Below are positions 1 through 52,767 of a stretch of 52,767 nucleotides of DNA, in pieces. The notes below the pieces were generated by a model. It was not told the origin of the DNA. It worked only from the letters and a program-made list of their open reading frames with translations, and did no database searches. How positions within the stretch are numbered: the stretch's first letter is position 1; each line of letters begins with the position of its first letter. The translations under genes and the position numbers were made by a program. Source of the DNA: a virus; the IMG/VR virus record IMGVR_UViG_3300042319_001969, positions 1 to 52,767 of that record; one strand, given 5' to 3'.

Positions 1-647
1 GAAGTAAGCTTTCAGGTTTATTCAGTGGTAAAATTGATGCTAAAAATCTATATAAGTATGAAACTTCAGACAACTTGTTTTATAACAATAAGTATGAAAT
101 TAAAGAAATGGATTTAGCTTTTGGTATTGTGTTAGACGCTAGTGGCAGTATGCAAGGAGATAAAATTACAGATGGTAAAGTATCTATGGTTTTATTACAT
201 GAAACTTTAAGAGCTTTAAACATTAACCATTCTATTATTGACCACACTGCTAGAGGTAACCACACTTGTATTGTTAGAAAATATCATGACTTTAAAGAAT
301 CTAAAAACTATGATATTACTAAGTCTTATGCTATAATGGATATTGTAGCTAGAGAAGGTAATAACGACGCAGGAGCCTTGTATTACATGGAGCAAGCGTT
401 GCTTAAAACTCAAAACAAAGACAAAATTTGTATTATATTTTCAGACGGCCAGCCAACAGAGTGCTCAGAACAAGAGTTAAAAGACCAAGTTAAAAGTATG
501 GAAAGAAAAGGAATTAAGGTTATTGGTATTGGCATTAATCTTCCAGAGATTGCCGAATATTACACAGACTATGCAAATGGTAAAAACCTTAATGAAATGG
601 TAAAAATTATTACAGACATCCTTAAACAATATGTATTGAATAAATAA
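1..647 (+). CDS. CobT-like VWA-domain protein, C-terminal part (cut by window edge)
   Basis: This open frame (first full codon at base 3) is the last 214 codons of the 781-residue VWA protein seen complete at 50298-52643. It holds the MIDAS motif DASGSMQGDK, a later GNNDAGAL segment and SDGQPTE, as expected of a von Willebrand A metal-ion-dependent adhesion fold. It is the same locus read across the circular junction, carrying a slightly different allele. An internal ATG at 75 could open a shorter frame but has no ribosome-binding site and would remove nothing of the fold's known start, so it should not be treated as a separate gene. Confidence 0.85.
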   Translation, partial: SKLSGLFSGKIDAKNLYKYETSDNLFYNNKYEIKEMDLAFGIVLDASGSMQGDKITDGKVSMVLLHETLRALNINHSIIDHTARGNHTCIVRKYHDFKESKNYDITKSYAIMDIVAREGNNDAGALYYMEQALLKTQNKDKICIIFSDGQPTECSEQELKDQVKSMERKGIKVIGIGINLPEIAEYYTDYANGKNLNEMVKIITDILKQYVLNK

Positions 648-680
648 GCCGTTATACGCTATTCGCTTTATAAACGGCTT
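646..680 (+). promoter_or_regulatory. Intercistronic hairpin directly before an RBS
   Basis: An 8-bp perfect stem (AAGCCGTT at 646-653, AACGGCTT at 673-680) starts inside the VWA stop codon and ends just before AGGAGG of the next gene. There is no T-run after it, so it is unlikely to terminate. It could be a processing or stability hairpin. The same element recurs in the end overlap at 52642-52676. Confidence 0.6.
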
Positions 681-692
681 AGGAGGTAGAAT

Positions 693-1127
693 ATGAATCC
701 TGCAGAAAAGTATAGGCTTTATGAAATCTTATTCTATTTATATTTTAATAGACAAGATGATACTACAATCAGTAATCAAAATTACTGGAATCTTATTAAA
801 AGCATATGTGACTTTTATGGAGTCAATATGGCTTTAGTAAGTAAAGCTTTACGATTATTAACAAATAATGACAATAAACCTTCAGATTTAGAAATAGTAT
901 ATTTACTTAATAAAGCCGGAGTTTCAGTTAGACCTTTAAACAAGATATCGGGCATTTATTGGCAAAAACAAAAAGAACATTTATTAAATATTGCTAATAC
1001 CTCACCGCCCTATATATTTCCAAGAATAACCGATACAGCTACTAAAGTTAATATTGAATCTTTTATAAAAGCAATGTATAATATAGGTAGTATATTTAAT
1101 GTATTAGACCAAGATTTAATCATGTAG
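693..1127 (+). CDS. Hypothetical protein, 144 aa
   Basis: I do not recognise this family. The ATG follows an AGGAGG site at 681-686. The product is mixed-charge and helix-rich; residues from about 30 to 75 (with VSKALRLL and SDLEIVYLLNKAG) could form a small helical DNA-binding fold, but no diagnostic motif is present. It is the first gene after the VWA protein and precedes two other short unknown genes, probably in one transcript. The N-terminus appears again at 52689-52767 with Pro3 replaced by Ser. Confidence 0.75.
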   Translation: MNPAEKYRLYEILFYLYFNRQDDTTISNQNYWNLIKSICDFYGVNMALVSKALRLLTNNDNKPSDLEIVYLLNKAGVSVRPLNKISGIYWQKQKEHLLNIANTSPPYIFPRITDTATKVNIESFIKAMYNIGSIFNVLDQDLIM

Positions 1128-1138
1128 GAGGAAAAAAC

Positions 1139-1381
1139 ATGAGTAATAAAAAGCCAAATTACGAAAAAATTTCTAGAAGTTTAGTCGCAGAATTTGTTAA
1201 AATATTTGGAGATTTTCCAGTAGCTACACTTCTTTTAAGATTAGGTTGTTCTTATACAGACCTTATTGCTTTAGGTATAAATAAAGAAGACGCACATTAC
1301 GCTATGTTAGAAGATGTTATTCCAAAAGGACCGACCCAATCTCTTGAATTAGAAGTTGTAGATGAAGAGGACATTGACTAA
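1139..1381 (+). CDS. Hypothetical protein, 80 aa
   Basis: A small gene with a GGAGGAAAAA site 6 bases before the ATG. The predicted protein is helical, with a hydrophobic centre (VATLLLRLGCSYTDLIALG) and an acidic C-terminal tail (EVVDEEDID). The central part resembles a short helix-turn-helix in pattern (gly-containing turn between two helices), but this is too weak for a functional call. Its stop codon overlaps the next start by one base (TAATG), so the two are translationally coupled. Confidence 0.75.
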   Translation: MSNKKPNYEKISRSLVAEFVKIFGDFPVATLLLRLGCSYTDLIALGINKEDAHYAMLEDVIPKGPTQSLELEVVDEEDID

Positions 1382-1767
1382 TGTTTGAAGAATTGTTTCA
1401 AACAATGGAATTTTCAAATACTTCTGAAAAATTAAAATTAAAAATTTTATTTGATGAGTATATGAAAGGAATCCCAGATAATTTTTATTTAAATCAATTT
1501 GAATTACAAGCTAAATATTTAGGTAGTCAATACCAAGATTGGTACAAGCTACTTACTCATACACCATTTAAAACCTTTAAAGATAAACAAGTTTCGATTA
1601 TAGTCGAAACTAATACAAACAAAGCTTTAGGTGGTCAAATGGACTTAGATAAAGACGCTTTAAACTTGCTTAAAATGAAAAAAGATATTGTTCAAGCGCA
1701 AACAGGTTCTCAAAAACCTATAATCTTAGTTATCCCAGAAAGTCTATATTTTAAGGAGGAAAAATAA
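1381..1767 (+). CDS. Hypothetical protein, 128 aa
   Basis: The gene starts in TAATG at the end of the previous gene and relies on coupling. The N-terminal 60 residues are helical and the C-terminal part ends in a hydrophobic beta strand (PIILVIPESLYF). The pattern (short helical head, WYKLLTHTPFKTF segment, then a conserved-looking IIVETNTNKAL) is reminiscent of small phage DNA-binding or packaging-associated proteins, but no family can be named. It lies directly before MazG with one base between. Confidence 0.75.
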   Translation: MFEELFQTMEFSNTSEKLKLKILFDEYMKGIPDNFYLNQFELQAKYLGSQYQDWYKLLTHTPFKTFKDKQVSIIVETNTNKALGGQMDLDKDALNLLKMKKDIVQAQTGSQKPIILVIPESLYFKEEK

Positions 1768-1768
1768 A

Positions 1769-2065
1769 ATGACAGACTTAGTTAAACAAATTGAAAAATG
1801 GGGAGAATTACGAGGTTTAAACACCTCAGACCCTACTCGTCAATTTTTAAAATTAGCAGAAGAAGTAGGCGAATTAGCAGCAGCAATGGCTAGAAATAAC
1901 AGAGATGCCGAAGTAGATGCTATTGGAGATATCTTTGTAGTTCTTACTATTTTATCTAAGCAATTAGGCTACGATGTTACATCTTGTGTTCAAAAAGCAT
2001 ACGATGTTATTAAAAACAGACACGGTAAATTAGTAAATGGTGTTTTTGTTAAGGAGGAAAAGTAA
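1769..2065 (+). CDS. MazG-like nucleotide pyrophosphohydrolase
   Basis: A 98-residue all-alpha NTP-PPase of the MazG/dUTPase superfamily. Metal-binding EExxE is visible as E31, E32 and E35 in KLAEEVGELAAAMAR, with the matching D50xxxD54 in VDAIGD. Such enzymes hydrolyse (d)NTPs to the monophosphate and pyrophosphate; phage versions are proposed to adjust nucleotide pools or (p)ppGpp-linked stress signalling. It is about the usual length for a single-domain phage MazG. The RBS (AAGGAGG) lies inside the previous gene's end. It is followed without a gap by a phosphoesterase, so both may act on nucleotides. Confidence 0.88.
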   Translation: MTDLVKQIEKWGELRGLNTSDPTRQFLKLAEEVGELAAAMARNNRDAEVDAIGDIFVVLTILSKQLGYDVTSCVQKAYDVIKNRHGKLVNGVFVKEEK

Positions 2066-3187
2066 ATGGCCTATTTAGTTTATACTGATAGAGACAAACT
2101 TGTTTATATTGCTAACAAATTTAAACAAAGTAAAAATAATAAAATTAACTGGAAAGAAGCTACAGAAGAATTAAACTTTGTATTTAGCGAACAAGCCAGT
2201 ACTCAAATTTGGAAATTAAGACACCACAGAGCTTATAATTTTGTTATTAAACATACTATTGGTAATCAAGAAGCTTTAGCTCAGTTAAAAACAGAACGTA
2301 CAATTGCAGAACAATATATTTTACCCGTAGCTAGAACTAAAATTCTTACAGAACAAATACATACTCTTTTAGAAACTAATGCTAAACCTATGGCATTTAA
2401 AAAGAATTATTTAAATGTCAAACAAGAAAATGAATATATTTTTGTTACAAGTGATTTTCACTTTGATGGTGATAACACTATGTTAGAATCTTTACAAAAA
2501 GCATACAAACATATTATCACTAAACAAAAAATTCATAAATTTAAACGCATTAAACTTATTGAATTAGGAGACGTTGTCGAAGGTTCGCACCTTAGACCTT
2601 CTCAATTACTAGCTATTAAATCTTTATTAATTCCACAAACAGTTACAATTTCACAAGCATATGTAGAATTTTTACACAAGCTTACAGAAGACATGTTTGT
2701 AGATTTTTATTGCGTTACATCTTCTAATCACACTCAAACTAGAGCGTTTGGAACACAACGCAATGAGTTAGTAGAAGACGATGCTATGTTAATTTTTTCA
2801 GAAGTTGTTAAGACAGCTATGTCTAAAAATAAAAATTTTAAAATTCAAGCAGACAGAGATTTAGTAGCACACATTACTAGTAAACATAAAATGTTTATTG
2901 CTCATGGTCATTTAATTGAAGGTAAAAAAACAGGGTATGTTCAAGAACTCGCTATGGCTCGTAATATTACTTTTGATTACGCATTATTTGGGCACTTTCA
3001 TCATTATCGTGAAGTGACTTTATATAGCCGTGATACTTACAACATGAAAGTGTTTTACGCCCCTTCAATGAACACTAAACACAGTGATTATGAATTTGAC
3101 CGTAATTTATCTAGTAAAGCTGGAATACTTATGATGGTGTTTAATAATACTACAGGACACCAATATTGTCAAGAGTTATTTGTATGA
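2066..3187 (+). CDS. Calcineurin-like metallophosphoesterase
   Basis: A 373-residue protein. Residues from about 123 onward show the two-metal phosphoesterase signature in order: SDFHFDGD (D130, H132), LIELGDVVEGSHLR (G168, D169), TSSNHTQTR (N221, H222), MFIAHGH and ALFGHFHHYREV. The GNH motif is present as SNH and the final GHxH as GHFH. The N-terminal 110 residues are helical and may bind nucleic acid. Phage members act as nucleases, phosphatases or cyclic-nucleotide phosphodiesterases; the sequence does not decide the substrate. The start follows AAGGAGG inside the MazG end. Confidence 0.85.
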   Translation: MAYLVYTDRDKLVYIANKFKQSKNNKINWKEATEELNFVFSEQASTQIWKLRHHRAYNFVIKHTIGNQEALAQLKTERTIAEQYILPVARTKILTEQIHTLLETNAKPMAFKKNYLNVKQENEYIFVTSDFHFDGDNTMLESLQKAYKHIITKQKIHKFKRIKLIELGDVVEGSHLRPSQLLAIKSLLIPQTVTISQAYVEFLHKLTEDMFVDFYCVTSSNHTQTRAFGTQRNELVEDDAMLIFSEVVKTAMSKNKNFKIQADRDLVAHITSKHKMFIAHGHLIEGKKTGYVQELAMARNITFDYALFGHFHHYREVTLYSRDTYNMKVFYAPSMNTKHSDYEFDRNLSSKAGILMMVFNNTTGHQYCQELFV

Positions 3188-3342
3188 CAGTTTATAAGTT
3201 TTATAAACTTAAAGATTTTGTAAAAAACTACAGCAGAAGAAAAATAAAAGACGAACTTATTGAATCTATATTACAAGAAGTAGTAGCAGAATATGAATCT
3301 GTTTTAATTACTTTAGAAATGCTAAAAAGAAAATTAAAGTAA
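3184..3342 (+). CDS. Small hypothetical protein, 52 aa
   Basis: The ATG overlaps the stop of the phosphoesterase (ATGA), a typical coupled start. The product is very basic and helical (KDFVKNYSRRKIKDEL, ending in MLKRKLK), suggesting a nucleic-acid or protein-binding peptide. It has no recognisable family. It fills what would otherwise be a gap, uses codons like its neighbours and ends exactly where a hairpin begins. Confidence 0.6.
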   Translation: MTVYKFYKLKDFVKNYSRRKIKDELIESILQEVVAEYESVLITLEMLKRKLK

Positions 3343-3372
3343 GCCGCACTCTCTCTGCGAGATTGCCGGCTT
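3341..3372 (+). promoter_or_regulatory. Intercistronic hairpin before helicase RBS
   Basis: AAGCCG (3341-3346) pairs with CGGCTT (3367-3372), with an inner TCTC/GAGA helix. It begins at the stop codon of the 52-aa gene and ends right before GGAGG. The arms resemble those of the hairpin at 646-680 and there is no T-run. Confidence 0.55.
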
Positions 3373-3385
3373 GGAGGTAAAAGCT

Positions 3386-5194
3386 ATGAAGTTAAGCAAG
3401 TTTTTAGTCACTTCAGACGACGTAACTTTTAAACATTATTTATTATCAGATAGTATAGTTAAAAAAATTAACATTGAATTTAAATTCTATAATGTTCATT
3501 TTTATAAACAACAATATACTACAGATTTTGAAGTATGGTTAGAGTTCCCACACAGCAATATTTATTGGTATGTGGACTTTGAAAACTATATTAAATTTGA
3601 GCTATTAATTAAAGACATTAGATATGAACGCCAATGGCTTCAACTATTACACCAATTAAAAGAACAAATTAAAGAAGAAGCATCTGTATTACAAAAACAA
3701 TTAGACGAAATTAGTCAAAAAAGTATACTAGACGCTATGTATGAGTTTGACCTAAGAGACTATCAAGCTTTAGATTTACTACAGCTTACCACTAAAATGG
3801 CACACCATACACCTAGAATTGGTCTTATACTTAATGAGCAACGCACAGGCAAGACTAGAATAGCTATTGCAGCTGCTATTAAACAAATTCCACCAGGCGG
3901 AGTTGTGTTAGTCGTAGGTCCTAAAACATCTTTAATTTCATGGAAAACTGAAATTGAACATATGAACAGTTATTGGCAAAAAGACAGCATAGCTATTAAC
4001 GCAGACCTTGTGTTAAAGTTATCTCAGCTTAAAGATTTAAATACAACATACAGATTAGACAAATATAATTTTAGACTTATTAGTTACGACTTATTTAAAC
4101 GTGCAACTCAAGCACAGTATTCACAAATTACAAGTATTAAATATACTAAAAATATTGTAGTCATTGGTGATGAAGTTCACAGATTACGCAACTTTAAAAC
4201 CTTGCAATCTACAGCATTATTTAGATTTAAAGACTTTTGTGAAGAAAAGCAAATGAACATAGCTATTTTAGGATTAACAGGAACTCCTGCAGTCAAAGAA
4301 TCTCACGATGTATTTGGCTTACTTAGTTTTATTAATTATTCTAAAATATGGTTTCATCCGTATTATACACACTTTAATGAGTTTAAAGAATATTTTTACA
4401 TATGCGAAGATACTTCGTTTGGTAAAATTACTTTAGCATTGAAGCGAGCAGATGAGTTAAATTTCTTAATTAAAATTCATGCTGTTCAAACAAAACAAAA
4501 GAAATTAGCGTTATTTAAAGACTATGAAAAGAAATATAAAAAAGTAATGCTACCCCTTGACAATAAACAAAAAGAGATGTATGATTCTATTAGAGACTAT
4601 ATGGAGTATGGTACAGAAATTGATACCAAAAACAAATTGTCTCAATTAGTTAGATTACAGCAAATTTGTGTAGACCCAAGTAAATTAGTAGAATCTTATA
4701 CCAACATTCCGCCTAAAGCAGCTTATATTATTAAGCTTGCTCAAGCATATCCGGACTTGCCATTTATAGTTATGTCTAAAAAACTAGCTATTTTTGGTAC
4801 CCTAGCAAAGCAATTTGACTTGCTAGGAATTAAATACAGTTTAGTAACGGGAATAATCCCACTAAAAGATAAGCAGGAGGAGATAAAAAGATTCATGAAC
4901 AAAGAAACTCAAGTATTCCTCCTCCAGCTTGATGTAGGACGAGAAAGTCTTACATTACCAGTGGCGAAGCTCACTGTCTTTGCGGACAGGGACTTCGCCC
5001 AGGGATACAATGAACAGGCGGAAGCACGTATGACGCCGTTTGACGGTATCCCACAGGTGAAGTTTGTCATAGACCTCGTAATGGAGGGCACCATCGAGGA
5101 ACACATCTATGATATCCTTGTTACTAAAAAACAGAGCATCGGCGACGTCAATGAGCTCTGGACTTCAGAAAAGGAGGTAAAGTATGGAGTTTGA
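3386..5194 (+). CDS. SNF2-type superfamily 2 DNA helicase/translocase
   Basis: A 602-residue protein. Motif I is LNEQRTGKTR near residue 154, motif II (Walker B) is IGDEVHRLR near 262, motif III is LTGTP near 299, and motifs V/VI appear near residues 510-555 (DVGRESLTLP, then QAEARMTPFDG). Together these make an SNF2/Swi2-like ATP-driven DNA translocase, common in phage replication arms. ATG 3386 has GGAGG 8 bases upstream; an upstream in-frame TTG at 3371 overlaps the RBS and is rejected. Base composition changes sharply at about 4860 to GC-rich codons through the end, suggesting that the C-terminal lobe was exchanged by recombination. Confidence 0.88.
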   Translation: MKLSKFLVTSDDVTFKHYLLSDSIVKKINIEFKFYNVHFYKQQYTTDFEVWLEFPHSNIYWYVDFENYIKFELLIKDIRYERQWLQLLHQLKEQIKEEASVLQKQLDEISQKSILDAMYEFDLRDYQALDLLQLTTKMAHHTPRIGLILNEQRTGKTRIAIAAAIKQIPPGGVVLVVGPKTSLISWKTEIEHMNSYWQKDSIAINADLVLKLSQLKDLNTTYRLDKYNFRLISYDLFKRATQAQYSQITSIKYTKNIVVIGDEVHRLRNFKTLQSTALFRFKDFCEEKQMNIAILGLTGTPAVKESHDVFGLLSFINYSKIWFHPYYTHFNEFKEYFYICEDTSFGKITLALKRADELNFLIKIHAVQTKQKKLALFKDYEKKYKKVMLPLDNKQKEMYDSIRDYMEYGTEIDTKNKLSQLVRLQQICVDPSKLVESYTNIPPKAAYIIKLAQAYPDLPFIVMSKKLAIFGTLAKQFDLLGIKYSLVTGIIPLKDKQEEIKRFMNKETQVFLLQLDVGRESLTLPVAKLTVFADRDFAQGYNEQAEARMTPFDGIPQVKFVIDLVMEGTIEEHIYDILVTKKQSIGDVNELWTSEKEVKYGV

Positions 5195-5670
5195 ATTTGA
5201 CACTATGACTAAGTTAGAATCGAAGCTTTCTGTGTCCGTCTATGGACCAGCCGGAAGCGGTAAAACGACCTCAGCCTTTAAATTGGCTATGGGGATTCGT
5301 GACCAACTGTATCCAGGCAAATCCCTTAAAGACATTGGATTATTTATCGACACGGAAAGAAAGTCTTCAAGTAAATCGGTAGGCCGAAACGTAGGCGGTG
5401 AGACGTTAGAGGCCATGGAGGTTTATCATTTTGAAGCCCCCTTCGATATCTACAAATACGCGCAACTAATAGAATATGCTGTAAGCCAAGGTAAGAAGAT
5501 TATTGTTACCGATAGCTTTACCCCTTTTTGGAGTGGTACTAGTGGCATACTTGACAATGTTGCAGAATTAGAAGTCTCTCTAGCGGGAGCAAAAAAAGCC
5601 TACGGTGCTTGGAGCGAGAAAGCCATAATCGCTAAAAAGAACCTGTTGAAATCTGTCGTGTCTAACAGTG
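4860..5670. other. GC-rich patch crossing the helicase/Sak4 junction
   Basis: Bases 4981-5040 contain 35 G/C of 60, against about one third elsewhere. Codons such as CTC, GCC, GTC, GAG and AAG dominate from about 4860 to about 5670, and then the usual AT-rich codons return in mid-gene. Both reading frames stay open. This fits homologous replacement of a block by a relative with different composition. Confidence 0.7.
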
Positions 5671-6137
5671 CTGCGCACATGATATTCTGTTATCGTGCTA
5701 AAACAGAGTATGATATTACTAAAAACGACAAAGGTCGTACAGTAATTAATGTTATTGGAGTTAAGGAAGACATGCAAGGTGATGTTCCATACGAACACGA
5801 TATTGTATTTAGTGTTGACCGTGAAACTCATAACATTCGTATTATTAAAGACCGAATTGGCTTTGCGGAATATCGTATGACACGCACAGACTCTGAAGCT
5901 CCCATTGTTATCTCAGACGGTAAAGAATTAGCCAAGATTGTCTCAGAAGGTGTTACTTTACAAGAAGTAATTGCTAGAAAGAAATCTAAATTAATTCAAT
6001 TCATTTTAGAAGAAAAAGCACATAAGTCTTCCAAGGTTAGCCTGCTAGAAAAGGCAAAAAACATGGAATTAACTGACAGCTTACTCAACGGAATGGATTA
6101 CGAAGTTTTGACAAAAATTGTCGAAATGATTAAATAG
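5184..6137 (+). CDS. Sak4-like RecA-fold ATPase (AAA_24-type)
   Basis: A 317-residue ATPase with Walker A GPAGSGKTT at residues 21-29 and a Walker B-like KKIIVTDSF near residue 105. The layout matches phage Sak4-type single-strand annealing ATPases, and the next gene encodes an SSB-like protein, the usual partner. Its role would be recombination-dependent replication or DNA repair together with the YqaJ exonuclease at the end of the arm. It starts 11 bases inside the helicase gene after AAGGAGG. The first ~160 codons are GC-rich, the rest AT-rich. One GCGGTGAG octamer lies at 5395. Confidence 0.8.
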   Translation: MEFEFDTMTKLESKLSVSVYGPAGSGKTTSAFKLAMGIRDQLYPGKSLKDIGLFIDTERKSSSKSVGRNVGGETLEAMEVYHFEAPFDIYKYAQLIEYAVSQGKKIIVTDSFTPFWSGTSGILDNVAELEVSLAGAKKAYGAWSEKAIIAKKNLLKSVVSNSAAHMIFCYRAKTEYDITKNDKGRTVINVIGVKEDMQGDVPYEHDIVFSVDRETHNIRIIKDRIGFAEYRMTRTDSEAPIVISDGKELAKIVSEGVTLQEVIARKKSKLIQFILEEKAHKSSKVSLLEKAKNMELTDSLLNGMDYEVLTKIVEMIK

Positions 6138-6146
6138 GAGGCCTAT

Positions 6147-6659
6147 ATGGCATTTAGTTTTAACAAATTACTCTCTACGATTGTTCCAGCCGGTACTTAC
6201 AAAGTTGTCATTGATGACATCAAATTTAAGACTGGTAAAACTGGGGAAGAAACCTCAGACATCTTTATCGTTTTTAAAATGATTGAAGGTGCTTATGCTA
6301 AAAGAACTGTTTTACATACTATGTATGAAAAAGCATTTTCATTCCGTTTACCAGGCTTTTTAAAAGCTGCTAAAGTTGACATGAGTCGTGAATTCGCAAC
6401 TGCTAAGGAACTTTATGCTTATGGCATTAAAGAATCTAAAGGCAAAATCATGAACATTGAAGTTGGTGTTCGTACATATAACGGTAATGACTACAATGAT
6501 GTTTTAAAGTTTATTCCTACTACTTCATCTACTACAACTGTTGAAGATGTTACTAAGCAATTTGGAAACATTGACCTTCGTCCTACTTTAAATAAGATGG
6601 CGAAAGCACAAGTTGAAGAAACTGCTGAAGAAATTAAAGACGACGAATTACCATTTTAA
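6147..6659 (+). CDS. Single-stranded DNA-binding protein (phage type)
   Basis: A 170-residue protein with a beta-rich N-terminal 110 residues compatible with an OB-type fold. A flexible acidic tail ends in DDELPF, nearly identical to the DDDIPF tip by which bacterial SSBs recruit partner proteins. The family seen next to Sak4-like ATPases in phages is often annotated as DUF669/SSB-like. The RBS is AGGAGG. It should coat ssDNA for the polymerase, primase-helicase and annealing ATPase encoded on either side. Confidence 0.78.
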   Translation: MAFSFNKLLSTIVPAGTYKVVIDDIKFKTGKTGEETSDIFIVFKMIEGAYAKRTVLHTMYEKAFSFRLPGFLKAAKVDMSREFATAKELYAYGIKESKGKIMNIEVGVRTYNGNDYNDVLKFIPTTSSTTTVEDVTKQFGNIDLRPTLNKMAKAQVEETAEEIKDDELPF

Positions 6660-6680
6660 TAGAAAGGAAATATAATCGGT

Positions 6681-9470
6681 ATGGTTAACTCAGAAACCAT
6701 ATTCGACTTGGTATTTCCAGGAATGGCAATGGGCGAGAACACTGTTCTCTGCCCATTCCATTTCGAAAAAACGCCAAGTATGAATATCAACACAGTACAA
6801 AAAATTTATCATTGTTTTGGATGCGGAGCCCATGGTAACGAAAATGACTTTATTGAACAATACTACGGTATTTCTAAAGAAAATATTGCAGCATTTAAAG
6901 AAGCGTTATATAAATCAGAATTAGTTGAAGACTATGAACACTTCTCTAGAAATCAAGAAGATTTAGAACGTAATTTTACTTATGACTCACTTGTCAAATT
7001 AGGAATTTCTAAAACTTTATTAGATAATTTAAAAGTTGGTATTGAAGTAAATGTCGTTAGAGACCCTGATACCGGTAACTTTGATTTTGTTCCTAATACT
7101 GATAGCACGCGTTTAGTTTGGCCTATTATTGTTAAAAATCGCATTTTAGATTTAAGAGCTTATACAATTGCTAAAGGCACTTTGCCTAAGTCAAAATCTA
7201 AAGTTGGAGCACCTGCAGGTATGGTTTTACCATATCATTTATGGGAATCTGACGATAATCCTACAGTTGTTTGCGAAGGTGAAAAAGATATGACCTTTGC
7301 TAGAAATGCAGGATTTAACGCCATTAGTTTAGGCGGTTGTAATAATCTTCCAGCAATTTTCTTAAAGTCTTTTACAGACCGTTCAGTTTATATTGTTTAT
7401 GACAATGACAACGCTGGACGTGCAGGAGCACTTAAACTTGCTTCAGCGTTATACGAAGTTACTAAAAATGTCCATATTGCAGACATTAGTAAGTATGTCA
7501 AAGAAAATAAAGAAGATATTACAGATTTTTTTACAAAATATAAAGGTACTAAAGACCAGTTTCAAGAAATGTTAGACACTGCTAAAGTGTTTGATACTAC
7601 TTCTCAAGAACAATATATTAAAGAAAGCTATCCTAAAGTCACATTAAACGAAGCATCTACAACCCATTTAGGTAAAGTAGTTCGTAGTGACATTCAAGTA
7701 ATGGCTACTTATGAAGACCAATATTCAGTTCCTAGCTATGCTACTTTTAAAAAAGAAAAAACTGGCGGTAAAGACGAACTTAATCGTATTCCAGTTGGAA
7801 CTACAGAATACTGGACCTTAACTAAATATAACTTTGATGATGTTTTAGTTTTAGTCGAAAATAATCTTAAGAAAAGTCAAATTACAGACAATTTAAAGTC
7901 TTTAGTCGGTTGGGGATTAGAAGAAAATGTTAGTGTCACTACTTCAAATCCTAAAACTATATTTAAAGCACAAGTTGCAGATAATACAGAATCTGTTACA
8001 ACTCAAGATATTAAACGTACAGAATTTACTTGCTATACTGATATGAAACTAGAAGCTGGTAAAAATTATCAGTTAATTTATAAAATTGTTCCACATGCTT
8101 ATCGTGGTCAGCAACAAGTACTAGTGGCTATTTCTGTTAAAGAATCTAGTGATACTGTTACTTCATTTGAAGTTAATGAGCACACTATTAATGATTTAAA
8201 AGCTTTTCAAGGGATGCCATTTTTAGATTTAGTTACAAAGCAAAAAGCGTATATTAAATTTGACGTTGACAATCGTTTGTTAGAATTTATTGATTTGTGG
8301 TACCATACCCCACCTTCATTTTCTTTTGGTTATCATAAAGGAGTTCGTGGCTATTTAGATGGTCTTATTATTGCAGAATCACGTGTAGGTAAGTCTTCTA
8401 CAGCAAAAGCACTTTCTGAAATATATGAAGTTGGTGCAATTGCTTCATTAGCAGGTAGTGCCGCTACGCCAGCTGGTTTAATTGGAGGTAGTGTTAAAGT
8501 CGGTAATTCTTCTCAAATTCGCCCAGGTCTTATTCCACGTAATCACAATCGTTCTATTATATTTGAAGAGTTAGCTAAAGCTAAATATTCTTTATTACCT
8601 GAACTTACAGACATTCGTAGCTCAGGAATGGTTCGAATTAATCGTGCAACTGGCGATTTAACATTACCAGCTAGTGTTCGTATGTTATTTTTATCTAATC
8701 CTAAAGCTACTGAAGAAGGTCCAATTCGTCCAATTATTGCATATCCTAATGGATTAGAAATTATTAAAGACCTTATTGGTACCGTAGAAGATATTGCACG
8801 TTTTGACTTTGCCTATATTTTAGGAACTGAGCCTCAAACTATTAACCCTTCTTGGACTCCTCCAGAAGGTTTTACAATTGCTCAACTTAAAAGTCGTATC
8901 CGTTGGGTTTGGAGTCGTAAAGAAAATCAAATTATTATTCCAAATAAAGTCCAAGACCATATTGTAACAAAATCTAAAGAATACAATGAAATTTATATGA
9001 ATAGCACTAAAATCTTTAGTACAGAAACTTGGAAAAAACTAACACGTCTAGCCATTGCTATTGCAGGTTACACTGTTAGCACAGACATGGAATACAATAA
9101 TATTATTGTTACCGAACATCACGTTAACATTGCTGGGACATTACTTAAAAGTATTTACGATAATGATATCTTTAAATTAAAGCAATACACAGACGAAGAA
9201 CGTAAAAAGCTTTACTCAAGTACTGGAGACACAATGAAAATTCGCGATTTACGCGTACGTTTTCCAGCAGTTATGCAATACTTAGAAAATAACAGCACAA
9301 TTTCAAAAAGCACGTTATTTACTATTTCAGGTGTTGACCAAACTGTTTTTAATGACGTTATGCAAAACTTGTCTAAAGATTACTTTATTGAGTTATCTAG
9401 GGACAGAGTATTTCCTACACCTAAGCTTCTTATGACTTTAAGAAAGTTAAACGAAAGCGCAGGTACTTAA
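6681..9470 (+). CDS. Primase fused to MCM-like AAA+ helicase
   Basis: A 929-residue fusion. Residues 20-50 form a CHC2-type zinc finger (C24, H27, C45, C48). A Toprim core follows, with CEGEKD (E199) and YDNDNAG (D241, D243), so the first third is a DnaG-like primase. The C-terminal third has AAA+ features: ESRVGKSS near 565 (Walker A), SIIFEEL near 630 (Walker B) and LFLSNP near 673 (sensor 1). The sequence around them (TPAGLIGG, then RPGLI, then a hairpin-like segment before the sensor) follows the MCM layout rather than that of a DnaB/T7 gp4 RecA-type helicase. It probably unwinds and primes at the fork. RBS GAAAGGAA. Confidence 0.82.
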   Translation: MVNSETIFDLVFPGMAMGENTVLCPFHFEKTPSMNINTVQKIYHCFGCGAHGNENDFIEQYYGISKENIAAFKEALYKSELVEDYEHFSRNQEDLERNFTYDSLVKLGISKTLLDNLKVGIEVNVVRDPDTGNFDFVPNTDSTRLVWPIIVKNRILDLRAYTIAKGTLPKSKSKVGAPAGMVLPYHLWESDDNPTVVCEGEKDMTFARNAGFNAISLGGCNNLPAIFLKSFTDRSVYIVYDNDNAGRAGALKLASALYEVTKNVHIADISKYVKENKEDITDFFTKYKGTKDQFQEMLDTAKVFDTTSQEQYIKESYPKVTLNEASTTHLGKVVRSDIQVMATYEDQYSVPSYATFKKEKTGGKDELNRIPVGTTEYWTLTKYNFDDVLVLVENNLKKSQITDNLKSLVGWGLEENVSVTTSNPKTIFKAQVADNTESVTTQDIKRTEFTCYTDMKLEAGKNYQLIYKIVPHAYRGQQQVLVAISVKESSDTVTSFEVNEHTINDLKAFQGMPFLDLVTKQKAYIKFDVDNRLLEFIDLWYHTPPSFSFGYHKGVRGYLDGLIIAESRVGKSSTAKALSEIYEVGAIASLAGSAATPAGLIGGSVKVGNSSQIRPGLIPRNHNRSIIFEELAKAKYSLLPELTDIRSSGMVRINRATGDLTLPASVRMLFLSNPKATEEGPIRPIIAYPNGLEIIKDLIGTVEDIARFDFAYILGTEPQTINPSWTPPEGFTIAQLKSRIRWVWSRKENQIIIPNKVQDHIVTKSKEYNEIYMNSTKIFSTETWKKLTRLAIAIAGYTVSTDMEYNNIIVTEHHVNIAGTLLKSIYDNDIFKLKQYTDEERKKLYSSTGDTMKIRDLRVRFPAVMQYLENNSTISKSTLFTISGVDQTVFNDVMQNLSKDYFIELSRDRVFPTPKLLMTLRKLNESAGT

Positions 9471-9471
9471 T

Positions 9472-11574
9472 ATGAGTCATCATGAAATCTTAGCGAACTA
9501 TCAATTTATAATTATTGATAGTTTAGCTAAGGCTAATGAAATTTTAAATAGTCTTCCTACAAACATATCTATTTTAGCTTTTGATACCGAAAGTAATACC
9601 AAAATTGATATGACTAAGTCAGATGGTTCTACTATTGACTTAGGTAATGACTTGCCTATATTATTACAATTTGGATACGACAATGTAGTGTACATCGCAG
9701 ACTTAACAGTTTCTGATGAACTTACAAAGTCTGTATTTAAATTATTTGACGAAATGTGTCTAAGAAGTACGTTTGTGACCGCCCATAACATTAAGTTTGA
9801 CATTAACATGTTGTGGAATAAAGGCTATGTATTTCATACTACTAATGCTTGTGACTCTATGACTGTAGCTAGATTAGCTTTAGAATCTAAAACCGAACGT
9901 GAAGGTGGTTACCCTATGGGTTTAAAACCACTAGCAGCTAGATTATTAGGTTCAGCTTACGCTAATCTAGGCAAACAAGTCGACGCTGAACTTAGCAGAC
10001 TCTGGACTGAAAAGCTTAAACAATTAAGAGATTTACTTAAACCCTATGGGGTATCTAGAGCTCAAATAGATGAAACTCTAAAAGATGTAACAGGTTCTTT
10101 AGAAGAATACTCTTTAGATGTACAAACAATTTGGGTTAACTGGATTATTAATTCTAAAATATCTTATGCAGATTTAGACCGTAAGTTGTTACTTAGCTAT
10201 GCGGGAATGGACGTAATTATTGTTTTAGAGCTATTTAGACTATTACTTCCTAAAATTGCAGACAAAGGTATGTTAAAAGTGCTACGTATGGAAATGAATC
10301 TTATTATGCCATTAGTACGCATGGAACGTACAGGATATGTTGTTGATAAAAAGTATCTTATTCGTTCAAAGCAAGCACTTATATTTGAAATTAATAGTAT
10401 AAAAGCTATTAATGATAAGTTGTTAGGAGTTTCTTTAACACCTAATCAACATGCTGAAATTAAAAAAGCTATTAAAGCTAAATATGCCTATGACTTAGAA
10501 AATACTGATAAAAAGTCTTTACACATTAAAATGATTACTGATAAGACTATGCCTAATGAAGTTAAACAGTATTTAGAAAACGTTATGTATCTAAGAACCT
10601 TAGAAAAGTTTATATCTACGTATATTAATAGTATGCTATATAGACTTAATAACTCTAAAGATAACAAGGTTTATACCCAATTTAACAGTGCCGGTGCAGT
10701 CTCAGGTCGTTTTACTAGCAACTTTCAACAGTTTCCTAAAGAAGCTGTCTATTCAAAACTAGGTAACTTTGAGTTATTTCATCCTCGTAAGATGTTTGTA
10801 ATAGAAAGTAACGAATACCCAGTATTAGCCTATGTTGATTATTCACAAATTGAGTTGCGATTACAAGCAGAGTATACTCACCGCTGTACCCAAGGTCAAG
10901 GCGATGTTAATATGCTTAGAGCTTACATACCATTTAGATGTGTTCAAAAAGATAGTAAATATTATTACGAAGAAGACCTTACTAAAGAATGGACACCTGT
11001 TGACGTACATACTCAAACTACACTTATGGCTTTCCCAGACATTGACCCTAAATCAGATGTATTTAAGAAACTACGTAAAGTAGGTAAGCAAGTTAACTTT
11101 GCTATTATTTACGGAGCTAGTTTAAAGAAAGTACAAGAAACTTTAGCAGATACAGACCCAGACGTAGTTAAAAAATTATACTATGGATTTGGTCAAGCTT
11201 TTAAAGACATTAACGCTTATCGTTTATGGATTAAAAAAGAATATGGGTATAACGGTTATGTTGAAAATCTTAAAGGCCGTAGATACTTTATTGAAGAGCC
11301 TAGAGACGCTTACAAATTAAATAACTATGTTATTCAAGGCAGTGCCGCAGACATTTTAAAAGAAGTAATTTGTAAAATTGATGAGTACTTGCAAAATAAA
11401 AAGAGTAAATTGCAAGCGTGTATTCACGATGAACTTTGTTTTGTAATTCATAAAGATGAGCAAAATATCATACCAGAAATTCAACAAATTATGGAAAACA
11501 CATATAAAGGTATAGTTCCTTTAACAACTGAAGCTTCTATTAGTAAGACAAGTTGGGGAGATAAACATGAGTGA
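9472..11574 (+). CDS. Family A DNA polymerase with 3'-5' exonuclease
   Basis: A 700-residue replicative polymerase of the Pol I/T7 gp5 class. The exonuclease domain shows LAFDTES (D38, E40) and TAHNIKFDINML. The palm and fingers show motif A VDYSQIELRL near 455, motif B RKVGKQVNFAIIYG near 534 and motif C CIHDELCF near 650. There is no room for a 5'-3' exonuclease domain. It starts one base after the primase stop with no strong Shine-Dalgarno, so it is probably coupled. One copy of the GCGGTGAG octamer (minus strand) is at 10877. Confidence 0.95.
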   Translation: MSHHEILANYQFIIIDSLAKANEILNSLPTNISILAFDTESNTKIDMTKSDGSTIDLGNDLPILLQFGYDNVVYIADLTVSDELTKSVFKLFDEMCLRSTFVTAHNIKFDINMLWNKGYVFHTTNACDSMTVARLALESKTEREGGYPMGLKPLAARLLGSAYANLGKQVDAELSRLWTEKLKQLRDLLKPYGVSRAQIDETLKDVTGSLEEYSLDVQTIWVNWIINSKISYADLDRKLLLSYAGMDVIIVLELFRLLLPKIADKGMLKVLRMEMNLIMPLVRMERTGYVVDKKYLIRSKQALIFEINSIKAINDKLLGVSLTPNQHAEIKKAIKAKYAYDLENTDKKSLHIKMITDKTMPNEVKQYLENVMYLRTLEKFISTYINSMLYRLNNSKDNKVYTQFNSAGAVSGRFTSNFQQFPKEAVYSKLGNFELFHPRKMFVIESNEYPVLAYVDYSQIELRLQAEYTHRCTQGQGDVNMLRAYIPFRCVQKDSKYYYEEDLTKEWTPVDVHTQTTLMAFPDIDPKSDVFKKLRKVGKQVNFAIIYGASLKKVQETLADTDPDVVKKLYYGFGQAFKDINAYRLWIKKEYGYNGYVENLKGRRYFIEEPRDAYKLNNYVIQGSAADILKEVICKIDEYLQNKKSKLQACIHDELCFVIHKDEQNIIPEIQQIMENTYKGIVPLTTEASISKTSWGDKHE

Positions 11575-12022
11575 TTATCGAAGCGACAAAGCTTACAAAC
11601 GTGAAGCTTGGATTCAAAGAGAACGTAGCTATTGGTCAACTAATAAAATACCTAAATATAATTGCTATAAAAGCGAAATTTATGAGATTGATTTTGGTGA
11701 GAATGTTGGTTCCGAATTATCAGGTAGACACTTGGGACTTGTATTACAAGACTCAAACCCTTATACTGATAGAGTACTAGTAATTCCTTTATCCAGCAAG
11801 ATTGAAGAGTATAACTCTAGGGATACTGTTGAATTCTACATAGGAGGTACTAAAATTACATCTAAAGCGTCGATAGTCGTTAATGAGACTAGATACATTA
11901 GTAAGCTTAGAATCTTTTCAAAGAGTCTGTTGTTTGCTGAACATGTTCAAAAAGGACAAGCAGTTGGAATAGCTATTAATCTTAGCGATGAAAACTATGC
12001 TTATTATGGTACATTTAAATGA
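11567..12022 (+). CDS. MazF/PemK-like protein (possible endoribonuclease)
   Basis: A 151-residue protein overlapping the polymerase end by 8 bases. From residue 38 it follows the PemK/MazF beta-barrel pattern: SEIYEIDFGENVGSE, SGRHLGLVLQDS, RVLVIPLSSK and a late SKASIVVNETRYISKLRI. Family members cleave RNA at short motifs and are usually paired with an antitoxin; no antitoxin-like gene is adjacent. In phage replication arms such proteins may cut host mRNA or may have lost activity. An N-terminal extension of about 37 basic and aromatic residues is unusual. RBS GGGGAG inside the polymerase gene. Confidence 0.75.
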   Translation: MSDYRSDKAYKREAWIQRERSYWSTNKIPKYNCYKSEIYEIDFGENVGSELSGRHLGLVLQDSNPYTDRVLVIPLSSKIEEYNSRDTVEFYIGGTKITSKASIVVNETRYISKLRIFSKSLLFAEHVQKGQAVGIAINLSDENYAYYGTFK

Positions 12023-12519
12023 TTACATTATGCGTTATAGACCCTTCTGGTAACTTTAACTCCGGTAAAGGTAAAACAGGCGTATCTTACATTGTATACG
12101 ATGATGAAAAGAATGAATTAATGTGGGACACTCTTAGGTTAGACACAGTGTCTGCTAAAGATTATAAATCGCGTCATGAATACTGGGCAGAAATAATGAA
12201 AAAAGCACATGGTGCTAATCAAGTCATTATTGAGAGTTTCATGATTCGTACGGATGGATTCTTAATGGGAACCATGCCGGAAACCATTATGCTTATTGGA
12301 GCTTTGACTTGGGAATTGGAAAAAGACAAAATACCTTATATATTCCAAACCCCAAGTCAGGCTAAAGTAAGGTTTAAAGATGACATTCTTTTACGAAAAG
12401 TGCCAAATATGACCTATCTTAATAATCGTTATTACTTAAACGGTAAAATGACTAACGACCACGTTAGAGATAGTTTAAAGCATTTGCTATACTATATTAA
12501 TTATGGGAGAACAAAATGA
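12019..12519 (+). CDS. RuvC-like Holliday-junction resolvase
   Basis: A 166-residue RNase H-fold nuclease. Acidic residues are placed as in RuvC: D8 in CVIDPSG, E72 in VIIESF, and the C-terminal TNDHVRDSLKH with D147, H148 and D151. The substrate would be branched DNA from recombination or replication before packaging. The start overlaps the stop of the preceding gene (ATGA). Crossover-junction resolvases of this size are typical for phages of low-GC Gram-positives. Confidence 0.82.
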   Translation: MITLCVIDPSGNFNSGKGKTGVSYIVYDDEKNELMWDTLRLDTVSAKDYKSRHEYWAEIMKKAHGANQVIIESFMIRTDGFLMGTMPETIMLIGALTWELEKDKIPYIFQTPSQAKVRFKDDILLRKVPNMTYLNNRYYLNGKMTNDHVRDSLKHLLYYINYGRTK

Positions 12520-12692
12520 GTATTAAAGCTAAAAAAGAATGTGTACAGTGTTTATTTTGTAATTTTAAACAATGTAACCCCAGTCTTGTAAAACATTTTA
12601 AAAAAGAGAAAGGTGAAGATAGACACAGCCGTTACGTATGTTCGGGGTGTCTAGATTGGATTGCTTATGCAACAAAAAAAACCGAAGAATAA
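12516..12692 (+). CDS. Small zinc-ribbon protein, 58 aa
   Basis: This short gene overlaps the resolvase stop (ATGA). Cysteines at C9, C12, C15 and C20 and a C42xxC45 pair make a zinc ribbon or small treble-clef fold likely; the region between is basic (HFKKEKGEDRHSR). It probably binds nucleic acid or a partner protein. The function is unknown. Confidence 0.65.
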   Translation: MSIKAKKECVQCLFCNFKQCNPSLVKHFKKEKGEDRHSRYVCSGCLDWIAYATKKTEE

Positions 12693-12876
12693 ACTACTTC
12701 CTAAAACCATTAAAATAAATATTTATTGGGTTCCAGATGAAGAAGGTAACGTTATATTAGATGAAGATGCTACTTTTGAAGAATATTCTAATAAAATGGC
12801 AGAGTTGGTAGAAAAATATACTGAAATTAATGAAATTGAATTTGAAGATGAAGTAGGAGAGGGTGGAGGATGTTAA
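12667..12876 (+). CDS. Hypothetical acidic protein, 69 aa
   Basis: The frame opens at ATG 12667 inside the zinc-ribbon gene and ends in TAATG, which supplies the start of the exonuclease. The head is basic (QQKKPKNKLLPKT) and the rest acidic (FEDEVGEGGGC). No clear Shine-Dalgarno is seen for it, so translation would depend on coupling. A TTG at 12661 could also open it. No family is recognised. Confidence 0.6.
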   Translation: MQQKKPKNKLLPKTIKINIYWVPDEEGNVILDEDATFEEYSNKMAELVEKYTEINEIEFEDEVGEGGGC

Positions 12877-13916
12877 TGGATATAACTTTATATAACAGTT
12901 ATGGTATTATAGATAAAGGTTCTGAAATTGAAATAATTCCAGTTCCTAAAGACGAATCTGACTGGAAAAAAGACCGTAAAAAAACTATAGGTGGTTCTGA
13001 AGCAGCAGCTATATTAGGACTTAACAAGTACTCCTCACCGCTTAAAATCTACCGAGCTAAAACCGAAGACAACGAACATGCACAAGACATGCTTGGTAGA
13101 TTGCCTAGTGTTAAAAAAGGTAGAGAATTAGAAGGATGGATTTTAGACAATAAAGTTAAACCTTTATTCCCAGAATACAACCTTATTAAGCCAGACCATA
13201 TGTTTAAAAACATTAACTATCCTTGGTTAATGGGTAACTTAGATGGTATTGGTACTTTAAAAGATAAAACTTACAACGCTTTAAAAGATACTATTGGTAT
13301 TGAAATAAAGTTAATTACCGAATACGGTGAAGCAGCATGGAACGGTCCTGATTACGAAGGTATTCCATCTTATTATTATGTTCAAGTTCAAACATATATG
13401 GCAATTACAGGTATAGAAGTATTTTATGTTTGTGCTATGTTTGAATCTAATTGGGAATTAAAAACTTATAAAATTCCTAAAGATTTAGATTTTATTCATA
13501 TTAGACTATTGCCTGAAACTAAAGATTTTTACAATAATCATTTGTTAATGAATATTCCTCCTACTCCTACTCCATCTATAGATTCTGATGAAATTACTAA
13601 TATTTTACCAGACATCGAAAACACTCCTACTGTATCTAGCGAAGAACTAAATAAGATGTTAGAAGACTATAACTCATTAGATGGTGTTATTAGAGCTTCT
13701 GAACTACGTTTAAACATTTTGAAGGATAACATCGTAACTAAATATATCGAAGGCGCTAGACCTACAGAAACATCTAAATCTATTATATCTTACTCAAAAG
13801 TTACACGACCAGCGTTTGATTCTGCTAAATTTAAAGAAGAAAACCCTGATTTGTATCAAAAATACATTAATCCATCTACTTATGTTAAATGGAATATTAA
13901 AAAATCTAAAAAGTAA
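12876..13916 (+). CDS. YqaJ-type phage exonuclease/recombinase
   Basis: A 346-residue nuclease of the YqaJ/lambda-exonuclease (PD-(D/E)XK) class. It has KTIGGSEAAAILGLN near residues 36-50, GNLDGIG with the metal-binding Asp, GIEIKL (the ExK element) and YYVQVQTYMAITG, the family's conserved glutamine helix. It would resect DNA ends to feed the Sak4-like annealing ATPase and SSB. ATG 12876 sits 6 bases after GGAGG; the ATG at 12870 touches the RBS and is unlikely. It is the last gene of the plus arm before the terminator. A GCGGTGAG copy (minus strand) is at 13034. Confidence 0.85.
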   Translation: MDITLYNSYGIIDKGSEIEIIPVPKDESDWKKDRKKTIGGSEAAAILGLNKYSSPLKIYRAKTEDNEHAQDMLGRLPSVKKGRELEGWILDNKVKPLFPEYNLIKPDHMFKNINYPWLMGNLDGIGTLKDKTYNALKDTIGIEIKLITEYGEAAWNGPDYEGIPSYYYVQVQTYMAITGIEVFYVCAMFESNWELKTYKIPKDLDFIHIRLLPETKDFYNNHLLMNIPPTPTPSIDSDEITNILPDIENTPTVSSEELNKMLEDYNSLDGVIRASELRLNILKDNIVTKYIEGARPTETSKSIISYSKVTRPAFDSAKFKEENPDLYQKYINPSTYVKWNIKKSKK

Positions 13917-13926
13917 TAAAACAAAG

Positions 13927-13955
13927 ACCCTATGGAGACCCCATAGGGTTTTTTT
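13927..13955. terminator. Bidirectional terminator between convergent arms
   Basis: ACCCTATGG and CCATAGGGT form a 9-bp stem with a 5-base loop, followed by a T-run on the plus strand. Transcription from the left (exonuclease) and from the right (virion arm) meets here. The minus-strand side has a poorer U-tract. Confidence 0.88.
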
Positions 13956-13993
13956 ATTTCTGGTCTCCTTTTACGCCTTTGGGCGGTGAGGAA

Positions 13994-16900
13994 CTATTTC
14001 TTACGCTTCTTGTTGCTAAAATCTGGCTGGAATACTGAAGGTAACACATCAGCCGGTTGTATATTACCTTGTTCTAATTTAGACGGTAATCGTAAAGCAC
14101 TTTGTATTTGACGTTCAAACGGGTTGGCAGACTGTAATAAGTAGCGCATGTAGCTAAAGTTAGGGTCTCCTCGTTTGACGTTTGGCGTATAAACATCTGT
14201 AGTATATGGTCTGTACTTAACATCTTCTGACGGTAATGCTGCTTGAGTCAATATTTTAGTTAGTGGATTTAATCTATATGCTAGGTTAGGAACTGGGTTG
14301 TTTAAAGTATCAAAAGCACTAAATAGTGACCCGTACGGGGTAGGTTTAAATAATGAACCCAAAGCAGGTACTGCTCCACGTCCTTTAGCTTCTGCTAAGA
14401 ACTCATCTTTTTGAGCTGCTTTGTTTTTATCATCCCATAAATTTTCGTGTACGGAAATAACATTATCTATAATTTGAGGATTTTCAATAGCTTTATTTAA
14501 CCAAAAGCCTAAATTCTTAACCATAAAAGTTGGAAATGGAATAACAGTTGATATCCCTGCCATTAAATCTGTAATATTATCATAATTAAAATGAGCAGCG
14601 TTCATACTGTTAGCCGCGTTTTGAAAAGCAATATTTAATTTTTCAGAGTCACCAAATAATGACTTTTTAATACCTGGGCTACGTTTACCTATCTCTTCAA
14701 TAATACCTTCTTCTTTAAGAATGGCTAATATATGAGCTGAACGCATCATGTTTTCAATACTACTAGATGCGGCCATAATTCCATTGTTAATAGGATTATT
14801 AAAAAATAAACCAAAAGTTTTCTTGTTACCATAGATAATTTTTTCAAAAGCATTAGTTTGAACACTGTACTTTGAAATAACATCTACTGCATCTAAACCT
14901 TTTGACAATTCTTGTCCAATTCCATACTGTTCTAAATCAAAAGCCTTAAGTCTATCTAACATTTTCTTAGAAAAGAAATTAGTTACCGTGGTGTCTTGTA
15001 CTCTATTCATTAACATATACAACATTGAAATAGATTTAAATTGTTCAGCTTGTTCTGGAGTAATTAATTTGCTAGAAGCTCCGGCATCTAAATACTCAAA
15101 AAACCGTTTACGAGCTTTTCCATCTTTAATTAACATTTGAGGAGTAAAAAGTTCTCCAGGTTTACCCCAAGTTTTTAAAAAGTTTTCTACGATATCTGTC
15201 ATAGTGTTTTCTAATTTAACAACGTCTATCATAGCACCGGTAGTTTTAATAGATGTTTCTACAAAACTTCTGTCGTATTTAGCACCTAACTCTGTAGCAG
15301 TCTTAAAAAATGCGTCGTTTATATTACCAATTGGAAACGCGGGGTTAGTTAAAACTCCAAATTTAAACGGTAAAGTAAAGTATTTATTAAGTATTAAATA
15401 TGCTTTATTAGATAATATAGCATCTTTTTTAAGTAAACGGTCTAAAGGAGCGTACAAAGTACTAGGTAGTAACACTGCTTCTCCTGTTGAAAATGCTTCT
15501 TCTAAAGCTTTGTCGCTAAATTTGTCTACTCTTTTGAAAGACTTTAACGTACCATCTTTATATACAGGAATTAATACGTCTAGTTGATTAACGTTACCCC
15601 CAACACTTTTAGTAATAGGGTCTACAGCAAATAAAGCCGCTTTTAATTCTTTACTAGAGTTAAACATTTTACTAACTTTAAGATTATCGTTTTCAAATAA
15701 GTTTAAAAATAGTTGATAATTTTTATTAGCTAACACACCTTCTGATAAAGTACCATTCATTATTTTAGCTAAATCGTCGTCTTCAAATAATTTACCAAGT
15801 TCGTTATCTTGGAATAAACTCATAGGCCCTTCGTAAGACCTGCCAGTAAATATACTTCTAAACTTCTTATTTAAGTTTAAATAGTTACCCATAGAATTAG
15901 AATATTTTCCTAACTCTTCAACATTCATTACTACTTGCTTACCTGTTTTATCTAGATAAACAAAACTTCCTAACATTTTCTTACTAAGCTTGTCATTAGC
16001 TACAGCAGTGTGGTGTAAATATGGAGTACCATTTTCTAACAAGGCGTCTAATTCATCTTTATGCCCAAGTTTAGTGACATGTTTTCTAACTTCGTCAATA
16101 CCTTCCGCGTAAGTTTGTTTTAATAAAGCAGCTTCTGCACCTTCTTCAGCAAATGCTTTTGCGCCTTTATTGTTATACCAAAGGATATCTTCGTCAAATA
16201 TAAATTTGCCATCTATTTGAGATTTGGCAATTTTTGTAAAATAATTTTGGAATCCGTCAACGCTTTCGTTTAAAAATATACCAACAATGTTATCTGGGTT
16301 TTCTTTATTTAAAAGCAAAATGTCACCCGTAGCTCCCATTTTACGAGCAGCCTCGTTAACAAGGTTTGCTAATTTTTGTAGTTGTTTACGTAATGCAGCA
16401 CGTTCTGCAGCATCTTTTACCACAGTTAATTTAAAACCGTTAGACTTAATTAAATCTACAAGAACAGTTTGTTTTTTGCTTATATAAGGTTGAGCTTCAT
16501 CCATGCTCTTAATAAATCTTTTAACCATAGGAATATCTTTAATACTAGCTATTTTAGCTATAATTTCTCTAACTTTAGGGTTATCTAAGCTAGCTGAAAA
16601 ATTTTTAGAAACTACATTACTAGAAGTAGTAATAGCTCTAGATAGTCTGCTAAATAAAGTTTCTTTTTTAGTAGTTGTTCTATAAACATCTACTTCTTTA
16701 GCAAAGCTTACTGGAGTAGTAGGATATTGTTGTTTCATTGCTGTTTCAATAGCAGTGTTTAACGCTTCTTCTACTGGTCCCGCTTCTAAAGTTTTTTGTG
16801 CAGCTTTAATAGGGTCTGGTACAGTAGCGTTAGGAACAATTGGAGGTAACTCTTTAGTTGGAGTTGTCAACACTTCGTTGACAGCTTGTGTCAATTTTTC

Positions 16901-19447
16901 TTCAGTAACCTTACTAGGAACAGTTGCTGGATTATAATTACGTTTAACAAATTGTAAAGGACTGACTTGACCAGCAGCAACTTTAGTAGCATCTAATTCG
17001 CTTTTAATTAAAGTTTGAATTTTTTTACCGGTTAAACGGTCAATAACCTCAAGTTCAGGAAAATCTTCTAAAATTTTACGAATAACAGCTTCTTCTTTTT
17101 GAGCAACTGCTAATATTTCTGGAGTTATTTCCACTAATCCACTTCTTATAGCTCTTGTAGCTGCAAAAGGAATACTTTCTAAAAAAGACTTTACTAAAGT
17201 GTTTGGAGGTAAAATATCTCCTATTTCTTTAGAAACAGTTTCAAAAGCATCAGAAGAAAATCCACTTCCTGTCACACTTACAATTTTTTTATTTAAATTA
17301 CTTAAATTGTCTGATAATTCATCTAAAGCAAAAACAATACTTCTAGAAAAATCATCTCCTAAAGATTTACCTTTAGATAAGATTTTTTTAGCATACTTAG
17401 AATTCATTGCTTTAACAAAAGACTCAGTAGAAGCTTTGTAAGCTTCATAAGTATTTAAAATTTCAAAACGTTTACCTGCTTTGCTAACTCTTTTAATTGA
17501 AGGAACTTCTTCTAAAAAAGAAACTTTAATAAAATCGTCTAATCCTTTAACAAAAAAATAAGCTTCATTATATTTAGATATAAAATCAACAGCTTTAGCC
17601 ATTTCAGGGTCTATAATAGATAAATTTTTTATATATTGAGTTCTTGCAACTTTGTTTGTTTTAGGTATTCTATTAAATTCTTTTAGTATTAATTTGTTTT
17701 TGCGTTGGTATTCCCAAGCTTTTTTATAATTAGATATTAAAGAATCTATATCTTTTTCTGCCCAACCAAAAGCTTCAAATATTTTTGTACGAAACTCTTT
17801 AACTCCGACTTTACGTCCTAAAGAAGTTTCTATGTTATTTTTTAAAACAGCAACCCAAGAATCTACATATCTTTTAACAGGAGCATATTGTTTTAAAGGA
17901 TAATATTGACTAGGTCTAACAATAAATCTTTCAGTTCCTCCAGATTTAAGATATGTAAAACTATTTCCTTCAAACTCTTCTAAAATATTTAAAACTTTAT
18001 TTTGAAGAGCTTCTATTTCTGGATAATCTAACACAGAACCATCCCAGTTTTGTTCTACGTATCTATCCCATCCACCTGCTTCTTTAATTTCTTCAAGTAT
18101 AGGACGAATTTCGTCGTCATCTATTTGTTTTAAAGCATCTTCTATTCTATCTGACGTAATAACATTTTGATTTACAAAAGAACCGGAAGGAGCGGTGAGA
18201 GGCATTCCTTGACCTCCTTCAACACCTTTTATTCCCATAACAACGTTACGCCCACCAATGTTTTCAACTTCGGTATATTTACCAATGTTTTTAACTTGGC
18301 TTTCCATTGTAGGCGCACCTAAATCTTGAACTTCTTTAACAGCATCTTCGTATGTTGTAAGTTCAGGAACATTTTTAGCAACAGGTTCAACTACGCTATC
18401 TGTAACCTTAGGTTTAGCTTCTAGTTTAGCAACAGCATCTGCTACTTCTTCAACAGCAGGGTTAACAACATCTTTAGGTTTATAAGATTGTTTAACTTTT
18501 TCAACCCCATTTTCTACAAATTGTGTCAAATTATCTTTAGGAGCAACAGGTGCTGCTGCAACCTTAGGTGCTTTTTTAAGTCCTTCTTGAACTGTTTTAG
18601 CATTTTTAACAACAGGAGTGCCTTGAGGTAATAGTTCTTTACGAATAATAGGCGCTGGGATATCAGGGCCTTTAGGTTTAAAAGTATCTGCAACAGTTTT
18701 AGCTGTAGAATCTTTAGTAGTTACGTTTACAACGTCTTTAGATTTATCCCAATTTAATATTTGTCCGGCTTTACCTAAAAACTTTTTAGCAGCAAAAGTA
18801 GAACCTGGGGCTACTGCATTCCAAGCTAACATAGCCGCTGCATCATCATAGTCAGACATTAATTGTCCAACTTGACCTAAGTTTTTAATAATAGGTTTAG
18901 TAGATTTAGTTCCAATTCTTGCTAAAGTACTACCAAGAATACCTGGGTCAGTAGCTAAATCAATAGCTAATCCACCAAGAGTAGGTAAAAGTCCTTTTAA
19001 ATCTTCATCTGTTATTTGTTTATTAGGGTCTTTACGAGATTGATTGAGTAAATTTTTAATTAACTCTTTACCTTCATAAGGCCTATCTTCTAAAAATATT
19101 TGTTCTATAGGATTATTAAATCCAGTAGGGTCTGTAGCTTCTATTAACGTTCCTAACAAAGCGTCGTCTGCTTTATCTAATGAACGACCAAAATATCCAA
19201 GCACACCCATTGCAGGTCCAAGAATACCTTTACCTTGTTTATTTCCCCAAGCATTAGTTATGCCTTCAATATACCCTGCTGGAATATTTAAAATGCTAGG
19301 TCCGTATTTATTACTTAAATACTCTCTAGCAGCTTTATTAAATATAGGGTCAAACATGTCATCAATATAATACCCGGGTGTAGATGTTACACCTTGAGGT
19401 CCTTCTTGAAGACGTGGAATTATTTCATTAAATTTATTAATAGCCAT
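13994..19447 (-). CDS. Very large virion protein (putative ejection protein), 1817 aa
   Basis: The largest gene, at the distal end of the virion arm. It follows three glycine/alanine-rich or coiled-coil proteins, an order like T7 gp14-15-16 or P22 gp7-20-16, so I infer an internal protein ejected with DNA. The protein is mostly helical, with a Pro/Ala/Lys-rich low-complexity linker around residues 240-360. The C-terminal 450 residues have amphipathic and glycine-rich stretches (FGVLTNPAFPIGN, GLFFNNPINNGIM, STVIPFPTFMVKNLGFWL) that could contact membranes. No peptidase or lysozyme motif was found. The start has no Shine-Dalgarno, and a consensus promoter lies so close that the mRNA may be leaderless. 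Confidence 0.8.
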   Translation of the reverse strand: MAINKFNEIIPRLQEGPQGVTSTPGYYIDDMFDPIFNKAAREYLSNKYGPSILNIPAGYIEGITNAWGNKQGKGILGPAMGVLGYFGRSLDKADDALLGTLIEATDPTGFNNPIEQIFLEDRPYEGKELIKNLLNQSRKDPNKQITDEDLKGLLPTLGGLAIDLATDPGILGSTLARIGTKSTKPIIKNLGQVGQLMSDYDDAAAMLAWNAVAPGSTFAAKKFLGKAGQILNWDKSKDVVNVTTKDSTAKTVADTFKPKGPDIPAPIIRKELLPQGTPVVKNAKTVQEGLKKAPKVAAAPVAPKDNLTQFVENGVEKVKQSYKPKDVVNPAVEEVADAVAKLEAKPKVTDSVVEPVAKNVPELTTYEDAVKEVQDLGAPTMESQVKNIGKYTEVENIGGRNVVMGIKGVEGGQGMPLTAPSGSFVNQNVITSDRIEDALKQIDDDEIRPILEEIKEAGGWDRYVEQNWDGSVLDYPEIEALQNKVLNILEEFEGNSFTYLKSGGTERFIVRPSQYYPLKQYAPVKRYVDSWVAVLKNNIETSLGRKVGVKEFRTKIFEAFGWAEKDIDSLISNYKKAWEYQRKNKLILKEFNRIPKTNKVARTQYIKNLSIIDPEMAKAVDFISKYNEAYFFVKGLDDFIKVSFLEEVPSIKRVSKAGKRFEILNTYEAYKASTESFVKAMNSKYAKKILSKGKSLGDDFSRSIVFALDELSDNLSNLNKKIVSVTGSGFSSDAFETVSKEIGDILPPNTLVKSFLESIPFAATRAIRSGLVEITPEILAVAQKEEAVIRKILEDFPELEVIDRLTGKKIQTLIKSELDATKVAAGQVSPLQFVKRNYNPATVPSKVTEEKLTQAVNEVLTTPTKELPPIVPNATVPDPIKAAQKTLEAGPVEEALNTAIETAMKQQYPTTPVSFAKEVDVYRTTTKKETLFSRLSRAITTSSNVVSKNFSASLDNPKVREIIAKIASIKDIPMVKRFIKSMDEAQPYISKKQTVLVDLIKSNGFKLTVVKDAAERAALRKQLQKLANLVNEAARKMGATGDILLLNKENPDNIVGIFLNESVDGFQNYFTKIAKSQIDGKFIFDEDILWYNNKGAKAFAEEGAEAALLKQTYAEGIDEVRKHVTKLGHKDELDALLENGTPYLHHTAVANDKLSKKMLGSFVYLDKTGKQVVMNVEELGKYSNSMGNYLNLNKKFRSIFTGRSYEGPMSLFQDNELGKLFEDDDLAKIMNGTLSEGVLANKNYQLFLNLFENDNLKVSKMFNSSKELKAALFAVDPITKSVGGNVNQLDVLIPVYKDGTLKSFKRVDKFSDKALEEAFSTGEAVLLPSTLYAPLDRLLKKDAILSNKAYLILNKYFTLPFKFGVLTNPAFPIGNINDAFFKTATELGAKYDRSFVETSIKTTGAMIDVVKLENTMTDIVENFLKTWGKPGELFTPQMLIKDGKARKRFFEYLDAGASSKLITPEQAEQFKSISMLYMLMNRVQDTTVTNFFSKKMLDRLKAFDLEQYGIGQELSKGLDAVDVISKYSVQTNAFEKIIYGNKKTFGLFFNNPINNGIMAASSSIENMMRSAHILAILKEEGIIEEIGKRSPGIKKSLFGDSEKLNIAFQNAANSMNAAHFNYDNITDLMAGISTVIPFPTFMVKNLGFWLNKAIENPQIIDNVISVHENLWDDKNKAAQKDEFLAEAKGRGAVPALGSLFKPTPYGSLFSAFDTLNNPVPNLAYRLNPLTKILTQAALPSEDVKYRPYTTDVYTPNVKRGDPNFSYMRYLLQSANPFERQIQSALRLPSKLEQGNIQPADVLPSVFQPDFSNKKRKK

Positions 19448-19453
19448 AATCTA

Positions 19454-19482
19454 ATTATACATTATTTGTATAATTTTGTCAA
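19454..19482 (-). promoter_or_regulatory. Consensus promoter, probably leaderless
   Basis: On the minus strand: TTGACA (19482-19477), a 17-base spacer, then TATAAT (19459-19454). Only six bases separate the -10 box from ATG 19447, so the expected start is at the A of ATG. All twelve hexamer bases match the sigma-A/sigma-70 consensus. Confidence 0.85.
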
Positions 19483-19488
19483 TGGATA

Positions 19489-19851
19489 TTAGATATTTCC
19501 GCCTTGAGGCATCTGAGGCATTCCTTGTTGTTTCATTAAAAGTGTTTTTAATAACTCTTCGCCCATTTCAGGCATTTCTTCTTGTTCGCCTTGTAACATT
19601 CGTAATAATGCTGCAATTCCTAAACCACCAGCTCCTGCTGCTGCCCCTGCACCAATACCACCTGCGGCCATTGGATTAGCAGTAGCAAACTTAGAAACTC
19701 CAGTTAAAGCTGGGCCTGCAATGTCTCGTAAACCACGAGCTCCTTGACCGACCATACCGCCAGCGCCTTTAAGCAAACCTTTACCAGCTTCCATAGCTGG
19801 GCCTGCTCCTTGTTTTAACATATTAATTAATTGCATTAATTGTGCGTTCAT
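19489..19851 (-). CDS. Gly/Ala-rich small virion protein (putative ejection protein)
   Basis: A 120-residue protein dominated by glycine, alanine and methionine (residues about 18-85 read GKGLLKGAGG-like, then GGIGAGAAAGAGG). The central part is hydrophobic enough to insert in a membrane. The C-terminus is Met/Gln/Gly-rich. Position between other ejection-like proteins and composition both suggest a pore or internal virion component, as in the smallest podovirus ejection proteins. No family can be named. Confidence 0.75.
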   Translation of the reverse strand: MNAQLMQLINMLKQGAGPAMEAGKGLLKGAGGMVGQGARGLRDIAGPALTGVSKFATANPMAAGGIGAGAAAGAGGLGIAALLRMLQGEQEEMPEMGEELLKTLLMKQQGMPQMPQGGNI

Positions 19852-19874
19852 ATTAAATTCCTATATAGAATTGC

Positions 19875-20936
19875 TTAAGCAATTCTTCCTTTGTTTTGTT
19901 GTAGTCTTTGATATAAGCCTTGTAAATCTGCAATGTCAGTTTCTTTACTTTGAGTTATACCTTTAACACCTGAAGTAGCTAATTGAGCAGCAGCGATTGG
20001 AAGTAGGAATTGCATACCTGGGATTAAACCTAATCCTCCAGTTATTGCAGCTCCTCCTAATCCTTTACCTGCTCCTTTTAAGAATTCTCCAAGTTTACCT
20101 TTATTATAAGGCTTAATTCCTCTTCGCATACCTTGAATCATTCTTTCGTCATCTACAGACATTCCTGAGTAATTCTTAGCTCCTGCAGCTTCTGCTAATA
20201 TTAATCTTTCTAATTCTCCAACATCTCCTGAAGTATTAGCTAAATCTCCTAAAGCAAATGCGCTATCAATACCTTGAGTTACTCCCCCAATAACAGGAGC
20301 AGCTTTATTTAAAGCATTTAAACCTTTTCCTAATACGCCACCTGCTTTTCCTGCAGCTCCTTTTAATTTACCAAATAAACCACCCATTTTACCAGCAGCT
20401 CCAGAAGCTTTTGCAGCACCAGCGGCAGGACTATTTACAAGTGCTAATGGAAATTTACCCGTAGAAGGAGCAGCTGTAGCAGCAGCATTAGCAACATCAT
20501 CAACGAGAGCTAATGGAAATTGACCACCAGGAGCACTAGTTACAGGGTTAACTCCGCTTGGGTTATTTAAAATATTTATTGGGCTATCTCCAAAAACATT
20601 TGGTAGCCCACCTTTTAATTGACTAATCTTATTAACGTTAACCGCTTCAGCGTTTCTAGTTATAGCTGCTGGAGCTTTAGCTAACACTTCATCTATGCTA
20701 TTCATCGGATTTGCTTGACTTAATATATTAGCCCCTGCGGTAGGTGGAGCTGGAATATTAGCGGGTGTACTACTATCTACGTTTTTTAACAAATCTAATA
20801 GTTCATCTCCCCCAGGTTGTACCGAAAAATTAGTTCCGCTATTTATTTGATTAAGAAAATCCATTTCATCTTGTGGAGTCATTCCAATAGCTCTTTTACT
20901 TTGAGCTATTAATCTTAATAATTGTTCGTTTGTCAT
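19875..20936 (-). CDS. Gly/Ala-rich virion protein (putative ejection protein), 353 aa
   Basis: The N-terminal 60 residues are polar and helical (LLRLIAQSKRAIGMTPQDE). The middle (about residues 135-225) is a long Ala/Gly/Lys stretch with two near-copies of a GKFPLALVNS/GQFPLALVDD motif. The C-terminal 80 residues contain a hydrophobic glycine-rich segment (GGAAITGGLGLIPGMQFLLPIAAAQLA in part) that could cross a membrane. This fits a membrane-active ejection protein. It sits between the coiled-coil 299-aa protein and the 120-aa protein, closely spaced. Confidence 0.75.
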   Translation of the reverse strand: MTNEQLLRLIAQSKRAIGMTPQDEMDFLNQINSGTNFSVQPGGDELLDLLKNVDSSTPANIPAPPTAGANILSQANPMNSIDEVLAKAPAAITRNAEAVNVNKISQLKGGLPNVFGDSPINILNNPSGVNPVTSAPGGQFPLALVDDVANAAATAAPSTGKFPLALVNSPAAGAAKASGAAGKMGGLFGKLKGAAGKAGGVLGKGLNALNKAAPVIGGVTQGIDSAFALGDLANTSGDVGELERLILAEAAGAKNYSGMSVDDERMIQGMRRGIKPYNKGKLGEFLKGAGKGLGGAAITGGLGLIPGMQFLLPIAAAQLATSGVKGITQSKETDIADLQGLYQRLQQNKGRIA

Positions 20937-20944
20937 AATTTATC

Positions 20945-21844
20945 CTATCTTGTTGACGTAAATCCAGTGTAAGCATCTCTTAACGATGGGTCTACATTTT
21001 TAGTAGATTCGCTATATCTATTTTGCCAATCACCTAGTTCTTGATTATAGATGTTTCTTTCTTTATCGTATTGTTGTTGTTGATATCCGGTAGTACGTTG
21101 AGCTCTAGTAGCATCTCTGTCATTAACATCTTTACGTAAACCCATTGCTTGGTTTTGTTGATTTAACAACATTTGGGTTAAATTGTTAGCAGTATCTAAA
21201 GAAGTAGAACGTTGTTTGTTTTGAGCAGACAATAATACGTTAACGTTATTAGCTAATCTTAAACCGGCAGAAGCTCCTGCTTCTAAAGCTCCCATTCTTC
21301 CTTTTTCCATTTGTGAACCAATTTCACCTAAGGTAGCTTTGTTTTGTTCTGCTTGACTTCCTAAAATATCTTGTCTAGCTACGTCGTAAGTTTTTTGTAA
21401 GTTGCCAGTTTCTTCTTGAGCAAATTGTCTAGCTCTAGCATCGTCTAAACTTATATCTCCAGCAGCACGTGCATTAATGTCTTCTCTATTTAAATCTTCA
21501 GGTCTATCTTCTGCAGCTTCTTGAACTCTTTGTAAATCTGCTAAAAAGTCTTCTGTTCCAAGAAAGTCTGTATCATTCCCCATAAAAAAATCGCCAAAAC
21601 CTCTGTCTTCGCCATATTGTTCAAACATTCCTAATAGTTCATCATCAGTTAAACTTTGTAAAAATGCGTTATCAGGCTGATTGGTTCTTAAATCAGCAAT
21701 TTCTTCTTTTCTTCGTCTAGTATCTCCGCCAAATTCATTAGCAAATAAACTCTGAACCCCAGCTACACCGGCACTGGCTGGAAGAAACAGAGCGTTACCT
21801 AATAATTTTAACCAATTTGGTTGATTTGTTCTAGTTGCTGCCAT
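20945..21844 (-). CDS. Gln/Asn-rich helical virion protein, 299 aa
   Basis: The N-terminus holds a short hydrophobic segment (LLGNALFLPASAGVAGVQSLF). The remainder is long polar helix rich in Gln, Asn, Arg and Glu (QEETGNLQKTYDVARQ, LTQMLLNQQNQAMGL), typical of structural or ejection proteins that assemble in the capsid. There are no enzymatic motifs. It has its own promoter just upstream and a weak Shine-Dalgarno (TAGGT). It begins the four-gene distal group of the virion arm. Confidence 0.75.
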   Translation of the reverse strand: MAATRTNQPNWLKLLGNALFLPASAGVAGVQSLFANEFGGDTRRRKEEIADLRTNQPDNAFLQSLTDDELLGMFEQYGEDRGFGDFFMGNDTDFLGTEDFLADLQRVQEAAEDRPEDLNREDINARAAGDISLDDARARQFAQEETGNLQKTYDVARQDILGSQAEQNKATLGEIGSQMEKGRMGALEAGASAGLRLANNVNVLLSAQNKQRSTSLDTANNLTQMLLNQQNQAMGLRKDVNDRDATRAQRTTGYQQQQYDKERNIYNQELGDWQNRYSESTKNVDPSLRDAYTGFTSTR

Positions 21845-21864
21845 ATTTTGTTTACCTATATATT

Positions 21865-21894
21865 ATTATACATTATTTGTCAAAGATTTGTCAA
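21865..21894 (-). promoter_or_regulatory. Sigma-A type promoter for the distal virion genes
   Basis: TTGACA (21894-21889), 18-base spacer, TATAAT (21870-21865) on the minus strand, overlapping the stop of the upstream 314-aa gene. A second TTGACA lies inside the spacer but too close to the -10. The predicted leader is about 14 bases. Confidence 0.8.
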
Positions 21895-22810
21895 GACTTA
21901 AAGGAAGAACCTTAGCTTTCATAGCTAAGTACTTATCAAAAACTTGTTGAGCTAACGTTAAGTTATACACATAAACGTTTTCTACAACGGCTTTACCGTG
22001 TGTAATACCAAAGTAAGTGTTCATTCCTAAAGTTGCCAAAGAAGTAATAATGTTTAATAATAATCCTATATTAAATTCTACAAAACTAACTAGTAATGTA
22101 TTCATAAAAATACTAAGAATTAGTCCGTATAGTAATTTGCCAAATCCTTTGTTTAAATCAAATAAACTTCTATATTCAAATCTATCATCTAATCTAATTA
22201 CATCTGGATTAACATTAGTTAAATGTATTCTTGTATAAGGTTGAAAAAAGAAAACTCTAAGGTTATCCATATTTTCTGAAGTATATTCTTGAGACTTTAA
22301 ATATAAATACTTTTCTTTAAGTCTTGGATACAATCTTAAGGTGTGCTTTTTAATAAACTCATAACGAGACGTAGCTGGGCGTTCTTTAATAAACAATTGA
22401 ACCAACCGGCGGTGAGTAATTAATGCTTTTGCAGTTGCAAACCAATCTAAATAGAATAGTTTACGATTAATCTTGTTTATCCATGCTTGTATACGACGTT
22501 CTCTGTTTAATTCAATTAAGAAGTCATCAAAATCTTCTTCTAGCTTATTTAATACAATAAATTCTACTACTTCTGCTTTTTTGACATATTTTGTATTAGA
22601 AATCTTTTCTGCATCTACTGTATTACGGCTAGCTATATACCATGCCATAATATGAGTAAACGTACTAGAAACAGTAAGGAACCAAAAATCTGCTGAAGTA
22701 AAGACATCTAATCTAAACCCTACAGCTACAATTTGAGAAAATATATTTACAGCAACAAAGATTATTGCCATAAATATACTTATAAATAGCCCAAATAAGT
22801 TTCTTTTCAT
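21866..22810 (-). CDS. Membrane protein, 314 aa
   Basis: Four hydrophobic segments are visible: residues about 5-30 (LFISIFMAIIFVAVNIF), 43-62, and two near 230-275 (LILSIFMNTLLVSFVEF then LLLNIITSLATLGM). Between them lies a ~165-residue basic, tyrosine-rich cytoplasmic-looking region. No family is recognised. It is adjacent to a second four-helix membrane protein and a single-pass coiled-coil protein, which is unusual in a virion arm. Lysis control, membrane remodelling or superinfection exclusion are all possible. One GCGGTGAG copy is at 22409. Confidence 0.75.
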   Translation of the reverse strand: MKRNLFGLFISIFMAIIFVAVNIFSQIVAVGFRLDVFTSADFWFLTVSSTFTHIMAWYIASRNTVDAEKISNTKYVKKAEVVEFIVLNKLEEDFDDFLIELNRERRIQAWINKINRKLFYLDWFATAKALITHRRLVQLFIKERPATSRYEFIKKHTLRLYPRLKEKYLYLKSQEYTSENMDNLRVFFFQPYTRIHLTNVNPDVIRLDDRFEYRSLFDLNKGFGKLLYGLILSIFMNTLLVSFVEFNIGLLLNIITSLATLGMNTYFGITHGKAVVENVYVYNLTLAQQVFDKYLAMKAKVLPLSLDKSLTNNV

Positions 22811-22817
22811 AATTTCC

Positions 22818-23366
22818 TCACTTTATGATTAGCCCATTAATCTTTTCAATTCTTTTTTCAATTTCAGTTAATAACGTAACGTTATTAGCTTCTACAGCTT
22901 TAGTTGCTTTATATTGAGTAATTAGTTGTTTTTTCTTTTGTGAATAAGTGTCATGTAACACATAAAATACTATTCCAATAAAAGCAGAAACAAATATATT
23001 TGTAAAAATATGTCTAAGTACCCCTACAAAATCTAATTTAATTTCAGCAACGCTAAGCACTCCTACTACAATTAATAAGGGTAATATTTTAGGTATTACA
23101 GTAATAATGCTTTTAAACAACGAAGGTTCTAGCTTAACAATAAGTTCTTTTAATTGTTTGTTAAATACTAAATAAGCTATAAACAACATAAAAAAGAAAA
23201 TAGAACTAACTTGTGCAGCAGGGTTTGCTACCGGTAAAAAGTATCTAAAATATAAGTACCCTAAAGGTATAAACACATAAAACAAGATAAATAAAAACCA
23301 AAAACCATATTCTGCAATAGAATATTTTAGTTTTAGTAATTTAAATTCGTGTTCGTTAGTTACCAT
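22818..23366 (-). CDS. Membrane protein with four predicted helices, 182 aa
   Basis: Hydrophobic segments: FWFLFILFYVFIPLGYLYF, SSIFFFMLFIAYLVF, PKILPLLIVVGVLSVA and IFVSAFIGIVFYVL. The tail is charged (YSQKKKQLITQYKATKAVE, then a short coiled coil). I chose ATG 23366, which overlaps the previous gene's end, over an upstream TTG at 23387; neither has a good Shine-Dalgarno. The family is unknown. Length and topology do not match common holins. Confidence 0.7.
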   Translation of the reverse strand: MVTNEHEFKLLKLKYSIAEYGFWFLFILFYVFIPLGYLYFRYFLPVANPAAQVSSIFFFMLFIAYLVFNKQLKELIVKLEPSLFKSIITVIPKILPLLIVVGVLSVAEIKLDFVGVLRHIFTNIFVSAFIGIVFYVLHDTYSQKKKQLITQYKATKAVEANNVTLLTEIEKRIEKINGLIIK

Positions 23367-23850
23367 ATTTATTTTTAGCAGCTTCAATATACTGATTAGT
23401 TTCTATCTTAGGTATTGTTAACGTTTTAACAGTTTCGATAGTTTTAGCTACAATATTGCTAATCCCTTGTACATTTTCAATGACCTGCTTTACTTCAGAA
23501 ATAGTTTCTTTTACAGGTGCGTCTTTGACATTGTTCCATATTTTAGCTAAATCGTTTTTATTTTTAATGCCTGAATTTAAAAATCCAGCATATACGATTT
23601 GACCTACTTTTTGAATAGTAGTTTCTAAAGTATCAATCTTTGCTTCTAAAGTTGCAATCTTAGCGTCTGCTGTAGTAATAACAGCTCCATTGCTGGATAG
23701 TTTATCTAAAGTAATTTTTAAAGCTGCTTTACGTTTAAGTTCTCTAAGATTAGCTAAAATGCCACCTACTGCTACTACTGTAACAGAAATAACACTCCAA
23801 TTTTCGGTAAGCCACATAGTAATGTTGTCTACAATTGCTAATAAATCCAT
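23356..23850 (-). CDS. Single-pass membrane protein with coiled coil (holin-like candidate), 164 aa
   Basis: The N-terminus has one transmembrane helix (residues about 12-32, WSVISVTVVAVGGILANL) followed by a basic stretch and long heptad-rich helices (IATLEAKIDTLETTIQKVG). This resembles phage holins of the one-helix plus coiled-coil type, or spanin-like inner-membrane proteins. No endolysin is identifiable nearby, so the lysis role is only a guess. Confidence 0.7.
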   Translation of the reverse strand: MDLLAIVDNITMWLTENWSVISVTVVAVGGILANLRELKRKAALKITLDKLSSNGAVITTADAKIATLEAKIDTLETTIQKVGQIVYAGFLNSGIKNKNDLAKIWNNVKDAPVKETISEVKQVIENVQGISNIVAKTIETVKTLTIPKIETNQYIEAAKNKYGN

Positions 23851-23859
23851 AAATATCTC

Positions 23860-24069
23860 CTATAACCCATCATTTAGGGTTTGCCCAAGTGTTTGGACAG
23901 CTTCTGTCAAACTTTGTATTTGTTCTGCTTGTGCCTGAATTAATATTGTTTGAGCGTTGACCGTCTCTACAAGTCTATTAATTAAAGCGCCATACGTGCT
24001 AATAAAAATCCTAATAGCCGTATTGTTATCGTAGTCTACGTTTGGGATTTCAATCTTATCTAGTGCCAT
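23860..24069 (-). CDS. Small coiled-coil protein, 69 aa
   Basis: Polar head (DKIEIPNVDYDNNTAIRIFI) followed by a heptad-patterned helix (LVETVNAQTILIQAQAEQIQ). No catalytic motif and no membrane segment. It may oligomerise with the coiled-coil membrane protein encoded next. The start is one base after the preceding stop on the minus strand. Confidence 0.68.
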   Translation of the reverse strand: MALDKIEIPNVDYDNNTAIRIFISTYGALINRLVETVNAQTILIQAQAEQIQSLTEAVQTLGQTLNDGL

Positions 24070-24070
24070 A

Positions 24071-24364
24071 TTACCATTTTACCTTATCTGCCCAATAAGC
24101 TGCCGACATAGGCCCTTTAGCTATATTGCTTGCATGTCTAGCTTTAAACGAACGTTGTCTTGCTTGTTCACCAGAAGATTTAGGATTTGCGCCTGCTCCA
24201 CTAACACCTTGTTGACCGAATCTAATGGTTTTAGTTGTTCCACCAGAACGTGCAACTACTACGTGAGATTTAGTAGGATGCCCTGGAGTACGTTTAGGTT
24301 TATTAAACCCACTAACTCCTGCTCTCTTTAAAACGTTGTATAATTCTTTTTTATCTTGTGCCAT
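24071..24364 (-). CDS. Conserved basic phage protein, 97 aa
   Basis: A strongly basic protein with a patterned sequence: KRAGVSGFNKPKRTPGHPT, SHVVVARSGG, TIRFGQQGVSGAG, then SFKARHASNIAKG and AAYWADKVKW. I recall near-identical architecture in many podophages and other phages, usually annotated as a conserved protein of unknown function (a DUF5872-like pattern, from memory). Probably a virion or DNA-associated component. RBS AAAGGAAA. Confidence 0.75.
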   Translation of the reverse strand: MAQDKKELYNVLKRAGVSGFNKPKRTPGHPTKSHVVVARSGGTTKTIRFGQQGVSGAGANPKSSGEQARQRSFKARHASNIAKGPMSAAYWADKVKW

Positions 24365-24382
24365 ATTTATTTTCCTTTATAG

Positions 24383-24411
24383 ATTATAACATATTATTTT
24401 AATAACTCCAA
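24383..24411 (-). promoter_or_regulatory. Weak promoter candidate
   Basis: TATAAT (24388-24383) with TTGGAG (24411-24406) 17 bases upstream on the minus strand. Only the first three bases of the -35 match. It would serve the conserved 97-aa gene and the membrane-protein cluster. Confidence 0.4.
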
Positions 24412-24633
24412 CATTTCTTCTTCAGTAATTGCGCCACTGTCTACTAACCGTTGAAGTTTTTGTTTTTTGTCTTCTTCTATTTTTATATCTGTTTCTTCAT
24501 ACTCATAATCAATACTACTATTAACATCGCTATACAATATACCAGTTTCTTTGTTTTTAATATAAACGTGTTTATCGCTGTAGTTACGATAGATGGTATC
24601 TTCTAATATGGTAATAACTTCTCTGATTATCAT
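24394..24633 (-). CDS. Small acidic hypothetical protein, 79 aa
   Basis: N-terminal beta-rich part (REVITILEDTIYRNYSDKHVYIKN) and an acidic centre. The C-terminal helix ends in RLVDSGAITEEEMLELLK, resembling the short SHOCT/XkdX-like tails found in small proteins behind tail-fibre genes. RBS GGAGG. It directly follows the repeat-fibre gene and may be a fibre-associated protein. Confidence 0.68.
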   Translation of the reverse strand: MIIREVITILEDTIYRNYSDKHVYIKNKETGILYSDVNSSIDYEYEETDIKIEEDKKQKLQRLVDSGAITEEEMLELLK

Positions 24634-24635
24634 AG

Positions 24636-25973
24636 TTAACTTCCTCCGTTAATTAGTTTTCTAAACGGTGATACTGCTCTATCGGGCAATGCAGCAATAA
24701 GACCTGCTCTACCTGTTCCATACACAATAATACCAGTTCCACTTGCACTTGTTTTTGAATTGGGTAATTGCGACAAAGAGTTATTGTCCGTAGGATATAC
24801 CGAAGCGTTATAAGTAATTGTAGATAAGGAAATACAACTGCCTAAAAAAAAAGTTCCAATAGATGTTACTGTAGAAGGAATAGTTAGTGGTTGGTTAAAA
24901 TTTCCTGCAGAGTTTAAAAAAGTATTTCCAATAGATGTTACTGAAGAAGGAATAGTTAGTGGTTGGTTAAAAACTCTTGAAGCAGATAAAAAATTACTTC
25001 CAATAGATGTTACTGAAGAAGGAATAATTAGTGGCTGATTGAAAGAATCGCCATCTGCTAAAAAAAAATTTGGAAGAGAAGTTATACCCGAAGGAATCGT
25101 TACAGGTTGATTAAAATTTTTCATCTGCCCAAGAAAACTTTGCCCAATGGTTGTTAGGCTTGAGGGAAGAGTTAGTGGTTGGTTGAATGATGCTAAGCTA
25201 AATAAAAAACCAGACCCAACGGCTGTTAGGCTTGAGGGAAGAGTTAGTGGCTGATTGAAAGAACTTGCATTACTTAAAAAACTTTGCCCAATAGATGTTA
25301 TATTAGAAGGGATAATTAGTGGTTGATTGAAAGAACTTGTATTACTTAAAAAACTTGCTCCAATTATTGTTGAACTTGTCGGTGTTGGTAATGTTAATGG
25401 TTGGTTAAACAAAGTGCAATTAGACAAAACAGCACTAACGTTTAACGATGTTGCTCTTCCAATTAAAACATTTAAGACTTGATACGCATATATATTATTA
25501 TATAAAGTTGTGGTGGTTGAAAAATTGGGCAAAGTCGTGCTTACGATAAACCGATAGTTTGTTCCTGTGGTCGCTGTGCCTACAGTTCCTTCAGTTCCAT
25601 CTTTGGTAATGTTCAAATAAGCAAACGTTAGGTTTTCTACCCCTGTTAAAGTTGTTCCATAATGTGCATGAAGTCCTCTATAAGTAATACTTTGACTATC
25701 TTTGACACAAGTAATGTCAAAAAACTTCAACGAGTTTGTAGCACTTGTAACGATAAAATTCACGGTAACGTTTCGTGTTCCGTTATTGATTATGGTTGCT
25801 CTGCCAGTTAAACCTGTAATCGTAATGTTATGCGTTAAGGATTTATATTCATAATTGTTTTCGTAAGATATATTATTATCTTTTGCAGTGATTGGAACTG
25901 TTGCCCCTGTAAAGATACCTTGTGTTTGAATAGAAGGTAAACCTCCACCTACTACGCTATTAATTATTGGCAT
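24636..25973 (-). CDS. Repeat-bearing tail fibre / receptor-binding protein, 445 aa
   Basis: The N-terminal 190 residues are beta-rich and Thr/Asn-rich. From about residue 188 come eight repeats of about 24 residues with consensus FNQPLTIPSSVTSIGxxFL, a pattern close to the BspA/DUF285-type leucine-rich repeats seen on cell surfaces of Gram-positives and mycoplasmas. The C-terminal 60 residues cap the repeats. Location behind two fibre proteins makes a host-binding tip likely. Repeat number could vary between strains. The gene starts 3 bases after the 182-aa fibre stop. Confidence 0.78.
   Translation of the reverse strand: MPIINSVVGGGLPSIQTQGIFTGATVPITAKDNNISYENNYEYKSLTHNITITGLTGRATIINNGTRNVTVNFIVTSATNSLKFFDITCVKDSQSITYRGLHAHYGTTLTGVENLTFAYLNITKDGTEGTVGTATTGTNYRFIVSTTLPNFSTTTTLYNNIYAYQVLNVLIGRATSLNVSAVLSNCTLFNQPLTLPTPTSSTIIGASFLSNTSSFNQPLIIPSNITSIGQSFLSNASSFNQPLTLPSSLTAVGSGFLFSLASFNQPLTLPSSLTTIGQSFLGQMKNFNQPVTIPSGITSLPNFFLADGDSFNQPLIIPSSVTSIGSNFLSASRVFNQPLTIPSSVTSIGNTFLNSAGNFNQPLTIPSTVTSIGTFFLGSCISLSTITYNASVYPTDNNSLSQLPNSKTSASGTGIIVYGTGRAGLIAALPDRAVSPFRKLINGGS
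24835..25409 (-). repeat. Eight tandem 72-bp coding repeats
   Basis: Imperfect tandem repeats of 72 bp encode the 24-residue FNQPL units. The first unit is 26 residues long. Units share blocks such as ggttggttaaa or ggctgattgaaa on the plus strand and differ at scattered sites, indicating old duplications with exchange between units. Confidence 0.85.
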
Positions 25974-25976
25974 ATG

Positions 25977-26525
25977 TTAACCCCTCACCACTACAACATC
26001 AATACTTGCTGTGGGTGTTATTGAGCAAGTAAAGGTAATTGAGTTAGTTCCTTGTGCTGTTGCACGAACTTCAGCTGAAACAAAATTGGTATAACTTGCA
26101 GAAGCAGGACTAATCCATAAAAAACTTGAAGCAGTCACACCACTTACTGTTTTTGTGGCAGAATTAGCAGACCAATCGCCAGAAGCAATCGTAACGGTTG
26201 TAGAAACTAAAGGAGTTGCCCAAGTTGGAACACCACCACTAACAGTTAAAACTTGTCCAGTTGTTCCAATACTTCTTGTATGCCAACCATAATAATCTCC
26301 AAAAAGAATAACACCTTGATTACTTCCACCACCAGGAGCGCTATAAGCACCAGGAAAGGTACTTCCAGTAAGGGTGTTTGTTGGTAAGTCGGATAACGTG
26401 TGATTATGAGAAGTAGGCGTAAAAGTAGTAGGTTTACTGTCTATTTGTCCCCAAGTAGTAGTAGGATACAGTACATCATATACTGCACCTACTTTACGTT
26501 TTAATGTAATATCTAAAAGGGCCAT
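25977..26525 (-). CDS. Short tail-fibre protein, 182 aa
   Basis: The first ~28 residues (LDITLKRKVGAVYDVLYPTT) match those of the 442-aa fibre, so both probably dock to the same virion site. Then come SHNHTLSDLP, a collagen-like turn-rich part with GGGSNQGVILFGDYYGWHTR, and a beta-rich C-terminus similar to trimeric fibre tips. It may be a truncated paralogue or an alternative fibre. Confidence 0.78.
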   Translation of the reverse strand: MALLDITLKRKVGAVYDVLYPTTTWGQIDSKPTTFTPTSHNHTLSDLPTNTLTGSTFPGAYSAPGGGSNQGVILFGDYYGWHTRSIGTTGQVLTVSGGVPTWATPLVSTTVTIASGDWSANSATKTVSGVTASSFLWISPASASYTNFVSAEVRATAQGTNSITFTCSITPTASIDVVVVRG

Positions 26526-26535
26526 TAATTAATCC

Positions 26536-27864
26536 TTAAAAGTCTGGGGTTGTAGCATCTAAGTCTAAGACTAAATCGCCATCGCTATCTGCAGCAGCGT
26601 TATAGTATATTTCTGGGCGATTGTTTAAAGAAGTGCTTGACGCAGCATCCGTAATTCCATAACCAGCAAGAGTTGTTGGTTTAGAAGTTAATGAAGCAAA
26701 GGTATGAGTGTGGTCACCTAAAGAAACTGTAGTAGAAGTAGTACCTGTAGGAATACGACCAATTGCAAACGTACCAGTAGTAATTTTAGCTGTGTCTAAT
26801 GCAGGAATATCTGTAGCAGCTAAAGTAGTACCTGCAGTAACTAAACCTTTAGCATCATACGTAATCTTAGTGTTTGTAGCACCCGTAATTGCAGCATTTG
26901 CTACTACTGCGTCTGTAATGCCATATCCGCTTAATGTAGTGGGTTTGCTAGTAATATTAGCAAATGCGTGAGCGTGTGAATCGTCTGCAACTGCAACTGT
27001 TAAAGTTACATCAGTACTGCCATCAATAGACACACTGCCTGAAGCATCTCCGTTAAGAGTAAGAGTTCTTGCAGTAGCCCATTTAGAAGCAGCAGCTGCA
27101 GTAGAACTTATCCCAAGGTATTGAGAGTGCGTATGGTTTGCTCTAGCAAGTTTATCAGCAGTAATACCATTTAAATCAGTTCCAGCAGTATAAGTTAATC
27201 CTAATAAGTTTCCTTCAGTGATAACCGTGCTTCCAGTTAAACCAGTTAAGATTCCACCATTGCCATCAGATAAGGTTGCAATACCAGGCACAGTGTCAGA
27301 GGCAGCATTATAAGTATTATTAATAATTGAGAAAGTAAATTCTTCGTCATCTAAATCACCCGCTGTGTCGCTGTATTTTGTAAATACAACTATATCTCCG
27401 GCTTCTAATGTAACTGGTGAAGTTGAGTCAGCTTCATCACCTGGAGTTAATACATGATATCTATATACTGGACCAAGGGTGGTTTGGTCTGTCCAAGATA
27501 ATGTAGTTGTTGAAGCACAAACCCAAAAATAACCATACATATTTTCATAATCGCCACCTGATAAAGCTACTAATTGTGCGACTAAACCAGTAGTTGCAGC
27601 ACTTAATGAAGCAGTTCCACCGATTGTTCCAACAAGATAAAAACCACGACCAGCACCAGTAATAAATGCTGGAAGGTTCGCAACAGGAACTTTGCTGCTT
27701 GAATCCAACGGAGCAACTCCGTTTGCTGCACCTCGTGCAGTTGTATTAATTTTTGCATCAAGTGCAGTTTGTAATCCTACAACCTGACCAATAACCGTAG
27801 TAGGGTATAAAACGTCATAGCTTGCCCCTACTTTTCTTTTAATTGTAATGTCTAAATTTGCCAT
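26536..27864 (-). CDS. Tail fibre protein, 442 aa
   Basis: N-terminal docking segment LDITIKRKVGASYDVLYPTT is shared with the downstream 182-aa protein. The middle is an Ala/Thr/Ser-rich beta region with tandem fibre motifs: DSHAHAFANITSKPTTLSGYGITDA and later DHTHTFASLTSKPTTLAGYGITDA in part, a repeat common in phage tail fibres (His-x-His metal-binding triple-stranded shafts). The C-terminus ends in a short DGDLVLDLD tail without an evident chaperone domain. RBS AGGGAAGA. Confidence 0.82.
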   Translation of the reverse strand: MANLDITIKRKVGASYDVLYPTTVIGQVVGLQTALDAKINTTARGAANGVAPLDSSSKVPVANLPAFITGAGRGFYLVGTIGGTASLSAATTGLVAQLVALSGGDYENMYGYFWVCASTTTLSWTDQTTLGPVYRYHVLTPGDEADSTSPVTLEAGDIVVFTKYSDTAGDLDDEEFTFSIINNTYNAASDTVPGIATLSDGNGGILTGLTGSTVITEGNLLGLTYTAGTDLNGITADKLARANHTHSQYLGISSTAAAASKWATARTLTLNGDASGSVSIDGSTDVTLTVAVADDSHAHAFANITSKPTTLSGYGITDAVVANAAITGATNTKITYDAKGLVTAGTTLAATDIPALDTAKITTGTFAIGRIPTGTTSTTVSLGDHTHTFASLTSKPTTLAGYGITDAASSTSLNNRPEIYYNAAADSDGDLVLDLDATTPDF

Positions 27865-27867
27865 ATT

Positions 27868-28314
27868 TTATCTTCCCTTAACATCATTTACTAAGATGTC
27901 TTGTAACTCGATAGCATTATCCAAATTACCTTGTAACGCTTTTAGAGTATTTTTAAATACATTTATATATTGGTTAGAAAAAGAAATTAATTTTTTATTT
28001 TCTTCTTCTAACTTCTTAATAGCATCTTCATATCTTTCAATAGAAGGAGTGCTGTTAATTTTGTTTTGTAATTCTGATATTTTATTAGAAAGTTCGTTTT
28101 TTTCTTTAATGCTTCTTTCTTTAAACTCAGCATATTGTTTGCTAATATTTGCAAGCTCAGAATTTTTAGTTTCAGTTAGTTTAGCTAATAAAGCTTCTTT
28201 TTCTTTTAAAATAGAAGCAATTTCTGCATCTTTTGCGTCTACAGCAGATGCTAAATGACGTTGTTCTTCAACTTTAGCTAACAATTCGTTTTTCTTCATA
28301 TCTTTGTATTCCAT
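27868..28314 (-). CDS. Coiled-coil protein, 148 aa
   Basis: Nearly the whole sequence is heptad-repeat helix (SILKEKEALLAKL, LSNKISELQNKI, IKKLEEENKKLISF). RBS AAAGGAG. It lies between a tail protein and the main fibre gene, so it is likely a fibre-linked or assembly factor. No enzymatic motif. Confidence 0.75.
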   Translation of the reverse strand: MEYKDMKKNELLAKVEEQRHLASAVDAKDAEIASILKEKEALLAKLTETKNSELANISKQYAEFKERSIKEKNELSNKISELQNKINSTPSIERYEDAIKKLEEENKKLISFSNQYINVFKNTLKALQGNLDNAIELQDILVNDVKGR

Positions 28315-28324
28315 ATTTTCTCCT

Positions 28325-29077
28325 TTATGGTTTTATATCGTACCAGAAGTCGCCTGTAACTTGACCTATAGGTTCGTTTTGAGCTACTTCAATCCATAAG
28401 CCGCCTTCTGCTCTATAGTTTATTTCATATACGAATATTTTACCGCTACCATTGTTTTTAAGTTCTGTAATAGTAGCTAACCATAATGCAGCATTAGGCC
28501 TGTCTGGAATAGTAGTTGAGTACTTAGCAGCTTCTGTAGCTGATAAATACAATCTACTACCTTCCATTATACCACTTATACTAGCACTGTCAACAATATT
28601 TGCAAAATTTGCAACATCTACGTTTCCAAATACTAATACTGGAGTAAAAGCATTTTTAATTGACGAATATCGTAAAACTCCAACCATCTTAGATTTAGTC
28701 GGGTCAGACGCTATAGCAGTAGTAAATAGTTTATGACTACCTTGAGCTCCTGCCCAACTTACTGGAGCTCCGGCTGGAAGGTCTAAATTGCTATCGTTTT
28801 TACCAATATCTCCTAATTTATTGTAATAATCAATTTGGTCGCTAAGAGTTTTTAAGTTTTCAATTACAGCAACCATTACTTCTGTTATAGTAAGTCCTTG
28901 GCTAAGACTACGCTTTACTTGTTCAAATAGCTGGTTCCAGTCATTTATAGTAACGCTTTTGCTAGCTAAAGTCTTAAATAAAGGAATATACCAAGTAGGA
29001 AGGTTGTTAAAACCTTCTATATTGTTTTCAAAATAGTTAATGATGTCATCTAATGTTGCATTAACTGGGATTGGCAT
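28325..29077 (-). CDS. Putative tail structural protein, 250 aa
   Basis: N-terminal 100 residues helical (DDIINYFENNIEGFN, EQVKRSLSQGLTITEVMVAV), C-terminal 150 residues beta-rich with aromatic clusters (GGLWIEVAQNEPIG, GDFWYDIKP). No known family. Its ATG overlaps the nozzle-protein stop by one base and it follows AGGAGA. A position after the nozzle and before the fibres suggests a baseplate or fibre-connector role. Confidence 0.7.
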   Translation of the reverse strand: MPIPVNATLDDIINYFENNIEGFNNLPTWYIPLFKTLASKSVTINDWNQLFEQVKRSLSQGLTITEVMVAVIENLKTLSDQIDYYNKLGDIGKNDSNLDLPAGAPVSWAGAQGSHKLFTTAIASDPTKSKMVGVLRYSSIKNAFTPVLVFGNVDVANFANIVDSASISGIMEGSRLYLSATEAAKYSTTIPDRPNAALWLATITELKNNGSGKIFVYEINYRAEGGLWIEVAQNEPIGQVTGDFWYDIKP

Positions 29078-32000
29078 TATTCTTCTCCTGGTAATGTTCT
29101 ATATTTATAATATACCACATAAATTTTAAATTTAGTAACGCTGTTTCCTGTAATAACGTGTCTAAGAGTTTTACCAAAACCATGGTGTCTAATACGTAAT
29201 TCTTTTAAGGTATTAATAATCTGTGAGTTATTTGTGTCAAATCCAGTATTTAAAACAGCTAAATCATCTAGACTATCATTCCAAAACGGAGAATCAGTTT
29301 CTACAGCTTTGTGAGCTATTTGTTTATGTCCATCTGTGTATACGTCTAATGTAACAGGTATTACTTCTTTAGAACTCTTTAAACCAAATGTAATTCTAGT
29401 TTCAACAAAGTTCTTTTCATACCCCATGTCATCTGACTTTTCACCGCTATCAATTTCAAACGAAATAGGAGTCACGGCGGTGAGTTCCCCGATTAATGGA
29501 TATTCTACATTTAAAACGTCACCGTATCCGATAATATCCACAAAAGCATCTGGGAACTTTTTATTAAAGTAGTATTGTTTACCATTAATATCTGTAATAA
29601 TAATGTTTTGAATATTATCAATAAACACTTGTTTAACTCTAATTGTGTATTCCATTAAAGTAAACACTCTAGTCCCATAATCATATTTTATTAATAATGT
29701 TTTGTCAGAAAGTGTCAAAAATATACCGTAATATGTTTCAGTAGTAAATCCAATAGTATCTAAAGGTTCTAAGTTTAATAATTCTCCTACAGGTTTGGAC
29801 AACTCAGATATGCTCAATATAGAATCTACTGATGAATTTGGATTTGGAGATAATGAAAATATCTTGCTACCATTTTTAAATAGTAACCCATTTAAAATAG
29901 GCATTAAAGTATTTCTATCAACTTCTGAAACCCCTGTAAAGGTATTAACAGCTTTATTTGTAAAACCATTGTTTATTTTAGTAATTAAATAAATAGCATT
30001 ATTAGTTGCTGCAATTAAATAGTCTCTCCAAGGAACCAAGCTGTTAACTTTGTTATCTTGACTAGCATCTAAGTCTAATACATTAGTTAAAGGAAATTCA
30101 AATGAATCTGTTTTAGAAACTAAAATGTTATTTTTAAATCCGGAGTTTCCAAAAGCGTATAGTGCTTTTTTATAATTTAATAATCCTAAAGCTTTACTTG
30201 GTTTTTCAATAACCACATTATCTACAACTACTTCGTTTGATAAAAGACTTGCAGTTTCTAAAAAACTTACAGTTTTTATGTTATTAATTTGATTTCTATT
30301 TATATAAGCTATATGACTACCTTTAAATAATAAAGAATGAACGCTAGTTCCTACCACATATTCGTATTCATTACCACTTCTATGGTAATTTACAGAAGAA
30401 GCAGGATAGCTTGTAAAATAAAATACTTTTTTAGCATCTTCGTAAACAAATTCAGATTTATTTTTAACAGTGTAGCAACTGTCATAAAAACTTTTAACAT
30501 TAGGTCTTTCTACAGTTAATTGAGTTGACACTGCAAAATTACCTACTTCTTTAACTTTAAGTACCGTATCTACAGTAATAAATTCATCTGTTAAAGAAGT
30601 ACTTCCTTCTCTTCCTAATAGACTATAATAATGCCCATAATTAACATCAGTTATTCTAGAGTTTCTAGATTCAATATCTGTACTTACAGATAAAAGATTT
30701 AACCAAGTAACATATGGTTGCTCAATCATAGTTGTAATAGATTTTAATGTTAACCCTGAGTTTTGCATTACGTTATTGTAAACATCAGTGTTATAAACTT
30801 TAGAAATGTTTACTTCTTGTTTAGGAACACTAATAACATTTAAATTATTTTTGTTAAGTAAAGCATAGTTTGGTTTAGTAAATACTGCTAAGTTTGAAAA
30901 TATATTATCAATTGTGCTTAAAGTATGAAGAGAAGAAACATATTGTCCAGAAATAGTATCTGCTATTTTTGTAGCAATAACAGGACTGCTTACTATTTCA
31001 TAGCTTTGATAAATAGAGTTGTTAAAACTAATATTAAAACCATCTACTTCTAAATTAGCATTAAAAGCATTGTGGTCAATTTCATTTATATTTGATAAAG
31101 TAAATCCACTTAAGCTAGAATTAATATAATCTTGTTTTTTAATACTTTTTGAGCTTAGCCCATAAATTTTATATTGGTCTTCTTTAATCACATCTAATGT
31201 AGGATTAATTTCTGTAAAGTCTCCATATAAAGTACTATTACCATTTATACCGGTATTTAATTTAGACGGTTCATTTGTAATTTCAGACCCTGAAGTTTTA
31301 GTTTTAATATTCCAAGGAAACACTGCCCAGGGTAATTTTTTCCAATTAGTAACGTAAAGGTTTTTAATTTTATGAGGAATATTAGGAAATTCTACTGTTA
31401 CAGTTTCAATACTTGAATCTAATAAAGTTGTAGAAGTTCCACTTTTTCTTAAATATTCAAATCTAATGTTTGGGCTTGGAGCTCCTGGGTATCCTGCTTG
31501 ATATTCTATTTCAGCACGAATAAACCAATTATTTCCTTCTAAAGTATATTGTGTAGTTTTATCTTCTTGTAAAACACTAATTTCTTGCAAATTGTTTTTA
31601 GTTTTTCTAATAGCTTCATTTTGTGCTACGCTTAAAAGAGGTAAAGTAGTTAAACCAGTATCTAAAAATACTTTAAATCTTTCTTCTAAATCGCTATTGC
31701 TTATAGGATTATAAGAAGAAAAACTATAAGGTCTAAGGTCATTAGTATTGATACCTAAATCGCTACTTCTATTAGTTGCAGTAGAAGGTGTAGTTTTTAA
31801 ATCTTGAATGTAAGTTTTATTTTCTTTACCTTCAATAATTTCATAACTAGGTAAAGCATATACCACAAATCTACGTGTTTTGTTATCCGATTTTACAAAT
31901 AAAACATCTGGTCTATTTAAAACATTATCTGCATCTGAAAATAATTCAAATGGAGTAACATTAATGCTTTTTAATTCTGATGTTACATCTACTTCATCTT

Positions 32001-32955
32001 TTCTAACTTTTAAATTAATTAAATAGTTAGCAAATTTAGTTTTAAATTCAGGACAGGTGTTATAATTAACGCCGTCAATAGTTTCTTCCCAAGAACAATA
32101 TATTTTAGTTTTAGGGTACTTTTTAATGTTAACAAATGCTTTTAAATATATTCCAGTACCTTCTGGAACTGATGCGGCAATAGTATATCTTGGGTTTGCT
32201 TTACTTCTAAGCAAAGTTTCTATATTTAAATTGTTTAATTGAGTAGCAATTACTTTTTTGGTAACGTGGTCGTATAATACATATTGCAAAATACCTAACA
32301 CGTCAAATGTTTGAGAGCTGTAATTATCTCTAACGTCTTGAAACACATCATTATAAAAATTAGGATTAAAAATAATACCTTCGCCTTCAGATGTTTTATT
32401 TAAGTTAATTTCTGTAGGTATGAGAGCTTCTAATACATGTTGATTATCTACAATTGTATGTTTAACAAATCTACTTCCAATATATCCATCTGGAAGTTTT
32501 ACTTCAATGTTATTAATAATAGTAGATGTGGAAAAATTAGAATATGTAACAGTATCATTAATTTTGTAATTATATGCGCTAGATAAATTAGCATTATAAA
32601 CTAAAATGTTTTCTTTACCATAAACATCTTTGTATTTAATGGGTACTAAAGTTCCAGTGCTATTATAAATACCATTACTAGTAATGTATAAATCATTTAA
32701 ACGATTTCCGTCAAAAGAATACACTACTTTATAGAATGTTCCAGTAACTCCTGCAGGTTTGTTTTTATAAAGTAAAATTGGGTCTCTTAAGATTAAAGAA
32801 CGGTCATCATCTACATCAAAGTTTTTAACAGTAAAAACACCTGACTTATCAGTAGGGCTATCAATACGTCTAATTCCTCTGACAGCAGAATAGCTAGAGG
32901 TTCTAGCAGAATCTATACTTCCAGAGTTGCCATTACGTCTTCTTTTTAAAGCCAT
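29077..32955 (-). CDS. Large tail protein, T7 gp12 nozzle / stabiliser-like, 1292 aa
   Basis: N-terminus KSGVFTVKNFDVDDDRSLILRDP and later segments (KALYAFGNSGF, SLVPWRDYLIAATNNAIYLIT) resemble the beta-propeller-bearing tail tubular/nozzle proteins of podoviruses, though this one is longer than T7 gp12 (794 aa). It is directly after the adaptor gene, which is the expected order. I chose the ATG at 32955 (MALKRRR); an upstream TTG would add three residues. Its start overlaps the adaptor's stop region. One GCGGTGAG copy is at 29477. Confidence 0.7.
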   Translation of the reverse strand: MALKRRRNGNSGSIDSARTSSYSAVRGIRRIDSPTDKSGVFTVKNFDVDDDRSLILRDPILLYKNKPAGVTGTFYKVVYSFDGNRLNDLYITSNGIYNSTGTLVPIKYKDVYGKENILVYNANLSSAYNYKINDTVTYSNFSTSTIINNIEVKLPDGYIGSRFVKHTIVDNQHVLEALIPTEINLNKTSEGEGIIFNPNFYNDVFQDVRDNYSSQTFDVLGILQYVLYDHVTKKVIATQLNNLNIETLLRSKANPRYTIAASVPEGTGIYLKAFVNIKKYPKTKIYCSWEETIDGVNYNTCPEFKTKFANYLINLKVRKDEVDVTSELKSINVTPFELFSDADNVLNRPDVLFVKSDNKTRRFVVYALPSYEIIEGKENKTYIQDLKTTPSTATNRSSDLGINTNDLRPYSFSSYNPISNSDLEERFKVFLDTGLTTLPLLSVAQNEAIRKTKNNLQEISVLQEDKTTQYTLEGNNWFIRAEIEYQAGYPGAPSPNIRFEYLRKSGTSTTLLDSSIETVTVEFPNIPHKIKNLYVTNWKKLPWAVFPWNIKTKTSGSEITNEPSKLNTGINGNSTLYGDFTEINPTLDVIKEDQYKIYGLSSKSIKKQDYINSSLSGFTLSNINEIDHNAFNANLEVDGFNISFNNSIYQSYEIVSSPVIATKIADTISGQYVSSLHTLSTIDNIFSNLAVFTKPNYALLNKNNLNVISVPKQEVNISKVYNTDVYNNVMQNSGLTLKSITTMIEQPYVTWLNLLSVSTDIESRNSRITDVNYGHYYSLLGREGSTSLTDEFITVDTVLKVKEVGNFAVSTQLTVERPNVKSFYDSCYTVKNKSEFVYEDAKKVFYFTSYPASSVNYHRSGNEYEYVVGTSVHSLLFKGSHIAYINRNQINNIKTVSFLETASLLSNEVVVDNVVIEKPSKALGLLNYKKALYAFGNSGFKNNILVSKTDSFEFPLTNVLDLDASQDNKVNSLVPWRDYLIAATNNAIYLITKINNGFTNKAVNTFTGVSEVDRNTLMPILNGLLFKNGSKIFSLSPNPNSSVDSILSISELSKPVGELLNLEPLDTIGFTTETYYGIFLTLSDKTLLIKYDYGTRVFTLMEYTIRVKQVFIDNIQNIIITDINGKQYYFNKKFPDAFVDIIGYGDVLNVEYPLIGELTAVTPISFEIDSGEKSDDMGYEKNFVETRITFGLKSSKEVIPVTLDVYTDGHKQIAHKAVETDSPFWNDSLDDLAVLNTGFDTNNSQIINTLKELRIRHHGFGKTLRHVITGNSVTKFKIYVVYYKYRTLPGEE

Positions 32956-32957
32956 AA

Positions 32958-33740
32958 TTACCAACCTTTAGTATAAAAGTATGTTGCTTCTAAACCATCA
33001 GGAATTCTCATGAATCCTTTAATGGCTCTAGTAGGTACTATAATTTGCGCAAATCTTGGGTCGTTAATACTTGCTTCTACATCTTCTGCGTACACTTCAT
33101 CTCCAGCTACTTCGTTAAGTCTGGCAAATGAAGGAACATCGTAGTTAGATTTTAATTGATTAAATCCTTGAATAAATTCATCTTGAAATGCAGTTGCGTT
33201 ACCACCATCTCTAGTACTTAGTGCTGCACAGACGTATGGCACTAAAAATAAAGTAACCCAATCAATAGGTAAATATAAACCAAGGTTAAATTCTAATGGG
33301 TTGTGATTACGGTCTGGGAACCAAAACGGTAATCCATTTACTTTCCATGCTTGAAAGTATTTAGACTTTTGAGTTGTGTAATCAATGTAAACTCCATATA
33401 GGTCATCAAAAGCAGTATAAACAGGAGCACCTGCTACTTTTAACATATACTTGTTTGTAGAAATGTCAAAATAATATACATTAGTATCACCTGCTGATGT
33501 AGTAGGTAATGCTACTGGGGAAGTGGGTTCTGAAGTTAATAAAACAACGTTTGGGATATTTAATTGCGAATTAGCATAATCTGTTACTAGTTTAGTAATA
33601 GGTTTAATACCAATGTGCATTAACGTGTTAATTTCTGACACTGATTGGTCAAAGTACACGTCCATATCTTCAAACGCAAATCCTGGAAAATTTAATCTTT
33701 TATTAATTTTAGAAACTACTTCGTCAACAGTAATTCTCAT
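32958..33740 (-). CDS. Head-to-tail adaptor (T7 gp11-like), 260 aa
   Basis: The N-terminus (DEVVSKINKRLNFPGFAFEDMDVYFDQSVSEINTLMHIG in part) has the helical pattern of phage connector/adaptor proteins, followed by a beta-rich middle and a final helix. Its position between capsid genes and the nozzle-like gene supports this. RBS AGAGG. It is preceded by a strong hairpin that may reduce readthrough from the capsid genes. Confidence 0.68.
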   Translation of the reverse strand: MRITVDEVVSKINKRLNFPGFAFEDMDVYFDQSVSEINTLMHIGIKPITKLVTDYANSQLNIPNVVLLTSEPTSPVALPTTSAGDTNVYYFDISTNKYMLKVAGAPVYTAFDDLYGVYIDYTTQKSKYFQAWKVNGLPFWFPDRNHNPLEFNLGLYLPIDWVTLFLVPYVCAALSTRDGGNATAFQDEFIQGFNQLKSNYDVPSFARLNEVAGDEVYAEDVEASINDPRFAQIIVPTRAIKGFMRIPDGLEATYFYTKGW

Positions 33741-33765
33741 TTATACCTCTTTTATATATTGGAAA

Positions 33766-33796
33766 GGCCCTAGTGAAAGGAGGGAAAGCTAGGGCC
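33766..33796 (-). terminator. Hairpin between capsid and tail genes (partial terminator)
   Basis: GGCCCTAG (33766-33773) and CTAGGGCC (33789-33796) form an 8-bp stem with a 15-base loop. On the minus strand it is followed by only three U's (TTTCC), so incomplete termination or mRNA stabilisation is more likely than a full stop. Confidence 0.6.
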
Positions 33797-33808
33797 CTTC
33801 CTATTTAG

Positions 33809-34408
33809 TTAGCCCAACGTAGTCTTAATATCAGGACTAGTGTCAGCACCAATTAAATCTAATTTAGCAATTCGTTCACGAGCGTGCTCATAATGGGTAC
33901 GATTAATGTAGTACGTAGTACCATCACAAGGAATTGCAACACGGACACCATTAACGGTGACTGATAAAAACGGACCGACAGATGTGGATAAGCTTCGTGG
34001 AATAGAGATTGGCATTTTTGGTTCGCTCTTAAACGCCATAAGCGTTTCTTGAGCTTCCATTAAACCGCGACCATCGACTTTGCTTGCATCTAAACGGTTA
34101 GTAAGACTAGAGGTAGAATTGACACGATTGTTCGTATCAATAGACGGCTGTTCGGGCTTCATGGACGAGATAGCTTTTGTAAAAGCTTCTGCCATTTGGT
34201 TAATAGACGCTTGTGCCGACGTATTGGTGATTTGCTGTTTTAAAGCAGCATTTTCCTTCATGACAGCATCCAGTGCTTGTGAAATAGAATTGTCGGTAGC
34301 CAGTTTCCCAGCTACCTTAATTCTTTCTGCACCGGAGGTTGCAATCGGGCCACCGCTACTCTCAGCATTAGCGATAGCTTCTTTGTTTGTGAGAGATTTT
34401 TCAGACAT
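33809..34408 (-). CDS. Hypothetical structural protein, 199 aa
   Basis: The N-terminal 100 residues are helical and low-complexity (ALDAVMKENAALKQQI). The C-terminal part has a compact beta segment (SVTVNGVRVAIPCDGTTYYIN) and a helix (EHARERIAKLDL). Such proteins frequently follow the major capsid gene; decoration or head-completion roles are possible. RBS GGAGGAAAC. Confidence 0.7.
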   Translation of the reverse strand: MSEKSLTNKEAIANAESSGGPIATSGAERIKVAGKLATDNSISQALDAVMKENAALKQQITNTSAQASINQMAEAFTKAISSMKPEQPSIDTNNRVNSTSSLTNRLDASKVDGRGLMEAQETLMAFKSEPKMPISIPRSLSTSVGPFLSVTVNGVRVAIPCDGTTYYINRTHYEHARERIAKLDLIGADTSPDIKTTLG

Positions 34409-34429
34409 GATTGTTTCCTCCGTTAATCA

Positions 34430-36181
34430 TTAGTCTTCGATTTTGTCAACTAATACAGTGCGAGTTTCTGTACCTGAACCATCACCTTTAACAACTGTTT
34501 GACCAGTGATTACGACAGGGAGTTCGACGACTTCAGCAGACGCGGTGCCCGCCAAACCTTTAATATAGAATTTAGCGTCACTGTGAAGAACCACTTGGTC
34601 TTCTAAGAAACGCACAAGTTTGTTTGATAATAAAGCATATGCTTTGGTTGGCAAGTCACCAACGATGACTTGGTTTTTACCATTAGCATCAATACGTCCT
34701 GGAACAACAGCTTTGACAAGTTTTGTCAACTTTTGAGCCGTAACTTCGGTAGTCGTACCTTTAACAAGATATTTAATCACGTTAGCAGAACCATTCCAGA
34801 ATAAAGATTGAACGACTTGTTCTGGCCAATAAAAATTACCAGCTGCGCTTACATAACCATAATCGTATTCAGTGAACTCGTTCTTTAAGTCAGGACGGTT
34901 GTGAATCGTAATACGGTATTGTGTAGGAACGGATAAGTAGGCTTGAACAGCGTCTGGGTTAGCAACTTTGAAACCAATAGAGTCAAGTTTCCAACCAATA
35001 GATTGACGTTGGTTTAATGGGTCAGCAACACCAGCAGAGCCTAATGGCTTACTGATAAATTGAGGAGCACCATGACCTTCAACGGAAATTTCGAATAAAG
35101 CTTCTTCGCCTAACACGTAAGAGTAGTGGACATTGAGGACATCAATTGAACCAGTAATCATAGCAAGGAAAGCAGTCTTAGTTAATGTAGCTTCTGCTGG
35201 GAAAGGCTTTTTTAGGACTTGAACAATAATATTGTCAGACCCTGCAACATCATCCCACTTTTTAGCAGCAATAACGTTAGCGGATTCAGCAGTGTAAGCA
35301 ACGCTACCCACTGTACCAGTGAACGTGGTCACGTGATAAAGGAACTTGGTGACGCCATCGCCATTCACGAAAGTGTTATCGGTTTTAATCGTTTTAGCTT
35401 TACGGAATGCGAGGTTGAATAAGTCAACAACAGTGTCATCCATATATGGTTGACCAGTTTGTTGGTATTTCATAAATTCTTGAACGCGCTTGTCAGTAAT
35501 TAAATCAAAGTAGACAGCTGACGAGACTAACGCTAAGAAGTTTTTGCCCATCATAGGACGGACTTTGGCAGCTTCCATCGTCAAGACGATTTTACGGAAT
35601 TCGTCAATAGTTGGCGAGGAGTTTGGGCTAAGATATTTAATGTGAGTAACATCTCCACCAGCTTTTGGCTTGAGGAATCCATCAATAGTGCTCACTTCTT
35701 TTTCAGCGGCATAGAATAATTGGCATTCTGCTAATAGAGCTTGTTGCGCAATTAAGTCTTTTGTTTCAGGGACTTTTAACGAAAGTTGACGTGTGTATTC
35801 AGAAATAAGGGGGTCAACAACTGCCCAATCCACTTTATCAGTGAATTCCATATAGCGACCATATTGTTTGGTTGCTGCTTTAATAGCGACCATGCGTCCT
35901 TGGTCTGACGCTGGTGGAATACCTTCCACTAAAGGTTGTGTGTGAGCAGCAAGCGAAAGCATGCGCTTAAACACAATTTCATTAGAACCATTGTTAGATG
36001 GCATGCTGCGTTTAACAGCTAGTTTAGCGAATTCGAAATCAGATTCAGCAAGTTCGATTGTACGTAGCATAATTTTGCTGTACACCGCTGCTGGCTGCAT
36101 AACGTTTTGCCCTTGAAGTGGGGACGTTGGAGCAGGATTTCGATAAACGCCAGTGTTATTAATCAACTGAATGTCGTTCAT
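34430..36181 (-). CDS. Major capsid protein (N4-gp56 family type)
   Basis: A 583-residue protein with the N4-gp56-like N-terminal order: ELAESDFEFAKLAVKRSMP, NGSNEIVFKRML, TQPLVEGIPP, then KQYGRYMEFTDKVDW and VVDPLISEYT. It is larger than usual for the family (near 300-400 residues), with inserted beta-rich domains from about residue 255 to 300 and at the C-terminus. Codon use is more balanced and GC-richer than neighbours, as expected for a very highly expressed gene. RBS AGGAGG. Confidence 0.82.
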   Translation of the reverse strand: MNDIQLINNTGVYRNPAPTSPLQGQNVMQPAAVYSKIMLRTIELAESDFEFAKLAVKRSMPSNNGSNEIVFKRMLSLAAHTQPLVEGIPPASDQGRMVAIKAATKQYGRYMEFTDKVDWAVVDPLISEYTRQLSLKVPETKDLIAQQALLAECQLFYAAEKEVSTIDGFLKPKAGGDVTHIKYLSPNSSPTIDEFRKIVLTMEAAKVRPMMGKNFLALVSSAVYFDLITDKRVQEFMKYQQTGQPYMDDTVVDLFNLAFRKAKTIKTDNTFVNGDGVTKFLYHVTTFTGTVGSVAYTAESANVIAAKKWDDVAGSDNIIVQVLKKPFPAEATLTKTAFLAMITGSIDVLNVHYSYVLGEEALFEISVEGHGAPQFISKPLGSAGVADPLNQRQSIGWKLDSIGFKVANPDAVQAYLSVPTQYRITIHNRPDLKNEFTEYDYGYVSAAGNFYWPEQVVQSLFWNGSANVIKYLVKGTTTEVTAQKLTKLVKAVVPGRIDANGKNQVIVGDLPTKAYALLSNKLVRFLEDQVVLHSDAKFYIKGLAGTASAEVVELPVVITGQTVVKGDGSGTETRTVLVDKIED

Positions 36182-36203
36182 TGTTTTCTATAGCCTCCTA
36201 AAG

Positions 36204-36986
36204 CTATTTTTTGTAGTAGTTCGGCATAGTGTTCTTTAGGAACTGCTCAGCGTATTGCTGTGCATATTTGTCAGTATCTTGACTTGTTGTTCCTACATTA
36301 GAACCGCCGTAGATTTGAGACGTCGCTTGTGGTTGAGCTCTTTGAATGCGCAATGCATATTGCTCTGGGTATAATCCTCTAAATACGGCTTCAATATCAT
36401 TCACGTATAGAATATTAATCCCGTTTTCCAAAGCTTTAGTCCCGAAAGTATACAGGTCTCGTTCGGACAAGTTTAACTTGCCTCCGAAAGCTGTCATTTT
36501 TGATTCAAATTGTTCAGAGATTTTACTTTCTTCAATTTGATTGAAGCGTTGCTGTAATTCATTAACCTTAGACATTAGTTGTTGAGCATAGTCTGGTGAA
36601 CCGTTTTGACGGTTACTGTTTAAAGCTGACACAACTTTATCTAAAGGAATTCCACGTCGCATTGCTTCGACAACTAATTGCGTTTGACGTTCGCTATATT
36701 GCGAAGTCGGAGCAAATTGTTGTTGGGGTACCGGTTGTTGTGAACCAGCCGTTTGTCTTGTAGCATATTGCTGCAAGATAGCTTGTACCTGAGCTTCAGT
36801 GTATGTTGGTCCTTGTGTAGGCTGAGCAGCAGCTTGTTGGACCGGAGCTGGTGCTGGTTGTTCCTGCGTAGGTTGAGATGTGGGTTGTGGCACAATGCCA
36901 ATTGACTGCATTTCTTTTTGCTGCAGTAAATTTTGCAATCCACTTTCATCGTCTAACGCTGGAAGCTGAGTGATTTCGTCGTTCAT
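36204..36986 (-). CDS. Scaffolding protein, 260 aa
   Basis: Acidic N-terminus, then a Gln/Pro/Ala-rich disordered region (residues about 35-110), then helices (VVEAMRRGIPLDKVVSAL, MSKVNELQQRFNQIEE), ending in a basic C-terminal peptide (LKNTMPNYYKK). This composition and its location between portal and major capsid protein are classic for a scaffold. RBS AGGAGG; a consensus promoter lies just upstream. Confidence 0.75.
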   Translation of the reverse strand: MNDEITQLPALDDESGLQNLLQQKEMQSIGIVPQPTSQPTQEQPAPAPVQQAAAQPTQGPTYTEAQVQAILQQYATRQTAGSQQPVPQQQFAPTSQYSERQTQLVVEAMRRGIPLDKVVSALNSNRQNGSPDYAQQLMSKVNELQQRFNQIEESKISEQFESKMTAFGGKLNLSERDLYTFGTKALENGINILYVNDIEAVFRGLYPEQYALRIQRAQPQATSQIYGGSNVGTTSQDTDKYAQQYAEQFLKNTMPNYYKK

Positions 36987-37006
36987 TAATGAACCTCCTA
37001 TAAATC

Positions 37007-37035
37007 ATTATACAATACTTGACATTTTTTGTCAA
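37007..37035 (-). promoter_or_regulatory. Consensus promoter for scaffold and capsid genes
   Basis: TTGACA (37035-37030), 17-base spacer, TATAAT (37012-37007), all consensus. The -35 box is one arm of a palindrome (TTGACA, five bases, TGTCAA) at 37019-37035, a possible operator. Confidence 0.85.
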
Positions 37036-37049
37036 CTATTATTTTGATT

Positions 37050-38918
37050 TCATTGTTGTGGCATCTTTTTTGCCGGTAATTGCCCAAGTGTAGACGCTTG
37101 GATTTGAGCAACTACTTCTTGCACCGCTTGTTCTACAGGCATGCCACCTTGAGTCAATGTGCCTACGGCGGTGAGAACTGCTGTATACTCTTCAAGTTTT
37201 AAGTTTTGATATTGAAGAGCCATACGGTCGATAATAGCTTGACGTTGTGATTGAGGTATATTTAACCATTGAATTACTTCTTCTGGTGTAATAATACTTG
37301 GGTATCCTTTTTCTGCAGGAGAGTATTTCATTTCTAATTCCATTAATTTCATTGCAGCTTCTTCGTAACTAGCTGTAGTACGAGGAGCAGCATTTTCTAC
37401 AACGATTTCAATATCTTCTCTGCCAATTAATTCCATAGGGTCAAATCGCATTTTTACACCCATATCATCATGGCTGTTATTTTGTTTAGCAAAGAAATTT
37501 TCTGGAGTTTTTAAATTTGCTAAATAGAATTGTAACATTAATTCTATTTCTTTGCGAATAAATACATCTATGTTTTTAATACGAACGCTGTCTCGCATTG
37601 TAGAACGATTAACAGCTTGTTGAACACCACCAGTAGTTTGAATTGAACCAAAGCTACTTCCTAAATATATTTGGTCGACTCCTGAAACTTCTTGGATACT
37701 ACGAATTAGATATTCTCTAAATTGTAGCAAATCTCTAGAAACTTCTGGACGAGCTTCAGTATATACAACTTGAGTTGGGTTACCATTAACAGTAAACGCT
37801 CTATCTGGATTTTCTTTTTTACGTTGATATTCTGCTACGTTTAATCCTGACGCTGCGTTAATAAACTGTGCAGGGTTTTGATTTTTAATAATTGAAGTTG
37901 CTTGAATAGAATCAATTTCGTTTAAGCTCATTACTAAACTTAACACTTTATAGCATTTAGAAATGCCCCAAAAATTATTTGGGATTTCTTCATCATAAAG
38001 TGGAACAAATGGAATAGTTGAAGGTTGAATGTCTTTAGAAATATCTAAGATGTGACGCCCTGCCATATAAATAATATCCACGCAAGGATATAATCGCATT
38101 TCACCAGTAGTTGGGTCTGGCTTCATTCTCATTAATCTTTTATAAGCAGTAATAAATGTGACAACATTATTACTTCCATTTTTAGCTTCGTCTAAAATAT
38201 AATTGCTGTCAGGTTGTCCAATATTTTGTGAAGAGTATTCAATATTAGCAATTGAATTACTAAATCGAGCAATTTGTTTTAAGAATTGTTTTGTTTTACG
38301 TTCTGCAATATATAAAAATTGAGCTTCATCAATACTTGCAGCGCCTGGGTCTGGAAATAAATTAGATGGGTGAAGTGCTTTAGCTTGAATCTGTGATTTT
38401 TTACTTTGATTAAAATAACCAGTGTAATCAGTAGCATCAATTATATTTTGGTTCCATCCAAATAAAACACCTGCTGTTCCGTGCAAGAACGCATAGTCTC
38501 CAGCTTGTGCATTAATAGAGTCCATACTAGCAGCTTGCCATTTCATTTGCATATAACGGTTAGCTGTGTCTGCAATTTTTTTGCCTTCTAAAGTCATTGG
38601 TTTAAACATGCCAGCATAAGCAGTAGGCATAATGCTTGCTTTAGTTGCTTCTTTAATAACAGTGATTGGATTGTTTGTTGGAGTTTGATAATACGCTGGA
38701 ATTTTTTTATTGTAAATTTTCCAAATGTCAGAATGGTCTGCCGCATCTAAAATTTTAAATACACGAGCTTGTTCAACTTTGTAAGCAATCGCATCTTCGA
38801 ATTCACGAATTAAATCTTCAACCGTGTATTCCGTAATACCATAAGCCTTTAGAATTTCTTCTGAAGTTGTAGTTTGTTGGGAATCAGCAATTTGCTTCTC
38901 GTATTTACTTGTGTCCAT
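37050..38918 (-). CDS. Portal protein, 622 aa
   Basis: Podovirus-type head-tail connecting portal. Supporting segments: SIQTTGGVQQAVNRS and MRDSVRIKNIDVFIRKEIELML (stem and clip helices), DIEIVVENAAPRT, and a helical C-terminus with PSIITPEEVIQWLNIP. It lies between large terminase and scaffold. The dodecameric ring would be built at one vertex. RBS AGAGGA. One GCGGTGAG copy lies at 37168 near the C-terminal end. Confidence 0.82.
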   Translation of the reverse strand: MDTSKYEKQIADSQQTTTSEEILKAYGITEYTVEDLIREFEDAIAYKVEQARVFKILDAADHSDIWKIYNKKIPAYYQTPTNNPITVIKEATKASIMPTAYAGMFKPMTLEGKKIADTANRYMQMKWQAASMDSINAQAGDYAFLHGTAGVLFGWNQNIIDATDYTGYFNQSKKSQIQAKALHPSNLFPDPGAASIDEAQFLYIAERKTKQFLKQIARFSNSIANIEYSSQNIGQPDSNYILDEAKNGSNNVVTFITAYKRLMRMKPDPTTGEMRLYPCVDIIYMAGRHILDISKDIQPSTIPFVPLYDEEIPNNFWGISKCYKVLSLVMSLNEIDSIQATSIIKNQNPAQFINAASGLNVAEYQRKKENPDRAFTVNGNPTQVVYTEARPEVSRDLLQFREYLIRSIQEVSGVDQIYLGSSFGSIQTTGGVQQAVNRSTMRDSVRIKNIDVFIRKEIELMLQFYLANLKTPENFFAKQNNSHDDMGVKMRFDPMELIGREDIEIVVENAAPRTTASYEEAAMKLMELEMKYSPAEKGYPSIITPEEVIQWLNIPQSQRQAIIDRMALQYQNLKLEEYTAVLTAVGTLTQGGMPVEQAVQEVVAQIQASTLGQLPAKKMPQQ

Positions 38919-38920
38919 AT

Positions 38921-39190
38921 TTATCCTCTGAAATCATTTCCTAGTATATCAGAAAAAATTTCATCTTTGGTAGCAAACGGTTCTTCTCTAACATCTTGCT
39001 TGATATTTTCCATTTTGTCAAGCTCTTCTAATATTTTATCAGATTGACGTAGACTTTGACGTTGTCTTAGTTGAATCTGTTTTTCTTCTTCTTCACTTAC
39101 TGGAATCAAATGCAAAGCTTTTAAAACAACAAGCAATTGCTCGTTTTGTTCTTTTAAAATTTTTAGTATTTCGTTTAATTTTTCTTCCAT
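38921..39190 (-). CDS. Small coiled-coil protein, 89 aa
   Basis: The N-terminal 30 residues are a regular heptad helix (LNEILKILKEQNEQLLVVLK). The middle is Gln/Arg-rich and the tail acidic. No family. No Shine-Dalgarno is visible before ATG 39190, but a promoter puts the predicted transcript start at or next to the ATG, so the message may be leaderless. Its stop is 2 bases before the portal start. Confidence 0.68.
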   Translation of the reverse strand: MEEKLNEILKILKEQNEQLLVVLKALHLIPVSEEEEKQIQLRQRQSLRQSDKILEELDKMENIKQDVREEPFATKDEIFSDILGNDFRG

Positions 39191-39197
39191 AAGTTAT

Positions 39198-39226
39198 ATT
39201 TTAATTAAATTTATCCCAATTGTCAA
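39198..39226 (-). promoter_or_regulatory. Promoter inside the terminase end, probably leaderless
   Basis: TTGACA (39226-39221), 17-base spacer, TAAAAT (39203-39198) on the minus strand, within the last codons of the large terminase. Seven bases separate the -10 box from ATG 39190. Confidence 0.78.
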
Positions 39227-40901
39227 CTATAAAATCATTTTCTCCATTTTCTTCATCTGTAGATAATGGATTGTATGTTTTAGTTTTGTTGGCAATTTGT
39301 GTCCAAATTTCCGTAAACTCTGAGGGGTCCTTGGGGAAAGGAGGTAACGGAGCCATAGCATATCTTACCGCATCCGGTAAGTGGTTGTTAGAATCCATAG
39401 GCTTTTCGCCTTGGTTCTTTTCGTCCCCTAATCCTCTGGATGGATATTTGTAAGAACGCATCTCTTTATACAAATAATGTAAAGTCTTGAAGAACTTTAC
39501 CTTTCCATACCGAGCATATGATGACAGCTTACTAATAGTTGGAGCCAATGAGTCATGCTCCATGTTTTCTGCTGGCACAATCATTATACCATGTTCATTA
39601 TAGGCATCTATCCATGACTTTCCTGAAACTTGGTCTCTGTTTCTTCCTCTTGGGTCACCTTGACGAGGATATGCCCATAAATAGTCAGGAACTCCAGCTT
39701 CTGCATCTTTTATTCGTTTAATTGCTTCAGTAATGTCTTTATCTTCCAAAGAAATGTAAACTTCCTTGTAAAAGTAAATAACTTGTTTACCTGGGTCTAT
39801 AGCCCCTAAGACATACGCAGTTGGGTCACGTCTTCCGAAGTCTACCCCAGCAATTCGTTGCCAATGTTCTGGAATTACAAACGGGTCGCAGAACCATTTA
39901 TTGAAATCAGGGTAAACTAACCCTTCAGTATATTTAAAAGACCCTTTAAGGTAACGATTAATCCACCACTCTTCTTTATTGGCCGCTAAGTCACGTTCGT
40001 AGTTAGTGGGCAAGTAGTAGTTTGCAGATGTGGCTGCAATATGTGTAGAAACAGCTTGTTCTCTAGCAGTAGGTGGTACTTCGTATCTGTCTTGAACGTT
40101 ACCGTGATAGTATATTTTATCAGAAACCATAAGCCAGTTAGTATTTAACCAACCAACGTCAGGGTTACTAGAGAGCAACATCTTTAATCTGTCTTTGCCT
40201 TTGTAAAAAGCATTCTTATTACGCAAACGAGCAGCAATGTATGCAACGACAGAGTAATCTACTTCGCTAGCTTCCTCTACCCAGATAAGGGTTAAGTTAG
40301 CTGAGCGAATCTTACCTTCTTTGTCTAAGGCTTTAGCTGAAATGCGTGAGCCGTTAATTAAATCTATGTACCAGTTTACTTTATCTTGATTTGATTTGAT
40401 GACTAGCTTAGCTGGAACATTATCTATAATGAATTTCAAGCAGGTATCGCTAACTTGCCCCCAAGTGCTAGCACCAACTAGGGCTGAAGAGTTAGGAATT
40501 TGTAAGATGGTACCGATAAACTCCATGCCTGCTGTATAAGTCTTAGCAGAACCGAATCCACCAGCATATAGTTTCTTCATATGTTGGTCAATATGGAATA
40601 TTTCTTGATGAGGCATAGGCTTATATCGACAAACGTACGAGTTACAAGTAGGGCAGTGCACAAAAAACTCAGCTTGTTTACCACTAAACGAAGTTACTTC
40701 TTCGAATTTGCTATAATTACACCGTGGGCAGGTATCACCTATCTCACAAGTGTAAATTCCTTTAGCAGTTTTGGTAAACGCTCTAGATTTTTCTAGTTCT
40801 ACCACTTCTTTTACAGTCTCCTTGACAGATTGTGTCAAAGAAACTGTAGTAGTGGCTTCAAACTTAGCTAGGGTGTCTAATAGTTTTTTGTTATCTGCCA
40901 T
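39201..40901 (-). CDS. Terminase large subunit
   Basis: A 566-residue packaging motor. Walker A is YAGGFGSAKT (residues about 113-121), Walker B is LIWVEEAS near 210, and the nuclease Asp triad starts with GVDFGRRDPTAY near 350 and ends at HLPDAVRYA near 520. An N-terminal extension carries a zinc ribbon (C58xxC61, C83xxC86), not usual in terminases of this size. Its stop lies within the promoter of the next gene. Confidence 0.9.
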   Translation of the reverse strand: MADNKKLLDTLAKFEATTTVSLTQSVKETVKEVVELEKSRAFTKTAKGIYTCEIGDTCPRCNYSKFEEVTSFSGKQAEFFVHCPTCNSYVCRYKPMPHQEIFHIDQHMKKLYAGGFGSAKTYTAGMEFIGTILQIPNSSALVGASTWGQVSDTCLKFIIDNVPAKLVIKSNQDKVNWYIDLINGSRISAKALDKEGKIRSANLTLIWVEEASEVDYSVVAYIAARLRNKNAFYKGKDRLKMLLSSNPDVGWLNTNWLMVSDKIYYHGNVQDRYEVPPTAREQAVSTHIAATSANYYLPTNYERDLAANKEEWWINRYLKGSFKYTEGLVYPDFNKWFCDPFVIPEHWQRIAGVDFGRRDPTAYVLGAIDPGKQVIYFYKEVYISLEDKDITEAIKRIKDAEAGVPDYLWAYPRQGDPRGRNRDQVSGKSWIDAYNEHGIMIVPAENMEHDSLAPTISKLSSYARYGKVKFFKTLHYLYKEMRSYKYPSRGLGDEKNQGEKPMDSNNHLPDAVRYAMAPLPPFPKDPSEFTEIWTQIANKTKTYNPLSTDEENGENDFIVDNWDKFN

Positions 40902-40904
40902 TTA

Positions 40905-41369
40905 TTAGTTTGGTTTACTTGGAGTAATTAAACCAATCTTTTTGTTAATCAACACGTCGACTGATTTTTCTTCTATGCCGGCTTCTAAAAGAATTTCTTT
41001 TGCTAACACCACAGCGGCAATTCGATTAGTTTCGTTATTACGGGCGGTGAGCAGAGTGTCTTCTTTGCCTAAAGCTGCATCAATGGCTTCTTTAGCATTC
41101 TTGTGAGCTTCGGAATCTTCGAATACTTGTTTAGTTGGAAGAATTCTTTTTAGGAATTTACCGAACACACCATTCCAATGGTCATGCACAGGGACTTTAC
41201 CGTTTTTTTCAATCAGAGAAATAGAATACGCTTCTAGCACTCCCATGAAAATTGACGTAAACTCTTCTGGTGTAAACATTGCTCCAATGAATTTAATCTT
41301 AACATTGTCGACATCGTCCGTCTTAAGCGTAACGTGTATACCGCGGCTTTCTGCTTTCTTCTTTGCCAT
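40905..41369 (-). CDS. Hypothetical protein before terminase (possible small terminase), 154 aa
   Basis: A helical protein with a beta-start (GIHVTLKTDDVDNVKIKFIG). The position directly before the large subunit is where small terminases lie, but no helix-turn-helix is obvious, so the call rests on position. RBS AGGAGGAAAC. A possible extended -10 promoter precedes it. One GCGGTGAG copy is at 41044. Confidence 0.6.
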   Translation of the reverse strand: MAKKKAESRGIHVTLKTDDVDNVKIKFIGAMFTPEEFTSIFMGVLEAYSISLIEKNGKVPVHDHWNGVFGKFLKRILPTKQVFEDSEAHKNAKEAIDAALGKEDTLLTARNNETNRIAAVVLAKEILLEAGIEEKSVDVLINKKIGLITPSKPN

Positions 41370-41401
41370 AATTGTTTCCTCCTTTATGGGCTTCTAAATA
41401 T

Positions 41402-41410
41402 ATTATAGCA
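41402..41410 (-). promoter_or_regulatory. Extended -10 promoter
   Basis: TGCTATAAT on the minus strand (TG-N-TATAAT) in the end of the 94-aa membrane gene, with no good -35 box. The leader holds AGGAGG before ATG 41369. Confidence 0.6.
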
Positions 41411-41687
41411 CAATGTTTTGTTTTTTACTAGTACTTTTTAACAAAATGTTTTTTAACCATAAAGCAATGATAAGATTTAATATCCAGAATGGGGTAATTG
41501 GTAACATGATAAACGTCCAAATAGATGCCGCCAGAGTATAGCCGGTGTTATCTTTAAACAAGAATCCGTAGACTAATGGCAGTATCCAGATTAACGAAGT
41601 AATGATATTAGCAATTATCCAGCTTAACCAGCCTTGCCACGTTAATAATAGTTCTTTAAGTTGTCTTTTTAGTTTTTCGTAAACCAT
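41403..41687 (-). CDS. Small membrane protein, 94 aa
   Basis: Basic N-terminus followed by three hydrophobic stretches: WLSWIIANIITSLIWILPLVYGF, LAASIWTFIMLPI and FWILNLIIALWL, then a basic tail. Size and topology are compatible with a holin, but membrane proteins of this type also serve as superinfection or host-takeover factors. It is the first gene of the minus arm, after the tRNA-like element. The Shine-Dalgarno is weak. Confidence 0.65.
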   Translation of the reverse strand: MVYEKLKRQLKELLLTWQGWLSWIIANIITSLIWILPLVYGFLFKDNTGYTLAASIWTFIMLPITPFWILNLIIALWLKNILLKSTSKKQNIVL

Positions 41688-41733
41688 AATCTTAGGAATG
41701 TTCTACCTCTTTTTATAGGAATAATATGCAGTA

Positions 41734-41812
41734 TGGTGGAGTAGGTGGGAGTTGAACCCACGTTTTAACCTACGTCCAGTTAAGGTTATAGGTTAACTTA
41801 CCCGACTACCCC
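41734..41812 (-). tRNA. tRNA-like element with atypical anticodon arm
   Basis: Read on the minus strand: acceptor GGGGTAG pairs with CTACTCC (one G-U), followed by discriminator A and encoded CCA. The T arm is canonical (GTGGG, loop TTCAACT, CCCAC). The D arm is reduced (GGGT/ACCT or GGG/CCT) and lacks the usual GG. The anticodon stem TAACC/GGTTA closes a loop of 13 bases instead of 7, so no anticodon can be assigned with confidence. It may be a degenerate tRNA, a tRNA with an inserted loop, or a tRNA mimic. Confidence 0.5.
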
Positions 41813-41902
41813 TTGATTTGCTAGAGAGCAATAGACGCTAATAAAGGGAGTTTGGGTTTAAACTATGCTTGGTCCTTTAGGCTATGCTCTCTAACTGGAC
41901 AT

Positions 41903-41931
41903 AGTTAATCATACCTCACCGCCATTGTCAA
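41903..41931 (-). promoter_or_regulatory. Leftward promoter candidate for tRNA-like element and virion arm
   Basis: TTGACA (41931-41926), 17-base spacer, TTAACT (41908-41903). The -35 is perfect and the -10 is weak. The spacer contains a GCGGTGAG octamer at 41915-41922. Confidence 0.55.
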
Positions 41932-41965
41932 CTAAAACTTGAAAGCAGTTTCACACATTTAACAA

Positions 41966-41994
41966 TTGACTTGGTTAGTTTATTGGCTTAAACT
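41966..41994 (+). promoter_or_regulatory. Rightward promoter candidate for the plus arm
   Basis: TTGACT (41966-41971), 17-base spacer, TAAACT (41989-41994). It would give an 11-base leader that starts with AGGAGG. It is back-to-back with the leftward promoter, the -35 boxes being 35 bases apart. Confidence 0.5.
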
Positions 41995-42011
41995 TCGTGC
42001 AGGAGGTACAT

Positions 42012-42188
42012 ATGGTAACCATATACACGCTATACGGCATCGACAAGTATGGGCGCACAAAGTTTCACGGCAGATTCGGTAGCCGTCACAGAATGCTTAG
42101 TGCAGTCCGTGGGCTTGGATTAGTTAGCTGGTTCTACGAATCAGAACAAAAACAAGACCAATATGGAGCTTTGACAGTAAACGTCTAA
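42012..42188 (+). CDS. Hypothetical basic protein, 58 aa
   Basis: AGGAGG lies 5 bases before ATG 42012. A small beta-rich, basic and aromatic protein (YTLYGIDKYGRTKFHGRFG) with no named family. As the first gene behind the rightward promoter it is probably expressed at once on infection; such small early proteins often bind host enzymes, but nothing in the sequence shows the target. Confidence 0.7.
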   Translation: MVTIYTLYGIDKYGRTKFHGRFGSRHRMLSAVRGLGLVSWFYESEQKQDQYGALTVNV

Positions 42189-42312
42189 AGTTCCTAGTTT
42201 AATCAAAAAGTGATGAGTTGAGGTCAATCCTATGTATGGCCCTTTAGGACAGGTGTGGGACCCAATTAAGACCCCTAGCCCCTAGTTTGTGAATTATGGT
42301 TTTGTTGTTTAG

Positions 42313-42354
42313 TGAGTAAACTCAAATTTACTCATAGGTTAATCCGTGACCTAT
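42313..42354 (+). promoter_or_regulatory. Tandem leader hairpins
   Basis: TGAGTAAA/TTTACTCA (8 bp, 42313-42334), immediately followed by ATAGGT/ACCTAT (6 bp, 42334-42354), ending 9 bases before the GGAGG of the next gene. The preceding 120 bases show no gene. Confidence 0.55.
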
Positions 42355-42377
42355 ACATACCTTGGAGGTATAAGAAA

Positions 42378-42689
42378 ATGGCTAAAGCAAAAGAAGTCGC
42401 AGTTTCAGTGTTCGAAGATTTCAGTGAAAAAGTTATCGTGCGTGTTGACCCTAGCAAGTTAATCGCGTATGTCCAAGTCGGCATCAATGACTTTGGCGAC
42501 CGCGAAGTAAAAGCTTACAACATTTACGACTTGACGGATGCGCACATCATCATGCACAACCTCAAGAAAGAGTTCACACGCAAAGACTTAACGGTTGTAG
42601 CTAATACTCACATTGGCAAGACACCCGGTTTGAAGTTCTTTACGGCAAAGCAAGTCTTACATATCTCACGCACCGTAGTTTCTAAATAA
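42378..42689 (+). CDS. Hypothetical protein, 103 aa
   Basis: ATG 42378 has GGAGG 10 bases upstream. An alternative GTG at 42312 would read through the leader hairpins and is rejected. The protein is mixed alpha/beta (VIVRVDPSKLIAYVQVGIND, then LTDAHIIMHNLKKEF). Codons are more GC-rich than in the replication arm. No family recognised. Followed by a strong terminator, so it is the end of a short transcript. Confidence 0.72.
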   Translation: MAKAKEVAVSVFEDFSEKVIVRVDPSKLIAYVQVGINDFGDREVKAYNIYDLTDAHIIMHNLKKEFTRKDLTVVANTHIGKTPGLKFFTAKQVLHISRTVVSK

Positions 42690-42693
42690 AACA

Positions 42694-42731
42694 AAAGGGT
42701 TAAGCGCAACGGAACGCTTAGCCCTTTTTTT
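42694..42731 (+). terminator. Intrinsic terminator
   Basis: GGGTTAAGCG and CGCTTAGCCC form a 10-bp stem (one G-U), extended by A-T pairs, and followed by a T-run. Confidence 0.88.
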
Positions 42732-42732
42732 A

Positions 42733-43128
42733 TTCCGGGAGGTACATAGGAGGGTGTCCCCCTAGATTCTATGAATATCCTTTCTCTTATCAGAGGAAAG
42801 GGGGGACTATAGGGGGGATAGGAGTTAATTCTCTTTACACATATGTATAGTATCTTATAGATTAGTGTAATTTATATCCAACCCATATCTATCTTTTATA
42901 CACTTACTGTCTAATCTCTATGACACTTGTATTCCTAGAGATAAGTAATGTGTGTTCCCAGGTCAGAGACTATCCAACTCACAGAGTTATATTACTATGT
43001 AATATAAACTAACAAGTTTTATTCCCCGGTTTTACAATTTTCGTCAAATGGTTTTGTTCTTTTGTGTATTATTTATTGTTTTTTCATAGATAATACGAAT
43101 ACATAAAACCTAAAAGGAGGTTAAAACT
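42733..43128. other. Gene-free folded region, 396 bp
   Basis: No credible gene. GTCCCC (42756-42761) can pair with GGGGAC (42802-42807) around an inner hairpin CCTTTCTCT/AGAGGAAAGG in part (42779-42801). G-tracts (GGGGGG) and C-tracts give alternative pairings. A poor promoter (TTTACA, 16 bases, TATAGA near 42836-42863) may be present. From 42850 on it is AT-rich without clear motifs until AAAGGAGG of the next gene. Confidence 0.5.
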
Positions 43129-43395
43129 ATGTACAAAGTAATAATCGGAAGTGTAGTCGTGGCTAGAGTGTTCACTATGGACGAAGGTAGAGAAGTGTTA
43201 AAAGAATATGGTTTAATTGGCTTGCAAGAAAATGAAGGTGAGAGTGGTGACTACGCGATTATCGAAGAAAAAGTCTACGAATTAGTTGTTCACAATAAAG
43301 TCGTCGCTAAAGGTAACACCCGTGAAGAATTATTAGACCTTGCTAAAGACTATGTTCCTAATTATTTAAAATTTAGAATTCAGGAAATTAAATAA
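43129..43395 (+). CDS. Hypothetical protein, 88 aa
   Basis: Perfect AAAGGAGG site 8 bases before the ATG. The sequence contains two similar beta-beta-alpha units: YKVIIGSVVVARVFTMDEGREVLKEYG and YELVVHNKVVAKGNTREELLDLAKDY in part, so it looks like an internally duplicated small fold. Function unknown. It is monocistronic, ending at a terminator. Confidence 0.75.
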   Translation: MYKVIIGSVVVARVFTMDEGREVLKEYGLIGLQENEGESGDYAIIEEKVYELVVHNKVVAKGNTREELLDLAKDYVPNYLKFRIQEIK

Positions 43396-43409
43396 CATGT
43401 AGCTTACAA

Positions 43410-43437
43410 AGGTATACTTATAGTATACCTTTTTTTA
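43410..43437 (+). terminator. Intrinsic terminator
   Basis: AGGTATAC and GTATACCT form a perfect 8-bp stem with loop TTATA and a seven-base T-run. Confidence 0.9.
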
Positions 43438-43440
43438 TGC

Positions 43441-44035
43441 TTGAAGGCTCATAGCGCGTAAGGCCTTCGGCACAGGGAATAATCCTATGGATTCGGCTTA
43501 TTAATTTGCTCACTAAAGTCGTTCGCAATTAAACGCCTCAAGATTTTTTGTTCACTACACCCGTATCCGCATAGACTTCGGACTAAACCGTCCTGCGTTC
43601 TCTGCTACTACCGGTTCCGTTCACAATCAAAGCTAACGCATAGTCCACCGCATTCTCTATCCTCGACAACTCTTCGCTAAAGGCTCGATTGTCTGCGGGC
43701 GGTGAGATTACTACGCGCCGAGAACACCTTTCGTTTCATTACGCTAAACCGCTTCATTACACTACAGGTAATCTCTTTGCTTGTAATGTAGTGTAAGCGC
43801 TAGGCTTACGCATAACTCATTCAGTCCCAGAAATGCCTGCCAAATGCAGTCAGTTCTGGTCCTTGATGAGGTAAACATTTAAGACACTACAGCCGTCCGC
43901 CCGTTCGCTAAACCGCTCACTACGCTACCGAGCTTCCGTGTCTTTAAATGTTACAAAGGCTTACAAGTTTGTCTGCGCACGCGCATCCAAAATTGTTTCG
44001 CTTATATTTCTTTTCTTAAAGAGAAAAGAAATAGA
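43441..44035. ncRNA. Candidate large structured non-coding RNA
   Basis: About 780 bases between a terminator and the next gene carry no credible frame, yet are GC-richer than the genome and rich in helices: GAAGGC/GCCTTC (43443/43463), GAGATTAC/GTAATCTC (43704/43768), TTACACTACA/TGTAGTGTAA (43757/43787), GTAAGC/GCTTAC (43793/43804), CCAGAA/TTCTGG with inner CTGC/GCAG (43827-43859), a 14-bp bulged stem (43874-43887 with 43938-43952) and an 11-bp stem (44006-44032). A motif CGCTAAACCGCT recurs at 43742 and 43907. Size, phage context and a tRNA-like neighbour recall the ROOL/GOLLD class, but I cannot confirm class or strand. Confidence 0.5.
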
Positions 44036-44217
44036 ACTAAAAACTACTAAGCTTTCAGCTAAAGCGGTTCTTGTTTTTTGTGAATTACATTTCGTTTTTC
44101 ATAGATTTGTTTTGCTTAGTTAAAAGGAGTAAGCATAAATAACAAATATGAAAGGCGTTTTGTTTATTCTTCTCTTCGTGAGTATTCATAAACAAAACAC
44201 AAAAGGAGTAAAAATTT
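44036..44217 (+). promoter_or_regulatory. Leader region with 11-bp hairpin
   Basis: GTTTTGTTTAT (44157-44167) pairs perfectly with ATAAACAAAAC (44188-44198) immediately before AAAAGGAG and ATG 44218. Another AAAGGAG at 44123 has no nearby start codon. The rest is AT-rich with no clear promoter. Confidence 0.55.
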
Positions 44218-45135
44218 ATGAAAAAAGAAGTTGCCGACAACTTAGCATTTTTGTCAGACATTGGTTCTATGGAAAGAACCGAAACTCAAGACTCTATTCG
44301 TTTAGACAATTATACAGGTGAACACCGTGAAATGCTTCGCAGAAAATACTTTGTAGGTCCTTACGGTAATAACTTAGTTAATCCTTGGTTTCATACCGAT
44401 AAGTTTACAAAGTCTATGATTCAAAAAGATTTCAAATGTAAGATTAATTTTGACGATTATCGTAACAACGAAGAGTTGTATGGACAAGTCAGAGTTGACG
44501 AAGCCGAAATGGACTTAGAAGAAATGGGTATGGCTATGCCAGACCACTTCCGTGTAGACCCAATGGTTGAAGAGTCAGACACCAGTCCAAAAGCTACGCT
44601 TGATATTGAGTCGTACAATGCCTTAGAAGAGCACTTAAAGCAAGGCTTAAAGAAACGCTTTATCATGTTGCTAAATTATGATACATATTTTAGCTTTTAT
44701 AGAGCAATTACTACTAGTTATTTGACACATGGTTTTGTGTATGAGTACCAAAATTATCAAATCAAATCTGCTATCAAGGAAATTGCTAAGCAACTAGCCG
44801 ATACAGCAGTCGTTGAGTTCTTAAAAGTTAATCGTGATACTAGCGTTTACCGCGATAAATCAACTATATTTTCTAAAGATGGAATTTCATTCGAAATTAT
44901 ACCTAACGAATTCGAACCAGAGTTCATTAGAACTTACCAATCAGCTTTACAAGCATTATATGGTTTTAAGATGACACCCGATACTAATATCGAAGACTTC
45001 GTCAAAACTATTAGTTCAGATGTTGACATGCGAGAAGAAGTTCTATATTTAATTTTACCTCAAGAAGTAAATCTTAGAGACTTACATCAAGACGATGTCG
45101 AAGATGAAGTAGAAGAATTAGTCGAAGTCGAATAA
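44218..45135 (+). CDS. Hypothetical acidic protein, 305 aa
   Basis: RBS AAAAGGAG. The N-terminal 60 residues are polar. A middle helix-rich part (residues about 125-205) includes LKKRFIMLLNYDTYFSFYRAI. The C-terminal tail is highly acidic (DDVEDEVEELVEVE), like DNA mimics or protein-interaction tails. No family recognised. It stands alone between a folded leader and a terminator. Confidence 0.72.
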   Translation: MKKEVADNLAFLSDIGSMERTETQDSIRLDNYTGEHREMLRRKYFVGPYGNNLVNPWFHTDKFTKSMIQKDFKCKINFDDYRNNEELYGQVRVDEAEMDLEEMGMAMPDHFRVDPMVEESDTSPKATLDIESYNALEEHLKQGLKKRFIMLLNYDTYFSFYRAITTSYLTHGFVYEYQNYQIKSAIKEIAKQLADTAVVEFLKVNRDTSVYRDKSTIFSKDGISFEIIPNEFEPEFIRTYQSALQALYGFKMTPDTNIEDFVKTISSDVDMREEVLYLILPQEVNLRDLHQDDVEDEVEELVEVE

Positions 45136-45142
45136 ATAAAAT

Positions 45143-45169
45143 AAGCACTCTTAACGGAGTGCTTTTTTT
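45143..45169 (+). terminator. Intrinsic terminator
   Basis: AAGCACTC and GAGTGCTT form an 8-bp stem with a six-base loop and a T-run. Confidence 0.88.
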
Positions 45170-45189
45170 ATAAAGGAAGGGTCATAGAT

Positions 45190-45232
45190 AACCTTTCTTT
45201 TTCTCTCTTTTTGTCGCGTCAAAAGAAAGGTT
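45190..45232 (+). promoter_or_regulatory. Leader hairpin, 12 bp perfect
   Basis: AACCTTTCTTTT (45190-45201) pairs perfectly with AAAAGAAAGGTT (45221-45232). The stem ends 3 bases before GGAGG of the next gene and has no T-run behind it. Confidence 0.65.
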
Positions 45233-45247
45233 TATGGAGGTAAACTT

Positions 45248-45463
45248 ATGAGCAATCGCGTTCGAAAGCCTAAAGTCTATAAGACAAAGACTTCGTATAT
45301 TATTAAGTATACAAAGTTCTCAGCCTATAGTGGTGAGTATGAATATCGTTTAAATGCGTATTCTGCGAACCAAGCCCAGTATTTGTTTTACAAATATTTT
45401 TCACCTAGCTATCACAGAGTTAGGACCATTATCGAAGCTAATGCTTTTGTAAGCATTATATGA
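45248..45463 (+). CDS. Hypothetical basic protein, 71 aa
   Basis: RBS GGAGG. A beta-rich, tyrosine- and lysine-rich protein (KVYKTKTSYIIKYTKFSAYSG in part). Function unknown; probably an early host-directed or nucleic-acid-binding protein. It is followed at 13 bases by a second small gene in the same transcript. Confidence 0.7.
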   Translation: MSNRVRKPKVYKTKTSYIIKYTKFSAYSGEYEYRLNAYSANQAQYLFYKYFSPSYHRVRTIIEANAFVSII

Positions 45464-45476
45464 AAGGAGGAAATGT

Positions 45477-45818
45477 ATGTACATTGTATTAAACACTCTA
45501 GTCTACGACGAAAAAGATTTACATATTTTTATTTTAAAAATTAACGCTATGAAATACTTAGCGTCAATGTCTTCGCCAAAAGACTTTGTAATTCTAGATA
45601 TTAACTTTAAATTTGTTAATGATATCAAAGATTATCTTAAAAAATTATTTAAAGTTGAAAAGAAAATTATTGAACCAGTTTTAGCTACCTCAGTTCAACA
45701 ACCAATTCAAGAACCAGTTCAAGAACCAGTTCAAGAACCCGTTGTTACACAAGTTCAAGCAACAATCGTTCAAGAAGTTAAGGCTCCAGCAGATTATCCA
45801 ATTGACGAAACAAAGTAA
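45477..45818 (+). CDS. Hypothetical protein with QEPV repeats, 113 aa
   Basis: RBS AAAGGAGG inside the end of the previous gene; ATG 45477 is preferred over 45473, which is out of frame. The first 65 residues are alpha/beta (MYIVLNTLVYDEKDLHIFIL). The tail is an extended Gln/Glu/Pro/Val-rich low-complexity region in which EPVQ units repeat (12-bp DNA repeat), ending acidic. This looks like a folded head with a flexible arm. Confidence 0.7.
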   Translation: MYIVLNTLVYDEKDLHIFILKINAMKYLASMSSPKDFVILDINFKFVNDIKDYLKKLFKVEKKIIEPVLATSVQQPIQEPVQEPVQEPVVTQVQATIVQEVKAPADYPIDETK

Positions 45819-45827
45819 TTATACGAA

Positions 45828-45954
45828 TTTTGTCAAAAAAAGTCGCTATGCGTAGAGAATTTTTCTCTATATATAATACATTTTTTTAAAAAACTACTAT
45901 ATAAATATATAATTTATTAACTAAATAATATATAAATTAAGTCTTTTGACAAAA
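45828..45954. repeat. AT-rich segment flanked by 11-bp inverted repeat (possible origin or operator)
   Basis: TTTTGTCAAAA (45828-45838) and TTTTGACAAAA (45944-45954) are exact inverted copies around about 105 bases that are almost entirely A/T from 45875. A TAGAGAA/TTCTCTA hairpin and a TATAAT (45872) lie inside; no matching -35 is seen. An unwinding element or a repressor-bound control region are both plausible. Confidence 0.45.
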
Positions 45955-45981
45955 AGTGTATAAAAAAACTAAAGTTGAGGT

Positions 45982-46028
45982 AGTGTGCGTCTCTCTCTTT
46001 TTGTGAGCGACGACACACACTCACAAAA
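45982..46028 (+). promoter_or_regulatory. Leader with two mutually exclusive hairpins
   Basis: TTTTGTGAG (45999-46007) pairs with CTCACAAAA (46020-46028). Alternatively GTGTG+CGTC (45983-45991) pairs with GACG and CACAC (46009-46018). The two helices share bases, so only one can form at a time. AGGAGG of the next gene follows at once. Confidence 0.5.
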
Positions 46029-46053
46029 TATATTCATATAGGAGGAAATAAAT

Positions 46054-46425
46054 ATGAATAAAGGTAGTCGTGAATTAGCCGTGACGGTTTTGTCTTTGAC
46101 GAGTCCAGCGAGGATTGCTCAAATTGCTAAAGAAAAAGCATTGAATCCTCAAGAAGTCTATGTGAGAGCAACTTGCGAATACGCAGGTAAAACTTTCACA
46201 GTTTCTAATAAGCTTCGCTTTCTAAGTCAAGATGGTTATACCAAATTGATGAATGCTAAGCAAAGCAAAGAAACTATTAATATTGTGATTTCGCCTGCGG
46301 CAGATAATATTAATTATTATTTTTATTTAGAAAATACCGCAGTAGATGTTGCTTCGCTATTCAAAGAACCAGTTAAGCAACCAGACATTCGCGTCAAAGT
46401 CGAAGACTTATATAAGAATTTGTAA
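46054..46425 (+). CDS. Hypothetical protein, 123 aa
   Basis: RBS AGGAGG. Alpha/beta protein: N-terminal helix (SPARIAQIAKEKALNPQEVYVRA), beta segments (TFTVSNKLRFLSQDGY, TINIVISPAADNINYYFYL), basic C-terminus. No family recognised. It lies just before the protease operon but a terminator separates them. Confidence 0.7.
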   Translation: MNKGSRELAVTVLSLTSPARIAQIAKEKALNPQEVYVRATCEYAGKTFTVSNKLRFLSQDGYTKLMNAKQSKETINIVISPAADNINYYFYLENTAVDVASLFKEPVKQPDIRVKVEDLYKNL

Positions 46426-46440
46426 CCTTCATCGGTAGTT

Positions 46441-46480
46441 AAAAGGCTTTAGGTTTTCCGTAACTTAAAGCCTTTTTTTT
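46441..46480 (+). terminator. Intrinsic terminator before the protease operon
   Basis: AAAGGCTTTA and TAAAGCCTTT form a 10-bp stem with a 14-base loop and an eight-base T-run. AAGGAGG of the protease gene follows, so readthrough or an unseen promoter must feed that operon. Confidence 0.88.
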
Positions 46481-46500
46481 ATTCTAAAAATAAGGAGGCT

Positions 46501-48276
46501 ATGAATGTGGAATTCAAAGCAATGGTATTAAACGAAGCTGGAGATAGCTATGCTATGGATAGCGATTTTAATTTTACTAAAGATAGTACTAAGGGTATAG
46601 TGTTCTCTTTAAACACAGATTCAAGCGTTGAAGATTTCATTAATTATATTATGAGTATGCTTAATGAAAAAGAAGACACTTACACAGTTGAAATTTTTTC
46701 AGATGTTAATCCTAACTCTTTTGGAAAATTGACTTTTAATAAATCTATGCTTTCTGCCTCATTTGATGTTAAAGCTGCCACAGATGAAAGAGCTTTTGGT
46801 AAATTTATAGCAGAAAATATAGCACAAGCTATTAAAGATATCCCAACCACTAGTATTCTTTCAGGTATTTCAGAACTTATGGAGGCTGCTGCTAAAGGCA
46901 GTTCAAGAACCCCTAGTTCAAAAGACCCAAGCTTAAGCGAAGATGAGCAATTCATAGAAAAAATTAAAGACTTTACTAAAACAGATATTGTAAAGCCAAC
47001 AGAAACTATTGTAGATTATATAGCAGATGATGATTTACTTGATGAACTAAAAGAAATTATTGACTTTCAAAACAATTCAGATAAATACTCTAAGTTAGGT
47101 ATTGAAATACCTAAAGGCGTATTATTCAAAGGTCCTCCAGGTACTGGTAAGACCTATGCTGCTAAATGTATTGCCGGTAGTAGTAATAGTTATTTTATGG
47201 TAACTACTGCTAGTGCCTTACAAGGTCAATATATTGGTAGTGGCGCCGAGAATATTCGTAAAATATTTACAGGCGCTAGAGAGCTAATTAAAAAGACAAA
47301 GAAAGGTGTAATGATATTCATAGATGAGCTTGACTCATTCGGTAGTCGCACAAGCCATTCGGGAAGCGCAAGCGGTGAGGAAGACCGAACCCTTAATCAA
47401 TTGCTTGCCGAGTTATCTGGATTTAATCCAACCGATAAGATAATGGTGTTAGCTGCGACAAACTTTGTAGAGCGTTTAGATGAAGCGCTTTTAAGAAGTG
47501 GCCGTTTAGGTCGCCAAATTACTATTGATTATCCTACAGAAATTCAAAGACGCCATTTAGTAGACTATTATTTTAAGAAATTTAAGTTACACGACACAGG
47601 TACAGATATTATTTCAGACTTAGTTGACGGCTTATCCCCTGCGGATATAAAAGCCGTTTCTAATGAGTCTGCTATATTAGCAGTCCGTAACTCTCGTGAA
47701 GAAATTATGCTTGACGATATTAATGAAGCGATTAACAAAACTATTACTAAGAATGTTAAACGAAAAGACATTAAGAAAGACAAGTATTTAGTTTCAGCAC
47801 ACGAAATGGGACATGTCTTAGCAGAAGCTTTGTATCTAAAGACTTGCCCATTAAAAGTCACAAATGATACTTATGGAGACTCAGGAGGATTTACTCAAAC
47901 AACAAATCACTTAAGTGGCATTACAAAACAAGAAAGGTATTCTGCCGAAGTTAAAATGTTAATGGCAGGCCGTGCCGCAGAGCAAGTGATTTGTGGATAT
48001 ATAACTAACGGAGCAAGTAGTGACCTTCAAAGAGCTAATAAACTTGTAAAAGCCTATTTTCAGGTTTATAACTTTGAGCCCTATGATGTGTCAAAACTTG
48101 ACCAGTTAGTACAAGACAAAATTCATAGTCTTTATACGGAAACCGTAAAAGATTTTGAATTACACAAAGACTTGCTTAAGTCTTTGACAGACGAGTTGAT
48201 GACTAAGTCTACTATTTATCGTTCATTGTTAGCTATTCTATTATCTCCAGTGTTAACTAAAGGAGGAATTTTATGA
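46501..48276 (+). CDS. FtsH-like AAA+ metalloprotease (soluble form)
   Basis: A 591-residue protein. After an unknown ~165-residue N-terminal domain come Walker A GPPGTGKT (211-218), a pore-loop-like ALQGQYIGSG, Walker B IFIDELDS (near 274) and arginine-finger region LLRSGRLGRQITIDYP. The M41 peptidase part has HEMGH (434-438) and the third zinc ligand D508 in NGASSDLQRA. The fold is that of FtsH, but I see no transmembrane helix at the N-terminus, so it would be cytosolic. It probably unfolds and degrades phage or host proteins. It overlaps the next gene by 4 bases (ATGA). One GCGGTGAG copy is at 47372. Confidence 0.88.
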   Translation: MNVEFKAMVLNEAGDSYAMDSDFNFTKDSTKGIVFSLNTDSSVEDFINYIMSMLNEKEDTYTVEIFSDVNPNSFGKLTFNKSMLSASFDVKAATDERAFGKFIAENIAQAIKDIPTTSILSGISELMEAAAKGSSRTPSSKDPSLSEDEQFIEKIKDFTKTDIVKPTETIVDYIADDDLLDELKEIIDFQNNSDKYSKLGIEIPKGVLFKGPPGTGKTYAAKCIAGSSNSYFMVTTASALQGQYIGSGAENIRKIFTGARELIKKTKKGVMIFIDELDSFGSRTSHSGSASGEEDRTLNQLLAELSGFNPTDKIMVLAATNFVERLDEALLRSGRLGRQITIDYPTEIQRRHLVDYYFKKFKLHDTGTDIISDLVDGLSPADIKAVSNESAILAVRNSREEIMLDDINEAINKTITKNVKRKDIKKDKYLVSAHEMGHVLAEALYLKTCPLKVTNDTYGDSGGFTQTTNHLSGITKQERYSAEVKMLMAGRAAEQVICGYITNGASSDLQRANKLVKAYFQVYNFEPYDVSKLDQLVQDKIHSLYTETVKDFELHKDLLKSLTDELMTKSTIYRSLLAILLSPVLTKGGIL

Positions 48277-50288
48277 AGTTAACTTTATCAATCCCATATT
48301 CAGACATTAAAGCAAACTTAGTAGATTCTTATTCGCCAGACTTTCCATTGCTAATAGTTAAAGATTTAGACCCAGATGTTATTATACATACAGCTAAAGA
48401 AATTAATAATCCTAATTCATTAATGAACTTTATACCTAAAGTATTAATGACTTTTAAAGCATTAGCAGCAGTTAAAAAACCTTTAGGTTCAATTAACTAT
48501 GCTAAGTATGAAACTGGTGAATATATCACAAATCTTAATTTGTTTAGAACTAAACAAACTTCATTTTTATTTGACCCTTTTACAAAGCTAGGTATTAATC
48601 TTCACAAGTTATTACTTGGTATTGATTCTAAAGAAACTAAACTTTATTTAGATACTGCGCTTATAGCACATTTAAGTAGATTAAGTCAAGAGATTCAAAA
48701 TCAAATGACTTTGTATTTAATTTCATTAATTCATTTGTTTATTAGTCTTAATGAATTACAAATAGATAAAAATTTATTTAATTTATCTAAACTTTCATCT
48801 TCAGAATTAAGAATTAAACATTTGACATGGGCAACTTTGCCTAGTCTTATTAAGACTTTTAATGCCGATGTTAACATTGAATTAGTAGAAACTCAAACTT
48901 CTAAAATTACTTACTTAGAAGTTTTTCAAGACACTTATTCTTCTAATATACCTATCGCAGTTACAGGTCAAGCCCCAAGTAGCTATATGATTATCAAAAG
49001 TCCTAGTAATGAGTACTCTTTATTACTTAAAACCCCAAGTAAAGATTATTTTAATATCAACTTTGATACCTCAGAGATTCAAACTACTTTGAATCTTACT
49101 TATTTAGACTTTGATTCAGACTCTCATCCTATTGGATTTGCGGGCAGTATGCCTAATAACTCAAACCCAGTAGTAATTATTTACAATAAAACTATGGATT
49201 TATCTACATCCCAAAAATCTTTAATTTTAGAATCAGTTTCAGAAATTGAAAATGCTAAAGTTAAAGAAAAAGTAGAATCTTTTTTATCTAAATGCTCAAC
49301 TCTTAGAGAAATTGTAGAAGTTACTAACTTAGAAGATTTCTTTAAAGAGTTAAATAAAGATTATTTTGATACTAGTACAACTAGTCATGTATCTAATGAA
49401 TCTATTAAACTTCAATATACATCAGACGCATATGCCCAACAACTATATGCGCTTAATAAAAAAGTTATTGACAAATTAGGTCCAGTAGACTTACAAGACC
49501 TTTCTAATATTGTTCCAAGCGTTATTAAAGGTGAAACTTACAGTGCTATTTTTGTAGGTGAATCCGGTACCGGTAAATCTACCACTGCTAAGCAAATCTT
49601 TTACCAAGCAGGAATTCCTTTTGAAATTATTAACGCCAGTATTAATATCGAAGAATCAGATTTTATTGGCACAATGGTAGCTAATAAAAATCGTAAATCA
49701 GAACTAGACCCAATGTTTGTTTGGAAAGATGGTATCTTAACCAGAGCAATTAGAAATGGTTATGGAACTATTATTGAAGAACTTAACTTTGGTAGAGCAG
49801 GCGTTTTAGGTAAATTAAATTCATTGTTAGACGATTCTCGTCAAATTGAATTAGGCGATGGAACTATTCTTCAAGCACATCCTAACTTTAGATTGTTTGC
49901 TACAGGCAACATTGGCGAAGAAGGTACTCAGCGTTTAAATCGTGCTTTAATTAACCGTTTTCAACATGCTAAAAAGTTTAAACATTTAAACAAACAAGAA
50001 ACTATTAATTTAATAGCTGTTAAAACAAAGTATAAAGACTTAGATAAGCTAGAAAAGATTTATGTAGTGTACGACGCAGTTCGCAAGTACGCTAAAGAAA
50101 ATCAATTAAAACTAAGTATTTCTATTCGTCAGCTTATAAACATATTTATGGCACCTAAAGTCTATAAGAATGCGCACGACGCAGTTATAAACTTTATGAT
50201 TAATCAAGCATTTTTAGAAGAAACAGAACATCAAGAACACTTTGTAGAAACAGTACTATCCGTATTTGATTTAAAATTTAAACTATAA
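48273..50288 (+). CDS. MoxR/CobS-like AAA+ ATPase
   Basis: A 671-residue protein. The N-terminal ~400 residues are unknown and helix-rich. The C-terminal AAA+ domain has Walker A GESGTGKST (429-437), Walker B TIIEELN (near 500), an inserted RQIELGDGTIL beta-hairpin and sensor 1 FATGN (near 544). This is the AAA_5/MoxR layout shared with CobS, CbbQ and midasin. Such ATPases act with a VWA partner to remodel proteins or insert metal; that partner is the next gene. The start lies within the protease end, indicating tight co-expression. Confidence 0.85.
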   Translation: MKLTLSIPYSDIKANLVDSYSPDFPLLIVKDLDPDVIIHTAKEINNPNSLMNFIPKVLMTFKALAAVKKPLGSINYAKYETGEYITNLNLFRTKQTSFLFDPFTKLGINLHKLLLGIDSKETKLYLDTALIAHLSRLSQEIQNQMTLYLISLIHLFISLNELQIDKNLFNLSKLSSSELRIKHLTWATLPSLIKTFNADVNIELVETQTSKITYLEVFQDTYSSNIPIAVTGQAPSSYMIIKSPSNEYSLLLKTPSKDYFNINFDTSEIQTTLNLTYLDFDSDSHPIGFAGSMPNNSNPVVIIYNKTMDLSTSQKSLILESVSEIENAKVKEKVESFLSKCSTLREIVEVTNLEDFFKELNKDYFDTSTTSHVSNESIKLQYTSDAYAQQLYALNKKVIDKLGPVDLQDLSNIVPSVIKGETYSAIFVGESGTGKSTTAKQIFYQAGIPFEIINASINIEESDFIGTMVANKNRKSELDPMFVWKDGILTRAIRNGYGTIIEELNFGRAGVLGKLNSLLDDSRQIELGDGTILQAHPNFRLFATGNIGEEGTQRLNRALINRFQHAKKFKHLNKQETINLIAVKTKYKDLDKLEKIYVVYDAVRKYAKENQLKLSISIRQLINIFMAPKVYKNAHDAVINFMINQAFLEETEHQEHFVETVLSVFDLKFKL

Positions 50289-50297
50289 GGAGAATAT

Positions 50298-52643
50298 ATG
50301 TATACCCCATATGAATTACAAAAAATAGCAAACAAATGTTCTATTTTAGCTAATCCTTATGATTATCGTTTAAACAATAAAATTGTTTTAAAAGACATGA
50401 GTAGACCAGAAGATTATTCTTTAAGTTTAAATAACTATACTCATTTTATAAATAAATTATTATTTTCAATAGCTTCAGCAGTTTTAAAAGATGAATCTCA
50501 TAGTGTATTTAGTTCTGCTTTTGAAGACAAAATGTTTGCTTCAGATATCAAAAGATATGATTATGTAATTAATCATTTATTTTTAAAAGCTCCAGCAGAT
50601 AATCCTTTTTCAGTTAAAGGCGTTTTAACTAATGAAGCTCTAGAGTCAGACACCGAAAAAATTTCTCAAATTAATGGTAATGCTTTTCTATTTAAAATAT
50701 TTAATAGTTTTGGAATTAATTTAGATTACTATTTAAAACTTAAAAATATTGACTCTTCTTATCAAAAAACTTCTAACTTTTTCTTAAATAATGCTCATGT
50801 TTTTAATGCTGCTATTAAAAATATGAAACAAGAAGAACTTGAAGCATTATTTACATTTTCATTACATTTAAAAACTTCTATAGTAGAAGAACTCAGTTAT
50901 TTGTTTACAAACTTAAGTTTAGATTATCACAGTTTAAAACAAAAACAAAATGTTTACAATTTCTTAGAAGATTTATCAAATAAAAAACCAGACTTATCTT
51001 TAAAACTTTCATTTTACGACGCTTTGTTAAGACAAAATGAATTTTTAGAAGTATTACCAGACCAAATATATACCGATTGTTTAGATTCTAGATATGGTAA
51101 CAATTTAGCAACTAAACAACATAGATTAAATCGTATTGTTCAAGAGTATCCTTTAACTTCTTTTATTATCTATTACACTAGTAAATTAGAACAATATTTA
51201 GTTTACTACATTGAAATTTTACACATTGTTACACAAAAAATGTCAAAAAGTCAATCTCAATTTATCCTAGATTTATTTAGAGTAAATGGAGAAAACAAGT
51301 TTTTATCAGAAGCAGTATATAATCCTTTGACTAACATCTTTAATCCTAAAGTGGAAGAAATTATTGCTATAAAAGACAACGCTTTAAGATTCGAAGAAAT
51401 TCGTAACTATTTAAACTCAGAAATTGTTAAAGATTTAATTAAAAACACTTGTAAAAATTTAACAAAAATTTACAAAGACTTTGATACTAAAATTCTTAAC
51501 GACAAACTTTTACAAAGCTTTGACGCTTTTATGTTTCCAAACTTTGTAGCTAAATTTGTTATGGCATCTAATGAATATGCTATATTTAAAGATGCTGTAA
51601 AAACTTCAATTATTTTAATTGAATATGCTAAAAAAAATAAAATTAATTTAACAGTAGATTACACAGTTTTAAACGATGATGAAAAAGAACTTCTTGACAG
51701 TGCTGAGTCATCAGAAACTTTTTCAGACCCGTTTGCTAATTTTAATTATGAAGAAGATTTTAATGATACAGAATCTTTAAAACCTAAATCAGACTCTAAA
51801 GATAAACCAATAAGTCTTTCTACAGAGTTAGACAATACTATTTCTAACTTTAAAGAAAAGGGACATGACTTCACTTTAAAAGAAGTTAAAGCTTCAGACA
51901 ACTCTAAGAATCTTTACTTAGCCGTGTCTCAAAAAATTAAATTACTTAATAGTTTGTTAATTAAACAAATTAGAGACATCAAAACTTACAACCAAGGAAG
52001 TAAGCTTTCAGGTTTATTCAGTGGTAAAATTGATGCTAAAAATCTATATAAGTATGAAACTTCAGACAACTTGTTTTATAACAATAAGTATGAAATTAAA
52101 GAAATGGATTTAGCTTTTGGTATCGTATTAGACGCTAGTGGCAGTATGCAAGGAGACAAAATTACAGACGGTAAAGTATCTATGGTTTTATTACATGAAA
52201 CTTTAAGAGCTTTAAATATTAACCATTCTATTATTGACCACACAGCTAGAGGTAACCACACTTGTATTGTTAGAAAATATCATGACTTTAAAGAATCTAA
52301 AAACTATGATATTACTAAGTCTTATGCTATAATGGACATTGTAGCTAGAGAAGGCAATAACGACGCAGGAGCCTTGTATTACATGGAGAAAGCGTTGCTT
52401 AAAACTCAAAACAAAGACAAAATTTGTATTATATTTTCAGACGGCCAGCCAACAGAGTGTTCAGAACAAGAGTTAAAAGACCAAGTTAAAAGTATGGAAA
52501 AAAAAGGAATTAAGGTTATTGGTATTGGTATTAATCTTCCAGAGATTGCCGAATATTACACAGACTATGCAAATGGTAAAAACCTTAATGAAATGGTAAA
52601 AATTATTACAGACATCCTTAAACAATATGTATTGAATAAATAA
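50298..52643 (+). CDS. CobT-like VWA-domain partner protein
   Basis: A 781-residue protein, RBS AAGGAGA. Helical N-terminal ~465 residues unknown; then an acidic, low-complexity linker (residues about 465-515, ETFSDPFANFNYEEDFND in part), like the acidic linker of CobT. The C-terminal VWA fold has MIDAS DASGS (612-616), GNNDAGAL near 697, and SDGQPTE near 714. Order and spacing match the CobS-CobT and CbbQ-CbbO arrangement. The family partner relation is known; the substrate here is not. A second allele of the last 214 codons is at the window start. Confidence 0.85.
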   Translation: MYTPYELQKIANKCSILANPYDYRLNNKIVLKDMSRPEDYSLSLNNYTHFINKLLFSIASAVLKDESHSVFSSAFEDKMFASDIKRYDYVINHLFLKAPADNPFSVKGVLTNEALESDTEKISQINGNAFLFKIFNSFGINLDYYLKLKNIDSSYQKTSNFFLNNAHVFNAAIKNMKQEELEALFTFSLHLKTSIVEELSYLFTNLSLDYHSLKQKQNVYNFLEDLSNKKPDLSLKLSFYDALLRQNEFLEVLPDQIYTDCLDSRYGNNLATKQHRLNRIVQEYPLTSFIIYYTSKLEQYLVYYIEILHIVTQKMSKSQSQFILDLFRVNGENKFLSEAVYNPLTNIFNPKVEEIIAIKDNALRFEEIRNYLNSEIVKDLIKNTCKNLTKIYKDFDTKILNDKLLQSFDAFMFPNFVAKFVMASNEYAIFKDAVKTSIILIEYAKKNKINLTVDYTVLNDDEKELLDSAESSETFSDPFANFNYEEDFNDTESLKPKSDSKDKPISLSTELDNTISNFKEKGHDFTLKEVKASDNSKNLYLAVSQKIKLLNSLLIKQIRDIKTYNQGSKLSGLFSGKIDAKNLYKYETSDNLFYNNKYEIKEMDLAFGIVLDASGSMQGDKITDGKVSMVLLHETLRALNINHSIIDHTARGNHTCIVRKYHDFKESKNYDITKSYAIMDIVAREGNNDAGALYYMEKALLKTQNKDKICIIFSDGQPTECSEQELKDQVKSMEKKGIKVIGIGINLPEIAEYYTDYANGKNLNEMVKIITDILKQYVLNK

Positions 52644-52767
52644 GCCGTTATACGCTATTCGCTTTATAAACGGCTTAGGAGGTAGAATATGAATTCTGCA
52701 GAAAAGTATAGGCTTTATGAAATCTTATTCTATTTATATTTTAATAGACAAGATGATACTACAATCA
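51997..52767. repeat. Right copy of imperfect end overlap
   Basis: Counterpart of bases 1-771, 98.3% identical (13 substitutions, no gaps). It includes the VWA C-terminus, the intercistronic hairpin (52642-52676) and the first 26 codons of the following gene. Confidence 0.95.
52689..52767 (+). CDS. Hypothetical protein, N-terminal fragment (cut by window end)
   Basis: Same locus as the 144-aa gene at 693-1127, read again at the junction: AGGAGG, ATG and 26 codons, with Ser in place of Pro at residue 3. It stops only because the window ends. Confidence 0.85.
   Translation, partial: MNSAEKYRLYEILFYLYFNRQDDTTI

Follow-up and report, generated by a model that had tools for sequence, protein, structure and literature searches.

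A soluble FtsH-like protease gene linked to a CobS/MoxR-type ATPase and a CobT-like VWA gene beside the replication genes of a phage group

Genes annotated as cobS and cobT are widespread in phages and are usually read as vitamin B12 genes. In bacteria, MoxR-vWA pairs remodel complexes, and the part of the survey by Kaur et al. (2020, PMC7159879) on which we draw describes MoxR-vWA-FtsH ternary systems, in which an FtsH-type AAA protein is the third partner in conflict systems. In that part of the survey the FtsH-type AAA is duplicated, with an inactive first copy, effectors are linked, the MIDAS is degenerate in some cases and no M41 peptidase is reported. In jumbo phages, MoxR-vWA pairs occur with a fused metallopeptidase (Iyer et al., 2021, PMC7824862). 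The gene trio described here thus has precedents in known MoxR-vWA pairs, MoxR-vWA-FtsH ternary systems and phage 'CobST'. What is new, judged by motifs, is a VWA protein without HExxH together with a separate, predicted HExGH protease encoded upstream, whereas in relatives HExxH is fused to the VWA protein.

The window analysed here, 52 767 nucleotides, is the whole of IMG/VR record IMGVR_UViG_3300042319_001969, a phage genome of ~52 kb that is terminally redundant and essentially complete. Because positions 51997-52767 are a terminal direct repeat (no strand assigned) of positions 1-771, with 13 mismatches, the record is circularly closed with a unit of ~52.0 kb, and the VWA gene's 3' end recurs at 3..647 (+ strand) as a product of this redundancy. 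In addition, the sequence of contig G001 continues without a break past the VWA gene into that of window position 1 and onward. Together with the terminal repeat this means that the replication genes follow the trio immediately and that the window does not break off, as a fragment would, at the trio operon. The hosts of the trio-bearing phage group are probably Clostridia.

The trio consists of three coupled + strand genes at 46501-52643, for an FtsH-like protease (46501..48276), a CobS/MoxR-type ATPase (48273..50288) and a CobT-like VWA protein (50298..52643), and these reading frames match exactly those given in a preliminary description of the locus. The first two genes overlap by 4 nt, the second and third are separated by 9 nt, and each of the three is preceded by a strong Shine-Dalgarno sequence. 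None of the three proteins has a transmembrane helix. Profile searches, which the preliminary description had called for, placed Pfam AAA and Peptidase_M41, AAA_5, and VWA and CobT_C on the respective proteins above cut-off.

The 591 aa protease comprises an N-terminal domain (~1-165; 46501..46995, + strand), an AAA domain (~166-417) and an M41 domain (~424-591). The AAA match is strong (7.7e-32, 110.9 bits) and Peptidase_M41 is matched with 3.6e-16 and 60 bits against a cut-off of 29.9, over only the first half of that model. With both domains found, the protein is a predicted M41 AAA+ metallopeptidase of the FtsH family in the wide sense, and it shares with FtsH/M41 proteases the order AAA then M41, the HExGH motif and a distal Asp ligand. 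It is nevertheless predicted not to be an FtsH proper, as its score with NCBIfam FtsH_fam, 288.6 bits, lies well below the equivalog cut-off of 600 and the N-terminal membrane anchor is lacking. Over the first 220 aa, the highest Kyte-Doolittle mean of any 19-residue stretch is 0.67 for the window protease and <=1.39 for its relatives, compared with 2.7-3.5 for the positive controls (Clostridia FtsH, PA5oct FtsH and MaAM05 FtsH), and a hydrophobic N-terminal segment is absent from all seven trio proteases. The preliminary description had thus been right to call the enzyme unanchored, and also in assigning HEMGH to residues 434-438 (47800..47814, + strand) and the third zinc ligand to D508 (48022-48024, + strand). 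In the alignment H434, H438, D508 and the catalytic E435 are invariant in 7/7 genomes, as are the Walker A and B motifs, the sensor and the pore-loop Tyr. Identity to the FtsH proteins compared is 33-37 %, and solved FtsH chains give one continuous sequence match. An AlphaFold model of moderate quality (score 66.5), which supports only the FtsH core, has predicted FtsH-like structure, with FtsH as its best structural matches, and BFVD matches are mainly giant-virus FtsH/AAA proteins. The N-terminal domain, in which no known domain was recognised and no transmembrane helix was found, is modelled as alpha/beta with low confidence (pLDDT mostly 32-63), and its fold was left uninterpreted. Besides this domain and the missing helices, the protease differs from FtsH in its fixed CobS and VWA partners. 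The FtsH proteins of jumbo phages PA5oct and MaAM05 are likewise phage-borne AAA-M41 proteins, but they are anchored (Kyte-Doolittle 2.7-3.2) and host-like, and no annotated CobS or VWA gene was present in the 6 kb flanks of jumbo-phage FtsH genes of this type.

The second protein (671 aa; Pfam AAA_5, PHROG 249) carries AAA_5 at residues 426-563 (4.4e-18, 66 bits against a cut-off of 22), preceded by about 400 residues without a recognised domain, and its matches among solved structures include CobS and midasin. Its Walker A motif is GESGTGKS. The Walker B motif is IIEE in nearly the whole clade (VGEE in locus L037), and since Glu replaces the usual Asp, hydrolysis may be altered; the Walker A Lys/Ser, the sensor Asn and the Arg finger are kept in 5/5. 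The third protein (781 aa) has an N-terminal part without a recognised domain, an acidic linker (~441-520) and a C-terminal VWA domain; both VWA (3.5e-8) and CobT_C (1.6e-7) exceed their cut-offs. Its MIDAS residues, in DxSGS (D612) and SDG (D715), are conserved as Asp/Ser in 6/6 clade VWA proteins. The AlphaFold model, with a mean pLDDT of 37.7, was uninformative and was not used. With adjacent genes and a MIDAS present, the two proteins form a predicted MoxR-vWA chaperone pair in the wide sense. The earlier view that all three catalytic sets are intact holds for the M41 ligands, the Walker A motifs and the MIDAS, and is slightly overstated for the CobS-like Walker B. The N-terminal regions of the trio, as had been supposed, resemble neither anchored FtsH nor metal chelatase subunits.

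The trio is kept in seven independent genomes, the proteases of the six relatives being 44-50 % identical; they were found by alignment-based scans and by terminase, a single-protein scan having given none. Order and contiguity are complete in 5/7 genomes and interrupted by contig ends in the other two, spacing within the trio is -34 to +13 nt where measured, and the genes upstream vary. The linkage proposed from the window is therefore not a chance observation, and the association of a putative soluble FtsH-like protease with a MoxR/CobS-VWA pair is supported by domains and conserved linkage alike. The residue conservation supports selection on the predicted active sites. By profile, the trio is missing from Paenibacillus phage API480, an isolated relative, and no partner genes are annotated near the AAA matches in Acidianus tailed spindle virus and a Vibrio phage.

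On the circular map the trio is followed directly by a + strand replication run (693..13916) comprising a conserved gene (693-1127) and genes for an exonuclease, a helicase, a RecA/UvsX-like ATPase, an SSB-like DUF669 protein, a primase, DNA polymerase I and a RecE-like exonuclease. A terminator-like hairpin of 15 pairs with a T-run (46441..46476, + strand) stands just before the trio and the next strong + strand one is at 13923-13953, both by consensus match only; with no strong + strand hairpin in between, the trio and the replication genes could share a transcript. A conserved 123 aa gene upstream (46054..46425, + strand) occurs in 5/6 relatives, its position being uncovered in L041, whose locus begins 125 bp before the protease gene. 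A relationship of the 123 aa protein to SSB was considered and found no support (hhalign probability ~0.1 %, no Pfam match for the window gene).

The CobS-VWA pairs of phages and mobile elements (ICP2, nickie, T5S1, a Rhizobium phage and the Clostridia-type loci) resemble the trio in having a CobS-type AAA+ protein, a C-terminal VWA domain and a location beside replication genes or SSB: cobT/cobS are adjoined by a primase, helicase or polymerase gene in the four phages, and 6/6 Clostridia-type loci have an SSB gene upstream of their pair. The N-terminal regions of the trio are unrelated to theirs, however, and in these pairs HExxH usually stands in the N-terminal part of the VWA protein itself, with no adjoining FtsH gene found. 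In the Clostridia-type pairs, the nearest non-phage relatives, HExxH followed downstream by an NxxEDxxIE-like motif is present at the N-terminus of 6/6 VWA proteins, and no FtsH gene was found beside these six in the stretches read; HExxH is also present in ICP2, T5S1 and the Rhizobium phage. By contrast, HExxH is found in 0/6 VWA proteins of the clade, and the FtsH-like protease is present in every clade genome (clade versus Clostridia-type, Fisher p = 0.002, uncorrected for relatedness). Distant HExxH-negative Clostridia VWA matches were left out of this count: L066 and L067 each consist of one chelatase-like protein that matches both profiles, in L068 the CobS-like gene is separate and lies at a distance from a 377 aa VWA protein lacking HExxH, and the L069 contig is short; with L068 included as a pair, the contrast falls to 6/7. 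A predicted metalloprotease-type part recurs with the CobS-VWA pair inside and outside the clade, and the protease seems to have passed from a cis arrangement, fused to VWA, to a trans one, as a separate upstream HExGH protease, which suggests that the trio is one functional unit. As the homology between phage and Clostridia-type proteins covers only the AAA and VWA parts, this swap is a pattern rather than a traced event. In nickie, HExxH is missing from the VWA protein and the record yielded no M41, so that a protease is not universal with the pair.

On these grounds we give about even odds to the trio being one functional unit, an ATP-driven remodel-and-degrade machine of the replication phase in which the FtsH-like protease cuts in trans, with replication or recombination proteins as likely substrates. 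We infer ATPase and protease activity, and the three proteins would associate physically and pass substrate in one direction. The CobT-like VWA protein would use its MIDAS and N-terminal domain to capture a peptide or complex, which the CobS-type AAA+ ring would pull on or rearrange at the expense of ATP. The protein so released would be unfolded and cut by the soluble FtsH-like hexamer, which would fill in trans the role that the VWA-fused HExxH appears to have in related systems. Substrates would probably be host or phage replication/recombination proteins and not virion proteins.

The three genes could instead be merely co-transcribed, the CobS-VWA chaperone acting alone and the FtsH-like protein being a separate cytosolic protease that, for example, removes host regulators or defence proteins. 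Phages with the pair but no M41 exist, as do jumbo phages with FtsH and no pair nearby; in the relatives, however, the genes are strictly adjacent and in fixed order, which together with the HExxH cis/trans pattern makes such a separation of functions unlikely. A conflict-system role, in superinfection exclusion or in counter-defence, is also quite unlikely for the trio. The trio does share a MoxR-type ATPase, a vWA protein and an FtsH-type AAA with the bacterial ternary systems, described in the portion of PMC7159879 used here as conflict systems, and the AAA part of the protease shows a match (1.1e-39) to PADLOC IetA, which is the ATPase in an anti-phage pair, but one that scores far below its match to FtsH. 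As those systems appear in that portion, they have two AAA copies and effectors, whereas the phage-borne trio has a single, predicted active AAA with M41 (the N-terminal 165 residues contain none) and an intact MIDAS. No effector or Ubl-conjugation gene was recognised beside the trio, where many small genes are without assignment, and conservation throughout the clade, beside replication genes, is not typical of an accessory defence gene. A virion-assembly chaperone with a maturation protease, as proposed for the jumbo-phage MoxR-vWA pair (PMC7824862) and a two-tailed archaeal virus, is distinctly improbable here. The jumbo-phage pair likewise couples a metallopeptidase to MoxR-vWA in a phage, but that peptidase is fused to vWA (PMC7824862) and the trio protease is separate and predicted to be ATP-dependent; moreover, the trio belongs to the + strand replication run, opposite to the terminase, portal, major head and tail genes (13994-41687, - strand), which also disfavours the virion proteins named in the preliminary description among possible targets. 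The reading of the pair as cobaltochelatase genes aiding a host CobN in cobalt insertion, published for tailed viruses (PMC8651126) and echoed in the PHROG 249 label 'porphyrin biosynthesis', was rejected as highly improbable, given 43.1 bits with the CobS equivalog TIGR01650 against a cut-off of 558.55, no match of the VWA protein to the CobT equivalog TIGR01651 at E 0.01, the absence of CobN from the record (the host may have one), the extra 400 N-terminal residues of the CobS-like protein, the fixed FtsH-like partner and the replication context.

Returning to the remodel-and-degrade machine, a wider proposal, which we put forward tentatively as a possibility, is that CobS-VWA pairs of phages and mobile elements generally may be the unfolding half of replication-phase proteolytic machines rather than cobalamin genes, most with a VWA-fused zincin, and that this clade swapped in a captured, de-anchored FtsH-type protease acting in trans. 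That the pair of this clade is inseparable from a putative soluble FtsH-type protease, while the VWA proteins of relatives are fused to HExxH, argues for a proteolytic or remodelling role, which is testable. If true, an FtsH-type protease that has lost its anchor and works with its own dedicated unfoldase would represent a new and compact design among AAA+ proteases.

The three genes form a real and conserved trio on the plus strand, encoding an AAA-M41 protein of 591 aa (46501–48276; ORF and Pfam), an AAA_5/CobS-type ATPase of 671 aa (48273–50288; ORF, Pfam and PHROG) and a protein of 781 aa with a C-terminal VWA/CobT_C domain (50298–52643; ORF and Pfam). The first two genes overlap by 4 nt, a 9-nt gap separates the second and third, and each has a clear Shine–Dalgarno sequence. 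The preliminary description of these genes held in all points except the Walker B motif of the CobS-type protein, which is IIEE, whereas most CobS proteins of the comparison phages have DE. This form, hhEE instead of hhDE at residues 500–503, is found clade-wide, that is in the window and its relatives; in the Clostridia-type pairs the motif is EIQE or similar.

Six relatives were located via the terminase and via alignments (G005, G006, L028, L033, L037 and L041, the last a contig of phage size that was binned with a Clostridia MAG). The protease gene, 44–50 % identical to that of the window at the protein level, immediately precedes CobS in every relative, and the VWA gene comes next wherever the contig reaches; G006 ends inside CobS, and G005 (53.4 kb) is cut inside it, so that its protease and VWA genes lie at opposite contig ends. 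Gene spacing and content vary upstream of the protease, while there are no insertions within the trio. Paenibacillus phage API480, a relative that has been isolated (terminase 37 % and polymerase 31 % identical), lacks all three genes by profile search.

Alignment of all seven proteases shows no variation at the zinc ligands (H434, H438 and D508), the catalytic E435, Walker A K217/T218, Walker B D275/E276, N321, R332/R335 or the pore-loop Y244; six of six VWA proteins likewise share the MIDAS residues D612, S614, S616 and D715. We take this as functional conservation despite large divergence, from which activity is predicted, and the trio is probably functional. The AAA-M41 part aligns to solved FtsH as a single stretch and FtsH is the best match of the AlphaFold core. 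However, an N-terminal hydrophobic segment, clear in three of three anchored FtsH controls, is lacking in all seven proteases, and because the score against the NCBIfam FtsH equivalog is 288.6, with a cut-off of 600, the protein is classified by sequence as an M41 AAA+ protease and not as an ordinary FtsH. Its AAA part also matches PADLOC IetA (1.1e-39), which is the ATPase partner in an anti-phage ATPase–protease pair; the match takes in some 60 residues N-terminal of the AAA domain.

A search of 391 genomes from the same class as the L041 MAG (Clostridia) gave distant VWA relatives, five of them in CobS–VWA pairs; the faecal contig MT835792 brings the pairs to six. All six VWA proteins contain HExxH (HELGH, HECGH, HEEGH, HEVGH), with a conserved NxxEDxxIE-like motif after it, and no FtsH-like gene was found within the approximately 14–15 kb read at any of these loci. 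In contrast, HExxH occurs in none of six VWA proteins of the phage clade, where a separate HExGH protease is always there (Fisher p = 0.002, which ignores relatedness, the clade being essentially one evolutionary event). The Clostridia locus L068 was excluded as a more remote type: its CobS-like gene is distant, and its VWA protein is short and has no HExxH. Among the comparison phages, the VWA proteins of ICP2, T5S1 and the Rhizobium phage have HExxH and that of nickie does not. Since profile alignment of clade and Clostridia-type pairs covers the AAA and VWA parts alone, the N-terminal parts look exchanged, beyond mere mutation. Judging from this cis/trans pattern, a metalloprotease-type activity seems to go with the pair and to be supplied either in cis or in trans, and the reading of the three proteins as co-transcribed enzymes that do not form one machine falls behind that of a remodel-and-degrade unit.

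The record represents a genome that is circularly closed, essentially complete and about 52.0 kb long, opened within the VWA gene, because positions 1–771 repeat 51997–52767 with 13 mismatches in 771 bases and because contig G001 continues from the CobS and VWA genes straight into sequence 100 % identical to the window from position 1. ORF 3–647 is therefore a duplicate of the VWA gene end, and the mismatches suggest two strain variants joined during assembly. Past the closure point, the same strand continues after the trio with a gene at 693–1127, small genes and genes for an exonuclease, a helicase, a RecA/UvsX-like ATPase, an SSB-like protein whose tail reads DDELPF, a primase, DNA polymerase I and a RecE-like exonuclease; pattern matching revealed no strong plus-strand terminator-like site between the trio and 13923. 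It did reveal a strong terminator-like hairpin at 46441–46476 (+), 24 nt 5' of the protease start codon, which may bound or attenuate the replication transcript. Upstream lies a small conserved gene (46054–46425) with NPQEVFVR and SNKLRF motifs and without a family match.

MoxR–vWA pairs are known chaperones. In bacteria, ternary systems whose third partner is an FtsH-type AAA protein with duplicated AAA domains have been reported as conflict systems (PMC7159879); a role of the trio in superinfection exclusion or counter-defence ranks behind the remodel-and-degrade unit. So does a role in virion assembly or maturation, as proposed for jumbo phages with a MoxR–vWA pair and a metallopeptidase fused to vWA (PMC7824862); here the terminase, portal, major head and tail genes lie on the strand opposite to the trio. 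The structural region also holds two very large ORFs without Pfam matches (13994–19447 and 29077–32964; 1817 and 1295 aa) and an ORF (24636–25973) that combines BspA-type leucine-rich repeats with tandem repeats of 72 bp and possibly encodes a host-binding protein. Aid to cobalamin synthesis, proposed for cobST of tailed viruses (PMC8651126), is unsupported in the clade because of the cobaltochelatase scores and the absence of CobN. In the open-licence literature, no paper was found that describes an operon in which a soluble M41 protease regularly accompanies the pair.

The Clostridia-type loci (L061–L065 and L002) share a block of SSB, a 250–300 aa gene, CobS-like and VWA with the HExxH zincin motif; the 250–300 aa product has an N-terminal hydrophobic stretch in several, and in L061 and L064 the block is followed by a DNA methylase gene. 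The SSB gene is upstream of the pair in six of six (Pfam SSB above cut-off in five, just below in L061); in ICP2, nickie, T5S1 and the Rhizobium phage, the pair is close to primase, helicase or polymerase genes. These neighbours suggest that the pair works on replication or recombination proteins, and a remodel-and-degrade unit acting in the replication phase is the leading explanation, one to which we give about an even chance of being correct.
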